This document shows positions 1 through 64,000 of a stretch of DNA of 64,000 nucleotides, piece by piece. The stretch is from the IMG/VR virus record IMGVR_UViG_3300032053_000067, positions 1-64,000 of that record; one strand, 5' to 3'. The translations under genes were made by a program, and so were the position numbers. The DNA comes from a virus. The notes beneath the pieces are model-generated. The model made no database searches, had not been told where the DNA came from, and saw only the letters and a list, made by a program, of their open reading frames with translations. How positions within the stretch are numbered: the stretch's first letter is position 1; the number at the start of each line of letters is the position of its first letter.

Positions 1-1
1 C

Positions 2-367
2 AATCCCATCGAGGTGTCCGGCAAACGTGCCGAACAGTGGAGCGACACGGAAACGCGCCGAAAGTATGAGGGCCAGCGGTCGGCCATCTATGACCAGATC
101 GACCGGTGGGCGTCGGACAGCGGGCGGGACGCGGCGGATTGGGTAAACATCTTGGCCGAAGTGGACCGCTACAACAACTATGTCAAGTCCAAGATGTTGC
201 GGGTGCCACAGATCGAAGTCGGCACGATCAAGGCGCGGCTCAGGAAGTCGGTGGTAGCGCCGTCGTGGGAACGCCGCCGTGGCGAGCCAGTGGGAGAAGA
301 CGAGACGCCGATGCTGGATTACTCCGAGGCGACCGACGTGCTGGAGAGCGCGGAAGAGCAGGAATAG
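2..367 (+). CDS. C-terminal end of a large polyvalent phage protein (5' partial)
   Basis: The reading frame is open from the left edge (AAT CCC ATC GAG...) to a TAG at 365-367, about 121 residues. A GTG at 14 is available as a start but has no Shine-Dalgarno site, so the gene most likely begins outside the window. The product is charged and helical; the stretch around DRYNNYVKSKMLRVPQIEV followed by an Arg/Lys-rich helix resembles how giant phage polyvalent proteins commonly end. The frame is also the one that would continue the giant gene at 51795-64000 if the two ends were joined, a one-in-three coincidence, although residues may be missing between them. Inference: this is the tail of that giant gene in a circular or permuted genome. 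It could instead be an unrelated host or phage gene. Confidence 0.55.
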   Translation, partial: NPIEVSGKRAEQWSDTETRRKYEGQRSAIYDQIDRWASDSGRDAADWVNILAEVDRYNNYVKSKMLRVPQIEVGTIKARLRKSVVAPSWERRRGEPVGEDETPMLDYSEATDVLESAEEQE

Positions 368-388
368 GCTCAAAATAGGCTCATTTGG

Positions 389-427
389 TGTCCACCTATG
401 TCCGCTATGTCCACTCTTGTCCACGAA
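389..427. repeat. 10-bp-phased TGTCC repeats, left locus
   Basis: Four TGTCC units start at 389, 399, 408 and 418, close to one helical turn apart. The stretch TGTCCACTCTTGTCCA at 408-423 is shared almost letter for letter with the repeat cluster at 27927-27976 upstream of the portal gene. The cluster lies just after the end of the large gene at 367 and before the attachment site. Function unknown; phased sites for a regulator or packaging protein are possible. Confidence 0.6.
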
Positions 428-502
428 CCCTTGGCTTTGCAATGGCCTCAAAACCCCCGTAAAAACGCCATAAACCCCAATAAACACAATGAAAATGGGT
501 AG

Positions 503-546
503 TGCGCCTGCCGCGACTCGAACGCGGGACCCTCGGCTTAGAAGGC
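503..546 (-). other. att: Phage attachment site: 3' fragment of tRNA-Arg(UCU)
   Basis: Read on the minus strand, this is the 3' part of a tRNA. The anticodon loop CTTCTAA (anticodon UCU, Arg; 538-544) is followed by a 3' anticodon strand GCCGA, a 5-nt variable loop, a perfect 5-bp T stem around TTCGAGT (511-527) and an acceptor strand ending GGCGCA. The 5' anticodon strand that would pair (TCGGC) is replaced after two bases, and there is no D arm, so the tRNA is incomplete. Identity up to the anticodon loop is the usual crossover region for tyrosine integrases that use tRNA genes, and the integrase gene lies 224 bp away. It is attP if the contig is circular, or the distal att junction if the left flank is host DNA. 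Confidence 0.85.
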
Positions 547-769
547 ATGGGGCGCTGATTTCTAAGTGGCATGATGTCAGTCGGTTACAAGTTTTGGAGG
601 GGCTTGCCAGACTCATTGTAGACTCATAATTGCCACGGTTTTTCGTGGCGTCTGTACATGTACGCTTGGCATCTGTACATGTACACTAAACCCCTAACTC
701 CCCTCTGTTGAATGACTTCCAACTGTACGCTTCAACTGTACCGTTTTTAACTGTACCCTTGTGATTGCG
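547..769. promoter_or_regulatory. att flank with candidate integrase arm-type repeats
   Basis: No gene is seen between the att core and the integrase stop. The stretch holds three kinds of short repeat: GACTCAT at 610-616 and 621-627; TCTGTACATGTAC at 651-663 and 672-684, spaced exactly 21 bp (two helical turns); and AACTGTAC at 721-728, 734-741 and 749-756. Such clustered, phased repeats between core and int are what arm-type integrase or excisionase sites look like. A small hairpin CCACG-(6)-CGTGG lies at 633-648 without a T-run, so it is not convincing as a terminator. Confidence 0.6.
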
Positions 770-1849
770 TTACGGTTTGATTCCGAAATACGCCTCCCCT
801 TGCTTCCGCGTCACCAAATTCCGGTAGTGGGCGTAGAGCAAGTCGGGACTCGGGTGTCCGAGTTGAAACGCGGTCTTGCCGGCGTCTTGGTAAGCCGCGA
901 GGTGGTAGGAAGCGTAGGAGTGCCTGTGGCCGTTTGTGGGCCACTGGGAGATCCCGGCGGCTGTCCGGGCCGCTGTGATGCGTTTCCGCCAGTTGGGCGG
1001 GCATACAGGGCCGTTTACAGGGTATTTTCTGAGCCAGGCGCGGAGCGTCGGGTGGATCTCGACGTACCGTTGTTGCCGGGTCTTGGCGATAGCGGCGGTG
1101 ACGTGAATGTGGCCGGCCTTGAGGTCGACGTCATGGGCCCAGAGTTGGCGGAGTTCGCAAGACCGGATGCCGGCAAAGGCGGCGATGGCAATAGCGGGGA
1201 TGAGCTCCGGGTCAGTCTTGGCGACCGTAGCGAGCAGGTTACGTGTCTGGTCGACGGTCAAGATGGGCGGGGGCTTGCGTTCGACGATCCCGTGCGTAAC
1301 GCCGACCGTGGGAACGGCGCTGGACAGGTATCCGCGGGCGGTCGCCCAACGAAACAGGTTCGTGAACGCCCGGAGCAGGTTGTTCCGGGTGGTCGGGGTG
1401 TATGGGGCGACAACATGGGCGATGGCTTGCGGCGTCCATGTGGCGACCGGGGCGTCCTGGTCGAGCTTCCTTAAGGCACAACGGAGACCGGCGAGGTGTG
1501 TCTTCCGCCGGCCAGCCGCCGCCTTTTCGGCGAGAAATTCGGCTACTGCCTCGCGGGTAGCGATGTTGGGCACGGCGGGTGCCGGGGGTTTCTTCACGTA
1601 AGTGCGGGCAGCGTCGAGCACGGTCACGCCCGCGGGCAGTATAGCGGCGGCCCGCTGGGCGTCGTAATACTCGGCGGGGGAAAGTGGGCGGGCGCTCCGT
1701 TTGGCGTTGACGGCGACCGCATCGATCCATGCCCTTGCTTGGTCTTGCTTTTTGAAAGTCCGGCTCTGCTGGGGCAGACCCCGGACCCGGACCCGGGCTT
1801 TCCACGTCCGGTTGCCGGTGGGGTAGATGTGGCCAATGGAGTATTTCAT
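770..1849 (-). CDS. int: Tyrosine recombinase / phage integrase
   Basis: The 359-residue product is a phage integrase that would recombine the phage att site with the host tRNA-Arg gene. The N-terminal ~60 residues (KARVRVRGLPQQSRTFKK) look like the arm-binding domain, followed by a SAM-like core-binding domain. The catalytic domain shows the first Arg in FAGIRSCELRQL, the Arg-His pair in GHRHSYASYHLA, LGHPSPDLL and the nucleophile Tyr in YAHYR near the C-terminus. The first His of the canonical HxxR is replaced, which I have seen in related integrases. It is the last gene of the leftward lysogeny operon that starts at the repressor; the 20-bp gap upstream lacks a clear ribosome site. Its stop faces the att region, the usual layout. 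Confidence 0.93.
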   Translation of the reverse strand: MKYSIGHIYPTGNRTWKARVRVRGLPQQSRTFKKQDQARAWIDAVAVNAKRSARPLSPAEYYDAQRAAAILPAGVTVLDAARTYVKKPPAPAVPNIATREAVAEFLAEKAAAGRRKTHLAGLRCALRKLDQDAPVATWTPQAIAHVVAPYTPTTRNNLLRAFTNLFRWATARGYLSSAVPTVGVTHGIVERKPPPILTVDQTRNLLATVAKTDPELIPAIAIAAFAGIRSCELRQLWAHDVDLKAGHIHVTAAIAKTRQQRYVEIHPTLRAWLRKYPVNGPVCPPNWRKRITAARTAAGISQWPTNGHRHSYASYHLAAYQDAGKTAFQLGHPSPDLLYAHYRNLVTRKQGEAYFGIKP

Positions 1850-1868
1850 GAAGTGGGATTAAACGCAT

Positions 1869-2099
1869 TCATTCTTTTGCTGGTTCGGTGTCCGAATCTG
1901 TAAGCCACTTCATAATCCCGTATCCTGCGGCCAATCCGCCAAGGGCAACAAGTATGCTCAAAAGGCTTACAAACAGAACCGCCGTTTGACCGCGCACATC
2001 TGGAACGAACCGGCCAAATGCCCAAGTCGCAATCATAAACCCGACTACACCGCCAAACACTTTGAGAAATCCAGACAGCACCTTCATTTTATAGCCCAT
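1869..2099 (-). CDS. Small two-helix membrane protein
   Basis: A 76-residue protein with two hydrophobic segments (around VVGFMIATWAFGRFV and LFVSLLSILVALGGLAAGYG) and a short charged tail. An alternative ATG (MKVLSG) 12 bases downstream has AAGGAT at a longer distance, so the start is uncertain. It lies between the repressor and the integrase in the leftward operon, so it is probably made in the lysogen. Small membrane proteins in this position are often superinfection-exclusion factors; that role is inference only. Confidence 0.7.
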   Translation of the reverse strand: MGYKMKVLSGFLKVFGGVVGFMIATWAFGRFVPDVRGQTAVLFVSLLSILVALGGLAAGYGIMKWLTDSDTEPAKE

Positions 2100-2125
2100 C
2101 CTTAGTTATACAATCACTTTAGCCT

Positions 2126-2413
2126 CTATGATTCGGTGCGGCCTCTAACCCAAACAAGAAGGCCCTGAAGGCCGTACACGATGCCATAGGCCAAAAGGAA
2201 CACTGACCAGAAAATTACCTTCCGTAGTGATCCCAATACCGAAATAACGAAAGAATAACTAACGGCAAAGACGATCCAGAACATGTTCGCTTTGAAAAGG
2301 GCCGCAAATTTCCAACAAATAAACAGCCCCAGCCCAATAGATGCAATGTACAAAATTATGCCAAAGCCCCATGCCAACATTACTGCAACGCCTTCCAGTC
2401 CGTCTTCTTTCAT
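2126..2413 (-). CDS. Small polytopic membrane protein
   Basis: A 95-residue, very hydrophobic protein with about three membrane spans: residues ~9-33, ~44-58 and ~65-86. GAGAAAAGAG just upstream of the ATG serves as a ribosome site. It is the second gene of the leftward lysogeny operon, directly after the repressor. No family is recognised. Position and topology suggest a lysogenic-conversion or exclusion function, but nothing in the sequence proves it. Confidence 0.7.
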   Translation of the reverse strand: MKEDGLEGVAVMLAWGFGIILYIASIGLGLFICWKFAALFKANMFWIVFAVSYSFVISVLGSLRKVIFWSVFLLAYGIVYGLQGLLVWVRGRTES

Positions 2414-2426
2414 GGGTTCTCTTTTC

Positions 2427-2753
2427 TCATACGAGCGGTTTCCCGCAGTGTAGGCAAAACTTCGCGTTCTCCCCGCGCAAACTGTACACCGTCAGTTTGA
2501 AACACGCCGGACAGGTTATCTCCCGTAACCGCTCCACTTTCTGACCGGACGCGCATTTGTCTTTTTCGCCAGATATCGTAGCGAGAAGGCGAGCCCGATT
2601 GTTTCGATTCATGTTACTTTCCCCTCGCTCAAACTTTGCATACGTTCCCGGCGCCAACTCCAATAACGTGCTTACTTGTTCCTGAGCCATTCCTTTCCCC
2701 GTGCGCCATGTCTTTGAGCGCCGCCGCAATTCCGTGATTTCTTTCTCTAACAT
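2427..2753 (-). CDS. HTH repressor with C-terminal zinc ribbon (CI-like)
   Basis: Start chosen at the ATG at 2753 because GGAGGT lies 5 nt upstream; the open frame extends further but without a ribosome site and across the promoter. The 108-residue product begins MLEKEITELRRR, then a Cro/C1-type helix-turn-helix (AQEQVSTLLELAPGTYAKFE) and a C-terminal Cys4 motif, CPAC and CLHC, a probable zinc ribbon in place of the usual peptidase or dimerisation domain. It heads the leftward operon ending in the integrase and is transcribed divergently from the Cro-like gene, so it is the best candidate for the lysogeny repressor. The inverted repeat over its own -10 implies autoregulation. A repressor without a LexA-type domain would not be induced by self-cleavage. 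Confidence 0.8.
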   Translation of the reverse strand: MLEKEITELRRRSKTWRTGKGMAQEQVSTLLELAPGTYAKFERGESNMNRNNRARLLATISGEKDKCASGQKVERLREITCPACFKLTVYSLRGENAKFCLHCGKPLV

Positions 2754-2786
2754 TTGTGACCTCCAATCACCACCTATTGCAACAAG

Positions 2787-2813
2787 GTGTACTTCCTTGC
2801 ACCAATAGTACAC
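2787..2813. promoter_or_regulatory. Operator-like inverted repeat
   Basis: GTGTACT at 2787-2793 and AGTACAC at 2807-2813 form a perfect 7-bp inverted repeat with a 13-bp spacer. The right arm overlaps the -10 box of the leftward promoter, so a dimeric HTH protein bound here would block repressor-operon transcription. Either the repressor at 2427 or the Cro-like protein at 2936 could be the ligand. Confidence 0.6.
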
Positions 2814-2834
2814 GCCGAAGTGGTGGTATGTCAA
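2805..2834 (-). promoter_or_regulatory. Leftward lysogeny promoter
   Basis: On the minus strand, TTGACA (2834-2829) and TACTAT (2810-2805) are separated by 18 bp, close to a sigma-70-type consensus. It points at the repressor start at 2753 and would drive repressor, two membrane proteins and integrase. The same -35/-10 pair recurs at 27800-27828. Confidence 0.75.
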
Positions 2835-2870
2835 GTCTTATGTAATATATCTTTATCGGCATAAAAAAGG

Positions 2871-2899
2871 TTGACGGAAATACTCTTTTGGTGTATTGT
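2871..2899 (+). promoter_or_regulatory. Rightward early promoter
   Basis: TTGACG (2871-2876) and TATTGT (2894-2899) with a 17-bp spacer lie 37 bp before the start of the Cro-like gene. The box is divergent from the leftward promoter, giving the classic lambdoid switch layout. Confidence 0.7.
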
Positions 2900-2935
2900 T
2901 TTGCCCGGTAAGCAATTACAACGGGAGACGAGACA

Positions 2936-3154
2936 ATGACGCGACCCCCAAAAGCCTTATCAGCAAAGGTAAAACTCCTCATCAAGTGGCGACACTCGAA
3001 ACACTGGACCCAGGCAAAACTTGCAGAAAGAGCCGGTGTCTCCATTGATCTCGTGAAGCACATCGAGACGGGACGTCACTACATCACGTACAGAAGCGCA
3101 AAACTCTTCGCTGCGGCGCTCGGCAAGGGCCGCAACTCTTTAGTCGAGGAATAG
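2936..3154 (+). CDS. Cro-like HTH regulator
   Basis: A 72-residue protein that is almost entirely one XRE-type helix-turn-helix: TQAKLAERAGVSIDLVKHIE is the two-helix core, followed by a third helix and a short tail. GGGAGACGAG precedes the ATG. It is the first gene rightward of the switch, the position of Cro in lambdoid phages, and would compete with the repressor for the shared intergenic operator. The very basic N-terminus (KVKLLIKWRHSKH) probably contacts DNA. Confidence 0.8.
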   Translation: MTRPPKALSAKVKLLIKWRHSKHWTQAKLAERAGVSIDLVKHIETGRHYITYRSAKLFAAALGKGRNSLVEE

Positions 3155-3157
3155 CCC

Positions 3158-3397
3158 ATGCCTGACGAATCAACGGTACACAAATCCAGCCCGGCAGCGG
3201 TCCCCGACTACATTACGCCGGGAGATCTGGCAAAGAAACTCGGGGTATCAATAAAGACCGTACGCCGCATGATCGATGGGGGTGCCTTCCCCGTACTGGG
3301 TCTGACAGGCCGAACGACTCGGATTCCAATCTCGGCGGTGGAACAGTTTCTAGCCGAACGGACGATCCCGGCGGTAACAGACGAGAAGAGTCCTTAA
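3158..3397 (+). CDS. MerR-type HTH / excisionase-like DNA-binding protein
   Basis: A 79-residue protein with a winged helix of the HTH_17/excisionase type: YITPGDLAKKLGVSIKTVRR, then GGAFPV and a wing TRIPISAVEQFL. This family includes phage recombination directionality factors and plasmid or phage regulators. It follows the Cro-like gene by 3 bp and so is an immediate-early product. An excisionase role is plausible but the gene is about 2.6 kb from att; a second transcription regulator is the alternative. Confidence 0.75.
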   Translation: MPDESTVHKSSPAAVPDYITPGDLAKKLGVSIKTVRRMIDGGAFPVLGLTGRTTRIPISAVEQFLAERTIPAVTDEKSP

Positions 3398-3415
3398 AAA
3401 AAGGAGACCCGGCAG

Positions 3416-3889
3416 ATGGCGTTGAAGACTTGCCCACAATGCAAGAAGGAGAAATGGCATACCTCGTTTTACACAGGAAGCAACGTCTGCCGGTCCTGTC
3501 AGAGCGAGCCGAGACCGAAGATCAACGATGGGCGTGCACCGACCCTGGCAGAAGCGGAACCGAAGGAGCGGCCAGCGCCGCGTCCGACCGCCCCCGTTTC
3601 TACACCAGTGACCCCGCCAACAGAATTGCCCGAGTTGGAACCGGCGCCGTCGTTCGAATCACAGTTTTTGAAGGAGACGGAAGAGGCAGAAATAGACGGG
3701 GGCCGGCTGATCATGAAAGCCGAGACTTCGGTTGAACTGCTTGTGGCCGTCCTGATTGCCGTCTTGGATGTGTGCCCGGACGCCCGGGCCAAGTTTGAAT
3801 ATGGAGACCTGATAATCAAAGCAGGGAAACAACGGAACGGACTCGAACTGGCGCGACAAGGTACGGATGAAGAAGTCCAACCCACGTGA
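3416..3889 (+). CDS. Zinc-ribbon protein of unknown function
   Basis: 157 residues; AAAAAGGAG precedes the start. The N-terminus carries a Cys4 zinc ribbon (CPQC at ~6-9 and CRSC at ~25-28, with KEKWHTSFY between). This is followed by a Pro/Glu-rich, probably disordered linker (~35-85) and a small folded C-terminal part with a hydrophobic helix (SVELLVAVLIAVLDVC). No family is recognised with confidence. It sits in the early operon before the recombination genes. Confidence 0.7.
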   Translation: MALKTCPQCKKEKWHTSFYTGSNVCRSCQSEPRPKINDGRAPTLAEAEPKERPAPRPTAPVSTPVTPPTELPELEPAPSFESQFLKETEEAEIDGGRLIMKAETSVELLVAVLIAVLDVCPDARAKFEYGDLIIKAGKQRNGLELARQGTDEEVQPT

Positions 3890-3972
3890 CATTTGAATAT
3901 CCGAGCGAAGTGGAAATCTTCACGGAGCTACTCGACGGCGCGACCGTAGAGAGCCACGAGCCGGCGATATAG
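3886..3972 (+). CDS. Possible 28-residue peptide
   Basis: A GTG overlapping the previous TGA opens a 28-residue acidic frame (TFEYPSEVEIFTELLDGA...) ending in TAG before the next ribosome site. Many genes in this block use the same stop/start overlap, which is the only real support; there is no Shine-Dalgarno site. Confidence 0.35.
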   Translation: MTFEYPSEVEIFTELLDGATVESHEPAI

Positions 3973-3985
3973 AAAGGGGACAACA

Positions 3986-4195
3986 ATGCGATTCGGATTT
4001 ATCCGGGCAATTGACGAGCGTCCTTATGACGCGGCGGCTGCGCAGTTCCAACGTGAGCAAAAACGCGCCGAACATCTGATGCGAAAGTATGGAACCGTCG
4101 ATCCCGCAGAAATCGCAGACATGCGAGCGGCGCTGAATCATGGCGATAGGAATACGTTTGCCCTCTATAGGGCGGTCATAGGAGGCAAAGCATGA
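3986..4195 (+). CDS. Small early protein, unknown
   Basis: 69 residues, with AAAGGGG before the ATG. Mostly helical and charged (REQKRAEHLMRKYG) and without cysteines or membrane segments. Its stop overlaps the next start (ATGA at 4192), so it is translationally coupled to the following gene. Function not recognised. Confidence 0.65.
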   Translation: MRFGFIRAIDERPYDAAAAQFQREQKRAEHLMRKYGTVDPAEIADMRAALNHGDRNTFALYRAVIGGKA

Positions 4196-4611
4196 ACGGA
4201 CGCCCGGTCTTCGCCACGATGCTCCTACCGGACCCGCCTGCCCGCGCCCGCGACGATAACCCCGACTATGTTTACCATTTCCGCTGTTTGCGGTACGGGA
4301 AACAGCCGGAGCAGTGGACGCTGTGCATAAAACGCCGCGCACCCCGCATCGAGCCATTTGTTGAAATCGGCGAGGCGATCAATCTGTGCGAACGGCTCAG
4401 ATCGAGCGCACGTATCCGGGATGTTGAGTCGTCTGCGCTGAACGCGGTGCTCGATAAAGTACACGAATTGGCCCGCGCATTGGGCCATGAACAACTGGCG
4501 CGGCAACGGGCAGATCAAGAAGTTAACCGGCTCGGGCTATGCGTGGTGGAACGCGACGCGGAGATCGCCGAACTGAAACGCACCGCGCTGTGCGAACACA
4601 ACCATGACTGA
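4192..4611 (+). CDS. Unknown early protein with C-terminal coiled coil
   Basis: 139 residues, ATGA-coupled to the gene before. The N-terminal half is a compact basic/aromatic region (YVYHFRCLRYGKQPEQWT) and the C-terminal third a predicted helix or coiled coil (ALGHEQLARQRADQEV). The next small gene starts inside its last codons (4604). No family recognised. Confidence 0.65.
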   Translation: MNGRPVFATMLLPDPPARARDDNPDYVYHFRCLRYGKQPEQWTLCIKRRAPRIEPFVEIGEAINLCERLRSSARIRDVESSALNAVLDKVHELARALGHEQLARQRADQEVNRLGLCVVERDAEIAELKRTALCEHNHD

Positions 4612-4756
4612 CCGCCCGTGGTACTCGAAACTGCTCGGGCGCGAGTGGGCCGAGTTGGTGGCATGGATTATGGAACAGGAACAACGGAAAGCCGCCAGCG
4701 CGGACAAGCGCCGACGGCTCAAAACTGAAACTAACAAAGGGAGTATGACACGATGA
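4604..4756 (+). CDS. Small early protein (50 aa), unknown
   Basis: MTDRPWYSKLLGREWAELVA... runs to a TGA that overlaps the start of the ATPase gene (ATGA at 4753-4756), and its own start overlaps the end of the previous gene. Tight coupling on both sides and ordinary codon use support a real gene. The C-terminus is basic; function unknown. Confidence 0.6.
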   Translation: MTDRPWYSKLLGREWAELVAWIMEQEQRKAASADKRRRLKTETNKGSMTR

Positions 4757-5730
4757 TCATCGATTTTCAACTCGCAGTACGCGAGGGACTCTTTGCCCGG
4801 ATCGGGCTGACAGGACCAGCGAAGAGCGGCAAGAGCCTGACCGCCCTCAAAATCATGCGGGGACTGGTAGGCGAAGCCGGCCGCATTTGCGCTATAGACA
4901 CAGAGCGGCGGTCACTGAACAAGCATCTCGGAAAACCGGGAGTCGGCGCTCCGTTTAACGCCATTTACCCCCAAGACTTCAACCCGCAGATCGTGATTGA
5001 CTCTATTGCAAAAGCCGAAAGTCAGGAATTTGACGGGATCATCATTGACTCCCTGAGTCATTTCTGGACTGGTACGGGTGGCGCACTCGAAATAAAAGAC
5101 AACGCATCCCGCCGATCTGGCGAGAACGATTTCACGGCTTGGCGGGATGTGACACCACTACACAACAAGATGATCGATGCCATGCTTAACGCACAAATGC
5201 ACCTGATCGTCACTATGCGCGTGAAAACCGAATACATCATGGAAGATTACATCGACCGGAATGGCCAGACCCGAAAAAAGCCAGTCAAAGTCGGGCTCCA
5301 ACCCATTCAGCGGGCCGGAATGGAATACGAGTTCGATATCGTCGGCGACTTGGATGTCCAACATAACATGATGGTGAGCGGTTCTCGATGTGACGAGCTT
5401 GACGGCAAAGTAATTCACCATGCGGGCGCCGATGTAGCGCAGATCGTCTTGGCTTGGCTGGCCGGCGCGGTAGCTACACCTTCCTCTCTCCTACCGCCGC
5501 CGCCCGCCAATGGCCGGGCGGAAGCAAACGCCGCGCTCAAACAAATCATGGCGGACGTTGGTGCGACGAAAGAAGATCTCGCCGCATGGACTGTTGAGAA
5601 GTTTGGCAAACCCGCGGCGAGCATGACAACCGACGAGTTGCGCGCGCTCCACGTCCGCATCAGCGCCGAGTACCCCCGGAAACCGCAGCCCGCTGGAACC
5701 CCGGAATCCGACACCGCCGTCAACTACTAA
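4753..5730 (+). CDS. Sak4-like AAA/RecA-type ATPase (recombination)
   Basis: The 325-residue product has a P-loop GPAKSGKS at residues 21-28 and a Walker B strand GIIIDSLSHFW with Asp at ~99, the layout of phage Sak4-type (AAA_24) RecA-like ATPases that help anneal single-stranded DNA. The family core spans ~15-235. A Pro-rich linker and a small C-terminal helical domain (residues ~255-310) are extra. Its neighbours, an SbcC-like ATPase, an HNH protein and an SSB-like protein, fit a recombination/repair module. Sak4 proteins usually act with a phage SSB, which is the probable role of the gene at 7966. Confidence 0.82.
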   Translation: MIIDFQLAVREGLFARIGLTGPAKSGKSLTALKIMRGLVGEAGRICAIDTERRSLNKHLGKPGVGAPFNAIYPQDFNPQIVIDSIAKAESQEFDGIIIDSLSHFWTGTGGALEIKDNASRRSGENDFTAWRDVTPLHNKMIDAMLNAQMHLIVTMRVKTEYIMEDYIDRNGQTRKKPVKVGLQPIQRAGMEYEFDIVGDLDVQHNMMVSGSRCDELDGKVIHHAGADVAQIVLAWLAGAVATPSSLLPPPPANGRAEANAALKQIMADVGATKEDLAAWTVEKFGKPAASMTTDELRALHVRISAEYPRKPQPAGTPESDTAVNY

Positions 5731-5740
5731 GGATCGACAT

Positions 5741-7564
5741 ATGAAAATCACGCGAATCGAGATTGTCAATTTCCGCAGTATTGAACACATCATTTTCGAC
5801 GCGATCAGCGGCGGGCTCATGTTGCTCGGGCCAAACGGCTCCGGGAAATCGTCTGTTATCGAAGCCGTCCGCTACGCCCTCTGGGGACACGCCACATGGA
5901 CCACGGCGGATGGCCGCGGCGGCGGCGCCGTTGTCCGTACCGGCGAGAAAGAAGCCACCGTGCTCGTAGACACCGACTTGGGCCGGATCGTGTTCAGTGT
6001 CACGTCAGCGGGTAAGCGCTCATGGACGCTGGTCGACGCGGACGGCCAGGTTCTTGCCGACGAGCCATCGGCGTTTTGGAAACTAGCCGGGGTAGACGCT
6101 CGGCACGCGGAGATCTCCGCAAACCTCGGACACAGCATCGAGAGCGGCGATTTTGCTGACGTGCTTGGCGTATATCTCGCCGGCACGATCACAACCGGCG
6201 CGGTGCTTGCTGCATCCGGCGATCATGCCACATGGCTCTCAGAATTCACAAAAAAATACGTGCAACCGCGAACCGTCCAGGAGTGGCGGGATGTCGGCGA
6301 GACCGCCCACAAGGCGCGGACAGGACTCAACGGCGAACTCAAACAGGTCAGGGCGGATATCGAAGCCTACGGGTTTCTGGCGCTCCCACAGGACCGGCAG
6401 AAACGCGATATTCCCGTCAGCCGACTCGGCGAAGTCCAAAAACGGCAAGCCACTTTGGCGGCGAAACGAGACACGCTCAACCGCGAACTTGGCGCGGCTT
6501 CGGCAACACCGCCAGCGATTGACGTACAGCGTGTTCAGGGCCAGATCGATGTCATGGATGTTGAGCAACAGGCGGCGGCAACCAAGGCTACAGAAACCCG
6601 AGAAAAAGCCGAGGGCGTCGCGGTCGAAGTGGCAGCTGCGCAGTTGCGTATTGCTGAGATGCTCGGGCAGGTCGCGGGCTTGCGGGAGGACATCAAACGG
6701 CTCGAATCCAACTGGGACACCGCACGCGGCGGCATCTGTCCGTTCTGCAACCAGGCGATCCCGCCGACGTTGGTCGCCGCGGCCGAAACCGATATCACTG
6801 AGGCAAAGGCCCGGATCGCTACCATCGAAGCTGAGCGCAAGAATCTCAGTACGGCAACCGGCGATCTCCGGAGCCGGGCAAACGAATACACCGCGACGTA
6901 TAGGACACAGGCAGCGGTTGCAGACCGGCTTGCTCGCGAAATCGCGGGACTGCGTGCCAAGCTCGACATCCCGTTGGCACCCGCGAGTCGGCCAACTGAT
7001 GAGATACAAGCAGATCTGGATACCGTCACGGCAAGCCTGACGCGAGGGGAAGAGATTACGGCGGCGCTTACCAAGATTCAGGACCGCGACGGCCAGAAAC
7101 AGCGGCAGGCGGAGCTCGAGGCGTTGGTCGCCCACCACACTTGGGCGGTCGAAGCGTTCCGCGACGGGGTGTTGCTCAACACGTTGGTGAGCAATAACAA
7201 ACGAGGCGAACTCGTTGACCGGTGCAACGCGCAGTTGGCTGGCACTCACGCCATGGACATCGTGTTGAACGGCAAGACCGTGGACATCCTGTTCGACAAA
7301 CGGAAGCTGGCGTTCTGTTCGACGGGCGAGCAGCGGATCGCGCAGTGGGCCTTCGTCAATGCCTACGCGGCAGACGCACAACCCGTCATCCTAGACGATA
7401 TCAATGACCTCGATGACACTCACAAAAACCTTGTGCGGCGACGGCTGCAATCGGGCGGCGGCGGGATCTACGCGGCCACCAAAGACGCGCCGCCGAACGA
7501 AGCGGCGGTAGAAAAAATACAAGAGGCGTTTGAGCCGGCGCGCGTCGTGTGGATGGGGAAATGA
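5741..7564 (+). CDS. SbcC/Rad50-like SMC-family ATPase
   Basis: 607 residues with the split ABC head of Rad50/SbcC. There is an N-terminal P-loop GPNGSGKS at 30-37 after the typical ITRIEIVNFRSIEH strand, and a C-terminal half with STGEQRIAQ near 527 and the Walker B-like PVILDDINDLD near 549-558. The middle is coiled coil with a CPFC zinc-hook motif at 333-336. It is shorter than cellular SbcC, as in T4 gp46-like phage versions. These proteins work with an SbcD/gp47-type nuclease, which is not apparent in this window; the HNH gene that follows, joined by an ATGA overlap, may be the nuclease partner (inference). The 380-residue antisense frame across it is a codon-bias shadow. Confidence 0.88.
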   Translation: MKITRIEIVNFRSIEHIIFDAISGGLMLLGPNGSGKSSVIEAVRYALWGHATWTTADGRGGGAVVRTGEKEATVLVDTDLGRIVFSVTSAGKRSWTLVDADGQVLADEPSAFWKLAGVDARHAEISANLGHSIESGDFADVLGVYLAGTITTGAVLAASGDHATWLSEFTKKYVQPRTVQEWRDVGETAHKARTGLNGELKQVRADIEAYGFLALPQDRQKRDIPVSRLGEVQKRQATLAAKRDTLNRELGAASATPPAIDVQRVQGQIDVMDVEQQAAATKATETREKAEGVAVEVAAAQLRIAEMLGQVAGLREDIKRLESNWDTARGGICPFCNQAIPPTLVAAAETDITEAKARIATIEAERKNLSTATGDLRSRANEYTATYRTQAAVADRLAREIAGLRAKLDIPLAPASRPTDEIQADLDTVTASLTRGEEITAALTKIQDRDGQKQRQAELEALVAHHTWAVEAFRDGVLLNTLVSNNKRGELVDRCNAQLAGTHAMDIVLNGKTVDILFDKRKLAFCSTGEQRIAQWAFVNAYAADAQPVILDDINDLDDTHKNLVRRRLQSGGGGIYAATKDAPPNEAAVEKIQEAFEPARVVWMGK

Positions 7565-7944
7565 CGAAGCGTAGTCCAGAAGGAAAGTTACGGCGGCAAC
7601 TCGCTAACTGCGAGCGCAAACGGCGCGTTTATGCGGCCCGCATTGCGTTTGCTAGATGGGTGCTCGGCGGCAAATGTCTCCAGTGCGGCTCAGAACAGTA
7701 CCTACAGTTTGACCACATTAACCCATCCACAAAAAGCCTTGAACTCGGCAGAGCCGCCGTAGTATCCCTCGAAAGGTTCCTGGCCGAGATACCCAAATGC
7801 CAACTGCTCTGCCACTGCTGTCACGTCAAGAAATCCAAAATTGACGGTACACAACCAGGCGGGCAGCGAAAGATCGGTGAAGTGGTAAACATGCTGGATT
7901 ATGAATATGACGACGATGACGATTTGATACCTGCGATGGTCTAA
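7561..7944 (+). CDS. HNH endonuclease-like protein
   Basis: 127 residues starting at the ATG that overlaps the SbcC-like stop (ATGA). The HNH/treble-clef signature is clear: CLQCG at ~37, FDHINP with the general-base His, then KCQLLCHCCHVKKS with the second Cys pair and final His. Zinc would be held by the two Cys pairs. The C-terminus ends in an acidic run (YEYDDDDDL). It could be a nuclease partner of the SbcC-like ATPase, a homing-type nuclease, or a packaging-linked HNH; coupling to the ATPase favours the first. Confidence 0.78.
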   Translation: MTKRSPEGKLRRQLANCERKRRVYAARIAFARWVLGGKCLQCGSEQYLQFDHINPSTKSLELGRAAVVSLERFLAEIPKCQLLCHCCHVKKSKIDGTQPGGQRKIGEVVNMLDYEYDDDDDLIPAMV

Positions 7945-7965
7945 CCCAAAAAAAGGAGAGTCGCC

Positions 7966-8448
7966 ATGGGAAACATAGGATACAACGGCGAATGCGGCGA
8001 TGGCGAGCCGCTTATCGGGATACCGGAAGGGGAACATTATTTCCGGGTACGTAATGTCACAAAAGGGTTTGACGAAAAACATCAATGCGATGCGGCTACC
8101 GTCACGCTTGAAGTCAGGGCGGGCGAAACCACGGCTACGATACAAGACAAGCTCCCGTGCCACACCGCGTTCGAGTGGAAACTTGGCGCTTTCTTTAAAT
8201 CGCTCGGCCTCCGCAAGTCGGGCGAGAAGCTCCGCATGAACTGGGACGCCGCGGTAGGCCAGTGGGGCCGGTGCAAAATCGTCATTAAAAAGGGCCGCGA
8301 ACGGGATTTTCATAACATCGGTTCGTATCTCGACCGCAACGGCAAACAGCCGCCGGCGTGGTGTGTCGAGCCGCTCGGTGCGGCCGCGGCCCCTGCGCCA
8401 CAGCGGCAGGCGCCAGAACCAACCGAAGACGACGGTGCCCCGTTTTGA
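7966..8448 (+). CDS. SSB-like phage single-strand-binding protein (DUF669-like)
   Basis: 160 residues with AAAAGGAGA before the start. The N-terminal ~120 residues look like an OB-type beta barrel (GEHYFRVRNVTKGFD, KCKIVIKKGRERD region). The tail is Ala/Pro/Gln-rich, flexible, and ends in the acidic tip TEDDGAPF, the hallmark of SSB C-termini that recruit partners. Such DUF669-like proteins commonly sit beside Sak4-type ATPases. It would coat ssDNA during replication or recombination. Confidence 0.7.
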   Translation: MGNIGYNGECGDGEPLIGIPEGEHYFRVRNVTKGFDEKHQCDAATVTLEVRAGETTATIQDKLPCHTAFEWKLGAFFKSLGLRKSGEKLRMNWDAAVGQWGRCKIVIKKGRERDFHNIGSYLDRNGKQPPAWCVEPLGAAAAPAPQRQAPEPTEDDGAPF

Positions 8449-8509
8449 CGGGAATGAATCACAACCGGCAGACGCGCGGCGTGTTCGCGTGGGGCGGGTG
8501 GGCGTGGTG

Positions 8510-9622
8510 ATGACGTACTACAACGATAATGATGGCAAGGCGTGCGCGTGGTTGTGCGAGTTACAAGCGGCGGGGTTGATTACGGCCGGCCTGATTGATG
8601 ATAGGAGCATTTGTGATGTGCGAGGAAACGACCTTGCGGGATTCGAGCGGTGCCACCTCTTCGCCGGGATCGGCGGATGGGATTGCGCATTACGACTCGC
8701 CAAGTGGCCGGCAGGTGTTTCCGTTTGGACAGGTTCCCCGCCCTGCCAGCCGTTCAGTTGCGCCGGCAAAGGGGCGGGCGAAAAAGATCCCCGCCACCTG
8801 TGGCCCGAGTTTCGACGCCTCATCGCCGAGTGCCGTCCTCCAAGCGTCTTTGGAGAGCAGGTTGCGTCAAAGGCTGGACGTCAATGGCTCGCTGGAGTAT
8901 TCACTGACATGGAAGCACTGGGATATGCCTGCGCGGGTGCCGATCTGTGCGCTGCGGGCATCGCGGCGCCGCATATCCGGCAACGCCTGTACTGGGTGGC
9001 CGTCGCCGAATCTATGCGAGCGGGGAGCGGAGTTGAAAGAGTCGAAAGACAAGCGCGGATCAGGCGGGGTGGATTTGCAGACGGCGGCCACGCTCGCGGG
9101 GTGGCGATCTCCGGCGGTGCAGAATTCTCAGGGCGGGCCTCTCTCACCGGAGAAAACAAATGCGCGGTCGAGGTTGACGCTTCAGTCCCAGGCGGTCCTT
9201 GCGGGCTACCCGACGCCACAATCGTACAGCTTTCAAGAGAGCCACGCGCCTGGGCAAGTGAAACTGGACTTGTGTGCGAAACTGGCGGGCTTTGCAACCC
9301 CGCGGGCGGAGGAGCGGTCTCAACGGAACAGCCGGGACAATTACGAGGCACTATCGAAACAGGTTTCTGGAGCGATTACGACGTCATCCCGTTCCGCGAC
9401 GGGAAATCGCGGCGTACTCAACCCCGCTCTGCCCCGTTGGTTATTGGGCTACCCCGAGGCGTGGTGCCTTGCGGCGATCCGCGCATCGAGGACGTTAACC
9501 AAAGCGCGGAGGCGCGGGTGATGCGATTGAAAGGTTACGGGAATTCGATTTGCGCGCCACTTGCGGCGGTGTTCATCAAGGCAGTAATGGACTGGCTAGA
9601 AACAGTGGAGGCGACAGCATGA
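8510..9622 (+). CDS. C5-cytosine DNA methyltransferase (Dcm family)
   Basis: 370 residues from the ATG at 8510. Conserved motifs are present in order: I, CHLFAGIGGWDCAL; IV, GSPPCQPFS with catalytic Cys79; a VI-like FGEQV instead of ENV; VIII, APHIRQRLYWVA; and X, GYGNSICAPLAAVFI. The late stretch FWSDYDVIPFRDGKSRR is also typical of phage cytosine methylases. The target-recognition region between VIII and X is low in complexity (Gly/Ala/Arg-rich), because most of it lies opposite a second open gene in another frame (8616-9521). Role: modify phage DNA against host restriction. It overlaps the adenine methylase gene (ATGA). Confidence 0.9.
   Translation: MTYYNDNDGKACAWLCELQAAGLITAGLIDDRSICDVRGNDLAGFERCHLFAGIGGWDCALRLAKWPAGVSVWTGSPPCQPFSCAGKGAGEKDPRHLWPEFRRLIAECRPPSVFGEQVASKAGRQWLAGVFTDMEALGYACAGADLCAAGIAAPHIRQRLYWVAVAESMRAGSGVERVERQARIRRGGFADGGHARGVAISGGAEFSGRASLTGENKCAVEVDASVPGGPCGLPDATIVQLSREPRAWASETGLVCETGGLCNPAGGGAVSTEQPGQLRGTIETGFWSDYDVIPFRDGKSRRTQPRSAPLVIGLPRGVVPCGDPRIEDVNQSAEARVMRLKGYGNSICAPLAAVFIKAVMDWLETVEATA
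8616..9521 (+). CDS. Nested gene inside dcm, +1 frame, 301 aa
   Basis: This frame lies wholly within the cytosine methylase gene but one base out of register. It begins at an ATG (8616) with AGGAG 8 nt upstream. The product reads like a real protein: SLEYSLTWKHWDMP, then RASRRRISGNACTGWPSP, then loosely repeated elements AGWRSP, AGYPTP and AGFATP at intervals of ~30 residues, and an ending VLNPALPRWLLGYPEAW. I recall similar proteins of unknown function, with GWPTP repeats and an LNP..RWLMGYP ending, annotated near phage cytosine methylases, but cannot confirm that here. The methylase frame is the one with poor composition across this stretch. Likely co-expressed with Dcm; function unknown. 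Confidence 0.72.
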   Translation: MCEETTLRDSSGATSSPGSADGIAHYDSPSGRQVFPFGQVPRPASRSVAPAKGRAKKIPATCGPSFDASSPSAVLQASLESRLRQRLDVNGSLEYSLTWKHWDMPARVPICALRASRRRISGNACTGWPSPNLCERGAELKESKDKRGSGGVDLQTAATLAGWRSPAVQNSQGGPLSPEKTNARSRLTLQSQAVLAGYPTPQSYSFQESHAPGQVKLDLCAKLAGFATPRAEERSQRNSRDNYEALSKQVSGAITTSSRSATGNRGVLNPALPRWLLGYPEAWCLAAIRASRTLTKARRRG

Positions 9623-10617
9623 CGCCCGCCACCCTAAAAGCGCCTATGCCTTTTTTCGGCGGTAAGTCAAAGGTCGCGGATCTAATTTGGTCTAAATTTG
9701 GCGACGTGCCGAATTTCGTAGAACCCTTCTGCGGATCGTGCGCAGTGCTGTTGGCCCGGCCATCGGAACCACGGATCGAAACCGTGAATGACGTTGACGG
9801 GCTGATTTGCAACATGTGGCGGGCGCTGAAAGCGGACCCGGAAGCCGTGGCTAGTTATGCCGACTGGCCAGTCCTAGAAAATTGCCTCCATGCTCGGCAC
9901 GCTTGGCTTGTCGGGCAAAAGGACGGTTTACAATCCCGGCTTGAAGGCGATCCCGACTACTACGACGCCAAGATCGCGGGGTACTGGCTCTGGGGTATGG
10001 CGTGCTGGATTGGTAGCGGGTTTTGTAGCGGCAACGGCCCGTGGCATGTGGTAGATGGCAAACTGGTTGACACGGGCGACGCGGGCCAGGGTGTGCAACG
10101 GCAACTGGTCCACCTTGGCGACGCGGGCCAGGGCGTGCAACGGAAACGGCAGATATTGAGCGGGGCATATTCGTCGGCAAAAGGCGCGGCAAACAAAACC
10201 GGCGAGGCGCTGTTGGAATGGTTCGCTGCGCTGTCAGATCGGTTACGCCGAGTGCGTGTCTGTTGCGGCGACTGGTCGCGGGTGTGTGGGCCGAGCGTGA
10301 CGTTCAAAAATGGGCTTACGGGAATTTTTATGGACCCGCCATATGCTGCCGGACGCGATGACAACCTGTACCGGGTTGATAGCACTGATGTAACCCATGA
10401 TGTTGCCGCGTGGTGCATCGAGAATGGCGATAACCCGTTACTGCGGATCGCGCTGTGCGGGTACGACGGCACCATGGACATGCCCGCATCGTGGGAATGT
10501 GTGCCATGGAAAACGCGCGGCGGGTACGGATCGCAGGGGGGTGGGCGCGGGAAAGCGAACGCGGGCCGGGAGCGGATTTGGTTCAGTCCCGCATGTTTAC
10601 AAACGGAGTTGTTCTAA
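9619..10617 (+). CDS. N6-adenine DNA methyltransferase (Dam family)
   Basis: 332 residues, started at the ATG overlapping the dcm stop (9619). It has the D12/Dam-class signature: PFFGGKSKVADLIW, the SAM site FVEPFCGSCAVLL and the catalytic DPPY at 239-242, and ends KANAGRERIWFSPACL. An unusual insert holds two exact copies of DAGQGVQR (10078-10142 region) in a tandem 42-bp repeat. Together with the cytosine methylase it would give double methylation of phage DNA. Confidence 0.9.
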   Translation: MTPATLKAPMPFFGGKSKVADLIWSKFGDVPNFVEPFCGSCAVLLARPSEPRIETVNDVDGLICNMWRALKADPEAVASYADWPVLENCLHARHAWLVGQKDGLQSRLEGDPDYYDAKIAGYWLWGMACWIGSGFCSGNGPWHVVDGKLVDTGDAGQGVQRQLVHLGDAGQGVQRKRQILSGAYSSAKGAANKTGEALLEWFAALSDRLRRVRVCCGDWSRVCGPSVTFKNGLTGIFMDPPYAAGRDDNLYRVDSTDVTHDVAAWCIENGDNPLLRIALCGYDGTMDMPASWECVPWKTRGGYGSQGGGRGKANAGRERIWFSPACLQTELF

Positions 10618-10660
10618 TGACGCCCACCTACCAGAACGCCGAGCGCGGGGAAGGGACGCA

Positions 10661-13243
10661 ATGAACCTCCGCCCGTACCAGACAGCCGCCGTGGAAGCCG
10701 TCGAACGCGGCTGGGGCGAGTTCCAGCGGCAGCTTGTAGTGATGCCCACCGGTGTTGGCAAGACGATCTGCTTTGCTCATCTCGCGGCACGCGAGGCGGC
10801 GCGCGGCGGTAACACGATGATCCTGGCGCATCGTGACGAACTGCTCCAGCAGGCCCAAGACAAGATCCGCGTCGCGGTCGGTATGGATAGCGCACTCGAA
10901 AAAGCCGATAGCATCGCCTATGACGGGCTGTTCCGGAAACCGATCACGGTGGCCAGCGTCCAGACGCTGCACGCCAAACGCCTTGAGAAATGGGCACCCG
11001 ACGCCGTGGACTTGCTCGTTGTAGACGAGGCCCATCACGCACTGTCTGACAGCTATAGAGCAATCATTAACCATTTCAGTAACGCCCGCGTGTTGGGTGT
11101 GACGGCTACACCTGATCGCGGCGACAAACGCGACATGGGCGAGGTGTTTGAAGGCATTGCCTACGAGTATTCGATCCGCGACGCTATCGCGGACGGCTAC
11201 CTATCCCCGATTGCAGCCGAACTTATCCCCATCAAGATCGACTTGTCGAAAGTGCGGACCATGGCGGGCGATTACAACGTGGCGGACCTCGACGAGTCGC
11301 TGCTTCCTTATCTTGATACCGTCGCCCGCGAAGTGGCCAGCCACGTGGTTGCGCGGAAGACGTTGATTTTTCTGCCGTTGGTGCGCACGTCTCAGGCGTT
11401 TGCTAAACTGCTCCGCGACTATGGGATCTCGGCGGAACACATCGACGGCGCCAGTCCTGACCGAGCAGATATCCTAAAGCGATACGCGGCCAGCGAGTTT
11501 CAGGCGCTTTGTAATTCGGCGCTGCTGTTCGAAGGATACGACCAGCCGGACATCTCGTGCGTCGTGCCACTGAGGCCAACGCAGTCGCGGCCGCTCTATT
11601 GCCTTGATTCACAAACAGAACTGCTGACGCCATCAGGGTGGAAGTTAAACGTAGAGGTTGGCGATGACGTTGCGGCATGGAACAAAGAGACAGGCGAGAT
11701 TAGGTTTACACCAGCGATTGCGCAAACAAGACGTTTCCTATATCCAGATGAACATTTCATTTCGCTAGTAAGTCAGTCGGTGGATATCCGAGTCAGTAAT
11801 AAACATCGGATGATTTACGACAATAGAAGGCGGAACGGATGGAAATTTACCGAAGTATCGAGGCTTGCTTCTTTACGCGACACGTCTTATATACCAGTGG
11901 CGGGGTGCGCCTCAACGCCCGGGGTTCCTCTTTCTAATGATGAATTACGTTTTATAGGATGGGTAATGACGGATGGTTCTATCAACAAACACAATGGCGG
12001 TATTGCTATTACCCAGGGCGAACACCAACCATGGCTTGAAGACATCCAAAAGTGCATTGATGGGTGCGGGTTTAAATATAACAGGTTTGTAAGAGTAAGG
12101 TGTGGTGCTTTCAAGGCTAATAGCGATTGTGTGACATGGACAATATCTAAAGGGGTGCCGCGTGGCAGGGATAAACATTTGCGCGGATGGGGAGCACTTG
12201 AGCCGTGGCTGTCTAAAGACTTCGCGCCGGCATTAATGGCTGTTAATAATAAACAATTTGATGTTTTACTTAAGGCTATCCATCTCGGTGATGGCCTTAA
12301 ACAGAAGTCGTTAAATTGGACACAGCGGTCTTACCATATTTCTAAAGGAAATAAGGCTTTTATTGAACGCCTTCAAATTTGCGCGTTGATGCATGGATAT
12401 CGTGCAAACATTTCTGCTGTTAAGGTATTACCAGGAAGACAACCCCTCTATTACCTTCATCTCAAAAAACAAGAATGGTCAAGAGTTGGTGGGCAACGCG
12501 GAGATCGGCCATCATGGAAAATTGAACCGCATTCAAAAGAAGAATGCTGGTGCGTAGAAAACGAATTTGGAACACTCGTAACCCGCCACAACGGGAAAGT
12601 GGCTATTGTTAGTAATTGCCAAATGGTCGGACGCGGCACCCGGATTTTTCCCGGCAAAGAAAATCTGTTGGTGCTTGACTTCCTGTGGCAGACCACGAAA
12701 CACAAACTCTGCCAGCCCGCTTCGCTGTTTGCCCATTCGGTCGAGGAAGCCGACAGCATCATGGCGCAAGTAATCCCCGGCGGCGGGCAGATAGACCTGC
12801 TCGAAGCCGAGGCCGACGCCAAAAAACAGCGGGAAGAATCTCTGCGGAAGAAGCTGCAAGAGACCCAGAAAAAACAGCGGCGTTCGATTGATCCGGTTTC
12901 GTTTGCGCTTTCTATCGATTGCATGGATCTAGCCGAATGGGAACCCGAAGCGGCATGGCATGAGAAAACCGTCACGGACGGCCAGCGAAAGGCATTGTCG
13001 AATTTTGGCATTGACCTCGCTACTGTGACGTGCCGCGGCCATGCGTCCGCGATTCTCGACGTGATTTTTGCGCGCCGACAAGCGGGACTCTGTACGCCGA
13101 AACAAGCGGCCGTGCTCAACAAATATGGGTATTCGTCTAATACCAGTTTCGAGGAAGCGAAGGGACTTATTGACACCATCGCCGCAAACGGGTGGCAACG
13201 GCCAATACTCGTAGTTGCAGCACCATTACCACTAGATTATTAA
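10661..13243 (+). CDS. SF2 DEAH-type helicase interrupted by an intein
   Basis: 860 residues before splicing, 521 after. Extein parts: Q-motif-like MNLRPYQTAAVE, Walker A MPTGVGKT at 28-35, DEAH at 122-125, the GVTATPDR motif III region, KTLIFLPLV (motif IV) and GYDQPDISCVV (motif V), then motif VI split by the intein (PLY | CQMVGRGTR). It ends with a Lys/Gln-rich coiled coil and a small helical C-terminal domain (~730-860). It resembles phage DEAD/SSL2-type helicases found with methylases and replication genes, probably for replication or restriction evasion. The alternative upstream start at 10397 lies within the Dam gene and is not needed: the ATG at 10661 begins the conserved domain, though its ribosome site (GGGACGC) is weak. 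Confidence 0.9.
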   Translation: MNLRPYQTAAVEAVERGWGEFQRQLVVMPTGVGKTICFAHLAAREAARGGNTMILAHRDELLQQAQDKIRVAVGMDSALEKADSIAYDGLFRKPITVASVQTLHAKRLEKWAPDAVDLLVVDEAHHALSDSYRAIINHFSNARVLGVTATPDRGDKRDMGEVFEGIAYEYSIRDAIADGYLSPIAAELIPIKIDLSKVRTMAGDYNVADLDESLLPYLDTVAREVASHVVARKTLIFLPLVRTSQAFAKLLRDYGISAEHIDGASPDRADILKRYAASEFQALCNSALLFEGYDQPDISCVVPLRPTQSRPLYCLDSQTELLTPSGWKLNVEVGDDVAAWNKETGEIRFTPAIAQTRRFLYPDEHFISLVSQSVDIRVSNKHRMIYDNRRRNGWKFTEVSRLASLRDTSYIPVAGCASTPGVPLSNDELRFIGWVMTDGSINKHNGGIAITQGEHQPWLEDIQKCIDGCGFKYNRFVRVRCGAFKANSDCVTWTISKGVPRGRDKHLRGWGALEPWLSKDFAPALMAVNNKQFDVLLKAIHLGDGLKQKSLNWTQRSYHISKGNKAFIERLQICALMHGYRANISAVKVLPGRQPLYYLHLKKQEWSRVGGQRGDRPSWKIEPHSKEECWCVENEFGTLVTRHNGKVAIVSNCQMVGRGTRIFPGKENLLVLDFLWQTTKHKLCQPASLFAHSVEEADSIMAQVIPGGGQIDLLEAEADAKKQREESLRKKLQETQKKQRRSIDPVSFALSIDCMDLAEWEPEAAWHEKTVTDGQRKALSNFGIDLATVTCRGHASAILDVIFARRQAGLCTPKQAAVLNKYGYSSNTSFEEAKGLIDTIAANGWQRPILVVAAPLPLDY
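11600..12616 (+). other. LAGLIDADG intein in helicase motif VI
   Basis: The 339-residue insert runs from Cys1 (CLDSQTELLTPSGWK, block A) to VSN (block G), with Cys as the +1 extein residue. Block B is VSNKHRM. The two dodecapeptide nuclease motifs are LRFIGWVMTDGS (Asp125) and LKAIHLGDG (Asp231). Block F is CWCVENEFGTLVTRHNGK. The penultimate His is replaced by Ser, which occurs in some active inteins. Removing it restores an uninterrupted PLYCQMVGRGTR. Its DNA is visibly AT-richer than the flanking extein and uses different codons (TTT, AAA, TTA, ATT), pointing to a recent arrival as a homing element. Both acidic nuclease residues remain, so homing may still be active. Confidence 0.93.
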
Positions 13244-13275
13244 CAACAGCGGCGCAGGCCGCGAGGAGGCATGAC

Positions 13276-13563
13276 ATGAAGCTAGATATTTGCGGCAACG
13301 ACAAGACGCTGTATAGCGCCCATGGTGAATACGAACCCGGTGACCAAGCCCTTGAACCGTGTCCGTTTTGCGGTGGCATGGATATAGAAGTAGACAATAC
13401 ACACACCCCACATTATACGGCTATTTGCCAAACCTGCGGAGCGGAAAAACCAGCGGCAGATTCCAGGAGTAGCGGAAACCATTCCAAAACAAAGGCGGCT
13501 TGCAGGCGCGCCCATAGACGTAGCTTTCAGTCTGCAATTGATGAATGGAACAAAAGAGCATAG
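13276..13563 (+). CDS. Lar-like restriction alleviation protein
   Basis: 95 residues from the ATG with GAGGAGG 8 nt upstream. The Lar family pattern is present: LEPCPFCGGMDIEV, a central YTAICQTCGAEKP and a C-terminal AIDEWNKRA, giving a two-Cys-pair zinc ribbon. Lar (Rac prophage) alleviates type I restriction by affecting host modification; Cys4 Lar-like proteins are common in phage early regions. The placement right after the two methylases and the helicase fits an antirestriction block. Small zinc-ribbon proteins of this type are sometimes named Lar only by homology, so the activity is unproven. Confidence 0.75.
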   Translation: MKLDICGNDKTLYSAHGEYEPGDQALEPCPFCGGMDIEVDNTHTPHYTAICQTCGAEKPAADSRSSGNHSKTKAACRRAHRRSFQSAIDEWNKRA

Positions 13564-13639
13564 CGGCGTGTGCCGCAAGAAAGCATAATAGAAACGGTAC
13601 CGCGGGCCGAAGAAACGCAACGGGAAAAAGGAGCATGAC

Positions 13640-14032
13640 GTGGAAAAGGGAAAACCCATACTGATTGACTCGAAAGTGCTGGGTGAGATTATGAGGACAC
13701 ATTCGCCGGCCTGCCTTATGGCAGCTGCCGAGATCCTCGCCGCGGCTGGCTGCGACGAGAAGGGCGAGGTCGTGCCGCTGACGGCGAACGGTAAGCGAGC
13801 GCGAATACACCCAACGGCCAGTGACGGGTTTATTATTTTGGCTTGTTTACCAGGGGAGCGGATCTCGGATGCAGACCTTATTAAGGCGGGGGGGAATCCA
13901 AACGAAGGTCCACGTTTACTCGCGGCGCTTGGCGTGCCGGAGCCGACGCGGACGTGCGCGACGTGTGATATGCGCGATGTCTGTAGAGTGACACCAGATA
14001 GGTGTTCTAATTGGGAGCCGCGCCATGACTGA
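13640..14032 (+). CDS. Unknown protein with C-terminal Cys cluster
   Basis: 130 residues from a GTG with AAAGGAG 8 nt upstream. N-terminal and middle parts form a small alpha/beta-like domain (ASDGFIILACLPGERISDAD). The C-terminus holds CATC, DMRDVC and a final Cys, a possible metal site. It begins the block of very small accessory genes; no family recognised. Confidence 0.68.
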   Translation: MEKGKPILIDSKVLGEIMRTHSPACLMAAAEILAAAGCDEKGEVVPLTANGKRARIHPTASDGFIILACLPGERISDADLIKAGGNPNEGPRLLAALGVPEPTRTCATCDMRDVCRVTPDRCSNWEPRHD

Positions 14033-14162
14033 CACGGCCATTGCATCGACGCCTGTACTGTACACGCAACCGATAATAATCAGCAGCACACCGAAACCCT
14101 ATATGTGGGTAGAGTTTAACTATGGTGTGCAACTAGCACGAGCGATGAAAAGGACACCATGA
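14025..14162 (+). CDS. Small protein (45 aa), unknown
   Basis: Starts inside the end of the previous gene (CCATGACTGAC) and its TGA overlaps the next ATG (14159). MTDTAIASTPVLYTQPIIIS... contains a short hydrophobic stretch and a basic tail. Its first four residues match those of the next gene (MTDTA), perhaps a remnant of duplication. Coupling is the main support. Confidence 0.5.
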   Translation: MTDTAIASTPVLYTQPIIISSTPKPYMWVEFNYGVQLARAMKRTP

Positions 14163-14530
14163 CTGACACAGCCGACAATATAATCAAAGGTATAACCGAG
14201 GCCGTGTATCAGATATATAATCATGGTCTAAATCGCTCACGGCCCTACAACGGCCAGCCACATACGAGCGAAGGGGAACGTGGGAAAACTATTGTGTCCG
14301 GTCTCACATACCGGGATATCGCTGACTGTTTTGTAAAGGGATGGCTAGTCGCGGCTGGGCACTCAGGCATATTAGAAAGTCCCGATTGTACATATAACGA
14401 TATCTACAAGTTTGGTGGTGAATGCGATGTAGATCCGCTTGCTGTGAAACAAAACATGTCATGCGAAATGGAAAAGTTGATGGGCATTTACCCCAATGTT
14501 CCAAAGCTAGAAGAGAACGCCGATGACTAA
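14159..14530 (+). CDS. Unknown accessory protein
   Basis: 123 residues, ATGA-coupled upstream and overlapping the next start. AAAAGGACACC precedes the ATG. It appears to be a soluble mixed alpha/beta protein (YRDIADCFVKGWLVAAGHSG), with an acidic C-terminus. Not recognised. Codons are more AT-rich than in the core genes, as in the rest of this accessory block. Confidence 0.62.
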   Translation: MTDTADNIIKGITEAVYQIYNHGLNRSRPYNGQPHTSEGERGKTIVSGLTYRDIADCFVKGWLVAAGHSGILESPDCTYNDIYKFGGECDVDPLAVKQNMSCEMEKLMGIYPNVPKLEENADD

Positions 14531-14858
14531 CACCATGATCCAAGAACGCGCCCAGGCACTGTACGAGAAGATACCCCATGACATAGTTGTTGCTGCAAAT
14601 ACAATGGCAAGCACACTACTATGCGAACATGATCTTGTTCTCTTCCACGCTGCCCTGCTCGCGGCCCGTGCGCAGGGGGCGAAGGAGGAAGGGGAACGAT
14701 GCGCTGACTTGCTAGACCCGTTTATCGCCTATGCAATCTCGAAAGACGACCCCGTACTGATGGGCTTGGTGCAAACCATACGGCAATACATTGACAGCGG
14801 CGACACCATCGATGCCATCCGCAACCCGCCCGCTGAGCCAGGGAAGGAGCACACATAA
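14523..14858 (+). CDS. Unknown helical accessory protein
   Basis: 111 residues with an overlap to the preceding gene. Almost all helical (ERAQALYEKIPHDIVVAANT, ALLAARAQGAKEEGERCADL), ending in PPAEPGKE. The closing PPAEPGKE/PPAETGKE motif recurs at the end of the next small gene because both ends encode the next ribosome site (GGGAAGGAG). Function unknown. Confidence 0.62.
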   Translation: MTNTMIQERAQALYEKIPHDIVVAANTMASTLLCEHDLVLFHAALLAARAQGAKEEGERCADLLDPFIAYAISKDDPVLMGLVQTIRQYIDSGDTIDAIRNPPAEPGKEHT

Positions 14859-14860
14859 GT

Positions 14861-15040
14861 ATGTGGTATCACATTCCACTCCCTCGTAAACTAGGCGGGT
14901 CGTATCCGCCCGCGGTAGAAATCCGCGCCCCAAGGAATGCTGTAATTATTGTGCGTGAATATTGCGGAGGAGCTACTTTCGAGTGCTGTAACGGACAGAT
15001 TACACGCATAGACCCGCCCGCTGAAACAGGGAAGGAGTAA
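14861..15040 (+). CDS. Small protein (59 aa), unknown
   Basis: Begins ATG TGG TAT CAC with AAGGAG 12 nt upstream and ends in GGG AAG GAG TAA, which supplies the ribosome site for the next gene. It has three cysteines (EYCGGATFECCNG) and a proline-rich ending. It is just too short for routine ORF cut-offs. No function assigned. Confidence 0.5.
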   Translation: MWYHIPLPRKLGGSYPPAVEIRAPRNAVIIVREYCGGATFECCNGQITRIDPPAETGKE

Positions 15041-15044
15041 AGCG

Positions 15045-15185
15045 ATGAATACAACTGACTGGTTAAACATTTTAGGGCTCGTTGGGTGTGTAGTGCTCGT
15101 TGTCGAAATACAACTGCACGTCCTCTACAAAGGGTTTTTGGATCTTATGGCGGCTCTAACAGGAGATAAACCCAATGCCAAATGA
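15045..15185 (+). CDS. Small single-span membrane protein (46 aa)
   Basis: ATG at 15045 with AAGGAG 6 nt upstream. NTTDWLNILGLVGCVVLVVE is a single hydrophobic span with acidic N-flank, followed by a basic-amphipathic helix. Overlaps the next gene by 11 bases. Could be a small regulator of a membrane complex or an antiholin-like peptide; no direct evidence. Confidence 0.55.
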   Translation: MNTTDWLNILGLVGCVVLVVEIQLHVLYKGFLDLMAALTGDKPNAK

Positions 15186-15426
15186 ACCGATGACCCCGGA
15201 GCGCCGGGCGGAAATCAAGGCAGTCGTGGACGAAATAAAAGCCCACCATCCCGCACATTGTAACTGCTTATACTGCTTATATATTTTACCGCTCGTGGCC
15301 GAAGTCGAGCGGTTACAGGCGCGGGTGGCGGAGTTGGTAGTGCGTCTTTCGTTGCCAGAACCCGATTGTGATGCGGCAGATGACGAAATCTTCGATGACA
15401 CGGATGATTCTGCTTTTGAAGGTTAA
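15175..15426 (+). CDS. Small acidic protein with coiled coil
   Basis: 83 residues, AGGAGATAAACCC before the start. Begins with MPNEPMTPERRAEIKAVVDE, has a Cys cluster CNCLYC, a coiled-coil helix (LVAEVERLQARVAELVVRLS) and an acidic tail. Proteins of this general plan (PMTPERLAEI... with a coiled coil) are common in phage accessory regions, with unknown function. Confidence 0.6.
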   Translation: MPNEPMTPERRAEIKAVVDEIKAHHPAHCNCLYCLYILPLVAEVERLQARVAELVVRLSLPEPDCDAADDEIFDDTDDSAFEG

Positions 15427-15437
15427 GGAGACCCCCG

Positions 15438-15662
15438 ATGCCTGACCCGAACGTGACGCCGATGACGCCAGAGGAAGTGGCGGCGTACAGAGCAAGGCGC
15501 CTAGCGTTTGACGCCGGTGTATCTGACGATAAGCATCATCAAATATATGCGCTTATAGAACAGATAGACCCACTGCCACTGATTGCTAATAGGCCTAATG
15601 TAGATAAACTATTCGCCGCCGCGCGAGCAGAAACCCCGGACGCGGGCCGAGAGGAGGAGTGA
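15438..15662 (+). CDS. Small accessory protein, unknown
   Basis: 74 residues, AAGGAGACCCCC before the ATG. MTPEEVAAYRARRLAFDAG gives a charged helix near the start; the rest is helical. The last codons (GAG GAG GAG) double as ribosome site for the next gene. Not recognised. Confidence 0.6.
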   Translation: MPDPNVTPMTPEEVAAYRARRLAFDAGVSDDKHHQIYALIEQIDPLPLIANRPNVDKLFAAARAETPDAGREEE

Positions 15663-15910
15663 TGGTACATAGGATTCAACTACCCGAGGGCGAGGAGGCC
15701 GTGCTGTATACCGACTACGCCGCGCTCGAAACCCGCTGCCAGCAGGCGGAGGACGCACTGCGGGAGTTGGGCGAGGCGGTCGCGGGGCTAATGAAGAAGG
15801 CGAGAACCGTTCAGGATATAGTAACCCTATGTGCCACTGATAACTACAAGGGTCTGGCCTACGAGATGGCGCTTGCCGTCATCGCGGCGGCGGAAAAGGC
15901 CCAGCCGTGA
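15662..15910 (+). CDS. Small accessory protein with coiled coil
   Basis: 82 residues from the ATG overlapping the previous TGA, with GAGAGGAGG just upstream; a GTG at 15659 is the alternative start. It has an N-terminal beta-like segment (HRIQLPEGEEAVLYTDYAAL) and an Ala/Glu-rich coiled coil (QQAEDALRELGEAVAGLMKK). Stop overlaps the next GTG. Confidence 0.6.
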   Translation: MVHRIQLPEGEEAVLYTDYAALETRCQQAEDALRELGEAVAGLMKKARTVQDIVTLCATDNYKGLAYEMALAVIAAAEKAQP

Positions 15911-16086
15911 CGTGCCAATGCCAAGCCCGACAGCGCCTAAAAGGGCTATCCAAACATGCCCGAAAGGTTTACCGGGTTAGAAAAAGACGATTCGTGGGCT
16001 GGAGAACAACAGCGCAGTTATACGCAGACGCGCTTGGTGAACTTGTAGAGGCCGTCCATGCGGCGGCGAGAGGAGAGGGAACGTGA
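15907..16086 (+). CDS. Small basic protein (59 aa), unknown
   Basis: GTG at 15907 overlaps the preceding TGA and its own TGA overlaps the next GTG (16083), so both ends are coupled. Basic N-terminal half (ARKVYRVRKRRF) and a helical C-terminus. No ribosome site stronger than the coupling itself. Function unknown. Confidence 0.5.
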   Translation: MTCQCQARQRLKGLSKHARKVYRVRKRRFVGWRTTAQLYADALGELVEAVHAAARGEGT

Positions 16087-16784
16087 AAACAATACTGTAT
16101 GAAGACGGTCTGTGTATTATTCAGTATCATCCCGAAGGGTTTTTTGTGGCACATGACACAAAGCCCGATGAGCCAATACAACGGGCGGTGGGCGAGGCCA
16201 TTAAGCGCCTTGTCTATGAATGTGCCGCCGCCCGCGCTGAACTCGCCACCGTGAAACAGGAACGGGAGGCCGATCTAATCACCGTTCGGGACGTTCAGGA
16301 TATGGCAACACGTGCTGTCGCGGCTGTACGCACCAATGTCGCTGCCGAACTCGCCGCGCTCCAGCAGTGGCGGGACTACGTATTAAGTGCACTACGGGGA
16401 TTGAAACGATGGAAAATAGACTGGAAAGGACAGCGTGTATTAGCGGACGAACGTGGTATGTGGACTGGTTACGCCGCTCTCCAAACCCTGCTCGCGCCGC
16501 CTGCGCCGAAACAGGAGGCGCGACAGCCCGCCGAGGTGTTCCCGCCGAGTGAGTATATCCGCGAGGAAATGGAAAAGCGCGGGTGGGACCGCCTTGCGTT
16601 ACTAGATGCAACAGGGACAGACCGCGTACTAGATGAACTGGTGATGAACGTAGTCGATCACAATGCCTGTGTCACCCCTGACATCGCCGCCGCGCTTGAC
16701 CGCGCATTTGGTACCGGCCCGGACGTGTGGCTGAACCTCGACCGCGTGTGGCGGGAACGGCAACAGGAGACACAAAATGGATAG
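16083..16784 (+). CDS. Coiled-coil protein with C-terminal HigA-like HTH
   Basis: 233 residues from a GTG with GAGAGGAGAGG upstream. The N-terminal ~150 residues are mostly coiled coil (ECAAARAELATVKQEREADL). The C-terminal ~75 residues match the shape of HigA-type antitoxin/XRE domains: FPPSEYIREEMEKRGWDRLA, a short turn, then ITP-like VTPDIAAALDRAFGTGPDVW and LNLDRVW. No HigB-type toxin gene is seen next to it, so it may be a phage antidote or a regulator that captured an antitoxin domain. Confidence 0.65.
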   Translation: MKTILYEDGLCIIQYHPEGFFVAHDTKPDEPIQRAVGEAIKRLVYECAAARAELATVKQEREADLITVRDVQDMATRAVAAVRTNVAAELAALQQWRDYVLSALRGLKRWKIDWKGQRVLADERGMWTGYAALQTLLAPPAPKQEARQPAEVFPPSEYIREEMEKRGWDRLALLDATGTDRVLDELVMNVVDHNACVTPDIAAALDRAFGTGPDVWLNLDRVWRERQQETQNG

Positions 16785-17184
16785 GTGTAGCGAGTGTGGG
16801 AATACGAGGCGAAGTTTGTACGTGATTGCCGAAAGCCCAGGCGTCGCGGTCTGTTCACGTTGTTTCTACCCGCTGGCCCGCGAATGTATTAAGCGGCGCA
16901 GGGCAGATCCTGAATTGAAAGCGGCATACGATAAGGTTTTCTCATTACTAACACCTGCGGAATTGGAGAGGATCAACGTAAGCGAACGGACAAAAGTTAC
17001 TGAGCCGAAACGGGACGCGCCCGCCGACAACCGAGAGGAAGAGGAAAAGGCCAAAGCTCTATATGAGGGAGAGTCGTGTAGCAACTGCGGTGAACATGAT
17101 TGCGTGGTGAGGATCGCCGTTCCCGCTACAACACATTGCCCGGACTGGAATCAGGCCGCGCCCAGAACCCGCCCTCGCCATTGA
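16777..17184 (+). CDS. Protein with two zinc-ribbon-like Cys motifs
   Basis: 135 residues, AGGAG before the ATG. N-terminal CSEC and CSRC pairs form a probable zinc ribbon. A charged helical middle leads to a second Cys cluster (CSNCGEHDCVV and a later Cys). The last ~10 residues (AAPRTRPRH) look unlike a natural end. A different frame stays open past the stop (see 17185-17318), so a frameshift near the 3' end is possible. Confidence 0.6.
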   Translation: MDRCSECGNTRRSLYVIAESPGVAVCSRCFYPLARECIKRRRADPELKAAYDKVFSLLTPAELERINVSERTKVTEPKRDAPADNREEEEKAKALYEGESCSNCGEHDCVVRIAVPATTHCPDWNQAAPRTRPRH

Positions 17185-17318
17185 AGTCAAATCGTGTGTT
17201 GGTTGCTTACGTGCATCGTGCCCGTTTCTGATTGTCACGGCACCGACATCAAACTGCACGTGCCGGCAATGGCTGAAGTGTGAACCGGATGCGCCCGCGT
17301 AGGCGGAAGGAGAGGCCA
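17185..17318 (+). other. Gap with a startless Cys-rich open frame
   Basis: No gene with a start codon is evident. One frame is open from before 17160 to a TAG at 17299-17301 and reads EVKSCVGCLRASCPFLI and NCTCRQWLKC, a Cys-rich stretch like those of the neighbours. It could be the true C-terminus of the preceding gene after a frameshift or sequencing error, or a decayed zinc-ribbon gene. AAGGAG for the next gene is at its right end. Confidence 0.4.
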
Positions 17319-17630
17319 ATGGGTAAATTAATTGACGGCGCACCTTGGGCAACGTTCCTGATGAACAAAGGGGACGTGACCGGGAAGTGTGCGAAATGCG
17401 GCGGGGTAGTCGCTGAATGGTTGGTCGTCTTGGATGACTGCTATGGCGTTTATCGTGGTCAGTGTCCGGCTTGTGGCGCAATCAATCTGCTTGGTGGAGA
17501 AGGGCGCGGGTACCATAGTGGAGGAATGACGCTAGTACTTCCGTGTAAGCATGAAATCGAAATGAACAAATGGCCCGACAGTCCCGTCCGTGAGTGCCAG
17601 TGCGCGCAGGCGGAAGGAGAAACGCCGTGA
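17319..17630 (+). CDS. Small zinc-ribbon protein, unknown
   Basis: 103 residues from the ATG preceded by GGAAGGAGAGG. CAKCGG and CPACG pairs about 30 residues apart form a single zinc ribbon, with DGAPWATFLMNKGDVTGK before it and a Cys pair (ECQC) near the end. Not Lar-like in detail. Its stop overlaps the GTG of the next gene. Confidence 0.65.
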   Translation: MGKLIDGAPWATFLMNKGDVTGKCAKCGGVVAEWLVVLDDCYGVYRGQCPACGAINLLGGEGRGYHSGGMTLVLPCKHEIEMNKWPDSPVRECQCAQAEGETP

Positions 17631-17947
17631 ACATGAATGAACTTGCACACCAGATCCACCAATACGCTAATGAGCATGGGTGGTGGGATACGGAACGAAA
17701 CGTCGGCGCAATACTGGCGCTTGTCCACTCTGATGTGTATGACGCGCTAGAAGATTGGCGCACAGACCACATGGAATCGTACCTCGATGGCACTAAGCCC
17801 TGTGGTTTCCCATCCGAAATGGCCGACATCATTATTCGCGTGCTGGACATCTGCGCGGCGTTCGACATCGACATAGATGGAGAAGTGTTGGCCAAGATGC
17901 AATACAACCAGACGCGGCCCTACCGCCACGGAGGGAAGCGCGCATGA
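17627..17947 (+). CDS. MazG-like nucleotide pyrophosphohydrolase
   Basis: 106 residues from a GTG with AAGGAG 7 nt upstream (an ATG at 17633 is the alternative). The all-alpha MazG-like pattern is present: LVHSDVYDALEDWR in the first metal-binding helix, then GFPSEMADIIIRVLDICA with the second acidic set, and a closing helix with KMQYNQTRP. Such phage enzymes hydrolyse NTPs or alarmones such as (p)ppGpp and are thought to blunt starvation or defence signals. It ends with ATGA overlap to the next small gene. Confidence 0.82.
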   Translation: MNMNELAHQIHQYANEHGWWDTERNVGAILALVHSDVYDALEDWRTDHMESYLDGTKPCGFPSEMADIIIRVLDICAAFDIDIDGEVLAKMQYNQTRPYRHGGKRA

Positions 17948-18066
17948 GAACCATCGGTATCATCCAATCCGCCGCGGACGTGTGCGACCTACTGGCCGAC
18001 GAGACCGCGCTGACTATCGGCGTGAAGCCGCGGGACGGGGTGTGGGGGTGGAGGATAGGGACGTGA
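17944..18066 (+). CDS. Small peptide (40 aa), unknown
   Basis: ATG at 17944 overlaps the MazG-like stop and its TGA overlaps the GTG of the zinc-finger gene. Sequence TIGIIQSAADVCDLLADET then a Gly/Trp-rich end. Coupled on both sides; no function recognised. Confidence 0.45.
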   Translation: MRTIGIIQSAADVCDLLADETALTIGVKPRDGVWGWRIGT

Positions 18067-18191
18067 ATTTTCCATTGTCCTGTGAGTTCTGTTGCCGGTT
18101 TGATAGTTCATGGACATGGGCGGCGTTGATGAAACATCGTAAGCATTGTATGAAACGGTTTACGGCAAAACAGCGGCGGCGTAGGCGTTAG
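18063..18191 (+). CDS. Miniature zinc-finger protein (42 aa)
   Basis: GTG at 18063, TAG at 18189-18191. CEFC at 7-10, a hydrophobic/aromatic loop (SSWTWAALMKH), then H25 and H28/C29 give a C2H2/C2HC finger like those of eukaryotic transcription factors, followed by a very basic tail (QRRRRR). Probably a DNA- or RNA-binding phage protein. It is too short for normal gene callers, and the overlap with the previous stop (GTGA) is its only start signal. Confidence 0.6.
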   Translation: MNFPLSCEFCCRFDSSWTWAALMKHRKHCMKRFTAKQRRRRR

Positions 18192-18217
18192 GCTATCGCC
18201 GGGAAAGGCGGGATGGT

Positions 18218-18991
18218 ATGAAACTAATAAAACCAAAAGGCGAAACCCGTTGGCCCAACACGCTTAACGGGCCACGAAAAGCGGGTGCGATTCTGATCGG
18301 CGGCGAATTAATGTACACCTTTCTGCGCCAAACGGAACGTGAGGCGAAAAGCAATGCAGCCGACGCATTCGGGACAACATGGAGGAAAATGCAACATGCT
18401 GGCTACCGCTGTCACCGCGTACTGGTCATCGACCCTGAGCAAATCGAGGAAGCGATCCGGCTATTCAATGACGGTGAGTGGCAGGCGGGCATGGAAAAAC
18501 TGCTTGCGCTGACGGGGCGCAAATCGCCGTTGCTCGATATCCTCAAACGGGGAAAGCCGGTGTCATCCGTAGAAGTTGCCGCAAGGCCAGAGTGCGATTT
18601 TACAATAACACCGTGCAAACCAAAGAACTCTTGGCATAACCCAAGGCAAACCAGAAGGAGCACGAACGTGAGGAGAATCATACAGGTTCAGTACGAACTC
18701 CCCTGCAACAAGTGGATGTGCGGGCGGTGTGGCGAAATATCCGTTGTGGAGACCTGCACCATGTTTGGCGGTGCTGTACGCAAGAAAGACGGTAAGGGCC
18801 GTTTCTTGCGCCTGCCCGCCTGCATCGCCGCAGACACCGACCTGGAGCCGTGCGAGGCAGGTTGCCGGCGCGAGGCCACGTACACCGACGGCAAGGGCAG
18901 CGATCTCTGTACGCCGTGCTGGAACGCGCTGATAAAAGAGGCGAAGGCCGAACATGACGCCAAGGCCGCGATGGACGCGGCGAAGGAGTAG
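18218..18991 (+). CDS. Two-part protein with C-terminal Cys-rich region
   Basis: 257 residues. The N-terminal part (1-115) is a basic alpha/beta domain (GGELMYTFLRQTEREAKSNA, HRVLVIDPEQIEEAIRLFND) without clear family. The C-terminal part (from ~150) has several Cys pairs: CGRCGEI, CEAGC and CTPC. Between them, at 18668, a GTG has AAGGAG 7 nt upstream and would start a separate ~107-residue protein (RRIIQVQYELPCNKWMC...). So this may be two genes fused in frame, or one gene with an internal start. Function unknown. Confidence 0.6.
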   Translation: MKLIKPKGETRWPNTLNGPRKAGAILIGGELMYTFLRQTEREAKSNAADAFGTTWRKMQHAGYRCHRVLVIDPEQIEEAIRLFNDGEWQAGMEKLLALTGRKSPLLDILKRGKPVSSVEVAARPECDFTITPCKPKNSWHNPRQTRRSTNVRRIIQVQYELPCNKWMCGRCGEISVVETCTMFGGAVRKKDGKGRFLRLPACIAADTDLEPCEAGCRREATYTDGKGSDLCTPCWNALIKEAKAEHDAKAAMDAAKE

Positions 18992-18993
18992 GT

Positions 18994-20103
18994 ATGAGCG
19001 GGAAAACGAAAATCAGTTGGGCGGATGCAACATGGTCGCCGACCCTCGGCTGTGCCAAGTGCTCGCCGGGCTGTCTCAATTGCTACGCCGAGCGTATGGC
19101 CGTACGCCAAGCCGCGATGGGGACGCGCGGGTATGCCGACGTGGTGACGGACAGCCACTGGAACGGCAAGACCCGGTTCATTGAATCCGAACTAGACAAA
19201 CCGCTGCACTGGCGGAAGCCGCGCACGATTTTTGTGGATTCTATGAGCGATCTGTTTCACCCGGATGTGTCCGATAAAGACATTATAAGGGTATACCAGA
19301 TAATGAGCCGGTGCCCGCAACACCATTTTATGGTGTTGACAAAACGAGAAAAGCGGATGTTCAATTTTCTCCAGTTGGCTGCTCGATGCAAACTTATTGG
19401 CCCATTCGACTGCCCCCCATACATGTGTCCTGAAAAGTGTTGCAAAAGCAACATGGTAGATATGCCCCTCGCCAACGTCGCGCACGGCGTCACGGTCTGC
19501 AACCAAGAGGAGACGCCCAAGCTCGACCTGCTGTGCCAGATCCCCGGTAAGCTGTGGGTGAGCTACGAACCCGCTCTCGGCGAGGTGGATTTTAGGCCGT
19601 GGTTGCCTGCCGACTATTGGTGTACTTGCGGTTATTCAGGCAATCATGCAGAGAGTATCTGCCGGAACTGCGGCGAAGCGTTTCCGCCGCCCGGTCCTGA
19701 TGGCGATGACGTACCGTGCGAATGCGGTTGTGCCTTCTATGAGGATCATTGTCCGGAATGCGATCTTGGGGTTTATTCATGGAGCAACACGAGAGGCCCA
19801 GACAGCGAGAACGCGGCGAGCGAGAAGGCATTGGCAATGCGGGCAAATCGCCTCTCACTCGTAGTCGCCAGCGGCGAGACTGGCCCCGGCGCGCGGCCAG
19901 CACATCCGCAGTGGTTCCAGGACGTGAGGGATCAATGCGTAAAGGCGGGGGTGCCGTTCCACTTCAAAAGTTGGGGTAGTGGATGGCGTACCCGCGACTG
20001 GATGGCGCGATTAGACGCCGCAAGCGCAGGATGGGATTACAACGAGCGCAACGGTGGCCGCATGCTGGACGGGCAGGTATACGATGAGGGGATCGCGTGG
20101 TGA
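18994..20103 (+). CDS. Phage Gp37/Gp68 family protein (DUF5131)
   Basis: 369 residues. The family signature is strong: ISWADATWSPTLGC, Cys20-x6-Cys27-x2-Cys30 followed by YAERMA, then IFVDSMSDLFHPDV and FMVLTKRE, and a late SGETGPGARPAHPQWF with HFKSWG. The three-Cys motif resembles a radical-SAM cluster site, and the family is often described as radical-SAM-like, but its reaction is unknown to me. This member carries a ~60-residue Cys-rich insertion (CTCGYSG, CRNCGE, CECGC, CPEC) that probably binds two zinc ions. Its stop overlaps the GTG of the replication gene. Confidence 0.85.
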   Translation: MSGKTKISWADATWSPTLGCAKCSPGCLNCYAERMAVRQAAMGTRGYADVVTDSHWNGKTRFIESELDKPLHWRKPRTIFVDSMSDLFHPDVSDKDIIRVYQIMSRCPQHHFMVLTKREKRMFNFLQLAARCKLIGPFDCPPYMCPEKCCKSNMVDMPLANVAHGVTVCNQEETPKLDLLCQIPGKLWVSYEPALGEVDFRPWLPADYWCTCGYSGNHAESICRNCGEAFPPPGPDGDDVPCECGCAFYEDHCPECDLGVYSWSNTRGPDSENAASEKALAMRANRLSLVVASGETGPGARPAHPQWFQDVRDQCVKAGVPFHFKSWGSGWRTRDWMARLDAASAGWDYNERNGGRMLDGQVYDEGIAW

Positions 20104-22166
20104 ACCCGCTTGACCGTTGCTTGGCCTATGTGGACAAAATGGAGCCCGCGGTGTCTGGCGCAGGCGGCCATAACGCCACGTTCGCGGTCGCCTGTGAGAC
20201 GGTCCGGTTTGGCCTTGACGACGTCGACGCGCTCAGCGTGCTCAACTGGTACAACTCGAGCCGGTGTACGCCACCGTGGTCGTCCCGCGAGCTCGCCCAT
20301 AAACTCACGTCGGCCCGCCAGGAATGCGGCCCCGAAGCCGGTATCCGGTTGCGCGACGACCAACCCGCTAGTAGCGGCAATGGCCACGGGCGCGCGATCC
20401 CGTGGGACGGGTTCATTGGCGGCGAACCTGCAGCGCCCGTACTCGGGCGGCGGCCGGAATGGGAAACCGCCGATATGCCCGAGTTCCTGCAGTCGTTGTT
20501 CCGCCCCGGCGAGCTTATATCCTACAATGTCGATGCCAAGCTGGACGCCGATGGTCGCTGGAAGCCAGACGGGTATGGTATCCGGGGCCGGCTGCTCGAG
20601 ACGTTTCTTACAGGCGAATCGGCGGCCTCTATTGTCAGCCCCCACACTGAAGCCGGCGCCTGGGTCCGCCTCAATCCCATGGACGGGAAGGGGATTGCCG
20701 ACAAAAACGTCAAAGACTACCGGCACGCACTCGTCGAGTCTGATTCGATGCCCGTCGAGGCCCAGCTTGCGCTTATCAACAAGCTCCGCCTGCCATGCGC
20801 CGCAATCGTCCATTCGGGCGGCAAATCTATCCATGCGGTCGTCAAAATCGAGGCTGGCGGCGACCTCGATCTATACCGGGCCCGCGTGAAACGCCTCTAT
20901 GGCGTGCTCGCCGCACACGGGATGGCGGTCGATGGCCACAATGGAAACCCGTCCCGGCTGTCCAGGTTGCCCGGTGTCAAGCGCGGCGAGTCCCCACAGT
21001 ATTTGATAGCCACCCTCCTCGGCGCCGCGTCATGGGGCGACTGGGACGCAGCCATGGCCGCTGAACCAGCCCCGGGCGAGTTTGCAGACCTGACCAACTG
21101 GTTGACTATGGCCGATCAGCCGGTTCCTTGGATTTTTGAGTCTGCTATACCCGATCTCACCGTGACGGTGGTTGGCGCCCAGGGCGGGCTCGGGAAAAGC
21201 ATGTTTATCACCGGCCTGGCGCTGTCGGCCGTGCTCGGCCGGACGTTGTTCCCATCGTTTCAGGTATCGGCGCCGATCCCCGTCTTGTTCTTGGCTGGCG
21301 AAGACTCCCTTCCTATTATATGTCGCCGTATCCGGGCCTACGTCTCAGCCAATGAAATATCTCCTGACGAGGTAACGGCCGCTTTGACATCCCGCCTGTT
21401 CCTGCAGTCCATGCAAGCCCATCCAATGCTCGAGCTGGCATCGACCCGGACTCTCAAACCCACCGCGTTTTTCGATTCCATCAAAGCGGCCGCCCGGGCG
21501 CGCGCAGCCAAGCTCGTCATCATCGACACGTCCCGGAAGTTTGGCGGCATCGTCAACGAGATCGATAACGCCCAGGTTGGCGCATTCATGGAAGTTTGCG
21601 CTCAGCTTGCCAAAGACTGCCACTGCGCCGTCGTCGTGCTCCATCATTCGTCCAAAATCGCCGCGGACGAGAAAGAGGCGAAACAAACCGACCTACGCGG
21701 CGGATCCGCGTTCGGCGACGAGGCCCGATGTGTATGGGTGTTGAAACGACGCAAGGACAAGCGGATCGAAGCCAGCAACCAGAAGATGTCCTACGGCACC
21801 GCGCGTCGGCCCGTGGTGCTCGAGTTCCTCGAGGACGGGGCGCTGGTCGAGTCGAACCGCCGCTCAGATGACAAGTCTCGGCTCGCCGAAGAAGACGCAC
21901 AATTAGCAGTTCTAGCTGTCCGCGAGTGGGTGATTGCCAATCCAAATATCCCCGTATCGGCAACTCGTGTATGTCACAGGCAACAGACAGAAGAGGCAAA
22001 AGCACTCTTCGAAGCCATGGGGAAACGGTTTATCTGGATGACCTGGACTCGGCTTGCCGAGGTCGTTGGGATAGGGTTGAGAGCGGGGATTCTAGATGAC
22101 GTAAAGGTCAAAATCGGTCGCGCGTACAAGGCCGCCATCATCCCTGGGAAGGTCGAAAAATGGTAG
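20100..22166 (+). CDS. Primase-helicase replication protein
   Basis: 688 residues from a GTG overlapping the previous TGA. Residues ~1-80 look like a PriCT-type helical domain (TFAVACETVRFGLDDVDALS). Residues ~130-330 look like an archaeo-eukaryotic-type primase: an acidic ESDSMP near the start, HSGGKSIHAVVK near 238-249 and NPSRLSRLPG. Residues ~345-560 are a RepA/DnaB-like hexameric helicase core with Walker A GAQGGLGKS (359-367), FLAGEDS, LVIIDTSRKF (Walker B) and VVLHHSSK, RGGSAFGDEARCVWVL. A helical C-terminus follows. The likely job is origin opening and priming; the iteron array begins 9 bp after its stop. Confidence 0.82.
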   Translation: MNPLDRCLAYVDKMEPAVSGAGGHNATFAVACETVRFGLDDVDALSVLNWYNSSRCTPPWSSRELAHKLTSARQECGPEAGIRLRDDQPASSGNGHGRAIPWDGFIGGEPAAPVLGRRPEWETADMPEFLQSLFRPGELISYNVDAKLDADGRWKPDGYGIRGRLLETFLTGESAASIVSPHTEAGAWVRLNPMDGKGIADKNVKDYRHALVESDSMPVEAQLALINKLRLPCAAIVHSGGKSIHAVVKIEAGGDLDLYRARVKRLYGVLAAHGMAVDGHNGNPSRLSRLPGVKRGESPQYLIATLLGAASWGDWDAAMAAEPAPGEFADLTNWLTMADQPVPWIFESAIPDLTVTVVGAQGGLGKSMFITGLALSAVLGRTLFPSFQVSAPIPVLFLAGEDSLPIICRRIRAYVSANEISPDEVTAALTSRLFLQSMQAHPMLELASTRTLKPTAFFDSIKAAARARAAKLVIIDTSRKFGGIVNEIDNAQVGAFMEVCAQLAKDCHCAVVVLHHSSKIAADEKEAKQTDLRGGSAFGDEARCVWVLKRRKDKRIEASNQKMSYGTARRPVVLEFLEDGALVESNRRSDDKSRLAEEDAQLAVLAVREWVIANPNIPVSATRVCHRQQTEEAKALFEAMGKRFIWMTWTRLAEVVGIGLRAGILDDVKVKIGRAYKAAIIPGKVEKW

Positions 22167-22500
22167 TGAATCTCACGGTGTCGCACGGTGTAGCACGGTG
22201 TCGCACTTTTCTAATCTGCTACACCGTCACGGTGTCGCACTCACGGTGTAGCACGGTGTCGCACTCGATGCGTTGCTACACCTTTAAGTCTAGTCATACC
22301 AAGAACTTCGACGGTGTAGCAAATAAAGTGCTACACCGTGGTTTTTGCAGTTTCTGTAAGCCACATAATGTCAAGGGGTTACGCGAATCTGACGGTGTAG
22401 CATTTTACCCTATCTCCTACGGAGATATATACGCCGCTCTTGTGCGAGCGGCTAATATCCCGCTTCACGGGAGATACGCGCGCACGATTGCGCACCCCGG
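22167..22500. other. ori: Gene-free segment, candidate replication origin
   Basis: No credible gene: frames that cross it only read through repeats. It contains at least ten copies plus one degenerate copy of an 11-bp iteron (listed separately), AT-rich pockets (22201-22216, 22321-22328, 22402-22412) and a perfect inverted repeat TATCTCC-TAC-GGAGATA at 22411-22427. Position directly after the primase-helicase gene is typical for phage and plasmid origins. A multi-operator regulatory region is the alternative. Confidence 0.65.
22175..22402. repeat. Iterons ACGGTGT(A/C)GCA
   Basis: Forward copies at 22175, 22185, 22195, 22229, 22243, 22253, 22311 and 22392. Inverted copies at 22217-22227 and 22329-22339, plus a degenerate inverted copy at 22274-22283. 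Runs of three and two copies overlap by one base, giving a 10-bp period, about one helical turn. The variable base is A or C at position 8. Such phased, bidirectional iterons usually bind an initiator protein. Confidence 0.9.
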
Positions 22501-22509
22501 ATGTGGCTT

Positions 22510-22845
22510 ATGAAATACCCACGGTGGCGCACGCACAAGTTCAACGCCAGACGATGCACCGTCAACGGCATCAAGTTTCCATCGAAGCTCGAAGGCCGAG
22601 TCTACATACGGCTACTGGCTGACCAAGAGGATGGACGGATTCGCGATCTTAAACTTCAAGTCGCGTATGTACTTCAGGAGTCTCCAAAGATTACATACAG
22701 AATCGACTTTGCCTATATTGACTGTGTCACCGATGAGTTGGTGCTCATCGAAGCCAAAGGGAAGGAGACCGACGTGTTCAGACTCAAATTGAAACTCTTT
22801 GCAACCCGATACCCTGACCTCGACCTGCGCGTGGTGACGTCATGA
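22510..22845 (+). CDS. DUF1064-type putative nuclease
   Basis: 111 residues from the second ATG (22510); a start at 22501 is equally possible as neither has a good ribosome site. The family pattern is present: KFNARRCTVNGIKFPSKLEG with the Glu, an acidic residue in ITYRIDFAYID, and the core VLIEAKGKETDVFRLKLKLF with the E-x-K catalytic pair, the PD-(D/E)XK fold layout. DUF1064 proteins are common in phage replication regions and are suspected Holliday-junction or other structure-specific nucleases. Immediately downstream of the origin candidate. Confidence 0.8.
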   Translation: MKYPRWRTHKFNARRCTVNGIKFPSKLEGRVYIRLLADQEDGRIRDLKLQVAYVLQESPKITYRIDFAYIDCVTDELVLIEAKGKETDVFRLKLKLFATRYPDLDLRVVTS

Positions 22846-24050
22846 CTTTGGACTGTTTCGCCCGTCGCGTCCATTTCGTCGACCACCTCGCGCCTGTCTG
22901 GCGAGCGTTGCCGCTGGAAGCCCGTGGGACGTTCTGGGTGCCGGAAGCCCTGGTGGATTATGCGCGTATCCGTGGTGTTGACGCGACGGGGGTGGCGCCG
23001 GTGCGCCGGCAGTTGCCGCCACTCGAGGTGTGGCCGCAGCCAGGCCGGGGTCCGGTGCTCTGCTGCGCGTATGGCGATATCGAGCAGGTCTGGAAAGCTG
23101 ACCGGCGGCGCCCGTTGATTCTCATGGAACACGGGGTCGGGCTGACGCCGGGAAACTCGGTGGACGGCAGAGAGGTGTTGTCCCCAGGGTATGCAGGCGG
23201 CGGGGACTTGCGTAAACGGGTGGTGCTCTTCCTGGCAACAAACGAGTTTATCGCGGCCAAGACGCGGCGGGCCATCCCTAGGGCGTGTCAGGTGGTCGTT
23301 GGGACGCCGAAGATGGACCGGTGGGCGAATCCGGTTGGTGAAGTGGTGATGTCTCAGAAAATCATCGCGGCTGCGGCGGCGTACCCGGAACCATATGCGG
23401 GTCCGTTTGGACGGGCGGCGTTGGCATGGTCCCATAAAGTATCCCAAAACTATGTGCCTGCGACGGCAACTGAAATAAGGATGTTGATGACACAAAGACC
23501 ACGGCCCGTCGTTGCAATCTCCTGGCACTGGGACGGCCACCGTGTTTGCCCCGAAGCCGGCAACGCCTGGAAATATTTCAAACGCGGCATCCCGGCGCTG
23601 TGTGGGCGGTATCACGTCCTGGGGCACGGCCACCCGAAGATCATGGATTTCTTGGCTAAGGAGTATGAGGCGTTGGGTTGCGGGATTGAGATCGTGCGAG
23701 ACTTCGAGGAAGTTCTCGAACGCGCCGACGTGTACGTGAACGATGCGTCGAGCACGTTGTACGAGTTTTCGTGTACGGGAAAACCCGTGGTGGTTTGCAA
23801 CGCGCCATGGTTCCGGCGCAATGTGGATTATGGTATCCGGTTCTGGCGCTGGTCGGACGTCGGCGTGGAGTGCAACGAGCCCGGGGAGTTGTTGGACGCG
23901 GTGGCGCTGGCGCTGGAAGACCGGCCGGAACAACAGGCAAAACGGCGGAAGGCCGTGGCCGACTTGTATCCTTATCTCGGGCGGAGTGCGGAAGTGGCCG
24001 CGGCGGCGCTGGTGGAATTTTTGAAACAACACGAGAAGGAGACGCCATGA
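22842..24050 (+). CDS. GT-B glycosyl/glycerophosphotransferase-like protein (TagB/TagF-like)
   Basis: 402 residues, ATGA-coupled to the nuclease gene. Signatures of CDP-glycerol:polyol glycerophosphotransferase-type GT-B enzymes: LILMEHGVGLTPG, VVVGTPKMDRW, ISWHWDGH, YHVLGHGHPKI, then the donor-site ADVYVNDASSTLYEFSCTGK and VVVCNAPWFR. It begins a three-gene cassette with a methyltransferase and a GT-A enzyme, all overlapping by 4 bp. Possible roles: decorating phage capsid or tail, or altering host surface glycans to block superinfection. The substrate cannot be told from sequence. Confidence 0.75.
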   Translation: MTLDCFARRVHFVDHLAPVWRALPLEARGTFWVPEALVDYARIRGVDATGVAPVRRQLPPLEVWPQPGRGPVLCCAYGDIEQVWKADRRRPLILMEHGVGLTPGNSVDGREVLSPGYAGGGDLRKRVVLFLATNEFIAAKTRRAIPRACQVVVGTPKMDRWANPVGEVVMSQKIIAAAAAYPEPYAGPFGRAALAWSHKVSQNYVPATATEIRMLMTQRPRPVVAISWHWDGHRVCPEAGNAWKYFKRGIPALCGRYHVLGHGHPKIMDFLAKEYEALGCGIEIVRDFEEVLERADVYVNDASSTLYEFSCTGKPVVVCNAPWFRRNVDYGIRFWRWSDVGVECNEPGELLDAVALALEDRPEQQAKRRKAVADLYPYLGRSAEVAAAALVEFLKQHEKETP

Positions 24051-24733
24051 TGGCACCACAAATAGAAAACCTGCGGGATCACAGGTTACTGATACTGCCG
24101 GAGTTTGACCGGCTTCGCTCCCTGTTTTTTATGGCCCCAGGCATGGAACAGTTGAAGGACGCGGAAGTCGCACACCTCTGTTGGCTGGGAGCTCAAGCGC
24201 CGGCGGCGGGTCGGATTGTGGAGATCGGGAGTTACAAGGGCAAGTCGGCGCTTTGCTTGGCCTCGGGCGCACGCAGCGTTGGAAGCGGGGCAATGGTCCT
24301 TGCTGTAGACTTATGGCTGTTGGGCGCAGGCTCGACGGCGGAGCGGTACAATTCGGAGCAGACGTGGCAGACGTTCCAGAAGCGTGTCAGAGATTGGGGG
24401 TTTGATGGGCAAATTGTGCCGTTCATGCGAGCGAGCGTGGATGCGGCCGAGGAGTGGGGAAAACGGCAAGCAGTATTCAACCCGTCTGTCGCGCCGAAGA
24501 TCAACGTCCTATTCCTCGATGGTGGCCATACCTATGCCGACGTACACGCCGATTTTTGCGCTTGGAGTCCGTTTGTGGCTCCGGGGGGGCACGTGGCGTT
24601 CCACGACTACGGGACGAAATACACGGACGGCGTGGACCGAGTCGTGGCAGAGGAAGTGATGGGGAAACTGGCGGCGTGGGGAGAGTTTGGCGTGGAAGGC
24701 CGGATTTTTACGGCGAGGCGGTTGAACGGATGA
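24047..24733 (+). CDS. Class I SAM-dependent methyltransferase (Methyltransf_24-like)
   Basis: 228 residues starting at the ATG overlapping the previous stop (a second ATG follows immediately). SAM-binding motif I is RIVEIGSYKGKSALCLA; then VLAVDLW with the ribose-binding acid, INVLFLDGGHTYADV and APGGHVAFHDYG. This subfamily often O-methylates sugars or surface glycans, which fits its place between two glycosyltransferase genes. ATGA overlap to the next gene. Confidence 0.85.
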   Translation: MMAPQIENLRDHRLLILPEFDRLRSLFFMAPGMEQLKDAEVAHLCWLGAQAPAAGRIVEIGSYKGKSALCLASGARSVGSGAMVLAVDLWLLGAGSTAERYNSEQTWQTFQKRVRDWGFDGQIVPFMRASVDAAEEWGKRQAVFNPSVAPKINVLFLDGGHTYADVHADFCAWSPFVAPGGHVAFHDYGTKYTDGVDRVVAEEVMGKLAAWGEFGVEGRIFTARRLNG

Positions 24734-25332
24734 TCGAACCCAAGATCGACATACGGATTCCTTGGGAACCTGGTGGCGCCTTGGGTGAAGATTACAATCG
24801 TATTATGCGGGAAACGTGCCAAGAGTGGGTGTTGCTGCTGGATGCGGACGTGATGGTTTTACACCCGTCGTTTTATGTAGTTTGTCAGGCGGGCATCCGC
24901 CAATATCCCGCTGCTGGCATGTTTACGTGTTGGGCATCGAGTACCGGGTGCGTGCATTCAAAGGCGAAAGCTCGGCCTCCCGCAGATGCCTCTCTGCTGG
25001 CGCATAGGGCGTTCGCCCGTGCGCTTTGGGATAAGTACGGGTATCAGTGTACAGAGATCGTTACTGGCCCGGAGTCCCCGCATGGATGGACGCCTAAGTG
25101 GCTGGCGGGGTTTTTTATGTTGGTGCGGAAACAGGCGTGGGCGGATGTTGGGGAGTTTTGTGACGGGATCGCCGTAGATCATGTATTTCACCAGGGTCTA
25201 GTTAAACACGGATTTAAGGTGTACCGGCTCGATGGCTTGTATGCTCTGCACCTGCGGGACAGGTCGGGGGAACGTTGGATTGAGGATGTGCCGGTGAGTA
25301 CGGACTATTGGCATGGACGGAGGGTAACGTGA
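24730..25332 (+). CDS. GT-A family glycosyltransferase-like protein
   Basis: 200 residues. The DxD-containing WVLLLDADVMVLHPSFY and the acceptor-side GWTPKWLAGFFMLVRKQAW, then VDHVFHQGLVKHGFKVYRL, match family-2-like GT-A enzymes, though the usual N-terminal Rossmann half is short here, so it may be a reduced or specialised version. Third gene of the cassette; its TGA overlaps the TerS start. Donor and acceptor unknown. Confidence 0.75.
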   Translation: MIEPKIDIRIPWEPGGALGEDYNRIMRETCQEWVLLLDADVMVLHPSFYVVCQAGIRQYPAAGMFTCWASSTGCVHSKAKARPPADASLLAHRAFARALWDKYGYQCTEIVTGPESPHGWTPKWLAGFFMLVRKQAWADVGEFCDGIAVDHVFHQGLVKHGFKVYRLDGLYALHLRDRSGERWIEDVPVSTDYWHGRRVT

Positions 25333-25820
25333 TGGGTAAACGCAACGTTCGGAAACTGCTGACGGCCATGGAAACCGAGTTTGTCATCCACTACGAGGCG
25401 CAGGGGTTTCGCCACCAGGAAGAGGCCGCGCGGCTGGCCGGGTACAAGCACGCGAACCCGGCTGCTGTTGTGATTGTTAAACGACCGGCGGTTAAGGCGG
25501 CGATACAAAAACGCCGAGAAGCGGCTCTGGCGGTAGCAAATGAACTTGGGGTGATGGACCGGGACAAACTGTTGAAGCTCTGGACCACGATAGCCATGTC
25601 CGGAACTACCCAGGACAAAGACAAAATTGCAGCTTCAAAACTGCTGGCGGAATACCTCGGGATGTTCGAAAAAGACACCCAGGACAATGTGCCGCGGTCG
25701 TTGCTCCAGATATTGCAATGCGTCGAGGGGCGGTGCCCCCGGTGTGGCGAGATTGTCCGGGTGCAGCCGGTCGAGGTGCTTGTCGAACAGCCGGCTCGTC
25801 GGAGAAGGATAGACGCATGA
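25332..25820 (+). CDS. Terminase small subunit-like protein
   Basis: 162 residues from the ATG following GTG at 25329. The Terminase_2-like plan is visible: LTAMETEFVIHYEAQGFRHQ, EEAARLAGYKHANPAAVVIV, KRPAVKAAIQKRREAALAVA, and a helical oligomerisation part ending in KLLAEYLGMF. An extra C-terminal Cys pair (CPRCGEIVRV) suggests a zinc knuckle. It would bind the packaging site. It is separated from TerL by 7 kb and by a block of minus-strand genes, which is unusual. Confidence 0.7.
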   Translation: MGKRNVRKLLTAMETEFVIHYEAQGFRHQEEAARLAGYKHANPAAVVIVKRPAVKAAIQKRREAALAVANELGVMDRDKLLKLWTTIAMSGTTQDKDKIAASKLLAEYLGMFEKDTQDNVPRSLLQILQCVEGRCPRCGEIVRVQPVEVLVEQPARRRRIDA

Positions 25821-25846
25821 TTTGCTCCATGGCGGCGGTTTTCTTT

Positions 25847-26398
25847 CTAAAAAGATACAACAGTCACCTGCAATTGCAGGTCTATCCTATATTGGGGGGT
25901 ATCTTCCGGCAGGTAGCTTACGCCCATATGTTCTGTGCTCAGCGTGATCGTATAAACTGCATCTTCTGCCGCCGGAAAAATAGGTATAGGCACCGCATAA
26001 ACAACAACGCCGGGGCGACGTGGTTCACCTGATAGCGGGATATCCATGTGCTCGACGCCATTCGTTAAACGGGCCGTCACGCCGGCAGGTACGGGCATAT
26101 CGTTCCGGCAGATAACGGCCACGTTGAGTAGGCCGCCGAAACCCGCTTTGACCCACACGTCCCGCCACATTGTGGATGTGGTCATCGTATCGCGGGTCTG
26201 TATTGTGTTTCGGAACACCATTATCTTGCCAACGCCAAGCTCCGTCAGGTTGCCGCCTGTATACCATTCGGCACGGGTGGTGCGGACACAACCATGTGTC
26301 CAATCGTAAAATCGGATCGTGTACTCGCTTTTTGCTGACCGTACAACGATTGGGTTAAATGCCGATAGAAGCATGAGAACTGCGCAAACGTATCGCAT
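25847..26398 (-). CDS. Secreted protein of the moron cluster, unknown
   Basis: 183 residues with a clear N-terminal signal peptide (RYVCAVLMLLSAFNPIVVRS, cleavage near RSA-KS). The mature part is beta-rich (KAGFGGLLNVAVICRNDM, GVVVYAVPIPIFPAAED). AGAGGA precedes the start. It is the last gene of the leftward cluster, meeting TerS head-on with only 26 bp between stops and no evident terminator. An exported lysogeny-time product would suit superinfection exclusion or host-surface change; this is inference. Confidence 0.7.
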   Translation of the reverse strand: MRYVCAVLMLLSAFNPIVVRSAKSEYTIRFYDWTHGCVRTTRAEWYTGGNLTELGVGKIMVFRNTIQTRDTMTTSTMWRDVWVKAGFGGLLNVAVICRNDMPVPAGVTARLTNGVEHMDIPLSGEPRRPGVVVYAVPIPIFPAAEDAVYTITLSTEHMGVSYLPEDTPQYRIDLQLQVTVVSF

Positions 26399-26478
26399 TG
26401 TCGTGTCCTCTGCGCACTGCCCTAGTTAAACTGCGGCCCGTTGCCGCCCCTCATAATACTCTCAAGGTGCCGGTACTG

Positions 26479-26655
26479 TCATCCTGGTAGGTCTTTCATG
26501 TGCGCCTTCATGTACTCAATGGCTTTCCTGAGCCCCGCACTCAGGTTGCCATTGAGCGCGCCTGGCTCCCGGCCGAGTTCGCTGAGGAACTTCGCTTGTT
26601 CCTGCGTCAGGTATGCCTTCCTACCGACCAGTTCATTCTTCTTGGTGTTCTTCAT
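26479..26655 (-). CDS. Small RHH-like protein (58 aa)
   Basis: Start at the ATG with AGAAAGG 6 nt upstream (26655), not the longer frame. KNTKKNELVGRKAYLTQEQA, then LSAGLRKAIEYMK: a short strand followed by two helices, consistent with a ribbon-helix-helix DNA-binding protein. Possibly the local regulator of the minus-strand cluster. Moderate support only. Confidence 0.55.
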   Translation of the reverse strand: MKNTKKNELVGRKAYLTQEQAKFLSELGREPGALNGNLSAGLRKAIEYMKAHMKDLPG

Positions 26656-26690
26656 GCTTCGCCTTTCTGCGCCGTGGCGCGTTGTTGTTT

Positions 26691-26912
26691 TTACCAATCC
26701 CCACCGTCATTGGGGATGTTAATTGCGTCAACCGTATAACGATGATCTACGGTCCCATCCGGAGTTACGACATGTTCGCCATTGATGCCTGTACGCATGA
26801 CGATTAGGCTGCCACTAGCCGAAAACAACCATAACGTCGGTGGCCAAGCACGGGCGGCCCGTTTTAGCAGCCGAATCGCCTTGACTTCCGCAGCACTTAA
26901 CAGTTCATTCAT
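26691..26912 (-). CDS. Small protein of the moron cluster, unknown
   Basis: 73 residues; CGGAGG precedes the ATG. Starts with an amphipathic helix (ELLSAAEVKAIRLLKRAARA), then a beta-rich part (LWLFSASGSLIVMRTG). No family recognised. Shares the GCGCCACGG leader element with the gene at 26655. Confidence 0.6.
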   Translation of the reverse strand: MNELLSAAEVKAIRLLKRAARAWPPTLWLFSASGSLIVMRTGINGEHVVTPDGTVDHRYTVDAINIPNDGGDW

Positions 26913-26940
26913 GTGGCCTCCGTGGCGCTTCTATCCCTTA

Positions 26941-26998
26941 CCCCGCCCGCGATCGCCCCACCTGGGGCAACGTGCGCGGCGGGATTGGGGTTATTCCT
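26941..26998 (-). other. GC-rich hairpin in the moron leader
   Basis: GCCCCA-CC-TGGGGC at 26955-26968 is a perfect 6-bp stem with a tiny loop, nested in a longer imperfect pairing of CCCGCCCGCG (from 26942) with TGCGCGGCGGG (to 26985). There is no T-run on either strand, so it is more likely an RNA structure than a terminator. Confidence 0.4.
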
Positions 26999-27009
26999 CG
27001 CCCTCGTCC

Positions 27010-27282
27010 TCAATCAGCGCGCGAAACCATGTCCCGAAACATCGCCATGAGGTCACGCACGTAATTCTCGGAGTCAGGCAATCCCTGTTCGACCGCGGCA
27101 CACGCGGCTGGCCAATCGTCACATATGCTGTTATATGCGACATACTCGTACGGATTACCGGATGGTACGCACTGCGCTAATGCGACATCAGCCCATCCCC
27201 ACCCATTGGTTTCGCCAACACCAACCTGTATATCATCACGATTGAGCTCGAAGATTTTCACTAAATCATCCAGCGTTTTCAT
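27010..27282 (-). CDS. Small protein of the moron cluster, unknown
   Basis: 90 residues from the ATG with GAGGAGAACGGA upstream. KTLDDLVKIFELNRDDIQVG, then Trp-rich NGWGWADVALAQC and a helical end (ENYVRDLMAMFRDM). The leader with its hairpin is shared with the next gene to the right. Function unknown; probably made in the lysogen. Confidence 0.62.
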   Translation of the reverse strand: MKTLDDLVKIFELNRDDIQVGVGETNGWGWADVALAQCVPSGNPYEYVAYNSICDDWPAACAAVEQGLPDSENYVRDLMAMFRDMVSRAD

Positions 27283-27783
27283 TCCGTTCTCCTCGCCCTC
27301 GCGGGCTGTTGGGCCGGGCTTGCCACCGGCGTGTGCATTACGGGCGGCCCGGAGGCCGCCTGGCTCTGCTAATCCTTGATCCACGCCCAATAGGCGTAGC
27401 CGCCCGCCGACATCTGCCGGTAGGTGTAGCCGGGCACGGCCACCGCATACTGCATGCCCTGCCAGCATTGCTTGGATCTCCGCCCGCTATCGGTCCACAG
27501 CGTGCGCGACAGATATGGGTGCCCATTGTGCGGAGCCGTCAGGCGCCACTCACAGGGCTTCATGAGCCCCATACCGCCGTAGAGCATTTCGTCCGGCAGC
27601 TTTTCTTTGCGCCGCGCCGCCGCGATCACGATGTGATCGGGGATGTAGATCGGGAGCGTGTAGCAGGCGATGTCGCCCGCCTGATTGATGTCGTCCTGGG
27701 CTGGTGCTAGCTCTGTGGTAGCGATTACGTTGATCGTGATCATTTCCGTCCTCCCTGCCCTCGCGGGCCGTTGTGCCAGGCTT
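27280..27783. repeat. Duplicated gene leader (27280-27321 and 27741-27783)
   Basis: The regions just upstream of the two right-most minus-strand genes are near-identical over about 42 bp. Both carry the small hairpin GCCCGCGAGGGC (minus strand) followed by a GGAG-type ribosome site and ACGGA before the ATG. The genes themselves do not look alike, so the leader was copied alone or has been conserved for regulation. Confidence 0.7.
27369..27743 (-). CDS. First gene of the moron cluster, unknown
   Basis: 124 residues, GGGAGGACGGA before the ATG. Starts with a hydrophobic strand (MITINVIATTELAP), has YTLPIYIPDHIVIAAARRKE and a Trp/Tyr-rich end (GYTYRQMSAGGYAYWAWIKD). No family recognised. Driven by the consensus promoter at 27800-27828. 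Confidence 0.62.
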   Translation of the reverse strand: MITINVIATTELAPAQDDINQAGDIACYTLPIYIPDHIVIAAARRKEKLPDEMLYGGMGLMKPCEWRLTAPHNGHPYLSRTLWTDSGRRSKQCWQGMQYAVAVPGYTYRQMSAGGYAYWAWIKD

Positions 27784-27799
27784 TAAGTCCTATGTCTCT

Positions 27800-27828
27800 A
27801 TAGTACCACGTCGCCAAGTGTCTGTCAA
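27800..27828 (-). promoter_or_regulatory. Consensus promoter of the moron cluster
   Basis: On the minus strand TTGACA (27828-27823) and TACTAT (27805-27800) with a 17-bp spacer, the best promoter in the window. It is identical in both boxes to the repressor promoter, consistent with use by the host RNA polymerase in the lysogen. The long A/T-rich tract at 27829-27900 lies just upstream like an UP element. Confidence 0.8.
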
Positions 27829-27926
27829 GCATTATTTTTACCATGTTTTTTTGTTATTTTTTTTGACATTATTTCCAATTTTCATAGTAGTTTAGATTAG
27901 TAGCCCTTAAAAAACTAATACGCGAG

Positions 27927-27976
27927 TGTCCACTCTTGTCTACTCTTGTCTACTCCTGTCCACTCTTGTCCAATAA
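27927..27976. repeat. 10-bp-phased TGTCYACTCY repeats, right locus
   Basis: TGTC units start exactly every 10 bp at 27927, 27937, 27947, 27957 and 27967. It matches the cluster at 389-427. It lies between the moron promoter and the portal gene, about 85 bp before the portal start. Confidence 0.75.
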
Positions 27977-28009
27977 CGTCCATATGTACGTATTTACCTA
28001 CGAAAGTCA

Positions 28010-28038
28010 TTGACATTCGGCGCTTTGTATGGTAAACG
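28010..28038 (+). promoter_or_regulatory. Possible late promoter before portal
   Basis: TTGACA at 28010-28015 with a poor -10 (TAAACG, 28033-28038) at 17 bp. The weak -10 would suit a promoter that needs an activator, perhaps bound at the 10-bp repeats just upstream. The rest of 27744-28060 holds only the A/T-rich tract and repeats already listed. Confidence 0.4.
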
Positions 28039-28060
28039 TCGGGATAGACAGGGGTATTAT

Positions 28061-30301
28061 ATGGGATTTCTACCCGATGATGACCGGCTGTTAAGACCAC
28101 GCGCTGACGCGATGTCTGCGCCGCTGGCGCCTCCTCTGCCCACCCAGCAGCAATCCCCGATGCCTGTAGCGATATCCGCTACGCCCACGGGCATACAGGC
28201 GCCGATAGCGCTTCCACCCGGCCCGCCTGAGCCCCCTACCGGCGACGAGCAGCGGTTCCAGGACCTGCTCAGTACGCATATCCAATCTTGTTTTGCCGTG
28301 GCCAAGGCCCACAAAGATTCCTACATCACCCCGATTTTGCAGGATTGTCTACGCCGGCGCAAGGGCGAATACGACCCCGCGATTCTCGCCCAGATACAAG
28401 AGGCCGGCGGGACGCAGACTTATCACAATCTTACCGAGACCAAATGCGATGCACTCGAGGCGTGGGTCCAAGATGTGTTCCTCGAAACCAACGACCGGCC
28501 GTGGACGTTGACGCCATCGCCGATCCCCACGTTGCCGCCTCAAGTCCTGCAGGGCATCCAGGAGGCCGTCGTTGACCAGTTCCTTGAGCCATACCGCGTC
28601 ATGGAGGAGCAGGCGGCTCTACTGCCACTGGCTGAGGCCGACAATCTCCGCCGGCAACTCGCCAAACAGGTCCAGCAGGCCGCCGTCCAGATGGCCGACC
28701 AAGTCCGCAAAGCCGTGGACGAAGAGGCTAAAAAACGGTGTGACGAATTAACTGAGGCAATCGCCGATCTCCTCGCTGAGGGCGGGTGGAAACAGGCCAT
28801 GCGCGGCGTGATCCACAACCTCGCCACCTTCCCGATGGCTATTATCAAAGGCCCGATTCTTCAGGGCCGACGCCGGCAGCATTGGGAAGACGGGGGCACT
28901 GCCAGCGTCGTCGACGAGCCGATCCTAACATTCTCATGTCCAAGCCCGTTTGATATCTACCCAAGCCCGAGCGCCGAGTTTTTAGGCGACGACTGGCTGA
29001 TTCAGCGGGTGCGCTTCAATGTGGGGGATTTGGAGACCGAGTCTAAAGCCTCTGGTTGGATCTGGCCGCGCGTCAAACAGGTCATCGACGAGTTCATTAA
29101 GACCAATGCGCCGCCGGCTCCTCCCGCCGATACCCAGGACAGCACCCAGGCAACCCTCGAGCGGCGCCCGATGAGCCCACAGGGATTCACCAACAAAGTA
29201 GAGGCGCTCGAATGGTGGGGGCCCGTTCCTGGCAAGATGCTTCTCGATTGGGCGGCGTCTAACAAACGTACACTCGAGCAGTTTGGTTTTAAAAACATTC
29301 GCGAGGATCGCTGGTATCCGATCACCGCGGTTTACATGGGATCTTGGGTCGTCAAAACGGGACCCGTGCTCGACCCGCAAGGCGAACTGCCGTTCAACGG
29401 CGCATCGTTCTCGCTGATCCCCGGCTCACTCTGGGGTAAATCGCCCGCCGAGAAGCTTAAGGACGTCCAGGACTCATACAATTCCGCTAACCGCGCCATC
29501 GACAACAACGCTGCTTATGCCTCTCGCCCAATGATTGCCTACGATGTCAGCGGTGGGACGCCGCCTCAGCGTGTCGTCCCGGGCATGGTGCTCCACTACG
29601 ACGGCGCCTTGACTGGCGGCCGCAACCCGGTCACGTTTTTCCACCCCGCCGCCAACGTCGAAGCGTTTCTAGTTATCTCCACAAAACGCTCGGAAGAGGC
29701 CGACGACCGTGTTGGTATCCCCAAATACACCTATGGCAACGAGCAAGTCGGCGGCGCCGGCGAGACCGCGTCCGGGCTTGCCATGCTCATGGGGCAGGGG
29801 TCAAAGCAAATCAAGCGCGTCATCGCCGGCATCGATGAGGATATCCAGTGTCCGGCCTTGTCGAGGCTCATCCGTTTCTCCAACGCCTACAGTGCCGATC
29901 CCAAACTCAAGGGGGATGTGCAGGTACAAGCTCACGGGGCGCTCAAGACCCTGACCAAAGACACTGCTGGGATGCGGCAGACCGAGTATCTCGGGCTCGC
30001 GGCATCTCCCGTGTTTGGTCGCTTTTTCACCGACGCGGGTATCGCTTTCACCTTGAGGCTGTTGGCGACGCGCAACGACTTGCCTGGCGACAAACTCGTC
30101 AAGTCTGACGAGCAGATTCAGGCCGAGGCCCAGGCACAGATGTTGGCCATGGCGGAACAGCAGGCTGTGGAAACTACTCAAGCCCAGGCAGGTGGCAAAC
30201 CTGCATCGAAACCCAAGCCCGCGTCTCAACCCAATCCCAAAGAAGGTCCGACGAAACCGCAACTGGCGCAACCCGCCAACCAGATAAGGCCCGTGGAATG
30301 A
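28061..30301 (+). CDS. Portal protein
   Basis: 746 residues from the ATG with AGGGG 7 nt upstream; an earlier TTG is not needed. N-terminal Pro-rich region (1-60), then a long helical region, and a typical podoviral portal core: YPITAVYMGSWVVKTG, PGSLWGKSPAEKLKDVQDSY, NSANRAIDNNAAYASRP and GGAGETASGLAMLMGQGSKQ. A Lys/Gln/Pro-rich tail follows. It starts the late operon. Length and motifs fit portals of short-tailed phages, which form a dodecamer at the capsid vertex. Confidence 0.85.
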   Translation: MGFLPDDDRLLRPRADAMSAPLAPPLPTQQQSPMPVAISATPTGIQAPIALPPGPPEPPTGDEQRFQDLLSTHIQSCFAVAKAHKDSYITPILQDCLRRRKGEYDPAILAQIQEAGGTQTYHNLTETKCDALEAWVQDVFLETNDRPWTLTPSPIPTLPPQVLQGIQEAVVDQFLEPYRVMEEQAALLPLAEADNLRRQLAKQVQQAAVQMADQVRKAVDEEAKKRCDELTEAIADLLAEGGWKQAMRGVIHNLATFPMAIIKGPILQGRRRQHWEDGGTASVVDEPILTFSCPSPFDIYPSPSAEFLGDDWLIQRVRFNVGDLETESKASGWIWPRVKQVIDEFIKTNAPPAPPADTQDSTQATLERRPMSPQGFTNKVEALEWWGPVPGKMLLDWAASNKRTLEQFGFKNIREDRWYPITAVYMGSWVVKTGPVLDPQGELPFNGASFSLIPGSLWGKSPAEKLKDVQDSYNSANRAIDNNAAYASRPMIAYDVSGGTPPQRVVPGMVLHYDGALTGGRNPVTFFHPAANVEAFLVISTKRSEEADDRVGIPKYTYGNEQVGGAGETASGLAMLMGQGSKQIKRVIAGIDEDIQCPALSRLIRFSNAYSADPKLKGDVQVQAHGALKTLTKDTAGMRQTEYLGLAASPVFGRFFTDAGIAFTLRLLATRNDLPGDKLVKSDEQIQAEAQAQMLAMAEQQAVETTQAQAGGKPASKPKPASQPNPKEGPTKPQLAQPANQIRPVE

Positions 30302-30546
30302 TGAAAACTTTTGACAAAGCCCAACTCGATCACGTGCTCAACCGACTCAAGCACGATGACGGGCTACGCATCTTCTACGACTGGCTCCAAGCGCGGCGCG
30401 ACCGGTATCACGCGATATGGGACGCAAACAACGATTGTGCCCCGCAACTCCAAGGGCAGGCGCACGAGCTAACCGAAATCTTCAATGAGATTGACGCGGC
30501 GGTAGCAAGACGTTATCTGCCGCCTACTGCCGAAAATGACGGCTAA
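30298..30546 (+). CDS. Small late protein, unknown
   Basis: 82 residues, ATGA-coupled to the portal gene. Charged and helical (FDKAQLDHVLNRLKHDDGLR, DWLQARRDRYHAIWDANNDC). A small protein between portal and scaffold is frequent in podovirus-like genomes; its job is not known. Confidence 0.65.
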   Translation: MMKTFDKAQLDHVLNRLKHDDGLRIFYDWLQARRDRYHAIWDANNDCAPQLQGQAHELTEIFNEIDAAVARRYLPPTAENDG

Positions 30547-30586
30547 ATCCGCGGGGGTTCTCGCGGTAGCAAATAGATTGCGCGGG

Positions 30587-30602
30587 GGTTCTGCGCAGAA
30601 CC
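30587..30602. other. Perfect 16-bp palindrome before the scaffold gene
   Basis: GGTTCTGCGCAGAACC. The element GCGGGGGTTCT is also repeated just before it (30551 and 30582). It lies within the 68-bp leader of the scaffold gene and could be an RNA hairpin that tunes expression or a protein site. Confidence 0.55.
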
Positions 30603-30614
30603 AGGAGAACGAAC

Positions 30615-31337
30615 ATGGTGAACAGCATGACAAACGACGCCGCTTCGGGGGTTCCGAGCGAGCGACTCGAAGACCAGGTGGCGCACTTGACTGCTCAGGT
30701 CAAGCAACTCGCGGCGCAACGAGAGGCGGAAGCGCAGCCAGACGCGCTTACAGCCGAAGAACTCGCCGCAAAGTACCACCTCCTACCCGAACATCTCGAA
30801 GCGGGAGCGCCCGCAATCAATGCGGCGGCGCATGTTGCCGCCCAGAAAGCGCGGGAAGCGATTCGCACAGAGGTCACGGGGCTTCGACAGGAGTTTGAGC
30901 AAAAGACCGAGACCGCCCTCGAGGACGTGTTTCAGGCAGATATGGCCCGGTTAGCCCCGGGTTGGCCGGCCATCAATGCGACACCGGAGTTTAACGATTG
31001 GCTGAAAGCCACGGGCAAATATGCTGAACTACGCGAGGCGCGTGACGCCTACAGCGCGGCAGGCTGCGCCCAGGTTTTCAAAGACTACGTGGCGGCAAAA
31101 GCCAAACTTGACGGACAGCGGCACGCCGATTGGGACGTGCCGGGAGGCGCGCAAAACTCAATGTTGCCACGCCAAGTCCCCGATCAGCCCACAGGAGACA
31201 TCCCGGGTCCGGTTTACTCGACTGACCAGGTCTTGCTGTTCCTCGACGAGTATGCAAAGGGTCTCCACCCGACCGTGGAAGACGCCAAAACATTCAGGGA
31301 AATCAACAAAGCAGTTCAAGAAGGACGCGTGAAGTAG
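30615..31337 (+). CDS. Putative scaffolding protein
   Basis: 240 residues with CAGGAG before the start. Highly charged and helical with an N-terminal coiled coil (RLEDQVAHLTAQVKQLAAQR), a long Ala-rich helix (KAREAIRTEVTGLRQEFEQK) and a flexible Pro-rich part before the helical C-terminus, which usually binds the coat. The position between portal and major capsid is the standard place for scaffold. No protease motif is seen. Confidence 0.6.
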   Translation: MVNSMTNDAASGVPSERLEDQVAHLTAQVKQLAAQREAEAQPDALTAEELAAKYHLLPEHLEAGAPAINAAAHVAAQKAREAIRTEVTGLRQEFEQKTETALEDVFQADMARLAPGWPAINATPEFNDWLKATGKYAELREARDAYSAAGCAQVFKDYVAAKAKLDGQRHADWDVPGGAQNSMLPRQVPDQPTGDIPGPVYSTDQVLLFLDEYAKGLHPTVEDAKTFREINKAVQEGRVK

Positions 31338-31371
31338 TGCTTCGCGTCTGGTGCGCGTCGGGAGAACCGAC

Positions 31372-32334
31372 ATGGCATTTCCAACATTGGGTAGTTTCCC
31401 GGTAGCCGCGGGCTGGCCGGATCGACATGGGCTACAGATCGCGACGATCTGGTCCAAGCAGGTCGCGGCGTTGTTCCGCGAGAAAACCATTCTCAGTTCG
31501 ATCTCGACATCGAAGTATGAAGGTGAGATCAAAAACAAGGGCGACAATCTCATCATCCCGAAAGAGATGGATGTGACGATTCGCGAGTACGTCGAGGGAC
31601 AACCCCTCGTGTACGAAAACCCGGAAGGCGAGACCATCACGCTCACCGTGGACAAGGCGGACTACTGGGGTGTGAAACGCGGCATCGTCGAGAAGTCCAT
31701 GATGTACATGGACTGGATGCCGAAATGGGCGGTAACGGCCGCGGACAAGCTCAAGATCCGTGTCGACCGCCGTGTGCTGGCGTGGTTGCCGGCGCAGGTG
31801 TCCGCGTTGAACCAAGGAATCGTGGCCGGCAAAGATTCGGCCAGCGTCAACCTGGGCGCAATCGGCGCTACGGTCGGCATCACCAAACTGAACGCGGTAG
31901 ACGTGATCGCGGTGTGTGAACAGGTGTTAGATGAGCAGAACGCTCTGGACGTGGGCCGGTACATCGTCATCCCGCCCCCGTTCAACACGCGGTTGGTCAC
32001 GTCCGAACTCAAGAATGTCTACGTCACCGGCGATTCGCAATCTCCGCTGCGGAACGGCCGGCTCGGCGACATCCTCAAGTTCCAGGTTCTCAAGTCGAAC
32101 CTGATGAGTCACGCCCCTGACGGCAGCGGCGTGGAAGCGTGGAACGTACTGTTTGGGTGGTCCGAAGCCCTGGCGTTCGCGCAAACCATCACCGAGACCA
32201 ACGTCATCGAGAACGCCGAATCGTTTTTCGGCTCCCTGATGCGCGGGCTCCAAGTGTACGGCTACAAAGTCACGAACCCCGAGTTGATCGGCAACCTCTA
32301 CTGCAACTTCGAAGGTGCGGTAGTCGGGTCGTAG
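31372..32334 (+). CDS. Major capsid protein
   Basis: 320 residues from the ATG with GGGAG upstream. P22-coat/HK97-like features: a helical start, TLTVDKADYWGVKRGIVEKS, AADKLKIRVDRRVLAWL, ALDVGRYIVIPPPFNTRLVT and FGWSEALAFAQTITETNVIE near the C-terminus. It follows scaffold and precedes a probable head-decoration protein; a 10-bp-stem hairpin lies after its stop. Confidence 0.85.
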   Translation: MAFPTLGSFPVAAGWPDRHGLQIATIWSKQVAALFREKTILSSISTSKYEGEIKNKGDNLIIPKEMDVTIREYVEGQPLVYENPEGETITLTVDKADYWGVKRGIVEKSMMYMDWMPKWAVTAADKLKIRVDRRVLAWLPAQVSALNQGIVAGKDSASVNLGAIGATVGITKLNAVDVIAVCEQVLDEQNALDVGRYIVIPPPFNTRLVTSELKNVYVTGDSQSPLRNGRLGDILKFQVLKSNLMSHAPDGSGVEAWNVLFGWSEALAFAQTITETNVIENAESFFGSLMRGLQVYGYKVTNPELIGNLYCNFEGAVVGS

Positions 32335-32345
32335 GCAAAAACCAC

Positions 32346-32375
32346 GGGTCCGGCGGGCATGGTCTCGCCGGACCC
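32346..32375 (+). other. Strong RNA hairpin after the capsid gene
   Basis: GGGTCCGGCG (32346-32355) pairs perfectly with CGCCGGACCC (32366-32375) around a 10-nt loop. There is no following T-run, so read-through or mRNA protection is more likely than full termination. Confidence 0.7.
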
Positions 32376-32394
32376 TGATGAAGGAGATCGAGTT

Positions 32395-32847
32395 ATGGCG
32401 GTTATTGATTTGACAAAACTCGTCGGCGCGATGGTTCAGACGCACAGTTCCTTCGGCGTGCTCACAAAGCGCGTGGACCTGTCCGTCTACCCGTTGGCGG
32501 CAGGCGACGTGCTCCGGTTGTTCGACCGGCCACTAGGATCGTTCCCTATGGCGATCAGCGCGAAAGTGCGGACAGCCGACAGCGTTGCTGCAGCCACCGT
32601 GGATATTGGCTTGTACGACGCGGACGACGACGTTGACGACGCGGACGCCTTCCTCAATGAGCTCACGATTGGCGTCGCGGACTCGGAGGGACACCGTAGA
32701 CCTATCCTGGCAATGGGGCCGCAAACGCACCCGCAGTATATCGGCATGTCCCAAGGCGCTGGCGGCGGCGGCGTCGAGTTCAACGACGCGGTTATCGACA
32801 TTTCGGTAGCCGTAATCGACCTGACAATGTACGACAGCGTCGAGTAA
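32395..32847 (+). CDS. Head decoration or capsid-associated protein
   Basis: 150 residues, AAGGAGATCG before the ATG. Beta-rich (LVGAMVQTHSSFGVLTKRVD, SFPMAISAKVRTADSVAAAT) with acidic loops (DADDDVDDADAF) and a C-terminal strand DISVAVIDLTMYDSVE. Placed directly after the capsid gene, as decoration or cement proteins often are. No family recognised. Confidence 0.6.
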   Translation: MAVIDLTKLVGAMVQTHSSFGVLTKRVDLSVYPLAAGDVLRLFDRPLGSFPMAISAKVRTADSVAAATVDIGLYDADDDVDDADAFLNELTIGVADSEGHRRPILAMGPQTHPQYIGMSQGAGGGGVEFNDAVIDISVAVIDLTMYDSVE

Positions 32848-32865
32848 CCCTGACTAACTGAATCG

Positions 32866-32895
32866 GGGCGGCCTGGTCGAATGGCTGGGCCGCCC
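32866..32895 (+). other. RNA hairpin before TerL
   Basis: GGGCGGCC (32866-32873) pairs with GGCCGCCC (32888-32895) around a 14-nt loop, 20 bp before the TerL start. Like the hairpin at 32346 it lacks a T-run. The two hairpins bracket the decoration gene and may set capsid versus terminase mRNA levels. Confidence 0.6.
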
Positions 32896-32915
32896 ATAAC
32901 CCGAAAGGCGTGACC

Positions 32916-34490
32916 GTGGGTACGGCGATAGATACCGACGTGCGCGACATCGAGGAGGGGTTTATCCTCCGCGATCTTGCGTTCGGTGGGATCACCATAC
33001 CCAGAGTCAGGCCGACTCAGTACGTGCCAGACCCCGTTCTCGCTGACTTTCAAGCCGACAACGACTCGTTTGTCCGCATGATCATGGGGCCGATAGGTTC
33101 GGGTAAAAGCGCCTGTTGCGCGGTCGAGGTTTTGAAACGGGCGAGCCAACAGCGAGTCAACCGCGACGGCGTGCGACGCAGCAAGTGGGCGATCATTCGG
33201 CAGACGGCCCCGATGCTGAAAAGCACGACAATCCCCACGTGGTTGCAATGGTGCGACTCTATCGTGATTTACGACTCGCCGATCCGCACGTTCTACCAAG
33301 CGTTGTTGCCCGACGGCACACGTATGGAACTTCAAATCTACTTTTTGGCTATGCAACATTCGGCGGATGTCGAGCGCGTGATGAGCCTCGAACTTACGGG
33401 CGCATGGATGAACGAGGTCCGCGAGATCCCGAAACCTATCGTGGACGGGGTGTGCGGCCGTGTTGGCCGGTTTCCCAGCAAGCGGGAAGGCGGGTTCAAC
33501 TGGTCTGGCGTGATTGCCGACACCAATCCCCCGCCAGCGGAGCATTGGTATCACCGGCTGGCCGAAGAGAAGCAGCCGACGGGTTGGCGGTTTTTCCGGC
33601 AGCCGGGTGCGTTGCTCAAAGTCGTTCGCGGGAAACACGTCCGCTATATCGACAACCCCGCCGCGGAATGCGTCAAACACCAGGTACTGGCATACGAATA
33701 TTGGCGCCGACAACTGGCGGGCAAAGACCCAGACTGGATTCAGGTCTACGTCCTCGGCGAGTACGGGTCAGTGTTTACCGGTATGCCCGTGTACGGCGAA
33801 TGGTGGAGTTCCACTTTCCACGTCTCCGCAAAACCGTTGGAAGTCTACCGCGGCCTGCCCCTGTATTTTGGGTGGGACTTTGGGTTGACGCCGGCCACAA
33901 TCGTCTTCCAGGTTACGCCGCGCGGTCAAGTGCGGGCGTTACGCGAGTTTTGTTGCCCGGACGGGGGATTAAAACAGTTTTGCCAGCAGGTCGTGTTACC
34001 GGCGATTGCCCGCGATTTCGGGTCAATGCCCCGGCGCAGTTGGGCTGATCCGGCGGGCGCGGATCGTAGTCAAGCCGACGAAAAGACGTGCATTGGCATC
34101 CTTGGTTATCCAGGGGTCAACCCCGATGGCACTCAAAAAGGTCTCGGGTTCAACTGCCTGCCTGCGCCGGTACCCGGCAACCGGTTTGAGTTACGGCGCG
34201 ACGCTGTGATCGGCGCGTTGAGCCGGGTTGTCGACGGCGAGCCGGGCCTACTAGTAGACCCGAGTTGCACGATGCTAATCCGTGGGTTTGCGGGCGGCTA
34301 CCAGTTTGCCCGAGTGCGTATCGAAGAAGGGGAAGAGATATTCCGGTACGTCCCCAACAAAAACCCGTTCAGCCATCCTCACGACGCATTGCAGTACGGC
34401 ATTTTAGGGGCGTGTTCGCCTGAAGCCGTTGTGACTACTCGAGCGAAATCCAAAGTTGCCCAGCCTCCGGAAGCGTGGGGCGGGATTTAA
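32916..34490 (+). CDS. Terminase large subunit
   Basis: 524 residues from the GTG with AAAGG 7 nt upstream; a GTG at 32910 is too close to that site. ATPase: Walker A GPIGSGKS (58-65), Walker B-like LTGAWMNEVRE, coupling motif around VIADTNPP. Nuclease: YFGWDFGLTP, then LLVDPSCTMLIRG and PFSHPHDALQY with the three acidic groups of the RNase H-like fold. It pumps DNA through the portal and cuts at the end. Confidence 0.92.
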   Translation: MGTAIDTDVRDIEEGFILRDLAFGGITIPRVRPTQYVPDPVLADFQADNDSFVRMIMGPIGSGKSACCAVEVLKRASQQRVNRDGVRRSKWAIIRQTAPMLKSTTIPTWLQWCDSIVIYDSPIRTFYQALLPDGTRMELQIYFLAMQHSADVERVMSLELTGAWMNEVREIPKPIVDGVCGRVGRFPSKREGGFNWSGVIADTNPPPAEHWYHRLAEEKQPTGWRFFRQPGALLKVVRGKHVRYIDNPAAECVKHQVLAYEYWRRQLAGKDPDWIQVYVLGEYGSVFTGMPVYGEWWSSTFHVSAKPLEVYRGLPLYFGWDFGLTPATIVFQVTPRGQVRALREFCCPDGGLKQFCQQVVLPAIARDFGSMPRRSWADPAGADRSQADEKTCIGILGYPGVNPDGTQKGLGFNCLPAPVPGNRFELRRDAVIGALSRVVDGEPGLLVDPSCTMLIRGFAGGYQFARVRIEEGEEIFRYVPNKNPFSHPHDALQYGILGACSPEAVVTTRAKSKVAQPPEAWGGI

Positions 34491-34508
34491 CCGAGAAAGG
34501 GCAAGACG

Positions 34509-34970
34509 ATGAAGACGATGACAAGATGGATGAAACGGACCAAAGACGGCGTGTGTTTCCAACTTGACCCCGACACGATAAAGGGTGGCGGGTTTACCGA
34601 GGTCAGCCAAGAGGAAGCGGAAGTTACGAGTAAGCGCGGGCGAGTCCCGCCACCGGACCCCCCCAGCGCCATCACCCTGCCACCGATGGGCGCCATGGCT
34701 CCTCCAGAGGAACGGATTCACCTCGATATTCTCAATCCCAGCGAATTTACCGAACCCGTGATCGACCTTGAAAACATCAAAGAACCCGCCTACGTCGAGC
34801 CGCCAGAAGCCATGCCGGCTGGCGAAAAAGGTTTTGCCGATATGAGCAAAGCCGAACTCGTCGCGTTTGCCAAGAGCACGTATGGCGTCCAGTTCACTGC
34901 CGCCGAGACGAAAGTGAACATGGTCAAGGTGCTCGAAAAACTTAGCACGGATCTCAAACAAGGGGGATGA
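34509..34970 (+). CDS. Small late protein with C-terminal SAP/HeH-like motif
   Basis: 153 residues, AAAGGG before the ATG. The middle is Pro/Glu-rich and disordered-looking; the C-terminal ~40 residues (SKAELVAFAKSTYGVQFTAA, KVNMVKVLEKLS) look like a helix-extended loop-helix domain known from phage head-tail and DNA-binding proteins. Role unknown; coupled by ATGA to the next gene. Confidence 0.6.
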   Translation: MKTMTRWMKRTKDGVCFQLDPDTIKGGGFTEVSQEEAEVTSKRGRVPPPDPPSAITLPPMGAMAPPEERIHLDILNPSEFTEPVIDLENIKEPAYVEPPEAMPAGEKGFADMSKAELVAFAKSTYGVQFTAAETKVNMVKVLEKLSTDLKQGG

Positions 34971-35221
34971 CCACCATGCCGACACGAAATGGGACTAACG
35001 GCGGGCCTTCCTGGAAATGGATCGTCGGCGGGTTGATCGCCGTCTTGTTCGCCTTTTCTGGCGCATACATAAAAAACAATGCCGCCACCGTCGCAGAGAT
35101 CCAGGTTCGCACCGTCGCTCTTGAAGTATCGATGTCCGCGGTCAAAACAGATCTCAACTACCTAAAAACCGGCGTCGATGACATCAAAGCGCTATTACGG
35201 ACCCAGAAGGGCACGCCATGA
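34967..35221 (+). CDS. Membrane-anchored coiled-coil lysis protein (i-spanin or holin-like)
   Basis: 84 residues: a short polar start, one membrane span (WIVGGLIAVLFAFSGAYI, ~18-35) and a coiled-coil helix (VAEIQVRTVALEVSMSAVKT). This N-in, single-span, coiled-coil plan is that of Rz-type inner-membrane spanins; a pinholin or XhlA-like role is possible. It overlaps the endolysin gene by 4 bp, so it belongs to the lysis cassette. Confidence 0.6.
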   Translation: MTTMPTRNGTNGGPSWKWIVGGLIAVLFAFSGAYIKNNAATVAEIQVRTVALEVSMSAVKTDLNYLKTGVDDIKALLRTQKGTP

Positions 35222-35754
35222 CAACCGACAAGTTTGACCGATGTTTTCAGAAACTCCTCATCAATGAGGGAGGGTACGCCCAATTGGCCGGCGACCGTGG
35301 TGGCCGGACTTGGTACGGGGTCAGCGAACGGCATCAGCCTGAGTATTTTGCCCGCATCTTCGAGGCGCCTACGCCGGAAGCGCGGGTGGCGATAGCCAAA
35401 GACTGCTACCTCAAAGAGTACTGGACGCCGATGTTGTGCGAGCAGTTTCCCGAGCAGTTGGCGTTCCGGCTGTTCGACGCGGCGGTAGTCGCCGGCAAAC
35501 ACGTGGCGGCACGGTGTCTGCAACAAGCGTGCCTCCTGGCTGGGGCGACCTTGGACGTCGACGGCGTGATGGGACCGCAGACGCTGGCGGTGGCGCGAAA
35601 CCTGTATGAGCGGTACGAGCGGAACGTGCTCGGCTGGATGACGTGGTATCTCGGCACACATTTCCAGAACGTAGCGGAACACCCGGAACAACAAAAGTTT
35701 TTGTGGGGTTGGGGTGCTCGACTGATCGAACCTGGCTTGCCACAACGAGGATAG
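35218..35754 (+). CDS. Endolysin, GH108-type N-acetylmuramidase
   Basis: 178 residues. The Glyco_hydro_108 signature is clear: INEGGYAQLAGDRGGRTWYG with catalytic Glu17, and the C-terminal peptidoglycan-binding-like half DVDGVMGPQTLAVA then WMTWYLGTHFQN. No signal peptide, so release depends on a holin. It cuts peptidoglycan during lysis. Confidence 0.88.
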   Translation: MTTDKFDRCFQKLLINEGGYAQLAGDRGGRTWYGVSERHQPEYFARIFEAPTPEARVAIAKDCYLKEYWTPMLCEQFPEQLAFRLFDAAVVAGKHVAARCLQQACLLAGATLDVDGVMGPQTLAVARNLYERYERNVLGWMTWYLGTHFQNVAEHPEQQKFLWGWGARLIEPGLPQRG

Positions 35755-35758
35755 AGAC

Positions 35759-35896
35759 GTGCCATTGAAAAAAGGTAGTAGTAAGAAAGCAATCTCGGAC
35801 AACATCCGCGAACTGATGCACCACGGCCACCCGCAGAAACAGGCTATTGCTATTGCGATGGACAAAGCCGGCAAAGTGCGCGGCAAAAAGAAATAA
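35759..35896 (+). CDS. Small conserved phage protein (45 aa, KKGSSKK-type)
   Basis: GTG at 35759, TAA at 35894-35896. PLKKGSSKKAISDNIRELMH, then HPQKQAIAIAMDKAGK: this short basic protein is a familiar family in phage late regions (DUF6496-like). Its function is not known; the conserved form (basic tip plus helix) suggests nucleic-acid or virion contact. It is too short for most gene callers. Confidence 0.7.
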   Translation: MPLKKGSSKKAISDNIRELMHHGHPQKQAIAIAMDKAGKVRGKKK

Positions 35897-35911
35897 CCAA
35901 GGAGAACAGTC

Positions 35912-36718
35912 ATGAAAGACCTGATTGCGGAGTACGGGCCGGTCCTGTTGGCGGCCATAGTCACGGGGTTACTCACAGCGGTTGTCACCTGGGCCAAGAC
36001 GCGCAACGGTTGGTTTGCGAAACTGATCGGCGGCATGGCCGAGATCGCCGTCAACAAACAAGAGACGTTGACCGTTGCGCCGTTTAAAGCACTGAACAGG
36101 GTGGCGAAACTGCCGAAACAACAACAGATTCTCGCTAAAGCGAACGCGATCTCGGATGTGGTAGACGCGCTGACACCATTATTGGGACCCGTTGCCGCAG
36201 AGATAGCGCCTGCGGTCGGCCGCGCCGTTGAAGCAGTGATCGACCGTGTCCACCAGCGGCTGCCAGAAGCCACCAAAGACCGGTTCAACAAGTTTGGCGT
36301 TCTCGTCCTGGTTTTCGCACTCGCCGGCCTTATCGGCGGCGTGTCTTGTGCGACCCTGCCGAAAGGCTGGAACGACAGCAACGCCCACCAGATGGACCAA
36401 GTTGCGGTCGCTTGTGCGGATATCGTCTATGGCCCCGATGGCATCGTAAGCGAAGACCCGGCGATCCATGCGTTGCGTTCGATTGGGACAATGGGCGCGG
36501 GAACGTTCCGTACCGCAGTGAAGGTCGGAAAAAACCGGGAGATGCAACTTCAAGTGGCAGCTTCCGCCATGGACCTCTATGCGCGAAACAATTACGTCGA
36601 GATGTTCCGGGAAACCACGCTGGGCGCGGTGATCCGGGGTAAGACGGGTGTGGCGGCAAACGACGCAGACCAAGTGCTGGGTCTGCTTTGGGCCGCTTTA
36701 AATGACGGTCTTCGCTAA
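35912..36718 (+). CDS. Membrane protein with two spans, second ending in a lipobox-like motif
   Basis: 268 residues, AAGGAGAACAGTC before the ATG. Span 1 at ~8-28 (GPVLLAAIVTGLLTAVVTWA), then an amphipathic helical region, span 2 at ~130-150 (GVLVLVFALAGLIGGVSC) ending in a lipobox-like GGVSC, then a soluble ~115-residue C-terminal domain. It reads like a holin-type protein fused to an outer-membrane-lipoprotein-type domain. Whether signal peptidase II could act on an internal site is unclear. Probably part of lysis or the DNA-entry channel. Confidence 0.55.
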   Translation: MKDLIAEYGPVLLAAIVTGLLTAVVTWAKTRNGWFAKLIGGMAEIAVNKQETLTVAPFKALNRVAKLPKQQQILAKANAISDVVDALTPLLGPVAAEIAPAVGRAVEAVIDRVHQRLPEATKDRFNKFGVLVLVFALAGLIGGVSCATLPKGWNDSNAHQMDQVAVACADIVYGPDGIVSEDPAIHALRSIGTMGAGTFRTAVKVGKNREMQLQVAASAMDLYARNNYVEMFRETTLGAVIRGKTGVAANDADQVLGLLWAALNDGLR

Positions 36719-36746
36719 AACAGCGAACCAACAAGGAGATACGACA

Positions 36747-37166
36747 ATGAAGACGAAACTCGCATTACTGGTAGTAGTAGCTCTCGTGGCCCTGGCTGTG
36801 TCCGTACCGCTCGGAGACGTGCTCGCAGCGTCCCCGGTCGACCTTGCCAAAGACTTTGCAGTCCGTCAAACAGTGGACGCAACCGCAGCGGCGCTCGGTG
36901 TGTACGGGGAGCCGTGCCGCAACGTCGTGGCGGCAGGTTCTGACTGGAAAGACCCCGGTGTAACGGCGTGGGATTTGGCGGACGGCGATATCACGGACAA
37001 GGTCGTAGTGGATTATGGCGATCTCGATCTACGAAAACCCGGCGTTTACGAAATCACCTACAACGTTATGGATTCCGAGGGCAACCCGGCAGTTCAATTC
37101 GTGCGGGAGGTAAAGGTCGTTGACCTGGACCCTCCGATCATCATCCCCAAGGGTTGCGACGAATAA
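36747..37166 (+). CDS. Exported Ig-like (DUF5011) surface protein
   Basis: 139 residues from the ATG with AAGGAG upstream. Signal peptide KTKLALLVVVALVALAVSVP, cleaved near VLA-AS. The mature part is a single DUF5011-like bacterial Ig domain: DPGVTAWDLADGDITDKVVV, KPGVYEITYNVMDSEGN and VREVKVVDLDPP. Such domains serve adhesion. A signal-peptide-bearing protein inside the late operon may be a host-derived adhesin or a surface blocker. Confidence 0.75.
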   Translation: MKTKLALLVVVALVALAVSVPLGDVLAASPVDLAKDFAVRQTVDATAAALGVYGEPCRNVVAAGSDWKDPGVTAWDLADGDITDKVVVDYGDLDLRKPGVYEITYNVMDSEGNPAVQFVREVKVVDLDPPIIIPKGCDE

Positions 37167-37249
37167 TCCTGGTCATCGCGCTCAGCGTTGTGGGGTTTGT
37201 GTGTGTGATTATCGAATGGCTTCTGGTTTTGCGCGGGCGACGGCAATAA
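37154..37249 (+). CDS. Possible 31-residue membrane peptide
   Basis: A TTG-started frame overlapping the end of the previous gene encodes RRIILVIALSVVGFVCVIIE then WLLVLRGRRQ, a single span with basic ends on both sides. No proper ribosome site. The composition is striking but the start is uncertain. Confidence 0.3.
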   Translation: MRRIILVIALSVVGFVCVIIEWLLVLRGRRQ

Positions 37250-37280
37250 CCGCGGCCTTGCAAACGTGGAGGGAGACGGA

Positions 37281-37661
37281 ATGGCAGTGACACTCACGGA
37301 TACTGGCAAGAAAGCGATCCTCGATGCGTTATGCACATTGCTTGACGCGGGTTCGCTGGTTTTTACCACGGCGGCAGCGGCGGTAGTAGCGACCATTGCC
37401 TTGAATGCGGATGCTTTTGCTGCGGCAACAGGTACGGGGACAGTGACGGCAAACGCCAATGTTAGCCCAATCCTGTTCTGCGCCGACGCGACTGGCAACG
37501 CCAGCCCTATCACGCTCTGCCTGCTCAAAACAGCAGGGGCCGTCGAGTTACTGCGCATGGCCGTGGCGACTTCGGCGGCGGAAGTGATTTTGTCTTCTAC
37601 AACGCTTGCGGCGCACGCGACCCTGCTCATCACGGCGATGGAACTTCACTACAACGCATAA
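37281..37661 (+). CDS. Small virion protein, paralogue of 37912 product
   Basis: 126 residues from the ATG with GGAGGGAGACGG upstream. Ala/Thr/Val-rich and beta-rich (GSLVFTTAAAAVVATIALNA, DAFAAATGTGTVTANANVSP, ending ITAMELHYNA). The pattern and length match the protein at 37912, so the two arose by duplication. They are probably capsid or tail decoration subunits; no family recognised. Confidence 0.6.
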   Translation: MAVTLTDTGKKAILDALCTLLDAGSLVFTTAAAAVVATIALNADAFAAATGTGTVTANANVSPILFCADATGNASPITLCLLKTAGAVELLRMAVATSAAEVILSSTTLAAHATLLITAMELHYNA

Positions 37662-37706
37662 TCCGACGCCTCTGCGGAAGGGACGTAACACAAAAGGAGC
37701 AGCACA

Positions 37707-37910
37707 ATGGGAGCAGCAAAAATTGAGTTGCCGCCGATCCACATGCGGCTGCGCGGGATAGTGATCCACGCCCAGGTACCCGCGAAATGCGAATGCGGTG
37801 GCGGCCTTGAGGTTGTGGAAGGCGCCCAAAACCCGGATATCCCGTTGCCGCACAAGATCTATGCCTGCGTGGACTGCGGCGCGTGGCAGTACGTGAAACC
37901 GGAGGTCTGA
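37707..37910 (+). CDS. Zinc-ribbon late protein
   Basis: 67 residues, AAAGGAGCAGC before the ATG. CECGG and CVDCG pairs form a zinc ribbon inside a small beta-rich protein (MRLRGIVIHAQVPAKCECGG). Similar in design to the protein at 40203. Placed between the two paralogous decoration-like genes. Confidence 0.62.
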   Translation: MGAAKIELPPIHMRLRGIVIHAQVPAKCECGGGLEVVEGAQNPDIPLPHKIYACVDCGAWQYVKPEV

Positions 37911-37911
37911 C

Positions 37912-38271
37912 ATGGCGACATGGACTACCCAGAAGATCGTGGACGCGATCGCGGCGTTGTGCAACGGCGGGTCGGTCAAGTTTCACGATGCGGCGCATGT
38001 GGTACTGGCAAGTTGTGCGTTTGCGGCGACAGCGTTCGCCGCAGCGACCGAGGCAGGCGTAGCCCAAGCCTACGCGATTGCGATCAGCGGGGCGGCCACT
38101 GCCGGAACCATTAATCACGCCCACATCTATAAGAGCGATGGAACCACGTCACTCGCTATCCTGACTTGCGACGACGAGGCTGGTACGGACCTCGTGCTCA
38201 GCCCCAGTCTCGTTCTTAACGCGGGCGATACCGTGTTTATTCAAGCGTTTAATCTTTCAGAACCGGAATAA
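37912..38271 (+). CDS. Small virion protein, paralogue of 37281 product
   Basis: 119 residues. GGSVKFHDAAHVVLASCAFA, AAATEAGVAQAYAIAISGAA and an end VLNAGDTVFIQAFNLSEPE match the shape of the 37281 product. Likely a surface-exposed virion subunit; function unproven. Confidence 0.6.
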   Translation: MATWTTQKIVDAIAALCNGGSVKFHDAAHVVLASCAFAATAFAAATEAGVAQAYAIAISGAATAGTINHAHIYKSDGTTSLAILTCDDEAGTDLVLSPSLVLNAGDTVFIQAFNLSEPE

Positions 38272-38283
38272 GCGGATGCCAAC

Positions 38284-40074
38284 ATGGCGCTACTAACGGC
38301 ACTCGGCAAAGGGATCACGCCTACTGAACTCGTCACAAACGGCGATATGGAGTTGAATGCAAATTGGGACAGCACCGGCACGCCGACAACGTGCGAACGG
38401 AGTAACGAGCAGAAACATGGGGGAACTTATAGTTGGAAAGTAGTTACCGATGCCTCGTCGGAAGGTATCCGGCAGCAACCCCTTCCTGGAACGTATGCAG
38501 TAGGTGCCAGGTTTGCACTTACATTTTGGTACTACGGGCCAAATGACGGCATAGGACTTGTTTGTGCGATAGAAAAGTATGGTGGGGACTGGAGTACTTA
38601 TTGCTCGACAGTAGTTTATCCGACCACGACCTGGCAGACCGCCACAATATACGGTTCCGCAACGCAGACCCTCCAGATTAGGGTGGTGTTTGTATCGGTG
38701 GCTGCAAAGACCTTTTACCTCGATGATGTCTCGGTAATACATTTTGCAGGCGATGGCGTACCAATCCCGGCGCTTGCGGTAGAGGGCGCAGGATCGCTGG
38801 GGGCGGCCGGGACGATTGCAGCGGCTATGCTCACGCCGCTTGCTGGAGCGGCGGCCCAACAAGGCACGGGCGGAGTGATCTCGGCGGCATTGCCCACGCC
38901 GGTGGCGGCTGCGGCGGCGACGAAGGGTGAAGGCGGGTTCATATCGGCGGCTCTGCCGGTCCCGGCGGCATCAGGCACAACGTCTGTGGGCGGAACGATC
39001 AGCGCGGCGTTGCCGGTCCCCGGCGCGTCCGCAACAGGTACGGCGAGCCTGTCGCCGGGTTTAGCGTATTTGATAACTAAGGAGGACGATTCCATGCACT
39101 CTATAGTTGGTGGCGCAACATCGGTGATCTTGACCGTCGAGATACGCGGCACGGACGGCTTGCCCAAGACCGGACTCGCGTTCGGGTCCGTGACGGCTTC
39201 ATACCTGCGTGAAGGCGCGGGAACCGCGGCTACCGTTGTGTCATTGAGCGCGGGCGCGGCAGGCGTCTGGTCCAGCGGCGGGTGGGTCGAGATGGACCCG
39301 ACCAACTTCCCCGGTGTCTACCAGTTTGGCGTGCCCAACGCGGCTCTTGCGGCGGCTGTCCGCAGTGTGGCGTTCCGGTTCTCGGCAGCGGCCTGTTTCC
39401 CCAAGACAGTCCAGGTCCGCATCTTGGCGGTAAACCCGGACGACGCGGTGCGCGGGGGTATGACCGGGTTGCCCAACGTGGCGGCAGGAGCCAGTGGCGG
39501 CGTGCCGGTGCTGAGCGCAGGGTTGGAGGTGGCGGCGACAGTGGCGCTGGGAGCAACAGCAGCGAACCTTGCAGACCTCCACACGGACGTAGGAACGGCG
39601 CTGGCCAACGTGAGCGACGTGCATACCGACGTGGGCACGGTGCTGGCCAATGTGGCGAACCTCGACGGGGACGTGGGCGACCTTCACACCGACGTGGGCA
39701 CAGTGTTGACCAACGTAGGCGATCTACATACGGACCTGGGCACGGCGTTGGCGAATCTCGCCAACTTGGACGGTGACGTGGTGACGCTGGCGGCTGCCGT
39801 GGATGTGATAGACGGCTTGGTGGACGCGCTGTCGGTGGCGGTGGCCGCGTTGGAAGACGCAAGCCCTGCGGACGTAACCGCGGCTGTGCTCGCCGGGGTG
39901 GTCGACGGGGCAAAGACCTTGCAACAGGTATTGCGCCGGGTGAACGCCTACGTGGGCGGGACCGTTGCGATAGTAAACGACGTTGGCCACTCGCACCTGA
40001 CGTATAAACGCGAAGACGGGACAACAACCGAAATGGCAGCCACAGTGGCCACTGATGGCCGCACGGTAGCGTGA
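38284..40074 (+). CDS. Tail-fibre-like modular protein
   Basis: 596 residues in four parts. (1) 1-160: beta-sandwich like a carbohydrate-binding module (SNEQKHGGTYSWKVVTDASS and AKTFYLDDVSVI). (2) 160-265: repeats of G-x-ISAALP-x-P. (3) 271-425: an Ig-like domain (FGSVTASYLREG, NFPGVYQFGVP). (4) 433-500: tandem DLHTDVGTALANV repeats that would form a trimeric coil, then a short end. A strong AAGGAGG lies 9 nt before an in-frame ATG at 39094 (Met271), so a separate C-terminal product may be made. The first ~160 codons are more AT-rich than the rest. Probable receptor-binding or fibre protein. Confidence 0.65.
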   Translation: MALLTALGKGITPTELVTNGDMELNANWDSTGTPTTCERSNEQKHGGTYSWKVVTDASSEGIRQQPLPGTYAVGARFALTFWYYGPNDGIGLVCAIEKYGGDWSTYCSTVVYPTTTWQTATIYGSATQTLQIRVVFVSVAAKTFYLDDVSVIHFAGDGVPIPALAVEGAGSLGAAGTIAAAMLTPLAGAAAQQGTGGVISAALPTPVAAAAATKGEGGFISAALPVPAASGTTSVGGTISAALPVPGASATGTASLSPGLAYLITKEDDSMHSIVGGATSVILTVEIRGTDGLPKTGLAFGSVTASYLREGAGTAATVVSLSAGAAGVWSSGGWVEMDPTNFPGVYQFGVPNAALAAAVRSVAFRFSAAACFPKTVQVRILAVNPDDAVRGGMTGLPNVAAGASGGVPVLSAGLEVAATVALGATAANLADLHTDVGTALANVSDVHTDVGTVLANVANLDGDVGDLHTDVGTVLTNVGDLHTDLGTALANLANLDGDVVTLAAAVDVIDGLVDALSVAVAALEDASPADVTAAVLAGVVDGAKTLQQVLRRVNAYVGGTVAIVNDVGHSHLTYKREDGTTTEMAATVATDGRTVA

Positions 40075-40084
40075 GGAGACGGAC

Positions 40085-40195
40085 ATGGCTTTTGACGTAC
40101 TGGCAATACTGACCGGCGGGCTGGTCGATGAGTTGACCACGGAGGGCGAAGGCGCCGTGAGTGTGACCGTAAGTTATACCAACATTGAGACGTGA
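40085..40195 (+). CDS. Small late protein (36 aa), unknown
   Basis: ATG at 40085 with GAGGAGACGG upstream. AFDVLAILTGGLVDELTTEG, then a beta-like end. The good ribosome site and clean fit between neighbours support it. Function unknown. Confidence 0.5.
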   Translation: MAFDVLAILTGGLVDELTTEGEGAVSVTVSYTNIET

Positions 40196-40202
40196 GGTGA
40201 CT

Positions 40203-40442
40203 ATGCCGACTTGTGAATGTGGGGCCGAAATGGTTCCGTGCAGGGTGCAGATCCCCAGCCAGCCAGTGTGGCGGCGTGCTTATATCTGCCTGAAATGCGA
40301 ATCCCCGGAGGCTGTCTTGCCCGCGCAACCTATTGCCGGCTACCAGGCGATGCCCAGTCGCGCCTACAAGTCAAAGTTCGTGGCAGACGAAGCCGGAGCC
40401 GACCCCGGCGAGACGCCAAAATCGGAAGGAGTAGACGGATGA
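40203..40442 (+). CDS. Zinc-ribbon late protein
   Basis: 79 residues from the ATG after GAGGTGACT. CECGA and CLKCES pairs form a zinc ribbon like that of the 37707 protein; the C-terminus is Pro/Gly-rich and ends in EGVDG. Stop overlaps the next start (ATGA at 40439). Confidence 0.6.
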   Translation: MPTCECGAEMVPCRVQIPSQPVWRRAYICLKCESPEAVLPAQPIAGYQAMPSRAYKSKFVADEAGADPGETPKSEGVDG

Positions 40443-41284
40443 GTTTTACTACTATACAGGCGGAATGTCGGGTCGCCGGCGTGCTGGTAGATGCGGCCGC
40501 CGTCACGTTGTCCGACTCGACCGCCGCATACGGGGTTCGCCGGACCGATACGTTGGCGGCGGTTGTCGCGGCAGGGACGGCCATGACGCGGGTCTCGACC
40601 GGCATCTATACCTACCAGCTTGAAGATCCGGCGGCAAGTTTGGTCTACGAGTACGTGGTGAAAGCCACGTTTGGCGCGATATCTACGTACCAGAGCGGTA
40701 CGGCGCACGGCGGCGGGACTTCTGAATCGGCGTTAACCACTTTGGATTCCCGGATCACTCCGTATGCGCCTGGCGTCCAACCCGCGATGGTGCATCAACT
40801 CGAACGGGAAACCTTTCTGGAGTTCTGCCAGGAGTCGGAGATCTGGCGGGTCAAGGTGAAGACCGTGACGCTTGCCCTCCAGGCCGCCTACACCCTGACG
40901 TTGCCTTACCGAACCTCACTCATGAAAGTGCTGACGTTCAGTATTGCCGACGTTCCTGTCGACGTGGAACCGCTGACGCCGGGCGCCACGGCGATCACGC
41001 TGGCAACCGCGCCGACCACGGGAGGCGAGGAGATCGTGGCGTGGGTTGTCGTAATCCCGGACGATATCCGGACCACGGCGCCTGGCTGGTTCCTGAAACG
41101 GTTTGGCCGGGGGATTGCCGCCGGGGTGTTGTCGAAACTGAAGCGTATGGAAAATCAGCGGTGGTCAGCCCCACAAGAGGCCCGCGAACATGCGGAAACG
41201 TACCGGCGGGCGGTAGTTGCGGTGCGGATCGAAGGCGCTAAGTGGCGCGGCGACGAGCATCTCATGGCGGTGCCGTTCTATTAG
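40439..41284 (+). CDS. Virion protein with Ig-like start and adaptor-like end
   Basis: 281 residues. The first ~95 residues resemble the Ig-like part of the fibre gene upstream (TRVSTGIYTYQLEDPAASLV). The remainder (AMVHQLERETFLEFCQESEI, then PGWFLKRFGRGIAAGVLSKL and KWRGDEHLMAVPFY) looks like a head-tail adaptor or tail-connector. It precedes a second adaptor-like gene. Family not certain. Confidence 0.55.
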   Translation: MSFTTIQAECRVAGVLVDAAAVTLSDSTAAYGVRRTDTLAAVVAAGTAMTRVSTGIYTYQLEDPAASLVYEYVVKATFGAISTYQSGTAHGGGTSESALTTLDSRITPYAPGVQPAMVHQLERETFLEFCQESEIWRVKVKTVTLALQAAYTLTLPYRTSLMKVLTFSIADVPVDVEPLTPGATAITLATAPTTGGEEIVAWVVVIPDDIRTTAPGWFLKRFGRGIAAGVLSKLKRMENQRWSAPQEAREHAETYRRAVVAVRIEGAKWRGDEHLMAVPFY

Positions 41285-41298
41285 GCTGGAGGTAGACG

Positions 41299-41628
41299 AT
41301 GACAGCAACACAAGTTTTGGACCGGGTACGCGAACATCTGTCTGATGTCGGCGCAGTGCGGTGGACGGACGCGGCCTTGCTAGACTTCCTGGCGCAGGCT
41401 ATCCGGCTGGTGTGCGACCGGCGGCCGGACCTCCTGCTGGGTGAATCCAACGCCCTGGCTACAGTGACTGTGCCAACAGCGGTGGGCAACACGATAGTTT
41501 TGCCGGAGTCGTTCAAAGAGGCGCTGGAATGGATGGTGGCGGGCCGGGCCCTGACCCAGGATTCGCATGACCAGACCAACATGGACCGCGGCGCGGCGTA
41601 TATGCAGCGCGGCGAGGGACTCATTTAA
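41299..41628 (+). CDS. Head-tail adaptor-like protein
   Basis: 109 residues, GGAGG before the ATG. All-helical start TATQVLDRVREHLSDVGAVR with RWTDAALLDFLAQAIRLVCD and RRPDLLL is the layout of small phage adaptor/gatekeeper proteins (DUF6682-like) that sit below the portal. The rest fits a compact fold. Confidence 0.65.
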   Translation: MTATQVLDRVREHLSDVGAVRWTDAALLDFLAQAIRLVCDRRPDLLLGESNALATVTVPTAVGNTIVLPESFKEALEWMVAGRALTQDSHDQTNMDRGAAYMQRGEGLI

Positions 41629-41649
41629 CCACAAAGGAGAAAAAAGACC

Positions 41650-41976
41650 ATGAGTAAGGAAAATGTACTTGCACGCGTAACGGTTTACGGTGCGAGCGAG
41701 ATGAAGAAGGCGTTGTGCAACCAGATAAGCGCTTGGCTTTGGAGCCAAGCACGCGATCTGATGCATGACGCGCGAACGTACCCGAAACGTTACTCGCTGA
41801 CTCGGTTTCGCCGGGAAGATCAACCATTGGTGCGGTTCACCGTTTATGGGGCGGCGGAGATGAGCCGACAGATGCGGCACCAGATCGCGGCGTGGCTGCG
41901 AAGACATTCCAAAGATGTCATCGTGAGCGGGGAAAAGTATTCGCCCCGCTTCATTGCGCGGTTTTACGCCGGGTAA
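41650..41976 (+). CDS. Protein made of two duplicated ~46-residue units
   Basis: 108 residues, AAAGGAGAAAAAAG before the ATG. Residues ~9-54 and ~61-106 are clear copies: RVTVYGASEMKKALCNQISA versus RFTVYGAAEMSRQMRHQIAA, each followed by WL and a helical end with RY/RF. Each unit is a strand plus a helix, so the protein may fold as a pseudo-dimer. Function unknown; late-region position suggests a virion or assembly role. Confidence 0.65.
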   Translation: MSKENVLARVTVYGASEMKKALCNQISAWLWSQARDLMHDARTYPKRYSLTRFRREDQPLVRFTVYGAAEMSRQMRHQIAAWLRRHSKDVIVSGEKYSPRFIARFYAG

Positions 41977-41987
41977 GGAGCGCAACA

Positions 41988-42293
41988 ATGATACATGATG
42001 TTGTCACAGAGATGAGGCGTCGGTATTCATTCTATGAAACAACAGGACTTGTGCAAGCGCCGCTCCGTATGGATTACCCAGCGAACCCCGCTCACATAGA
42101 AGGTTATGCCGGCACTATTACTGGACATACGGGCTGGTGTGATCGTTGTGGCGTTTTGATAGAGGGCAAGGCGGTTTGGCGCGAACAGTTTAAGCAGCAG
42201 ATTTGCGATAAATGCGCAAAGGACCTGAACATTCCTGACATCGAGGTCAACGCGATGGCTGTCCCCGTACCAGCACTTAGGGAGCGGTTCTAA
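41988..42293 (+). CDS. Zinc-binding late protein, unknown
   Basis: 101 residues, AAGGAGCGC before the ATG. CDRCGVL and CDKCAKD about 25 residues apart form a zinc ribbon; the start is a helix (HDVVTEMRRRYSFYETTGLV) and the end Pro/Val-rich. Not recognised. Confidence 0.6.
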   Translation: MIHDVVTEMRRRYSFYETTGLVQAPLRMDYPANPAHIEGYAGTITGHTGWCDRCGVLIEGKAVWREQFKQQICDKCAKDLNIPDIEVNAMAVPVPALRERF

Positions 42294-42454
42294 TGTATCG
42301 CCTACTCGTTGAAGTCGATGGCCGCCAAATTCACATTCTAGACCTTGCCAGCCGTGCGGACACTGAAGGCACAAACGCGGCGGAGTTTGAGGATTCGGTC
42401 CTGGCTTCGGTCGAGATCGAGTCGCGGATCGAAGACGCGATGGAGGACGGATGA
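42293..42454 (+). CDS. Small acidic late protein (53 aa)
   Basis: ATG at 42293 overlaps the previous TAA and its TGA overlaps the next ATG (42451). YRLLVEVDGRQIHILDLASR then an acidic helical end. Coupling supports it; function unknown. Confidence 0.5.
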   Translation: MYRLLVEVDGRQIHILDLASRADTEGTNAAEFEDSVLASVEIESRIEDAMEDG

Positions 42455-42837
42455 AGAAAAACGCATTAAACAACCTTCCACAAGCCCCGACGAGTATTCG
42501 GATAGGGCCATACGATTTTGAGATCCGCTGGTGGGGGCGTAACGAGGAAGAGGGCAAGGCACGGTTCGGGGAAACTGACCTAAATAATCAGGTGATTTGT
42601 CTACCAAAGACTCGAAAACGACAAAAACTGGCGAACACCTTCATCCATGAGGTCTTGCACGCCTGCCAGTTGGTTTACGGTCGGGATCTCGACAAGGAGG
42701 GAAAGGTTCCAGAAGAAGACGCCATAGTAGCAAATTCAATAGGATTGTGCGCGTTTTTCCGGGAAAACAGGGAGGCAGCGGAGTGGTGGCAAGACCTGAT
42801 GTACCGACATCCACAGACGGTTTTTGAGGGTTCCTAA
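42451..42837 (+). CDS. Zincin-type metallopeptidase-like protein
   Basis: 128 residues. TFIHEVLHACQLVYG carries an HEVLH metal motif, and a third ligand may be the Glu/Asp after EEDAIVANSIGL. Similar short HExxH proteins are found in phage late regions next to tail genes; they may mature a structural protein or process host envelope. Directly before the large tail protein (1 bp gap). Confidence 0.72.
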   Translation: MKKNALNNLPQAPTSIRIGPYDFEIRWWGRNEEEGKARFGETDLNNQVICLPKTRKRQKLANTFIHEVLHACQLVYGRDLDKEGKVPEEDAIVANSIGLCAFFRENREAAEWWQDLMYRHPQTVFEGS

Positions 42838-45800
42838 ATGCCGATACGGATAGACAAGTTTCTCGGGATGATCCCGAAACTGCATCCAGCCCAGTTGCCG
42901 GACGGCGCCAGCGTCGTCTGCCACAACTTTGTGCCATCGAGCGGTGCCCTGGTCCCGTTCAGCGCCACCGGGCCGTTCACCGTCCTCCATGACGAAGCCG
43001 GCCTGTTGTTGCCCGGCATCCCGGCCACCGAAGTTGTGACAATAGCGAAACCGGTTGCGCCCACCTTGAAATCTAAGGCGTGGCAGTGCCGTCCCGGTCC
43101 CGGAAACTGGCTGAATATCACGCTGGCGACATTTCTGAGCGTGGTTGACGCGGCCGGTGGCCGGGCAACTTATGTCTGGCACGCGCTGCCGATGGTTTAT
43201 CGGTATCACTACACCGAACGCGGCATGAACCTGTTTTGCTACGCGGGCGTCCCCGGCCCCCTGATTATGCCACTGGGCGGCCCCTACTACTTCCGTGGCC
43301 CCCGGTTCATGTTCAGTTTTGGGGCAAAACCCGGCGTGTATGGCGGGCCGGCGACTGCGGAAGACGTGCCGGGGTACGTTTTGCCGGGCAGCCCGGTGTA
43401 TAGCCGTAATGCGATCCCGCTGATCAATGCCGCCCAGAACGTTTACGGCGAATTTCAGGTTGTGGACTATTCCGGTCCTGTCTGGGACGAGGATTTCATG
43501 GTCTCCGATTATGAAACTTATACATACTGGTTTGCCCCGTTCTATTGCAGTTTCCGGATCGACCTGAATTACGCGGAACCACGGCGCACCCACAACTATT
43601 ACGTCACAGCGGAAGTAGATGACCAAGACCGGGAAGGCCCGCCCAGCGAGATATCCCCGCTGATCGTCGTCCGGCCCGGCGAAATACCGACTGTCCACAC
43701 GCCGCATACGGCGCGCCGGGTGCGGTTATACCGGAGCGAGACGGGGCGGGACGTGGATTTCCGGCTCATCGAGGAAGGCACGTTTGTCGAGTACGAAGAC
43801 CCGCCAACCCCCGCTCAGGACGACGAGATCCCGCCGTTTGGCGACTGGGCGGCTACGGGCGCACCCAGCGTAGTAGAATTGCTCCGGGGGAGCGTGGCCC
43901 ATCCCGCGGGGTTCTTGGCGTGTTTTTATGGCGATACGGTGTGGTTGTCGGACCTGCTTCGCCTGCACGTGTTGCCGGAAGAGAATACACATAAGTTTCA
44001 GGAACCCGTTTTGGCACTGGCGATGGCCGGCGACACGATTTTGGTGTTTACGGAAACAACGGAAACGGACGGGATAACGCAGCAAGGCGGGGTTTACGCA
44101 ATATCCGGTAACGACCCGAGCCAGATGGCCTGCTACAAGATCAGCGGGTCAACGCCGCTCCTGAACGTGGTGGGATTGGCCCAGGTGGGCAACATGGTCT
44201 ACTGGCCGACATACGACGGCTTGGCGGTCAGTAATGGGTCGACGGTCGAGATCCCGACCTCGAACTACTGGTTGCGCAAAGACTGGATAGCGTTGCAGCC
44301 CGAGTTGATGATGCTCGAATCCGAGCACGACTGCTTGTACCTGAACGCCTCGTTTACGCCCGCAGCGTTGCCGCCAAGCGGCCCCGGCTACCACGGAATC
44401 CACATAAAATGGGAAACCCTGATGCTCCCGACTTTCCTTGGCGCCGAGGCGCCCGGAAGCGGCCTGAGACTTCGCATTGATCTAAAGGACGAACTGGCGG
44501 CCGTCACGACGTTCTCGGGGTACGATGGCGGCGGGGGCATCTGGCGGAGCCGACTGTTCGAGTTCCCTGTCGAGACCGCGTTCGATTTCATCCGGGTAGG
44601 CAGTTCGAGCGTGGTGACGGTTGTGGCTACCATCGACGGCGTCGACCAGGCGGGGGTGGATGTGCCTGACGATGACAAGGTCGCGGTCACGTGGCCGCAC
44701 GGGCGCTATTACCAGTTCACGTTCAGGGGGACAGGGACAATAACGAGTTTTGAAGCCGAAGACCGGGTGATTGCGGCGGGCCAGGACGTTCTGGTGTTCA
44801 CACCCGAGACCGTATCCAGTTTCAGGAACGTCCGGTTCCGGTATTCCGAGCCGCAGACCATTGCGGCTATCGCCCTGACGTGCCAGTCGGCGGCCGCCGT
44901 GACCTTGTCGATGTACGAAGGGGCCGAAGTTGACCCGTTTTACACTCTGACCGGCATATTTGACCGGATCGTCCCCATACCATTGGCCAGCCGGGTTCGT
45001 GCGACTGATTTCAGGATCGAGGTGGATACCGAAGTCAGGATCGAGCAGTTGGTCGTGGCGCGCGAGGTGTCGATGCCGGCCGGTGAGGTAATCCAAGAGG
45101 CAAACGCGGGGTTGGTGTCGTCGTGGTTGACCAAAGTGTACACTTTTGTACAAGGCGCGCAGACCCGGAGCGTCCGGGTGTCTGCCACTGAGCCGGTGAC
45201 GATGCGCCTGTATTACGACGACGCGACAACGCCGAGCGAAGAACTGGAGATTGGGGACGCCTGGGAACATCGCGTGGTCAGCGCGAGTTTCACGCGGTTG
45301 CGCTACTGCTTTGTGGACGACGACGACCTGCCTGCGGACCATTTGGCGGGATCGGTGGTGGTAGCCACGTCCGTGCCGACGGAAGCGCCGGCTGAGGGCG
45401 TTCACCTGCTGGGGGCACCGGCCTACCGCGGGCAAGTCTACCGGTTCCATGAGCGAGGCCGGTACAGCGCAATCCAAGTCACGGCAGACGCCTACCCGTT
45501 GTGGTTGGACATCTACGAGTGGGCTGACCGGGAAGATCCAGCTTACACGGTCGTGATAAGCGACGATAAGACTGTCGCCCTGCCATGGGACGTAAGCGAG
45601 ACCCCGACGTTGTGGGAGTTCGACCTTCGAAGCACCAAAACGGGGCTGGAAACCCGCGTACACGGGATGCACCTGTATCCGAAGACGGGGGTGCAGTCGG
45701 CGGACGACATCCATGTCGGCAATAGCGGCGGCGGTGCGCCGTGGTTGTGGGCGCGCTACGAGTTCGAACGAGCGACGCGGTTCTGCTCGAGGCGCATAGA

Positions 45801-48417
45801 GACAGTTGACGGCCAGTCGGTGTGGGTACAACTGTACATAGACGAAGCCGCGTATGGTGAGCCGCTCGAATGGAGGTCAGGGTATGAAAAATACTTCGCA
45901 GACTGGCCTGGTGTACTTGAGGGGCGTCAAATTGAGTTCCGGTTCTTCGAGTCCGAAACCGGCAAAATCCCGGCAGATTATCGGGTGTTGGCGGTACATC
46001 TATACATACTCAAACCGGAGGCGGTATCCGATGTGGCGATTATCGGCGACTATCCTTATTTATGGAGGGAATTCACGTTTGCGCACTCGGGCCGGTTCAC
46101 AGCCGCCCAGGTGGTCCTGCGCGACGGCTACGAAGACTTGGATCTCATTCCTCGACTCCGGCTCCGGTGTGGTGCCGAAGAACAAGCGGTAACGCTTACC
46201 GGCGCTACCGCGTTTGCCTTGCCGTCGATGGCTGAAGGCGCTCAGTGGGACGTGTGTGTCGAGAACCCAGTGGGCGTCAAACAGGTGGTTTTATACGCCG
46301 AACAGACGGTTCCCGCGGGCGCGGGCATCGAAACCCATGCTAAACCGGGTGCTCCGGACTGGCTCAGAAGTCGGTACGAGTTCAAAGAGGCGACCGTACT
46401 GGCAGGCGTGCGCGTGGAGGCTTCTAGCTACCCGGTGACGTTAGAGGCGGAAACCGACGCCGGTACATTGTCCGTGGTGGTTACGGCGGAAGCCTGGCAA
46501 CCAACGGGGTGGACGGCGGCGATCAACCGCGCGGTGTTCCGGTTCAAAGACGGCGCCGGCGCGGCTGCGGATGGTTTTGTGCGATGTTTGCGGCTGGTAC
46601 CGCAGCAGGAAGTGCTGGTAGGCGCGGACGGGCTTGTCCACCTGACCGGCCTGCCGTTTTACTGGGGAATCCGGCTCCGGTTTGCCAACCCCGGAGCCTG
46701 GGCGGGCGTCAGCGTCGATGCAGAAGCCGAGGCCGACTTGAGCCTCGAAGTCTTGAGCGGGGCCGCCTACACCGCCGTGGCCACCATCAGCGCCAATTCG
46801 CCGGACCTCGAGCGCGTGAAATCCGCTGGCGAAAGCCTCCAACACGCTTTGACGGACCCGACCTACTCGAGTCTGTGGATGCTGGACATCGAGTGCGCGG
46901 GGATCGTGCATGACGTGATCCTTGTGGCATGGCAACCGCAGGACACGGGGCCGGTTGTCGAGGTAAGTACGAGCCCTGGCATCCCGGCGTGGTACCGGAC
47001 CCGGTACCGCCTGGACAAAGAGCGGGTGCCGCGGTCGGTTTGGGTTCGTGGGGAAGCGGATCTTGACCTGTATTGCGGAACGTCGAAAGAGACGATCTCG
47101 GCGGGCGAGACCGAACGCCGGATCTCGACGCGGCACGAATGCTCCGAACTAATCTTTGATTTTGAGACCATTGTGGAGTCGGCGGGGGCAATGGTGAGTT
47201 GCGAAGAACACGTGGTGGTGTCCGGGTCAGGCGAAGTGGCGTTGATGGCGGGCGAAGTCCGGGCGTGGCGAAACAAGGTTCTGCGGTTTGCCAACTCGGG
47301 CGCGTGGGCCGGTATCAGCGTCGATGCGGACGAATCAGTCACTGTGACGTTGGAAAAGGTCGATGGGACATATACGGCGAGAGCGAGCATTGCCGCGGAA
47401 GATTCGGTGTTTCACCGGCTCAAAAGCAACAGCGAGACTCTCGCCCACGCTTTGACCGACCCGACAAACGGAGACCTCTGGTATCTCGATCTAATTTGCA
47501 CCGGAACTATCCATAGCGTGATCTTCGTTGCGTGGCAGTCGCAAGACGTTGGCGAGGTGGTGCAGGTGTCCAACAGCCCCGGTATCCCCGACTGGTACCG
47601 GACCCGGTATCGTTTCCAGAAGCTGAACGTGCCGCGGTCCATCATCGTGTCCGGCAGTAGCGATCTGGATCTCTATATGGATACCGTCAAAGACACCGTG
47701 CCGCACGACGACGATGAACAGCGGTTTGACACACGCCGGCAATGTTCTGTGCTTGTCTTCGACTTCGAGGACCCTGTGGACACGGACGGGGCTACGGTGT
47801 TTTGCGAAGAACACGTGCCGGTGAAATCCACGGGTCTGGTCTTGCGGCAGGCGGACGGCGTCCCGGCCTGGCGGAACAAGGTATTCAGTTTCAACGAGCC
47901 CGGCGCGTTTTCCGTGGTGCGCGCGCGCCACTGCGCGACGGTGCGGTTCCGGCCGTTCGGGGGTTCGGCCTGGACGTCGGTAGCGATAGACACCACGGAT
48001 TACACGGTGGTCTTGCCTATATTGACGGCGGCGCGAGAATGGGAAGTGGACTTTATCGCGGTCAGCGGTGAACGGGTATCCGAAGTTTTGCTGTTCACGC
48101 GGGCCGAAACGGTGCTCGAAGACGGGGTAGCCCGGTGGACGCGGGAAGGCGACGTCTACACGTGGTTGGACAAACGGGTGATCGTCCCGCGGGGCGTGGG
48201 GTTGACCTGCGCCCGCGTGGTAGCTACCGGCACCGTGACCATATGGATGCGGGATAAAGAGCGGAATTCGCTTTACACGACGACCGTACTGGCGGGGACA
48301 AACGGCTTCCGCCTGCCCCGGCTGGACTGGCAGAGAGAGTTCGTGTTTGACTTGGCGGCGGCGGAATCGGTCGAGATCGAGGCGTTCAGCGTAGCGACAG
48401 GATTTGCAAGATTATGA
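42838..48417 (+). CDS. Giant tail protein with tandem domain repeats
   Basis: 1859 residues. The first ~550 residues resemble the tail-tube-B/stabiliser type of podoviruses (RIDKFLGMIPKLHPAQLPDG, then beta-propeller-like blades such as FLACFYGDTVWLSDLLRLHV). The rest is a chain of beta-sandwich-like modules of 100-200 residues. Two of them, residues ~1282-1459 and ~1484-1660, are close copies 606 bp apart in DNA (RFANPGAWAGVSVDA versus RFANSGAWAGISVDA, both ending CEEHV); others share WYRTRYR or WLRSRYEF strands. The C-terminus ends SVATGFARL. Likely tail tube and extended spike. Confidence 0.7.
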   Translation: MPIRIDKFLGMIPKLHPAQLPDGASVVCHNFVPSSGALVPFSATGPFTVLHDEAGLLLPGIPATEVVTIAKPVAPTLKSKAWQCRPGPGNWLNITLATFLSVVDAAGGRATYVWHALPMVYRYHYTERGMNLFCYAGVPGPLIMPLGGPYYFRGPRFMFSFGAKPGVYGGPATAEDVPGYVLPGSPVYSRNAIPLINAAQNVYGEFQVVDYSGPVWDEDFMVSDYETYTYWFAPFYCSFRIDLNYAEPRRTHNYYVTAEVDDQDREGPPSEISPLIVVRPGEIPTVHTPHTARRVRLYRSETGRDVDFRLIEEGTFVEYEDPPTPAQDDEIPPFGDWAATGAPSVVELLRGSVAHPAGFLACFYGDTVWLSDLLRLHVLPEENTHKFQEPVLALAMAGDTILVFTETTETDGITQQGGVYAISGNDPSQMACYKISGSTPLLNVVGLAQVGNMVYWPTYDGLAVSNGSTVEIPTSNYWLRKDWIALQPELMMLESEHDCLYLNASFTPAALPPSGPGYHGIHIKWETLMLPTFLGAEAPGSGLRLRIDLKDELAAVTTFSGYDGGGGIWRSRLFEFPVETAFDFIRVGSSSVVTVVATIDGVDQAGVDVPDDDKVAVTWPHGRYYQFTFRGTGTITSFEAEDRVIAAGQDVLVFTPETVSSFRNVRFRYSEPQTIAAIALTCQSAAAVTLSMYEGAEVDPFYTLTGIFDRIVPIPLASRVRATDFRIEVDTEVRIEQLVVAREVSMPAGEVIQEANAGLVSSWLTKVYTFVQGAQTRSVRVSATEPVTMRLYYDDATTPSEELEIGDAWEHRVVSASFTRLRYCFVDDDDLPADHLAGSVVVATSVPTEAPAEGVHLLGAPAYRGQVYRFHERGRYSAIQVTADAYPLWLDIYEWADREDPAYTVVISDDKTVALPWDVSETPTLWEFDLRSTKTGLETRVHGMHLYPKTGVQSADDIHVGNSGGGAPWLWARYEFERATRFCSRRIETVDGQSVWVQLYIDEAAYGEPLEWRSGYEKYFADWPGVLEGRQIEFRFFESETGKIPADYRVLAVHLYILKPEAVSDVAIIGDYPYLWREFTFAHSGRFTAAQVVLRDGYEDLDLIPRLRLRCGAEEQAVTLTGATAFALPSMAEGAQWDVCVENPVGVKQVVLYAEQTVPAGAGIETHAKPGAPDWLRSRYEFKEATVLAGVRVEASSYPVTLEAETDAGTLSVVVTAEAWQPTGWTAAINRAVFRFKDGAGAAADGFVRCLRLVPQQEVLVGADGLVHLTGLPFYWGIRLRFANPGAWAGVSVDAEAEADLSLEVLSGAAYTAVATISANSPDLERVKSAGESLQHALTDPTYSSLWMLDIECAGIVHDVILVAWQPQDTGPVVEVSTSPGIPAWYRTRYRLDKERVPRSVWVRGEADLDLYCGTSKETISAGETERRISTRHECSELIFDFETIVESAGAMVSCEEHVVVSGSGEVALMAGEVRAWRNKVLRFANSGAWAGISVDADESVTVTLEKVDGTYTARASIAAEDSVFHRLKSNSETLAHALTDPTNGDLWYLDLICTGTIHSVIFVAWQSQDVGEVVQVSNSPGIPDWYRTRYRFQKLNVPRSIIVSGSSDLDLYMDTVKDTVPHDDDEQRFDTRRQCSVLVFDFEDPVDTDGATVFCEEHVPVKSTGLVLRQADGVPAWRNKVFSFNEPGAFSVVRARHCATVRFRPFGGSAWTSVAIDTTDYTVVLPILTAAREWEVDFIAVSGERVSEVLLFTRAETVLEDGVARWTREGDVYTWLDKRVIVPRGVGLTCARVVATGTVTIWMRDKERNSLYTTTVLAGTNGFRLPRLDWQREFVFDLAAAESVEIEAFSVATGFARL

Positions 48418-49148
48418 AACCGCGAAAACGGAAACCGTTGCGTGCGCCCGCGGTCGGGATGCGGGGGGCGCAGTCTGTGGAAGACCCGGCTTTGCGAGCT
48501 ATGCTCGGCCAGATCCAAGCGAACCTCTACGCCGTAACCGGGCGGCTGGAGGCGGTCGAGGCAGACGTGACGGAGGGGCAAGCGCAGATCGAACAGGTAG
48601 ACACCGACGTACAGGGACCCCTTGAAACCGCGGCGGCGGCAGAGACCGGCGGGGCTGGCACGTTTGGGACCGACATACAAAGCGTGTCGGATGAAAACTT
48701 ACCGGGCGACTCGGGACTGGCGTGCCAGTCAAACCATGAGCATCGGGGAGTTCCTATTTTCACGGCAACAACCGAAGAAGGACTTGAGTCAGAGGATGTT
48801 CCCGCCACATCCATTGGGCGCGTCATTGGAAGTGGCGACGACAACGGCAATGTCTACATACGAAATCCCGAGAATGACGGGTGGGTGCAACTACCCTTGT
48901 CCTTTTCGTTTGGCGATGACATTGAATCGGTGTCGAACGTGAATGACGCCGGCGATTCTGGCTTATTGTGTTATTCAAACCATATTCACCAGGCGATTTA
49001 TACGGCAACCACGTGGGGAGGGTTGTCGAACACGGATATACCGGCGACGGCGTTCGCTCGGGTAGTTGGCGGGGGCTCGGACAACGGGCGGATGTACGTG
49101 CGAAACGCCGCAAACACGGCCTGGGAAAGTTTCAACTATTTAGCGTAA
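48414..49148 (+). CDS. Tail-fibre-like protein with two module copies
   Basis: 244 residues, ATGA-coupled. Basic start, coiled coil (YAVTGRLEAVEADVTEGQAQ), then two copies of a ~75-residue module: DIQSVSDENLPGDSGLACQS...IRNPENDGW and DIESVSNVNDAGDSGLLCYS...VRNAANTAW. Each has an SNH(E/I)H-x motif, seen in fibre proteins as metal-binding HxH. Likely a small trimeric fibre. Confidence 0.65.
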   Translation: MKPRKRKPLRAPAVGMRGAQSVEDPALRAMLGQIQANLYAVTGRLEAVEADVTEGQAQIEQVDTDVQGPLETAAAAETGGAGTFGTDIQSVSDENLPGDSGLACQSNHEHRGVPIFTATTEEGLESEDVPATSIGRVIGSGDDNGNVYIRNPENDGWVQLPLSFSFGDDIESVSNVNDAGDSGLLCYSNHIHQAIYTATTWGGLSNTDIPATAFARVVGGGSDNGRMYVRNAANTAWESFNYLA

Positions 49149-49157
49149 GGAAACGAG

Positions 49158-50060
49158 ATGGGTTGGTCTAATTATGGAAATGGTGCAGGAAACTGCAAGA
49201 GTGATGCGAGCGGGACGGTATTTTTTCAGGATCTCGCGGCTATCTTACACGAACTGACGGGGGCCGCAAGTGAGCGGATGGACCTGCTCAGTGATGCCTC
49301 CACGCCATTCACTACAGCGGCTGGGGGATCTGTTGCCGCGTTGAGCCTTGCTAACATCGAAGGCATGAGCAGGGCGCAAATAAAGACGAACATGACGGCA
49401 TTGAAAACGATGATTACAAGCTTGATCAATACGGCGCGTATGTTTTCATCTCCCTACTGTCATTTTGTCGGGCCCGACTTGGCATTAAGTGGCATATCGG
49501 GACTGCTCGGACAAGGCAGTTATGGAACAAACTGGCTCGCTTCTGCAAATATTATATTATCGGGGGACGCATGGAATCAGATTCGGGAATGCTTTGACAA
49601 TCTGACCAAAATAAGGTGGAAAGCTACAGTATCGTTTGGTGAATGGACCTCATTATCTAGCTTTTATTGGGAGGAACTTGACGAAACCCCCTATGGGCTT
49701 GACTTGTCTGGCGCAACCTATATGCTTAATGTCTCGCGCACCGCTCCGGTCGAGCCATATTGGCATCAATATTGGTGGAACGCACGAGATGTTATAGCGT
49801 CACCGGACTCGTACCAAGGAACACCTATCAAGATGACTTCGACGGTGTTGGTGGAATACGTAAACTACATTGAGAATACCGTAGTATTAAGCATTGGCGC
49901 GGTTGGTTTAGTCAGTGAAATGACGGGTGATGCCTTGACCATTTCAACTTCGCCCGGCAGTGATCCTTTTGTGACTTGGGGTGCTTTTCTAGAAGTCACG
50001 CCGTTGCTTTCGGTGCTTTACTCGGATGTTTCGGGGCTCCTTACATATAAGGGCGACTAA
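49158..50060 (+). CDS. Virion protein, unknown
   Basis: 300 residues, GTAAGGAAACG before the ATG. The start is Gly/Asn-rich, then a helical part (MSRAQIKTNMTALKTMITSL) and a Trp/Tyr-rich region (YWHQYWWNARDVIASPDSYQ). Its codons are clearly AT-richer than those of neighbours, a sign of exchange between phages. Perhaps receptor-contacting; no family recognised. Confidence 0.6.
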   Translation: MGWSNYGNGAGNCKSDASGTVFFQDLAAILHELTGAASERMDLLSDASTPFTTAAGGSVAALSLANIEGMSRAQIKTNMTALKTMITSLINTARMFSSPYCHFVGPDLALSGISGLLGQGSYGTNWLASANIILSGDAWNQIRECFDNLTKIRWKATVSFGEWTSLSSFYWEELDETPYGLDLSGATYMLNVSRTAPVEPYWHQYWWNARDVIASPDSYQGTPIKMTSTVLVEYVNYIENTVVLSIGAVGLVSEMTGDALTISTSPGSDPFVTWGAFLEVTPLLSVLYSDVSGLLTYKGD

Positions 50061-50107
50061 GATGATTGCGCAGCCACGAGTTAGGGCGTTTTAGGAGGGA
50101 TTGACCA

Positions 50108-51784
50108 ATGGCAGACTTGATGTATGGACGTAGGAACCGGGGGTTACGCCGCCGCGAGGAGTATGAGGAAGCGGGCCAGCAGGCGACCGGGCTGAACGCG
50201 ATGGCGGGCGTGACGCGCGAGCGAGCGCCAGCCGAGCAGTTGGGGTCTGTCATGGACACGCGGCAGATGTTGCAGAACCTCGAAGCGGACACGTTCGACG
50301 CGCGGGCTGTGGAAGCCGAGCGGGCGATGAAGAACATCCGGGATATGGGTGGCCGGATGGCTGCTCAAGCCGTCATGGGTGGCGGCGGGGACACCGGCGG
50401 CAACCTTGCGGACATCGCTGCGTTCCAGACGCAAAACACCCGGGCGATTGGCATGGGGGCGATGCAGCAGTTTCGGCCGCAGACCATGGCGAACTTCCGG
50501 CGCCGGTCGGCGTTAGGCAACATAATGGACGCGGCGGATATCAGGAACGCCGACCAGATCCGGGAGTGGGCGGGTATGGCGTTGAACATGGAACGGGAGG
50601 ATCGCGCCGTCCAGCGGGACGCTATGAAATGGGATTACGAGATGGGCCGGGACGCCCGGCGCGACGCCATGGACGAGCGGAAGTTTGGGTTGGACGTAAT
50701 GAACACCAAAGGGGCCATGCAAGACCGTACCGACCGGCTGGGGCTGTCGGAGCGGCAACTGGCGGGCCGGGAAGAGTATCAAGACGCAATGGCCAAGTCG
50801 AAACGGAAGGCGGGCAAACTGGCGCTGAAGGGTAAGCAGGCCGATCTTGAGCAAAAGAAGAACGCGGAGATCGTCAAGGCATATCCCGGCGCGAGTCCGG
50901 AAGCGCGAGCCCGCGCCATGCAGGGCGATTACAGCTTGTTGCAGAAGGAGTATGACGAAGGCGAGGGAGACGCCATGGCCCCGCGGCCACGCATTACGCA
51001 ACGCCAGACGGCAGCGACGACCAAGGCGGCGAAAGAGTTAAAGTCGTCCCAGGTGGCGTTCCACATGAAACGTGAGGGGTTCGATACCTTCGATATGGAC
51101 CCCAACGTACAAGCCGAGTTGACTACGGCGTACAACGAGCTTTTGAAAGAGAACAAGGGCAACCACGCGGCGGCTGCGCGTGCCGCCATGCAGTTTGTGG
51201 CTCCGGAGAAGGTGTTCGACGCAGACGCAAGCAGGCTGGGAGCAAACCCCAAGGTGTTCAACCACCTCCGGGACACGCAGCAATGGCAACAGATCCGCCA
51301 AGCCCACATGGTCGGCATGGAGGTGTTGTCGCAGGAAGTGACCGGAGGGGTGTTGACCCAGGACGAGGCGGTAGCGATCTCGATGCAGAAAGCAACATCG
51401 CAGTACGGGCCGGGCCTCTTTGGATCGACGTTCCAGCAAGGGCCGGATTTGGTGAAGCAGGGGATGGCGAAGTTGGCGGCGGCGGATGCGGCCGAGACGA
51501 ACACCGGGGGGGCAATGGCTGCTTCCAGCGAGCGCGAAGAGGCTCTACGGTCCCGCCGTGGTAAGCGCGGCGGGAAGAAGGCCAAACGCCAGCAACGGGA
51601 AGCCCCGGCCCCGGCGGAACCCAAGAGCGCAGTTATGGCCGACTGGTTCAACGGCGGGCGTCCGCAACGTCGGCCACGCGGCAACTACGCGCCTGACGGA
51701 ACCAGACGCCCGGATGTTCCGCGGCGTATGCCAGGCGTGTATGTAGACGGCGTGAGGTGGGAACCTCGCTGGTCGCGGCAGTAG
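50108..51784 (+). CDS. Internal virion / ejection protein
   Basis: 558 residues, TAGGAGGG before the ATG. Almost wholly helical, rich in Met, Gln, Arg and Ala (AERAMKNIRDMGGRMAAQAV, then long charged coils such as DRAVQRDAMKWDYEMGRDAR), with basic runs near the C-terminus (RRGKRGGKKAKRQQREAPAP). This profile and place before the giant gene fit internal core proteins that podoviruses eject with DNA. Specific family not recognised. Confidence 0.65.
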   Translation: MADLMYGRRNRGLRRREEYEEAGQQATGLNAMAGVTRERAPAEQLGSVMDTRQMLQNLEADTFDARAVEAERAMKNIRDMGGRMAAQAVMGGGGDTGGNLADIAAFQTQNTRAIGMGAMQQFRPQTMANFRRRSALGNIMDAADIRNADQIREWAGMALNMEREDRAVQRDAMKWDYEMGRDARRDAMDERKFGLDVMNTKGAMQDRTDRLGLSERQLAGREEYQDAMAKSKRKAGKLALKGKQADLEQKKNAEIVKAYPGASPEARARAMQGDYSLLQKEYDEGEGDAMAPRPRITQRQTAATTKAAKELKSSQVAFHMKREGFDTFDMDPNVQAELTTAYNELLKENKGNHAAAARAAMQFVAPEKVFDADASRLGANPKVFNHLRDTQQWQQIRQAHMVGMEVLSQEVTGGVLTQDEAVAISMQKATSQYGPGLFGSTFQQGPDLVKQGMAKLAAADAAETNTGGAMAASSEREEALRSRRGKRGGKKAKRQQREAPAPAEPKSAVMADWFNGGRPQRRPRGNYAPDGTRRPDVPRRMPGVYVDGVRWEPRWSRQ

Positions 51785-51794
51785 AAAGGCACTG

Positions 51795-54700
51795 ATGGGA
51801 CGATATCGGGATTTGATTGACCAGTTTGCGCCGGGTGGTGCGGCTACCGGATTGCCTGAAGGCGAGCCGGAAGACGTCATGGCCCCCCCCGCCCGCAGCC
51901 GGAGCGCCGCCTTGCTGGAAGTTTTCGACCCTGATAAGGCAACTGAGACGCTGACAGTGGCCATACCAGAACCGTCCGCCATGACGGCACCGGTCCACAA
52001 ACGGGCGGACTGGCGGGAAGGCTTCCACGGGGATCTGATGCGCAAAGGCGTACTGTCCGAAGAACAGGCAAAAAAAGGCGCTGAACGGTACGAGGCGTGG
52101 ACACGGCAACCCGAGGAGATCGGATATGCAGCCAGCCCCGGGGAGGGCGGCTTGGTAACGGCAGCCCGCTGGCTAAAGACGTATCCTGGCAAGTTCCTTG
52201 GAAAAATCCAGTTGGACCGCGCCCGGAACATGACATTTGAGACGGTCCCCCAGTTGGACGTGATGGGCGACCGCGAAGTTGAAGACAACCTGACCCGCAT
52301 GATGGGTGTCGCGCCAGACCAAGAGTGGGAAAAAGAGATTACGTCAAAACTGCCAGAGTCTTGGGACTGGAAGAAAAAGCATATGTTCGCCCAAGCAAAT
52401 TGGATGACAAAAACGGCAGACGAGTACGCACAGTGGCGAGCCGGTCCGGAAGGTCCGAGTACAGCTACAAAAGCGCTTATTGGCGTTGCTCAGAATGCGC
52501 CGTTGATGCTGGAGATCGCCGCAGGCGGATTAGCGAAAAAAGCGGTGACCGGGACGGGTAAGTTGGTCGGGAAAGGTTTAGCAAAACGCGCGACGCGCGG
52601 CCTTATCCACGGCTCGGTATATTCGGCAATCGAAGGCCCGCGCCAGTTTGCGGACGTGCGGGCAAACAAGACAGAACTGGGGCCGGACGGGATAACGCGG
52701 ATGGTGGAGCCGGGCGCGGGTGTCGGTGAGTCGCTACTCAAAGCAGGCATTTATGGCGTGTTGGAACCAGCTGTCGAGATCGCGGGCGGCGAGATGTTTG
52801 TCAAAAACGCCCTAAAACCGCTAGGAAAATATGCAGCGGTCAAAGGCCCCGGCTGGTTGGTAAACAAGGTGGCGCCGAGTCTTGCGCAGAGGGGCAAAGA
52901 GGCATTGGCAGGAATCGGCCTTGCGGTCTCAGATAAAGCGGGCTGGATGGCCCCGGCTGTACGCCAGTTCAACGAGATTACCGGGTTTCAAGGGATGGGG
53001 GTAGAAATCACGGAAGAGGCGTTGCAGGCGTTTTACGACGCGGTAGGCAACATCTCGAACAGTTACGACAAAGCCGGGTTGCAGAACGTCCCCGAGGCGG
53101 CGCAGGCGTTCAAAGACCAGTTTATCGAGATGGCGGGCACCTTGGCGCTGATGCGCGGGGGCGAGTACGGGATCAGCGCACCCGCCTACCTGAAGACGCG
53201 AGCCACTGTGGCGAAAAGCCTCGAGGGGTTCCGCGACATGGGGTACGACGTGCCGGACGCGGGTGTCGTGAAACGGTTGCCAATGGACGACAAGATCGAC
53301 ATGCTCAACAACTTCCGGGACATCCACGGACTCCGATACTTCGGCAAAGAGGGGATTGGCTGGCACGACATACCGGCGGAAGAGATGGCGGAGATGGACC
53401 CGCAGGAACGGGAATTGAAGTTGATGGAGATGAAAGCCGAGTGGTACAAAGGCCGGCTGCAACAGTTGGGGATGCAGCCAGATGAGGTCGAACAAGCGTT
53501 CCAGACCAAGACGGAACCTGAGTTGCAGGCGATGGTGACGGAACGCACGGTGGATGACCAGGTACGCCAGCTGGGTGTCGACCCGACCGGGTTTAAGCCG
53601 CGCGAGAAACGGGAGATGGTTGAGGCGGCATGGCGTCAGCAACTCGATGCCACCTTGGCGCCGTATGTGGACGAAACCGCGTTGCAGACAATGACGGAAG
53701 AGGAGAAGATGAACGCGGTGGCCGGCTCGATGGGCGCAGTTGCCAGCATCGGGCCGAAGCCGCAGGGCGAGTTCGAGGCGCCGTGGGCGGGCGGGGAAGA
53801 CGCGATGGCGCCACCGGCAAGGCCGGGTGGAGTTGTAGGGCAAACTATACCGACAGAACAGCAAACGGTTGTGCCAATCGAGCGGGCCAATGCCCCCGTA
53901 CAGCCTGTGGTTACGCCTACTGCGCCCACCGTTTTTGAACAGGGGACAGTCGCCCCTACAGCCGCACCTGTTGCGGGCGGGTTCAGCGATGAGGTGTCAG
54001 ACACGTTGCGGGCGATCCCCCAAGGCGACCCGATCCATATGTCGGAGTTGGGGAAAGGCGCGAAACCCGCCGTCGAGGAATTGGAACGTCTGGGGTTGGT
54101 GGCCCGTGAAGCCACGGCCAAGGGGCGCCCGAAAGCTTTTGTCCGGCTGACGGAAGCCGGCGTGGCGGCGCAGGCAGAGGAAGTTGCGAGGAAGAAAGCC
54201 GGCCGCGTTGCACCCGTCGCACCGCCTACGCTGCCCCAGGAGACGCCAGCGGTTCCAGCGGGCAAAACCCCGACCCGGCCCGAGATCGTTCAGCCCGCGC
54301 CAGCGGCGGCAGCACCTGCCCCCACAGCGCAGGCCAAGCCAAGAGTAACGCTCGCAAATGGAAACGTCGTAGACGTTCAGGCAGACGACCCCGTTGTCAA
54401 GGCGGGCGTATTTGATTGGTATGCTGACGATTCGCCGCCGCACCTAGGGGGTGGCATTGCGCTTCCAAAAGGACACCCCGTACCTGAATTTAAATCTTAC
54501 GATGATGCACAGTCGGCCATTGACGATTACACTGACATTCTGTCAAACAAGTACGGCGAAGACGCGGCAGTGCAGGCTCCGGTGTCCGTCGGAACGGGCG
54601 GATTTGCCGATCTGCCAGCGACACCTACGCCATTATCGTTGCCTGAAATAAGCAAACTCCGAAGCCTTTATGTTGCCAGAGACGCCATTGACGCCAGAGA

Positions 54701-57700
54701 AACAAAGGCGACGTTCCACAGTGTGTTATCTGATGTTGGCAGTTTTGAACCTCTTTCAGAAAAAGAGGTTAGAAAGGAACTGGCGAAACTCCAAGATGAA
54801 GGTAGGCTGGATCTCGCAATGGGCACAGAACCGAGATCACCAGACAGTCTTGTTGCCAAGATATACGAGTCACTGCACTGGAAAACGGATGATACGTGGA
54901 ACTCAAAAACCGACCCCGATCTAGACCTAACGTTTTACGAGGAGGCGTTGCGAGCCGAACAATACGGAGGATACGAACACGACCCCACACCAGAATTAAA
55001 CCTTGCTCGCAGAATAGCGGCGGCTGCTACAGGGAATGTTCGTAGAAAAAGACTTCCAGGACCGCAACGCAGACTGACTCTTCAACCCCAACCAACGGAG
55101 GTAACACCCAATGCCGTGCCACGGAAAGAAGCGCAAAAAGCCCCGCAAGTAGAACCGTTAGCCCCTTGGCTTAGAGAAGAAATGATCCGCCAAGGGAAAA
55201 ATCCTAACCGGCTTATGAACGACATCGACGTTGAGCAAAGCCGAGATCTGATCGCGCAAGACCCGATAGTGCAGTTCATCCAACAAGCCCATCCAGAACT
55301 GGCAGAGAGGGCGTTGCGTGGCGATTTGAGCGTAGAGGAATATCGTAAGTATCAGCAAGAATCAGCGATACCCCTAACGGCCCCCCGGAAGGAGCCGACC
55401 ACCCCCGCGGCGGAAGTAGAGACGAAAACTCGCAAAAAAGAGCCATGGGAGATGACGTCCAAAGAGTGGTCAGACCAAGTTGATCGCATAGACGCACGTA
55501 TCGAGCAAGCAAAGATCGCAGGCCAAATACCCTACCTGGAAGTTGCACGGAAACAGCCACAAGGACGAGTTGTGTATGAGGCGCATGGTCTCGATGGAAA
55601 GTTGCTGGCTTCTGGTACGGCAAAGAGTTTGGGCGAAAAGCTTTACCGCAGAAAAGATAGGTACTGGAATGTCAGTGGTGGTTTTCTTCAATATGAGCAA
55701 AATGAGCCGTTTAGCGTCGAAGGTTATCGTGCGAAGTTGCGTGAAATAAACAAGAAACAGCACGGGGAATTTGTTGAACACGACATCAGAGAGGGGAAAA
55801 CGCCCCCGCCCGAAGTACTGGCAGAGTACCCCGATCTAAAGCCGCAACCCGCAAAAGCAGAACCGGAAGCGAAACCAACCTCCGCCGCCAAACCCGCGCC
55901 CACCAAGTCCGTCACCGACACCATCTTCGACGTGATGACCAAGACGTTCGGCGGCAAGGCACAGTATCGGGCCGTCGCAACCAAAGACAAGTTGCCCGCC
56001 AAGGTGAAGGAGGCGGCCCGGGCGGAGTTGGAGAAACAAGGACTCAAGTGGGAAGACCAGCGGCTCCATGCGTTTTACCTGAACGGGTCGGTGTGGTTCA
56101 TCAAAGACCAGTTGGAAGCGGGTGCGGAAGCCGCCGGGATGACGCTGGAAGCGTTTGTGACGGCCAAGGCCATGCACGAGTACGGGTTGCACCTCGGCCT
56201 GCGCAAGATGATGGGCGAACTGTTCGGCCCCACGGCGCGCACCGAGATGGACCGGCTCTGCCGAAGCGTGACTGATAGTGTTGGGCGCGACAAGGTGTTG
56301 GCGGCGTTGCCGTCGACGTATGCCGGCTTTGACGACACCGCGTTGGGCCAAGAGTATCTGGCGAAACTGGCGGAGAAACTGGACGCCGGGACGCTGACAG
56401 CCGAGGAAAAGACCGTGTGGGACCGGCTGGTCGAGTTTATCAAAAGCGTGCTGAAGAAAGCGCGGGGCACGTTGACGGATACGGATATCGACCAGATCGT
56501 CCGCATGGCCGTGTCGCGGGCCAAGGCGAAGGGCGCAGTGGTCGAGGAAGAAGCGGTCGCGCAGACGCAGCCGGAAGTCACGCCCGCGCGAACGGCGCTG
56601 ATCGATCGGTTGGTCGCGACGATGGAGGCGCGGCAACCGAAACACAAGATCGTGCCAAAATACGAATTGAAGGGTTCTGACGGAAAGTGGTATGGCGGGG
56701 ATATGCCCGCGAAAGTAGATTACAGCGGTGAACGCCGCATTTCCGGGTATGTGTTTCAAGACAAAGACGGGACAAGGTTTGCTGCAAAGCATTATGCCAC
56801 AGAGGCAGAAGCCCAAGCTGCAGTTGATCGGCGGCAGGAACGCGATGCCGAAGACTTCCGCAAGGCGATGGCGGAAAAGGACGACGAGGGCCTTCAAGAG
56901 TCAGCGGATTACTGGCTTGGGAAAAAGGAAGCGACCGCGAAAACGCCGACCGTAGCGCCCACAAAGCCCCCAAAAGCGGCCACAATGACGGGGAACGCAG
57001 AAGACGATGCGCGGCTGTTGCGTCTTCAGGAGAGGGCCAAGACGGGGCGGAGTATGACGGCAAGCGACGAGAAGTCGCTGAAACTACTCGAGGATAAAGC
57101 CAAAGCTGATCCGGGGAAATGGACTTCGGGCGACGGCGTTGGCTATCGGGTTGACCGCCAGATTAACCGAGGATTCCAAGTCGTCCAGGTAGATACGGCA
57201 ACAAAACTAGCGCTAATCCGGCAAGTGGCGGATACGGGGCTGACGAGCACTGGTGGCGACACGGACAGGATCAAGCCGGAGTGGATTCACGTTGCGGATT
57301 TGGTACGGGACAAGAAATACGATGAGCCACCGGCTTCTCCCGCAGAAGTGACGTCGACGGCTACGAAAACGCCTGGAGGTGCGGTTCGCCTTGCGGAGAT
57401 GGTATATGAGCGACTGAAGGCGGGCGAGTCGATTGGGGACGCCTATTTCTTCAAGATAGCCGATGAGGCGTATGGCGGGACGCGAGCGCAGGGGACATAT
57501 GGCCCGAGCGATGCGTATGATGCAATGGAAGCGGGCTTAAACCGCTATTTGGCAGGGTACGGTATGGACCTGTCGCCCACGGGCGACTTAGAGAAGGTGA
57601 AAGAAGACATTGAGCGGATTCGTGGCGCGGTGCGAGCGGTACCCCGCCAGAAAAACCGGAGCGGGGAACGGAACGCATATCAGCAATTCAGCACACCCCC

Positions 57701-60700
57701 GGATTATTCGTACGCGGTGGCGTGGTTGGCGAACATCGGGCCAGGCGACGTGGTCTTGGAGCCAAGTGCGGGGACGGGGAACATAGCCGTTCATGTTGCG
57801 GCAGCGGGCCCAGAGTCGGTTATTGCCAACGAATTGAGCGAACGGCGGGCAGAACTGCTTCGGGGCATTCCTGGCGTGACGGAGGTTTTGACAGAAGACG
57901 CCGAGCAGTTACACAACCTATTGCCGGAAGCCAGGCGCCCAACTGTAGTTGTGATGAACCCGCCGTTTAGCCGTGCGCCAACCCGCATGGGCGAGAAGAA
58001 AGTAATCGGGACCGACCTCAAGCATATAGGCGTGGCGTTAAAGATTTTACAGGATGGCGGCAGACTCGTGGCCGTGATTGGCGCGCCGTTGACCGTGGAC
58101 GAAACAAAGACATTCCAGACATGGTATAATACTGTTAGCAAAAGATTTAACGTTCGCGCCGTGCAACGGGTAAGCCGGGACGTTTATACGTCACAGGGAA
58201 CAAACTTCCCGACGCGAGTTGTCATAATAGACAAGACGGGTCCGACGCCGGCAGGCGGGACGATTGAGTCGAAGGAACTTGTACTGCTGGCGCAGTTGGT
58301 AGAACGGTTGGAGGGAATCCGCAATGACCGTGTCCGAGTTGAACGACTTCGAACTGAGCAAGTTGTGCCTGGAGAAGTTGAAGGAGGTCGGGGAGAACCC
58401 GTCGCCGCACTGCCTGTACGCGCTCCAATTGCTAGCGTGGCTACTGGAGGAGCGGGCGGAGTTGGTGCAGTTGCCAGCGGCGAAGTTTCTGCCGGAACTC
58501 GAGGGGTTCGTGCAGAGCCACCTGGACGACGCGGGGACGTTTCCGCTGTTGCTGAGCAGCCAAGAGGAGGACCAGAGTCTGGAGGAGAAGGCGGAGGTCG
58601 AGGTGCAAGACCTAAAGGATCTGCCGGCGGAGTCGGTGGCGGAGCGGTTACTGGAGAACCTTCACGAAAACCTGTCGAAATTCACCCCGAGTCTGCGGGA
58701 GTAGCTCGCACAGGTGCCCCTGAACAACTAACCGAAAGCGTGTTTGTTCCCTACAAACCATCGGTTAAGTTTCCCAAGAGCAAACCCCACCCCGGCGAAG
58801 TCCGCGAATCAGCTACGATGTCTGCGGTGCATCCGCCCCCTCTAACCTACTCTCCGTTGCTTCCCGCAGAGGTTGTAGAAAAAGGGCTGTTGTCAGACGT
58901 CCAGTTAGAGCCAGTAGCTCGGGCTGGCGCTGCACACGAGAAAATGTTGCCTGCGCTGGAAAACAAGAGGGCGCAACGTCGTGGTTTTCTGCTTGGGGAT
59001 GGCACCGGCGTTGGGAAGGGCCGGATCGTGGCCGGGGTGATTCTCGATAACTTCATGCGTGGACGGAAGAAGGCCGTCTGGCTCTCGATGTCGCAGAGGT
59101 TGTTTGAAGACGCGCAACGGGACTGGGCCGGGATAGGCCAAAACAAACGCAAACTTTTCAACCAAGGCAAGATCAATCTGGCTTCGGCAATCGCAGCCAA
59201 CGATGGTATCCTGTTTACGACGTATGCGGTCTTACGATCTAAAGCGAAAGCAAAACAGACCGAAAAAGCCCGGACACGGCTGGATCAGATAATCGACTGG
59301 CTTGGCGATGATTTTGACGGGGTTATCGTGTTTGATGAGGCACACGCGATGGCCAACGCCATGCCGTCCAAAGGGGACCGGGGCGTAAAGAATGCTTCTG
59401 GCCGCGCTTTGGCTGGCTTGGCGTTACAGAACCGGTTGCCTAACGCGCGGGTGATGTATGTCTCAGCAACAGCCGCGACGGAAGCGGAGAACTTGGCGTA
59501 CATGGAACGGTTGGGTCTGTGGGGGCCCGGGATGCCATCTCCCAACAAACAGCATTTCTTGAACAAAGTGGGGAGCGGCGGTCTTGCCGCAATGGAGGTA
59601 GTCGCGCGCGATTTGAAAGCACAGGGATTGTCTATGGCGCGGAACCTCTCATATGATGATGTTGATTTCGACCGGATAGAACACCCATTGACCCCGGATC
59701 AGCGGACCACTTACGACGCGCTGGCTCGTGCATGGCAAAAGGTGCTGCAGGACGTTAATGCCGCATTAGGAACAACCGACGCGGACAAGAACGCTAAGGG
59801 CCGCGCCTTGGGCCAGTTTTGGGGCGCCCACCAACGGTTCTTCAACCAGATCATCACGGCAATGCAGGTGCCGTCCGTATTCACTCGGATCGAGGCAGAC
59901 ATCCAAGCGGGACGGTCGGTGGTGGTGCAGTTGACAAATACGCACGAAGCAGCGCAAGAACGAGAGTTGGCGAAGCGGACGGAAGACGACGACTTAGAAG
60001 ATTTTGACCTGACGCCGCGCGATATGTTGTTGCAGTACCTCGACAACTCTTTCCCGACACAGCAGTACGAGGAATACCTGGATGAAAACGGCGTCACGCA
60101 AACGCGGCCGGTACTCGATTCGCACGGGAACGCGCTGGAGAACCAAGAGGCGGTGAAGGCGAAAGAACGCCTCTTGCTCGAACTGGGATCAATCCAGGTG
60201 CCGCAAAGCCCGCTCGATATGCTCATTGACCATTTTGGGCGGCGCGCGGTTTCCGAAGTAACCGGCCGGAAACGGCGGGTGGTAAAGGACGAAGCGGGGA
60301 AGATGACGATCGAGGCCCGCGGCACCGGGGCGAACCACGCTGAAATAGCATCCTTTATGGCGGGCAAGAAGCGGATACTGATCTTCAGCGAGGCGGGCGG
60401 CATAGGCGCGAGCTATCACGCGGACCGGGCGAGTGCGAATCAGCAGCAACGCGCCCATTATGTCCTGCAGGCGGGATGGCGTGCGGACCGCGCAGTACAG
60501 GGCATGGGACGGAGCCACAGAAGCAACCAGGCGGCAGCGCCTATCTTTACGCTCGTAACGACCGATTTGAAGGGCCAGAAACGATTTATCAGCACCATCG
60601 CGCGGCGACTGGAGCAGTTGGGCGCCCTGTCGAAAGGCCAGCGGCAAGCAGGGGCGACCGGTTTGTTTGGGCCAGAAGACAATCTGGAAAGCACAGAAGC

Positions 60701-63700
60701 GAAGGAAGCCCTTCTCACGTTCTATCGGGACTTATATGTGCAACGCATTCCTGAAATACAAATTGCTGACTTCGAGCAGGAAATTGGAAAACGGTTGCGC
60801 GATAAAGACGGACGCTTACTGCAGACCCTGCCGCCGATTCGCCAGTTTCTAAACCGCCTCCTGTCTATGACGGTAGACCGCCAGAACCAAGTCTTTGACG
60901 AATTCGATACCCGGCTGAAAGAGCGAGTTCAGATTGCCTTGGCGGAAGGCACGCTCGACCAGGGGCTTGAAACGTATCGGGCGCACAGCATCAAGAAGGC
61001 CGAGGAGCGAGTCGTCCACACGCAAGAAGAAACCCAGGCGCAGACAAAGTATGTGCGCGTAGCGGTGCAGCAACCAATTAAGCGGATGAGTTTCGCGACG
61101 GCGCAAAAGTTGGTGAAATCGAAAAAGGGCGGTTATTTCCGCAACAACGAATCAGGACGGCTCTATGCAGTGGTGCCCGGCCCCGACAAGACAACGGAAA
61201 CCGGCAAGATTGAAAAACAGTACCGGCTTCACTCGCCCCGCGGAACCATCAGGACGATCCCCAATTACCAATTGCAAGGCCACAATTGGGAGAGGGTCGG
61301 CACCGATTTTGACACTTACGAGTCGGAACCGGCGTGGACGGAAGAGTACAACAAAGCCCCGAAGTTTGACGAGTTCGAGGAACACTTGATAACGGGCGTG
61401 GTCCTACCGATTTGGGATCGCATTACCGGGAACACGCGCATTGTCCGGATGTTGACGGACGACGGTGAGCAACTCCTGGGGCTTCTGCTCCCACCCGAAA
61501 CGTACAAGGAGACGTTGAGGAACCTCCAAGTAGAAGTCGCCGGTCCGCAACTGACGCCAGTAGCGGCACTCGAGGGGATTGTCGAGGGAACGTTTAAGGT
61601 GGTGCTTGCTAACGGTTGGCAGGTAAAACGATCTTTTGTGGACAAGGAAGCGCGGGTAGAAGTGACAGGTGCAGACTGGGCTCAAAAACAGATGCTTGAG
61701 AACTTAGGTGCGTTTGTGGAGCAAATTGATTGGAAGACACGCTTATTCCTGCCTACGGGAGAGAAAGGGCGGGAACTCTTGGAGCGTGTCCTGGAAACGA
61801 GTCCAGTGGCCGATGTGGTGAAGTTTGGTCGAGGCAATGAATTTCAACCTTCCCTCGGTGCCCCCGGCCCGGAGTTCGCGCCGTCGCTGGGCGAGGCGTA
61901 TGACAAGGCGAAAGAGTTTGCGTGGAAAATGGCGGAGAAGGCGGAGAAGAAGCTGACGAAAGAATCCGAGGCAAAGACGGTTGGCGCGGTGCGGTCGGAA
62001 CTGGCGAAACGCGACAAAAACGCCAAGCCCGACATATCCCCGTGGCGGGTAGCGCTGGGGACGCCGTTGCGGAACCTTCGGAAGACTTACGCCGGGAAAA
62101 AAATATGGGATGCGGCGTTCGGGCAGCCACAGGAACGTTATGAGATTCAGGATGCCTTCTTCGATCTGGATTATGAGACGGGGCAGAGTGCCGTCAAAAG
62201 GATGGTGAATTACACGCGGAAACACAAAAGGGAATATGCCGACCAGTGGGTGCCGCGATACTTGCAGCGAGATATGGATGCGCTGGGTTACAAGGCCAGG
62301 CAGGGGAAGACGGGGTGGGAAGTAATCGATCCTATGGGCAAGGTGGTGGAAACCTTTGCGCCGGGTGTTGACGAGGACGCGGCTTGGACGAATGCGTATT
62401 TGCGGACCCGGCAAGACGTGATCGAAGGCCGGAACTTTGTACTAACAGATGATGGCAAGATCCGCCAAGTGACAGTACCAAAGATGTCGGAAGCAGCGGG
62501 CGATGCGCTACTGGACATGCGGTTGATTTTTCATCGGACCTGGGCACACCTGTCAGATGAAGCGAACATAGCGGAGAAGGTGTTGAAAGACGCCGGGGCC
62601 GAGATCCAGACCGTCAACTACGATGGCGAAGAGATCTCGGTGTTCGAGGCCATGCGGCAACTTGGCGATTTGCGCGGGTATTACATGCCGCGGTTGCGGG
62701 GTGTCGGGCGAAACGAATTACGCGCCAGGAAAGAAGGCGAAAACCCGTTTTACAAAAAGTACAACACCAGGACGGGCCGAAAAATCGCTGGCTTCATGAA
62801 GGCAAGGTCCGGGTGGGACACCGAATACAGCCGGTCTTCGGAGTCCAGCGAAGAGGCGTTTGGCGATATCAGCCTGGTCGCCATGAACGATGTCATGAAA
62901 AAGGCCCTTGAAGACACCGCCAAACACCAGAAAGAGGTGTCGCCGAAAAGCTTTGAAGCGCTCGGGCTTGAGACGGATACCATACAGTACACGCGAAAAA
63001 CGGACGGGGTGGTCGAGGATCATTTCGTTATCAAGGCCGACGACGGCAACAAGCGGTACAACGAACTGTGGAAATCGTTTCAGGGCGGACGGTGGAAAGA
63101 CGGGTTTTGGCATTTCATAGCTTCGGAGAAGAACCCCGTCAGCGCCATCAAGCGGACGTTGCAACGCGCCGCAGTCAGCCAGAATATGCAGCAGGTCGGC
63201 GCGGCGGACTTGTTTGGCCGCGCCCTTGCACAACAACTGGCGGTGATGATGCACGCACGAGGCAGCCGGGCGCGTAAGATCGGGCGTAACGAGGCAAAAG
63301 GCAAAGACGTATACGTCGGTTATGACCCGGATCCGGTGAGGGCCATGGTGGCGACCGCCAGTGCAATAGCCGGCGGCACGGCAAAGCGGCACATGGCACA
63401 AAAGATGTTGAACGCCGTGATGGGCGTCGAAATGCCGTGGAAAGACTTCCTGGCGAAGAACCTACCGGCCGACTTTGACAAGTTGTCCCACTCGGAACAG
63501 GTAGCCAAGCGGCATGAGATTTGGGAGCAGTACGAGGCGGGCAACAAAGAACGGCGGCTTGATTCTGGCCTACAAACCGAAGCTTACGATGACGCCGTAT
63601 CGTATATCCGGGACCAGTTGCGGAACGACACGGCCATGGAACGGGTGTTCGGATGGATTCGCGGCTTGGCCTCGCAGTACTTTTTGACGGGCGTGGCGCC

Positions 63701-64000
63701 TGCCGTTATAAACCACACCACGATGGTGACGACAGTCCCCGCGATATTTCACCAGGAAGGCAAGATCCCGTTTGCCCGGACGTTCGCGCTCCTCGGCAAG
63801 ATGGAACCGATCTACATCAAACACCGGATAGCCCAGCGGCGCGGCACCCCCGAATCTCTCGGCCCGGAAATGAAATGGTTGCTCACCGAGATCTCGCGGC
63901 GGCGGTGGGACGACGCCCAGATGAACATCGAAGCGATGGAGGTCATGCTTTCGCAGTTCCGCGGGAAAGCCCGTCGCGTAATGGAAGTCAATATGATGCT
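51795..64000 (+). CDS. Giant polyvalent ejection protein: methylase + helicase (3' partial)
   Basis: The frame is open from the ATG at 51795 to the right edge, at least 4068 residues. Visible parts: helical N-terminus (1-730); winged-helix-like segment ~733-795 (IHMSELGKGAKPAVEELERL); AT-richer segment ~846-1325; a possible zincin MHEYGLHLGL (His1461, Glu1462, His1466); N6-methylase-like domain with VVLEPSAGTGNIAVHV near 1988 and NPPF at 2055-2058; strawberry-notch-type helicase with Walker A GDGTGVGKG (2401-2409), DEAH (2514-2517) and motif VI QGMGRSHR from 2902; and a long helical C-terminal region with VAPAVINHTT near residue 3970. This is the plan of DarB/polyvalent proteins injected with phage DNA to resist restriction. 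The linker 2177-2303 also encodes another gene in a second frame. The ribosome site is weak (AAAGGC). Confidence 0.85.
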   Translation, partial: MGRYRDLIDQFAPGGAATGLPEGEPEDVMAPPARSRSAALLEVFDPDKATETLTVAIPEPSAMTAPVHKRADWREGFHGDLMRKGVLSEEQAKKGAERYEAWTRQPEEIGYAASPGEGGLVTAARWLKTYPGKFLGKIQLDRARNMTFETVPQLDVMGDREVEDNLTRMMGVAPDQEWEKEITSKLPESWDWKKKHMFAQANWMTKTADEYAQWRAGPEGPSTATKALIGVAQNAPLMLEIAAGGLAKKAVTGTGKLVGKGLAKRATRGLIHGSVYSAIEGPRQFADVRANKTELGPDGITRMVEPGAGVGESLLKAGIYGVLEPAVEIAGGEMFVKNALKPLGKYAAVKGPGWLVNKVAPSLAQRGKEALAGIGLAVSDKAGWMAPAVRQFNEITGFQGMGVEITEEALQAFYDAVGNISNSYDKAGLQNVPEAAQAFKDQFIEMAGTLALMRGGEYGISAPAYLKTRATVAKSLEGFRDMGYDVPDAGVVKRLPMDDKIDMLNNFRDIHGLRYFGKEGIGWHDIPAEEMAEMDPQERELKLMEMKAEWYKGRLQQLGMQPDEVEQAFQTKTEPELQAMVTERTVDDQVRQLGVDPTGFKPREKREMVEAAWRQQLDATLAPYVDETALQTMTEEEKMNAVAGSMGAVASIGPKPQGEFEAPWAGGEDAMAPPARPGGVVGQTIPTEQQTVVPIERANAPVQPVVTPTAPTVFEQGTVAPTAAPVAGGFSDEVSDTLRAIPQGDPIHMSELGKGAKPAVEELERLGLVAREATAKGRPKAFVRLTEAGVAAQAEEVARKKAGRVAPVAPPTLPQETPAVPAGKTPTRPEIVQPAPAAAAPAPTAQAKPRVTLANGNVVDVQADDPVVKAGVFDWYADDSPPHLGGGIALPKGHPVPEFKSYDDAQSAIDDYTDILSNKYGEDAAVQAPVSVGTGGFADLPATPTPLSLPEISKLRSLYVARDAIDARETKATFHSVLSDVGSFEPLSEKEVRKELAKLQDEGRLDLAMGTEPRSPDSLVAKIYESLHWKTDDTWNSKTDPDLDLTFYEEALRAEQYGGYEHDPTPELNLARRIAAAATGNVRRKRLPGPQRRLTLQPQPTEVTPNAVPRKEAQKAPQVEPLAPWLREEMIRQGKNPNRLMNDIDVEQSRDLIAQDPIVQFIQQAHPELAERALRGDLSVEEYRKYQQESAIPLTAPRKEPTTPAAEVETKTRKKEPWEMTSKEWSDQVDRIDARIEQAKIAGQIPYLEVARKQPQGRVVYEAHGLDGKLLASGTAKSLGEKLYRRKDRYWNVSGGFLQYEQNEPFSVEGYRAKLREINKKQHGEFVEHDIREGKTPPPEVLAEYPDLKPQPAKAEPEAKPTSAAKPAPTKSVTDTIFDVMTKTFGGKAQYRAVATKDKLPAKVKEAARAELEKQGLKWEDQRLHAFYLNGSVWFIKDQLEAGAEAAGMTLEAFVTAKAMHEYGLHLGLRKMMGELFGPTARTEMDRLCRSVTDSVGRDKVLAALPSTYAGFDDTALGQEYLAKLAEKLDAGTLTAEEKTVWDRLVEFIKSVLKKARGTLTDTDIDQIVRMAVSRAKAKGAVVEEEAVAQTQPEVTPARTALIDRLVATMEARQPKHKIVPKYELKGSDGKWYGGDMPAKVDYSGERRISGYVFQDKDGTRFAAKHYATEAEAQAAVDRRQERDAEDFRKAMAEKDDEGLQESADYWLGKKEATAKTPTVAPTKPPKAATMTGNAEDDARLLRLQERAKTGRSMTASDEKSLKLLEDKAKADPGKWTSGDGVGYRVDRQINRGFQVVQVDTATKLALIRQVADTGLTSTGGDTDRIKPEWIHVADLVRDKKYDEPPASPAEVTSTATKTPGGAVRLAEMVYERLKAGESIGDAYFFKIADEAYGGTRAQGTYGPSDAYDAMEAGLNRYLAGYGMDLSPTGDLEKVKEDIERIRGAVRAVPRQKNRSGERNAYQQFSTPPDYSYAVAWLANIGPGDVVLEPSAGTGNIAVHVAAAGPESVIANELSERRAELLRGIPGVTEVLTEDAEQLHNLLPEARRPTVVVMNPPFSRAPTRMGEKKVIGTDLKHIGVALKILQDGGRLVAVIGAPLTVDETKTFQTWYNTVSKRFNVRAVQRVSRDVYTSQGTNFPTRVVIIDKTGPTPAGGTIESKELVLLAQLVERLEGIRNDRVRVERLRTEQVVPGEVEGGRGEPVAALPVRAPIASVATGGAGGVGAVASGEVSAGTRGVRAEPPGRRGDVSAVAEQPRGGPESGGEGGGRGARPKGSAGGVGGGAVTGEPSRKPVEIHPESAGVARTGAPEQLTESVFVPYKPSVKFPKSKPHPGEVRESATMSAVHPPPLTYSPLLPAEVVEKGLLSDVQLEPVARAGAAHEKMLPALENKRAQRRGFLLGDGTGVGKGRIVAGVILDNFMRGRKKAVWLSMSQRLFEDAQRDWAGIGQNKRKLFNQGKINLASAIAANDGILFTTYAVLRSKAKAKQTEKARTRLDQIIDWLGDDFDGVIVFDEAHAMANAMPSKGDRGVKNASGRALAGLALQNRLPNARVMYVSATAATEAENLAYMERLGLWGPGMPSPNKQHFLNKVGSGGLAAMEVVARDLKAQGLSMARNLSYDDVDFDRIEHPLTPDQRTTYDALARAWQKVLQDVNAALGTTDADKNAKGRALGQFWGAHQRFFNQIITAMQVPSVFTRIEADIQAGRSVVVQLTNTHEAAQERELAKRTEDDDLEDFDLTPRDMLLQYLDNSFPTQQYEEYLDENGVTQTRPVLDSHGNALENQEAVKAKERLLLELGSIQVPQSPLDMLIDHFGRRAVSEVTGRKRRVVKDEAGKMTIEARGTGANHAEIASFMAGKKRILIFSEAGGIGASYHADRASANQQQRAHYVLQAGWRADRAVQGMGRSHRSNQAAAPIFTLVTTDLKGQKRFISTIARRLEQLGALSKGQRQAGATGLFGPEDNLESTEAKEALLTFYRDLYVQRIPEIQIADFEQEIGKRLRDKDGRLLQTLPPIRQFLNRLLSMTVDRQNQVFDEFDTRLKERVQIALAEGTLDQGLETYRAHSIKKAEERVVHTQEETQAQTKYVRVAVQQPIKRMSFATAQKLVKSKKGGYFRNNESGRLYAVVPGPDKTTETGKIEKQYRLHSPRGTIRTIPNYQLQGHNWERVGTDFDTYESEPAWTEEYNKAPKFDEFEEHLITGVVLPIWDRITGNTRIVRMLTDDGEQLLGLLLPPETYKETLRNLQVEVAGPQLTPVAALEGIVEGTFKVVLANGWQVKRSFVDKEARVEVTGADWAQKQMLENLGAFVEQIDWKTRLFLPTGEKGRELLERVLETSPVADVVKFGRGNEFQPSLGAPGPEFAPSLGEAYDKAKEFAWKMAEKAEKKLTKESEAKTVGAVRSELAKRDKNAKPDISPWRVALGTPLRNLRKTYAGKKIWDAAFGQPQERYEIQDAFFDLDYETGQSAVKRMVNYTRKHKREYADQWVPRYLQRDMDALGYKARQGKTGWEVIDPMGKVVETFAPGVDEDAAWTNAYLRTRQDVIEGRNFVLTDDGKIRQVTVPKMSEAAGDALLDMRLIFHRTWAHLSDEANIAEKVLKDAGAEIQTVNYDGEEISVFEAMRQLGDLRGYYMPRLRGVGRNELRARKEGENPFYKKYNTRTGRKIAGFMKARSGWDTEYSRSSESSEEAFGDISLVAMNDVMKKALEDTAKHQKEVSPKSFEALGLETDTIQYTRKTDGVVEDHFVIKADDGNKRYNELWKSFQGGRWKDGFWHFIASEKNPVSAIKRTLQRAAVSQNMQQVGAADLFGRALAQQLAVMMHARGSRARKIGRNEAKGKDVYVGYDPDPVRAMVATASAIAGGTAKRHMAQKMLNAVMGVEMPWKDFLAKNLPADFDKLSHSEQVAKRHEIWEQYEAGNKERRLDSGLQTEAYDDAVSYIRDQLRNDTAMERVFGWIRGLASQYFLTGVAPAVINHTTMVTTVPAIFHQEGKIPFARTFALLGKMEPIYIKHRIAQRRGTPESLGPEMKWLLTEISRRRWDDAQMNIEAMEVMLSQFRGKARRVMEVNMM
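58324..58704 (+). CDS. Nested gene inside the giant gene, +1 frame, 126 aa
   Basis: ATG at 58324 with GGAGGG 8 nt upstream. The product is acidic and helical, TVSELNDFELSKLCLEKLKE, LYALQLLAWLLEERAELVQL and DLPAESVAERLLENLHENLS, with an ordinary hydrophobic pattern. Codon third positions in this frame are almost all G or C, as in real genes here. The giant gene's own frame across the same DNA gives a Gly/Arg/Pro-rich, unstructured string (GGAGGVGAVASGEVSAGTRG), and both flanking domains are in that frame. So the linker of the giant protein appears to be overprinted by a true second gene. The role is unknown; an assembly partner or chaperone of the giant protein is one idea. Confidence 0.75.
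   Translation: MTVSELNDFELSKLCLEKLKEVGENPSPHCLYALQLLAWLLEERAELVQLPAAKFLPELEGFVQSHLDDAGTFPLLLSSQEEDQSLEEKAEVEVQDLKDLPAESVAERLLENLHENLSKFTPSLRE

Follow-up and report, generated by a model that had tools for sequence, protein, structure and literature searches.

M.EcoHK31I, a C5 cytosine methyltransferase of the sequence YGGCCR, is built from two polypeptides. Its beta ORF was reportedly found by Lee, Kam and Shaw in 1995 to be enclosed by the alpha gene in a different frame, both products being needed in vitro. The larger chain of this enzyme carries motifs I-VIII and X as well as the predicted recognition domain, and the smaller chain carries motif IX (PMC3404938). In M.AquI, where two chains also make one C5 methyltransferase, alpha has motifs I-VIII and beta has motifs IX-X (PMC3404938).

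The DNA analysed here (the window) is a stretch of 64,000 nucleotides from the virus record IMGVR_UViG_3300032053_000067, which has 65,084 bases. On its plus strand, a dcm gene encloses a second gene in another frame, and the two products, called alpha (dcm frame) and beta (nested frame), are laid out like M.EcoHK31I, with motif IX in the second chain. This likeness is one of published motif layout. Nesting of the small chain within the large-chain gene, in another frame, holds for the window pair and for 299 classified loci, and is reported for M.EcoHK31I itself. The window pair differs from M.EcoHK31I in belonging to a phage, in an alpha that looks permuted in its AdoMet domain, in a beta of 301 residues with AGWxTP modules, and in having relatives that swap motifs IX and X between frames. 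Unlike M.AquI, whose second chain holds motif X, the window pair has this motif in alpha, past the nested stop, and its chains share about 900 bases in different frames; the I-VIII/IX-X layout of M.AquI does recur in the class C relatives described below. Since beta carries the part that is missing from alpha, we consider it very likely that the two frames encode both subunits of one split C5 methyltransferase, a putative pair recognized from its sequence. The full-text literature searched holds no account of a gene nested in a phage dcm. New with respect to it are three features of beta, namely its size, its modular form and its range among phyla, together with the frame swaps and the permutation of the phage alpha.

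The overlapping genes and their products

The dcm ORF (8510-9622) encodes alpha, the 370-residue catalytic chain with motifs I-VIII and X. Profile comparison matches it to phrog_363 (E=2e-67), while PF00145 matches residues 72-169 only (E=3e-14). Motifs I (HLFAGIGGW), IV (SPPCQPFS), VI (GEQVA) and VIII (APHIRQRLYW) are found at 8654-8995 and motif X (GYGNSI) at 9533-9550, so that the catalytic motifs of a C5 methyltransferase (I, IV with its PCQ, VI, VIII and X) are all present. In the AF2 model of alpha, residues 1-170 mostly have a pLDDT of 86-98 and residues 345-369 are also well predicted. VIA-align superimposes the model on M.HhaI with a Z of 14.5 over 170 of 327 residues (rmsd 3.0).

What alpha lacks is the part expected between motifs VIII and X, namely a recognition domain and motif IX. 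This stretch (8994-9300; residues 187-284) is predicted to be disordered, with a pLDDT of about 32-45, in line with the preliminary description, which had noted that the methylase recognition region is poor precisely at the overlap. The same description had placed motifs I, IV, VIII and X in the dcm frame; this stands, with the correction that motif IX is not in that frame and is found in the +1 frame. In related nested-type alphas, PF00145 covers about positions 1-165, against 1-322 in ordinary methylases of the same genomes.

The phage dcm (window 8510-8680; alphas of loci L001-L168) also looks circularly permuted within the AdoMet domain. A motif II-III-like sequence, YYNxxDxxAxxWLxxL...G.IDDRSI.DV, stands 5' of motif I, VIA-align puts residue 1 of the alpha model at HhaI 35, and HMMER leaves HhaI 33-76 unmatched between motifs I and IV. 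The natural permutations described in PMC5944983 are all of the X-before-I type.

The nested gene (8616-9521) lies entirely within the dcm ORF, in its +1 frame, and runs from an ATG at 8616-8618 to a TGA at 9519-9521. An AGGAG Shine-Dalgarno (SD) sequence, read at 8603-8607 where dcm has the codons AGG AGC (Arg-Ser), precedes the ATG with a spacing of 8 nt; the coordinates and the ribosome site given in the preliminary description are thus exact. Between the nested ATG and stop lie alpha motifs I, IV, VI and VIII, and the N-terminal half of beta is read, in a frame other than alpha's, from the very DNA of alpha motifs I-VIII (8654-8995). It is followed at 8994-9300 by the AG(W/Y/F)xxP modules (GWPSP, AGWRSP, AGYPTP, AGFATP), which had been noticed before; they are real, and nearly all relatives have 1-6 copies. 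The nested protein matches phrog_1008 (E=5e-23, with residues 4-291 aligned to positions 9-286 of the 329 in the profile) and phrog_31772 (E=3.9e-11).

Directly 3' of dcm is a D12-type adenine methylase gene (9622-10617), in which an in-frame, near-exact repeat (GDAGQGVQRQL / GDAGQGVQRKR) occurs at 10063-10150. A helicase ORF at 10397-13243 (ResIII/DEAD, Helicase_C) has a long intein-like insert, which starts with CLDSQTELLTPSGWKLNVEVGDD and ends with TRHNGKVAIVSN/C, in the region of its QMVGRGTR motif.

Selection on the nested frame

Purifying selection acts on the gene for beta. It might be argued that no nested protein exists and that the open +1 frame is a side effect of the conserved methylase sequence, the base composition or biased codon use; conserved dcm residues do fix part of the +1 protein, and the DNA is GC-rich. 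We regard this explanation as extremely improbable. When the synonymous codons of this dcm are shuffled, a +1 run of at least 308 codons is kept in 4 of 5000 cases, and 6.0 stops are predicted in 8616-9518. Among relatives, the +1 frame is stop-free over about 250 codons in 59 of 59 analysable dcm genes (loci L009-L088, fetched by methylase alignment), which are related genes and not 59 independent trials. Shuffling predicts 2.47 stops per gene for this set, that is, about 145 stops and 4.4 stop-free genes, with the +2 frame acting as the null. Conversely, the +1 frame is open in none of 13 ordinary full-length C5 methylases from the same bacterial genomes, where stops are as frequent as chance predicts. 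Equivalent pairs in phages of Bacteroides, Paenibacillus and Lacticaseibacillus likewise argue against a by-product.

Third positions of dcm are frozen within the overlap. Across 124 distinct sequences, particular residues are encoded almost exclusively by one codon: V by GTT (121/122), F by TTT (98/98), G by GGG (98/98), L by TTG (123/123), P by CCC (99/99) and A, depending on the site, by GCG (111/112) or GCT (92/92). This freezing is confined to the overlap; the codons of those residues vary freely ahead of the nested gene and near motif X. Start and SD sites are matched as well. The nested start is mostly at one of three positions, -13, -9 or -19 codons from motif I. At the position used by this gene, an SD match of at least 4 nt accompanies 41 of 61 sequences with an ATG but 4 of 63 without; the corresponding figures for the other two positions are 24/38 versus 18/86 and 24/48 versus 8/76. 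The AGG Arg codon at the SD site is enriched (27/120 versus 8.5% elsewhere) without being exclusive, and much of the remainder without AGG is explained by the alternative start positions.

Substitutions in 20 close pairs point in the same direction. The methylase third-position difference falls from 0.265 before the nested gene to 0.155 over motifs I-VIII and to 0.066 near motif IX. In the stretch from VIII to IX, methylase positions 1, 2 and 3 differ by 0.407, 0.301 and 0.323, the most variable being position 1, which is position 3 of the nested codons. Upon re-alignment in the nested frame, this stretch regains the normal order of position 3 > 1 > 2 (0.362, 0.268, 0.233). Because codon-position variability here follows the nested codons, coding between VIII and IX is mainly in the nested frame. 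Both frames are real genes, as had been proposed.

In a locus outside the window (L122:2856-3773), one in-frame stop interrupts the methylase frame while the nested frame is whole.

Motif IX and the division of functions

The most conserved part of beta is its end, LNPxxxxWLMGxPxxW, which aligns without gaps to motif IX of M.HhaI. What had merely been described as a conserved-looking end thus turns out to be a C5 methyltransferase motif: LNPALPRWLLGYPEAW at 9417-9464 matches M.HhaI LHPRECARVMGYPDSY and is conserved in 99-107 relatives, and the same DNA reads QPRSAPLVIGLPRGVV in the alpha frame. Against this assignment, the dcm frame also retains a conserved EPGxxPLxxGxP stretch, which HMMER places, with a negative score, on HhaI motif IX. 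A 25-position profile restricted to motif IX lacked specificity in the PDB, and the assignment therefore rests on the frame swaps, the alignment with HhaI and a profile that covers IX+X. The IX+X profile was made from the beta end with inclusion of relatives that have motif X in frame; its top PDB matches (6 of 7) are plant DRM-type C5 methylases at their motifs IX-X, with E=0.036 to 0.96. In one relative (L241), the beta frame matches PF00145 near its end (positions 270-319, E=0.012).

Motifs IX and X do not always occupy the same frame. In 299 classified loci, some of which were fetched twice via different queries, IX is in beta, X is in alpha, and alpha has no IX of its own. In nine others (the actinobacterial Nonomuraea and Lentzea, and viral contigs), both motifs are in the methylase frame, and the +1 frame is still mostly open from IV to IX. 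In ten more (Streptomyces lycii, a Bacillota MAG, viral contigs), alpha stops directly after VIII and the nested frame has both IX and X; class C, defined by IX and X in beta, includes L241, L190 and several of L297-L312. The search patterns demand motif IX, so these counts show where IX is and not how often it is lost. As IX and X shift frames yet stay together, two chains building one enzyme is the best explanation.

These observations also bear on the earlier suggestion that the nested gene encodes a distinct factor produced along with the methylase, such as an inhibitor, a chaperone or an antirestriction protein. Nesting would provide co-expression for a factor of this kind, and beta models poorly on its own, as a partner-dependent protein might. 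Indeed, the AF2 model of beta alone (99 sequences) has a pLDDT of 60 and a pTM of 0.29 and is confident only at residues 71-117, a helix and beta-hairpin encoded at 8826-8966 (pLDDT 80-87). Comparison of this model with the PDB by Foldseek and VIA-align gave no match above Z 3.5, while its significant matches in a viral structure library are mostly phage proteins that are labelled methyltransferase or unnamed, including the FoX4 nested protein. However, the presence of motif IX in beta and its absence from alpha in the 299 loci, the disordered gap in alpha and the swapping of IX and X between frames favour a second enzyme subunit, and searches of Pfam, NCBIfam and PDB sequences found nothing convincing for the whole nested protein. 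We thus hold a separate factor to be very unlikely. For a second subunit, the poor solo modelling might mean that the chain folds on its partner.

In the proposed split enzyme, alpha would bind AdoMet and perform catalysis via motifs I, IV, VI, VIII and X. Beta, translated independently from its own ribosome site, would contribute motif IX and most likely target recognition, through the helix-hairpin and the repeated AGWxTP modules. Binding of alpha to beta and their joint activity are predictions from the motif layout. Either chain alone would be an incomplete enzyme, whereas the pair would methylate one DNA motif, and this methylation would probably shield phage DNA against host restriction.

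A recognition domain located in beta appears probable to us. It is the least certain step of the proposal, because M.EcoHK31I has its predicted recognition domain in the large chain (PMC3404938); the poor beta model, for which no fold match was obtained, also speaks against it. Beta could instead be a second subunit that gives only motif IX and structural contacts, with recognition residing in alpha between VIII and X. Besides the precedent of M.EcoHK31I, this alternative has in its favour a conserved alpha stretch before motif X, FWSDxDWLxCRDGKxRPVEPGxxPL, although model confidence there is modest (79 at residues 291-300). Yet residues 187-284 of alpha are predicted to be disordered, substitutions in them track the nested frame as described above, and short canonical alphas, for instance those of L254 and L244, keep little sequence between VIII and X. 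Recognition in alpha is thus unlikely in our estimation, and the nested gene probably encodes much of the specificity. The preliminary description had suggested that the nested gene may limit which sequence is methylated; the connection with specificity is retained, but as something that goes beyond mere constraint.

Distribution, annotation and significance

By tblastn, the nested protein is found in 170 phage records, in 138 of them over at least 80% of its length and in all of them with less than 60% identity; the overlap with dcm is present in the loci checked. Two outcomes had been named beforehand as grounds for abandoning the nested gene, namely a lack of homologues and a +1 frame often broken by stops among related dcm genes; neither was encountered. 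Both frames are open end to end in eight annotated phages (BcepC6B, epsilon15, SEN5 and others), mostly with one of the two annotated. Identity to the window locus is 30-36% for nested proteins and 39-51% for methylases. Methylases whose motifs are in the ordinary order have nested genes too, as seen in phages of Paenibacillus, Mycobacterium, Lacticaseibacillus, Bacteroides and Acinetobacter, and hhalign shows the betas of permuted-phage and canonical methylases to be homologous (probability 99.9, E=8.8e-36, 224 columns). A near relative of the N15 dcm was absent from complete E. coli genomes.

When bacterial and archaeal genomes were scanned with the nested-protein alignment, 80 loci were obtained, from phyla that include Planctomycetota, Bacteroidota, Bacillota, Actinomycetota, Spirochaetes, Chloroflexi and several classes of Pseudomonadota. 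Alpha is open in the -1 frame of beta at 75 of them; four of the other five are frame-swap variants and one is cut by a contig end. No clear standalone beta without a methylase was seen among the 80. The nested pair is thus present in phages and prophages across most sampled bacterial phyla. We lean towards the view that, across most of these phyla, DNA recognition is encoded out of frame within the catalytic gene of phages and prophages, in a modular subunit with 1-6 AGWxTP elements that makes up, together with the catalytic subunit, a deeply conserved dual-coding pair whose motifs IX and X can change frame.

Identical match statistics were obtained for five loci in one Roseovarius chromosome (L200-L204) and for three in Lihuaxuella thermophila (L224-L226), which suggests several alpha/beta copies on a mobile or repeated prophage element. 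In a prophage of E. coli EC20 (L294), PGAP breaks the dcm pair into two entries, both called 'DNA cytosine methyltransferase' and both incomplete, and annotates the adjacent MT-A70 methylase as frameshifted.

Both overlapping genes are annotated in K1ind1 (ORF28, 'Mte8-like protein') and in Paenibacillus phage Diva (gp50, DIVA_50, 'g49 internal gene'); these GenBank records draw both genes but state neither a function, nor conservation, nor a link to motif IX. The nested protein belongs by profile to phrog_1008 and phrog_31772, which are labelled 'DNA methyltransferase', the label also given to phrog_363 of the dcm frame. This label implies a catalytic enzyme, whereas what the two profiles match is the nested frame, where catalytic motifs are absent. 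The finding would correct these annotations, in that most records show one frame only and phrog_1008 is labelled as an enzyme.

To our knowledge, it is very rare for a gene of 200-350 codons to lie fully within another on the same strand and to be conserved in this arrangement across bacterial phyla. The nesting would become explicable here, because two proposed halves of one enzyme occupy one stretch of DNA. If this is true, many 'DNA cytosine methyltransferase' annotations describe half an enzyme, and an enzyme cloned from a silently recoded dcm frame would be deprived of beta and is expected to be inactive. The loci would then form a large natural collection of split methyltransferases besides M.EcoHK31I and M.AquI, with which the recognition specificity of phage methylases and the evolution of their overlap become directly testable.

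Follow-up and report, generated by a model that had tools for sequence, protein, structure and literature searches.

What is the function of a dense cluster of short repeats that lies directly behind the gene of a phage replication protein? This question is raised by a virus record of 65,084 bases, of which bases 1 to 64,000 were analyzed in this study (hereafter, the window). The repeats, or iterons, begin 9 bp past the stop codon of a primase-helicase gene (20097-22166). Ten exact copies of ACGGTGTMGCA (eight on the plus strand and two on the minus strand) and one copy with a single mismatch were found, all within 22175-22402:

22175..22402, no strand assigned: iteron array, proposed origin, 11 copies of ACGGTGTMGCA
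22175..22185, plus strand: iteron 1, ACGGTGTCGCA, exact pattern match
22185..22195, plus strand: iteron 2, ACGGTGTAGCA, exact match, with one base in common with each of iterons 1 and 3
22195..22205, plus strand: iteron 3, ACGGTGTCGCA, exact pattern match
22217..22227, minus strand: iteron 4, ACGGTGTAGCA, exact pattern match
22229..22239, plus strand: iteron 5, ACGGTGTCGCA, exact pattern match
22243..22253, plus strand: iteron 6, ACGGTGTAGCA, exact pattern match
22253..22263, plus strand: iteron 7, ACGGTGTCGCA, exact pattern match
22274..22284, minus strand: iteron 8, degenerate, AAGGTGTAGCA, one mismatch
22311..22321, plus strand: iteron 9, ACGGTGTAGCA, exact pattern match
22329..22339, minus strand: iteron 10, ACGGTGTAGCA, exact match, stem partner of iteron 9
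22392..22402, plus strand: iteron 11, ACGGTGTAGCA, exact pattern match

An earlier note on this DNA had described these repeats as a dense, bidirectional cluster of ten good copies and one degenerate copy. The count was confirmed and is far above that of shuffled sequences: exact copies arise by chance at a mean of 0.18 and a maximum of 2 per 64 kb (200 Markov dinucleotide shuffles of the whole window), and at a mean of 0.002 and a maximum of 1 when the array region itself is shuffled. The array is bidirectional in the sense that iteron copies occur on both strands. Outside the array, the 65,084-base record contains no exact copy, and the reversed control pattern has no match in it; in a scan of the 64-kb window, four one-mismatch copies lie outside the array.

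The repeats had also been described as phased at 10 bp. The iteron spacings are, in order, 10, 10, 22, 12, 14, 10, 21, 37, 18, and 63, which limits the 10-bp phase to one triplet (22175/22185/22195) and one doublet (22243/22253). In Rayleigh tests, the array showed phasing at neither 10 nor 10.5 bp, and a signal at 11 bp was weak and uncorrected. Strict 10-bp phasing over the whole array is thus unsupported, and the description holds inside these two groups of iterons.

One open frame runs across the repeats:

22160..22513, plus strand: open frame across the array, judged non-coding

Its GC content by codon position is flat (0.50/0.49/0.55 versus 0.64/0.47/0.72 in the helicase gene), and it has no Pfam or PHROG match. 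The frame is probably not a gene, and a coding explanation of the array is unsupported, in agreement with the earlier note. No Rfam RNA was matched in 21900-22900 up to an E value of 1. Iterons 9 (plus) and 10 (minus), at 22311-22339, form a terminator-like structure with an 11-bp stem and a 7-nt loop, followed by the T run GGTTTTTG. This part of the array may thus serve additionally to terminate the primase-helicase transcript.

The protein encoded upstream is the candidate partner of the repeats:

20097..22166, plus strand: primase-helicase, 689 aa, proposed initiator, with a PriCT-1-like segment, an AEP primase, a RepA-type (AAA_25, SF4) helicase, and a C-terminal tail
21774..22163, plus strand: C-terminal tail (about residues 560-689), proposed iteron-binding part, by analogy with relatives

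The 689-aa protein matches AAA_25 in Pfam (E 5.8e-28) and the DNA primase family phrog_2597 in PHROG (E 2.4e-66). Its first matches in the PDB, by sequence and by fold alike, are 1g8y, 1nlf, and 1olo: phmmer found RSF1010 RepA at an E value of 2.1e-10, and the fold match to RepA (1olo) reached a Z score of 19.1 with an rmsd of 2.7 over 204 aligned residues, tied with 1nlf and 1g8y. Among the fold matches listed, which are filled by the helicase domain, there is no AEP or primase structure and no P4 or SaPI structure. The N-terminal fragment (residues 1-109) matches PriCT_1 with 19.0 bits (E 0.0011), below the cut-off of 21.1; its relatives L136 and L321 carry PriCT_2 at the N-terminus (E 3.4e-24 and 1.3e-21). 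The motif SxH (S244, H246) and the acidic pair E214/D216 are invariant in six-row alignments, and following PMC5862659 they may be read as AEP motifs II and I, respectively.

In the InversePrim proteins, PriCT precedes the AEP domain and is followed by a RepA helicase; all those in that study are prophage-encoded, and most members are from Firmicutes (PMC5862659). The window protein has a PriCT-like segment, an AEP domain, and an RSF1010-RepA-type helicase in the same order. The AEP domain has a histidine in the presumed motif II (phrog_2597; S244, H246), the RepA-family helicase is fused C-terminal to the primase (AAA_25; RSF1010 RepA fold), and matches to a terminase, a major head protein, and a head-tail adaptor or portal place the gene in a tailed phage or prophage. 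From this organization, the gene appears to be of the InversePrim type. A single-protein scan found no close relatives of the protein, and a second profile scan gave no match above 48% identity in the best segment. The gene order, which comprises a Sak4-like ATPase, an SF2 helicase, the primase-helicase, the gap, and a resolvase, resembles that of annotated phage relatives. Among 26 window ORFs scanned, no DNA polymerase, no Rep_3-type initiator, and no partition gene was seen. A DUF5131 gene (18994-20103) lies directly upstream of the primase-helicase gene; in another contig, a DUF5131-like start is found in one open frame with helicase-like sequence (L167:552-1139).

The array is not peculiar to this virus. 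A tblastn search returned 73 phage records with distant relatives, none of them covering 80% of the query, and in each of six phage relatives examined, short repeats lay close behind the gene, differing in sequence and clarity. Profile scans of viral contigs and of genomes gave 80 loci each. Together with the window, 167 loci were considered; 15 were dropped, and the 152 retained each have a stop codon followed by at least 400 nt. An array was called when the 350 nt at the stop codon held at least five non-overlapping copies of a 9-mer, with one mismatch allowed and both strands counted. By this measure, 95 of the 152 genes (window included) have an array at the stop codon. Among 596 control windows taken behind other ORFs in these loci, 14 do (Mann-Whitney p 1.9e-45). 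The window array, with a score of 11 copies, is tied for third place among the 152. The enrichment is also seen among genes with core identity of at most 80% (31/55 versus 4/214 controls). The other 57 genes fall below five copies, and some have no array at all. Arrays were rarely found upstream of the primase-helicase gene (2/144) or inside it (4/152). In the 95 arrays, the median distance between the stop codon and the first copy is 3 nt, and both orientations are present in 92.

The repeat sequence varies from phage to phage and from lineage to lineage. By eye, tails with ...KTVRNR.KEHGG... are often paired with AGGGAAAA, tails with ...KTVRR..KEHG... with GGGACAAA, and tails with ...DT.KRWFG.G.R... 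with TAGGGACG. This recurrence of arrays at one place, with a repeat particular to each relative, suggests that replication is initiated when the primase-helicase binds the repeats adjoining its own gene.

Which part of the protein may recognize the repeats was addressed by partial rank correlation with permutation tests in 73 dereplicated genes with arrays. With the core held constant, iteron similarity was correlated with similarity of the last 75 aa (partial r 0.352, reached in 0/2000 permutations); with the tail held constant, its correlation with the core was -0.071 (1841/2000 permutations). The earlier note had proposed that, if the primase-helicase is the initiator, its N-terminal helical domain may bind the iterons. 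The family data contradict this: the N-terminal 95 residues (PriCT) gave a partial r of 0.018, a value reached in 171 of 500 permutations, compared with 0 of 500 for the last 75 aa, and the AEP and helicase segments gave 0.007 and 0.029. The longest downstream ORF was weakly correlated with the iteron (0.098, 4/500 permutations), and the tail-iteron correlation was 0.349 after allowing for this ORF. The link persists without the window, at core identity of at most 80% (38 genes), and with a second iteron measure. When 12-residue segments were followed along the last 130 residues, the signal peaked at 0.347 at an HTH-like recognition helix, with a second peak of 0.306 in a basic linker, and was 0.199 at the end of the tail nearest the array. 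A maximum at the recognition helix, with lower values nearer the array, counts against mere linkage. Covariation column by column was weaker than the segment test; positions of the recognition helix ranked second and fifth. In Pfam, the relatives' tails gave weak HTH matches, all below the cut-off. These covariation results point to the C-terminal end of the primase-helicase, not the N-terminal end, as the part that probably binds the iteron.

For the window's own tail, AlphaFold (AF2) predicts helices only, with pLDDT mostly below 50 within the whole protein and 44.6 for the tail alone. The tail has no HTH family match in Pfam, and hhalign found no match to a helicase-tail family that adjoins arrays. 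A tblastn search with the tail against phage records gave two matches, at E values of about 2, and the best phmmer match in the PDB had an E value of 0.72. Three AAA_25 helicases (L278, L167, and L177) have an iteron of the window's type behind them; a winged-helix kinship between their tails and that of the window seemed plausible by eye, but it was not supported by BLASTP, MAFFT, or hhalign and is not proposed here. The genes whose iterons are closest to the window's have unlike tails (tail similarity 0.05-0.10). Since the window tail has no HTH match, confident model, or recognized kin, C-terminal binding is carried over to it from the relatives, and we infer that it may act as their tails are proposed to act.

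Between the array and the next gene lies a segment rich in predicted hairpins:

22411..22493, plus strand: four predicted hairpins (22411-22427, 22433-22452, 22455-22475, and 22480-22493), proposed opening or priming (ssi-like) segment
22501..22845, plus strand: DUF1064/Holliday-junction-resolvase-like gene (PF06356, E 5.4e-17; phrog_190, E 5.7e-29)

Folded as single-stranded DNA, 22400-22500 has a free energy of -23.6 kcal/mol (z -4.19, 0/200 shuffles); in the family scan, the 84-nt segment of the window has a z-score of only -1.7. For 73 loci, the best 84-nt segment within 450 nt behind the gene had a median MFE of -22.7 kcal/mol versus -14.8 kcal/mol in 150 controls (p 4e-22). The 5% point of the control z-scores was passed by 45 of the 73 loci, and part of this structure is due to the arrays' own inverted copies. 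Several relatives have a GC-rich stem between the array and the next gene, and annotated phage relatives carry RusA or a resolvase in the place corresponding to 22501-22845. By analogy with RSF1010 ssi, the hairpins may be opening or priming sites. GC skew was also considered as an origin marker. The cumulative skew rises over almost the whole window without a clean switch; a local rise at 22.5 kb is among the five largest changes, and the largest is a drop at about 26 kb.

Taken together, the array and the hairpin segment are probably the replication origin of the phage, with the upstream primase-helicase as the proposed initiator, which would bind it through its C-terminal domain. In such a mechanism, the C-terminal domain would bind the double-stranded iterons in both orientations, and the bound protein would gather RepA-type helicase subunits, which would form a ring as the neighboring DNA opens. 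The hairpins between the array and the resolvase gene would then be exposed and could serve as priming sites for the AEP domain, and the primers would be extended by a host polymerase. The interpretation of the earlier note thus holds in part. Arrays at the same place in most relatives make an origin whose iterons are served by the upstream primase-helicase the best-supported reading, and the family data speak against the N-terminal binding domain that the note named. Incompatibility or copy control, which the note raised as possible, gained no support.

The array might also be an origin whose iterons are recognized by a host initiator or by some other DNA-binding protein of the phage, which then recruits the primase-helicase. 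The lack of a match between the window tail and any recognized DNA-binding domain would fit this arrangement, as would the presence of the window-type iteron beside non-helicase genes in phages; a possible alternative binder is encoded at 16083-16784, where a match to an HTH-domain plasmid antitoxin was found (phrog_1381, E 1.2e-6). However, the arrays are located at the stop codon of the primase-helicase gene, and in relatives the iteron tracks the tail of that protein and not its other parts, in an analysis that covered the primase-helicase and the nearest downstream ORF. A separate binder is considered unlikely. It is improbable that the repeats are instead an operator cluster for a transcription regulator of the resolvase and later genes. 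Although the array lies between two genes of the same direction, and iterons 9 and 10 form the terminator-like stem with a T run, only one promoter-like site was found in 21900-22900, versus 0.7 expected from shuffles, and it lies inside the resolvase gene; furthermore, in relatives this gene end repeatedly carries arrays of 5-13 copies, almost always with both orientations present.

A different objection concerns the correlation itself, which could reflect linkage only, with neighboring sequences being exchanged together, while the array is a recombination hot spot, a partition site, or has another role. Tail and array are physically adjacent, and the downstream ORF is weakly correlated too (0.098). 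Nonetheless, the signal peaks at the recognition helix and is weaker in residues nearer the array, the correlation is hardly changed (0.349) by allowing for the downstream ORF, and the 26 ORFs scanned include no visible partition gene, all of which make this explanation very improbable.

The proposed recognition of the origin by the C-terminal end of the primase-helicase has parallels in other replicons. In SaPI Rep and SCCmec Cch2, a C-terminal domain of the helicase recognizes short iterons that directly follow the helicase gene, and the isolated C-terminal domain of Cch2 bound its site, as described in part of PMC7581432. The window iterons are likewise directly downstream of the helicase gene, as at the SaPI ori, and C-terminal iteron binding like that of SaPI Rep is proposed here from covariation in relatives. 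In contrast, the SaPI and SCCmec helicases are DUF927 or Primase_Cterm/D5-like, whereas that of the window is an AAA_25, SF4 helicase resembling RSF1010 RepA, fused to an AEP, in a tailed phage. The helicase of the phage P4 alpha protein belongs to SF3. Primase, helicase, and a C-terminal winged helix that binds origin repeats are combined in this one protein, according to the sections of PMC4234260 concerned. Unlike P4 alpha with its Toprim-type primase, the window protein has no Toprim or SF3 match and combines a phage AEP-type primase family with a RepA helicase.

In RSF1010, iteron binding, unwinding, and hairpin-dependent priming are split among three proteins, RepA, RepB', and RepC, in the parts of PMC4234260 and PMC4538821 that treat them. 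As in RSF1010, with its iterons and ssiA/ssiB, the window has a RepA-type helicase, an AEP primase, and iterons plus hairpins; unlike the three polypeptides of RSF1010, these activities would reside in a single 689-aa polypeptide, to which iteron binding is provisionally assigned. The pRN1 protein ORF904 is an AEP-helicase with a C-terminal winged helix, and an essential origin stem-loop lies directly 3' of its gene (in the relevant sections of PMC4234260). The origin element proposed for the window is similarly directly 3' of an AEP-helicase gene, but pRN1 has an SF3 helicase and, in place of iterons, a single large stem-loop. For InversePrim itself, the sections of PMC5862659 consulted describe no C-terminal HTH and no origin, and no account of the origin of InversePrim phages was found in the open-access literature searched. 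This literature gave no account of a phage protein that joins an AEP primase to an SF4 RepA-type helicase and, as we infer, to an iteron-binding end.

A broader interpretation, to which we give slightly less than an even chance, is that in a large class of self-starting replicons, the InversePrim phages, one polypeptide performs the three functions of RSF1010. In each lineage, a particular C-terminal DNA-binding helix would be paired with a particular iteron, and joint swapping of tail and array would renew the pair. If so, the recognition helix and the iteron would form a readable code, and the origin sequence could be predicted from the helicase tail. If the main reading is true, the origin would lie at one predictable spot in a widespread group of phages and prophages (Streptococcus, Lactococcus, Enterococcus, Paenibacillus, gut Clostridia, and others) that is experimentally unstudied as far as the open-access literature searched shows. 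The initiator and its DNA-binding end would be named, and dozens of natural protein-site pairs would be available for tests of how origin specificity changes. It would also suggest a way for an SF4-type helicase to be recruited to an origin with neither a separate initiator nor a separate loader.

The iteron itself was sought by pattern scans of viral contigs, which revealed the tandem form in three contigs and, in 110 stretches, three GGTGTMGCA separated by short gaps. At 46 of the resulting 113 loci, the 900 nt next to the array contained no ORF of 120 aa or more facing it. The 53 non-identical facing proteins included nine PD-(D/E)XK nucleases (each with a PDDEXK_1 match), four AAA_25, two VapE-like, two DnaB_C, and one DUF3987 protein. 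Several short contigs (L183, L185, L216, L221, L244, L246, and similar ones) carry GGTGTCGCA arrays, with copies facing each other, near the end of a PD-(D/E)XK-nuclease-like gene. Among relatives of L278, which is an AAA_25 helicase without a primase, arrays of differing sequence were found in 8 of 26 scored loci; L278, L281, L282, L302, L304, L307, and L308 have iteron arrays of varied sequence directly behind the AAA_25 helicase gene. A VapE-like helicase with zinc-ribbon and Toprim domains (L187:1652-3772) is followed by a GGGTGTCGCA array. The arrays beside other helicases and nucleases indicate that helicase-adjacent arrays extend past InversePrim, and that the window's iteron is not tied to one protein family.

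Elsewhere in the window, a 1859-aa open frame (42838-48417) has no Pfam match at an E value of 0.001. DNA methyltransferase matches and a Lar-like restriction-alleviation match were found at 8363-10617 and 13192-13563, suggesting that these may be counter-restriction genes.

Follow-up and report, generated by a model that had tools for sequence, protein, structure and literature searches.

The methylase-helicase dyad is typical of polyvalent proteins, the archetype of which is DarB of phage P1 (PMC5512222). DarB-like giants are found in the virions of P1 (PMC9024508) and of Burkholderia phage JC1 (PMC9144972). In the P1 Dar system, DarB is accompanied by the helpers Ulx, DdrB, DarA, and Hdf, and Ulx, a 17-kDa protein encoded next to darB, is listed as an aid to DarB localisation (PMC9024508, PMC12810830). 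Nested out-of-frame phage genes are likewise already known as a kind. In the Rz/Rz1 spanin pair a small gene lies wholly inside another, in a different frame and with its own start, and Rz1 embedded in Rz has been noted for the DarB-carrying phage JC1 itself (PMC9144972). A term search of Iyer et al. 2017 (PMC5512222) revealed no mention of out-of-frame genes in the linkers of polyvalent methylase-helicase proteins.

We analysed a 64,000-nucleotide stretch of a 65,084-base virus record (the window). A giant frame that begins at position 51795 stays open to the end of the record and combines an adenine methylase and an SF2 helicase in one polypeptide (Pfam AAA_34 and Helicase_C_4; PHROG methyltransferases), which makes the protein DarB-like. 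It belongs to the polyvalent methylase-helicase proteins described by Iyer et al. 2017 (PMC5512222), including their rarer Strawberry-notch-type ATPase form. The LPD36 domain that DarB-like proteins have N-terminal to the methylase did not appear among the Pfam matches of the giant. The giant gene lies at the end of a late virion block, in which the terminase, major head protein, and an internal virion protein are encoded; by family and position, the giant is probably a virion protein. The locus resembles the P1 Dar system in having a methylase-helicase giant that is a probable virion protein, whereas the P1 helpers are separate genes and P1 darB contains a nested gene of neither family described below. 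The features of the locus are summarized in Table 1.

Table 1. Positions of the nested gene, its start signals, the giant gene and its domains in the window, and loci of the second nested family.
Feature	Position or loci	Strand	Details
Nested gene (family 1)	58324..58704	+	ATG start; 126 aa, ~14.3 kDa, pI 4.4; +1 frame of the giant gene
Shine-Dalgarno GGAGGG	58310..58315	+	8 nt before the nested ATG; inside giant-frame codons L-E-G
In-frame +1 stop	58300..58302	+	7 codons 5' of the nested start; open stretch from 58303
Giant DarB-like polyvalent gene	51795..64000	+	Still open at record end; at least 4430 aa
Adenine-methylase-like domain of the giant, NPPF motif	57648..58238	+	phrog_9133, E=1.3e-21; phrog_6263 DNA methyltransferase, E=5.4e-11
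Interdomain linker of the giant	58239..58757	+	Gly/Arg/Pro-rich over the nested gene
Helicase N-terminal domain AAA_34 (PF13872) of the giant	58785..59720	+	Pfam E=2.3e-112
Strawberry-notch-type Helicase_C_4 (PF13871) of the giant	60210..60974	+	Pfam E=1.3e-87
Family-2 loci	L040, L041, L039, L059, L060, L061, L142-L180		Nested in +1 frame, directly before the helicase
Free-standing family-2 copy	L186:8563-8937		Bacterial contig; E=8e-32

The small ORF in the methylase-helicase linker is, with good confidence, a true gene nested out of frame in the giant gene and probably translated as an independent protein from an internal start. Translation would initiate within the giant mRNA, at a Shine-Dalgarno/ATG whose giant-frame reading is E-G-[IV]-R-N, and would yield an independent, acidic, all-alpha protein of ~14 kDa. 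The DNA would have two jobs, with the +1 frame selected for protein sequence and the giant frame selected mainly for the absence of stops. Over the nested gene, the giant frame would then contribute a disordered spacer of ~90–100 extra residues between methylase and helicase. The GC content of the nested +1 frame is 0.67, 0.30, and 0.86 at the first, second, and third codon positions, respectively; the corresponding values for the giant frame are 0.85, 0.67, and 0.30 over the nested stretch and 0.64, 0.44, and 0.65 over the entire giant. Order-promoting residues account for 0.33 of the +1 product versus 0.11 of the giant linker. These values agree with an earlier note made on the letters of the window, which had described the ORF in the linker, the GGAGGG 8 nt before its ATG, the strong G/C bias at its third codon positions, the helical character of its product (reproduced by an AlphaFold2 model), and a giant frame that remains open across it. 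The note had also confined the low complexity of the giant frame to this stretch; the frame is Gly/Arg/Pro-rich here, but the giant contains other low-complexity stretches, which are Pro/Ala-rich.

Direct searches with the 126-residue product, which the earlier note had proposed, gave no match in PHROGs, in phage genomes (tblastn), or in IMG/VR, and the relatives of the nested gene, referred to as family 1, were reached only via the helicase. The first relative (L001), with 40% identity in the helicase, has a 125-codon ORF in the corresponding position; this ORF also begins with ATG, uses the +1 frame, and follows GAGGAGG. BLAST gave no significant similarity between the window and L001 proteins, and their relation emerges only with many sequences. 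Wider searches raised the number of viral loci to 17 and then to 80, from which duplicates were removed. In approximately 70 distinct IMG/VR giants, the linker contains a +1 ORF, mostly of 107–145 codons, and its third frame is usually devoid of an ORF. The nested start usually lies inside the giant-frame motif E-G-[IV]-R-[ND], with a Shine-Dalgarno site in nearly all cases, and the products have in common the core pattern N-P-[LI]-N-x-x-A-K-x-x-L ... P-D-P-x-x-L-Y-x-L-Q-L-x-x-W-x-L-E. The giant frame is open around 84 of the 85 family-1 profile matches, and the remaining one (L107) begins near a contig edge. The profile matches, together with the substitution ratios given below, indicate that the +1 frame is the conserved frame of this linker.

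The earlier note had named stop codons throughout the +1 frame of related intact giants, and the lack of a stand-alone homologue, as findings that would speak against a gene. The +1 frame remains open in giants whose linker is of full length. No stand-alone copy of family 1 was found, whereas the second family described below has one; given the conservation of family 1 in sequence, a stand-alone homologue appears unnecessary. Among 398 sampled genomes of one phylum there was a single family-1 match, which sits in a long open giant frame, and class-wide samples (48 genomes each) yielded nothing further for either family. The family-1 profile did not match in the giants L052/L054, L114, L122, L130, and L134, although their linkers have a +1 ORF. 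The ORFs of L052, L114, L122, L130, and L134 may be fast-diverged members, unrelated ORFs, or members of further families.

The earlier note had regarded the presence of two nested genes in one phage as a pattern in its own right, and nesting reaches beyond this phage. A second family (family 2) occupies the matching place in other DarB-like giants, in which a +1 ORF of 120–138 codons lies directly before the helicase. Its products typically begin with M-[YHF]-Q-[VA]-P-x-x-x-W-N. Family 2 is found in Klebsiella phage ZX1, Serratia phage Parlo, Pseudomonas phage Skulduggery, Ruegeria phage 45A6, and two Vibrio phages, plus 39 IMG/VR loci, and is nested in the giant frame in 45 of 45 cases. The nested gene is annotated in none of the records of the six cultured phages. 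The 8 phage records with a family-2-type helicase are the same 8 that contain the family-2 nested gene. Profile comparison revealed no relation between family 1 and family 2. The free-standing family-2 copy on a bacterial contig (L186) is preceded by a trypsin-like protease gene and lies close to the end of the contig, without a helicase or giant, and its -1 frame is still open; L185/L186 is the sole family-2 match in the 398 sampled genomes. This copy suggests either that the small protein can exist without a giant or that a giant has left a remnant there.

The AlphaFold2 model of the window protein (50-sequence alignment) is all-alpha with seven helices, a mean pLDDT of 94.6, and a pTM of 0.88. 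The family-2 model is also all-alpha (pLDDT 80.5). Fold libraries gave a usable match for neither model. In regards to the window model, Foldseek against the PDB and a viral model library gave no match at E≤0.001, and the best VIA-align result was Z 2.1 with an rmsd of 4.5 over 62 residues; a fold without a match here need not be a new one. The nested proteins scanned matched no Pfam, PHROG, or PADLOC family (four members in the case of PADLOC). A weak PDB profile match to Negative elongation factor C/D (E=0.012) was treated as due to chance.

Regarding function, we tentatively favour, at a little under even chances, a late-made partner of the giant, which could be a helper in folding, head packaging, or co-ejection, or a small subunit of the methylase-helicase. 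This role is suggested because the small protein would share its mRNA with the giant, the giant lies in the late virion block, and the family goes with the methylase-helicase unit. The precedent of P1, whose DarB relies on Ulx and other helpers to take up its position in the head (PMC9024508), points in the same direction. No sequence relation was detected between Ulx and either nested family (hhalign probability ~0.1%, with a single Ulx sequence). A less likely role is in counter-defence, with a free product, such as a DNA mimic active against restriction or another host system, that is linked to the giant only by the shared mRNA. Such a role would agree with the acidity of most members (median pI 5.0; pI 4.4 and a net charge of -17 for the window protein), with their fast sequence divergence, with a host gene of the DarB antirestriction type (PMC5512222), and with the one family-2 copy that is free of any giant. 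However, a gene inside a giant that ends the late virion block would give a late product unless the product is carried in the virion, and matches to known families are lacking, including PADLOC families for the four members scanned.

The Shine-Dalgarno duplex energy at the nested start of the window is -9.8 kcal/mol; of the 190 ATGs across the giant region, approximately 1% attain this value. Across the giants, the first ATG of each nested ORF, taken regardless of Shine-Dalgarno sites, has a median energy of -8.2 versus -2.4 for the other +1-frame ATGs (p=2.7e-26). The ORF lies wholly inside another open frame and has a start codon and a predicted ribosome-binding site of its own, which are the features of a nested gene. 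It is very unlikely that the small protein is made as a frameshift fusion with the methylase half. The position of the ORF in the +1 frame, 3' of a complete methylase domain, would allow such a fusion, but the +1 stop 7 codons before the window ATG leaves a frameshifting ribosome hardly any space in which to enter from the giant frame. The open stretch upstream of the nested start is also short in general (medians of 11 and 7 codons in families 1 and 2, respectively), and strong Shine-Dalgarno sites are located at the nested ATGs. Internal initiation is the most likely mechanism on the basis of these start regions.

The length of the nested ORF is not significant by itself, as a +1 ATG ORF of at least this length arose when the giant was shuffled synonymously, in 35 of 300 cases (12%); the case for a gene consequently rests on the comparison across genomes. 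Significance against chance comes most of all from the comparative evidence, and also from the GC inversion and the start site. The shuffles would suit a by-product, as would the fact that Gly-rich codons alone place G at +1-frame third positions; in that case, the +1 frame would be open only because the GC-rich Gly/Arg/Pro linker offers few +1 stops, and it would not be translated. We regard this as highly improbable. The AT-richer relatives L043, L044, and L105 also carry the nested ORF. A profile of 49 members prepared without the window matched the window ORF with 50.7 bits (E=2.7e-13) among 17,619 six-frame ORFs, and window linkers resampled synonymously with the giant protein kept reached no more than 6.9 bits against the family-1 profile. 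The confident fold predicted from the +1 alignment is a further argument against a by-product, as is selection.

The ratio of nonsynonymous to synonymous changes (N/S) for family 1 was 0.31 in the +1 frame versus 2.3 in the giant frame, as measured on the only two pairs that were close enough (85 differences). The corresponding values for family 2 were 0.36 and 1.55 (11 pairs, 428 differences). These results indicate that the +1 frame is under purifying selection and that the giant residues show no sign of constraint beyond that imposed by the +1 frame. Synonymous resampling of the +1 codons in 67 genomes gave an expectation of approximately 361 giant-frame stops, and resampling of the giant codons gave 104 +1-frame stops; none was seen in either frame, although the loci had been kept for an ORF of at least 80 codons, which makes the joint probabilities too favourable and inflates the 104-stop comparison. 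T at the third position, which giant-frame stops need, has a frequency of 0.06 in the nested genes versus 0.19 in the rest of the giants. The giant frame is thus kept free of stops though its residues are unconstrained. Compensated frameshifts or sequencing errors that shifted an ordinary in-frame linker domain out of frame would account for a +1 product that is more protein-like here than the giant frame, but their probability is negligible, as the same +1 arrangement with its own start, Shine-Dalgarno site, and stop recurs in ~70 independent contigs, the family-2 arrangement recurs in six cultured phages, and no homologue was seen with the nested domain in frame with the giant.

Taken with the start site and the predicted fold, the conservation and purifying selection support the nested gene proposed by the earlier note between the methylase and helicase domains, and, on the sequence evidence, this gene is very probably real and has been overlooked by ordinary genome annotation. 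It differs from Rz1, a lipoprotein of the lysis cassette, in that its product is predicted to be helical and is encoded in a giant virion-type gene; neither a signal nor a lipobox was found on reading the sequence of the window protein, which sets it apart from Rz1-type spanins. A further difference from Rz/Rz1 is that the host frame in the giant gene is the unconstrained one.

Several giants and the short homologues lack the nested gene. Giants with the nested ORF have a median of 274 residues from the NPPF motif to the helicase match; the near-identical giants L123 and L140 have no such ORF and 186 residues, a linker that is ~90 residues shorter. In L116 and L118, the region immediately before the helicase contains neither a methylase motif nor a nested ORF of the family-1 kind. 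Short methylase/Strawberry-notch helicase proteins (~1400 aa) on the bacterial contigs L004-L038 have the same two domains in the same order, with 41–47% identity in the helicase. They differ in having mostly ~183–208 residues from NPP[FYW] to the helicase match, which is a linker ~80–90 residues shorter in most of them, and in giving no match to the nested-family profile. Five cellular genomes with a short homologue also gave no match to the nested gene. The extra linker is thus present or absent together with the nested gene. This pattern agrees better with a small gene that entered the linker, or with a linker that grew around it, than with the overprinting of an old and needed linker. The ORF does lie on the linker, as the earlier note had stated, but the overprinting may have run the other way: the +1 frame is the constrained and folded one, and the giant linker may be a tolerated spacer over it. 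At one further giant-type locus (L137), no methylase motif was found within 450 residues, and the frame before the helicase match does not resemble protein, which suggests a frameshift or a poor start of the match.

One tentative scenario, at somewhat less than even chances, is that the giants repeatedly acquired unrelated small linker genes before the helicase, that the small frame is the original one over which the giant frame was stretched as a spacer, and that the products are dedicated partners made in proportion by internal initiation. To our knowledge, few long out-of-frame genes have been documented in dsDNA phages with conservation over deep divergence. We found no description of such nested families in the open-licence literature. 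As far as our searches tell, what is new is the presence of two conserved families at the same interdomain junction of giants, with a constrained small frame and a giant frame that is a stop-free spacer. The two families are not detectably related; each occurs in tens of genomes, they share both the position and the type of giant, and the phage records examined annotate neither. The reversed constraint, with the small frame conserved and the giant frame as spacer, offers a clean test of how interdomain linkers host genes, and the nested protein would be a previously unrecognized component for the DarB-type DNA-protection machinery.

The earlier note had further counted two nested genes in this phage, each within a DNA-modification gene. 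The second is probably a 308-codon +1 open frame at 8595-9521, inside the DNA methylase gene at 8363-9622 (phrog_363). It is probably real, but it is already catalogued, since its product matches phrog_1008 'DNA methyltransferase' (E=1.2e-23). This match and the flat GC content by codon position in the methylase gene indicate that both frames probably code.
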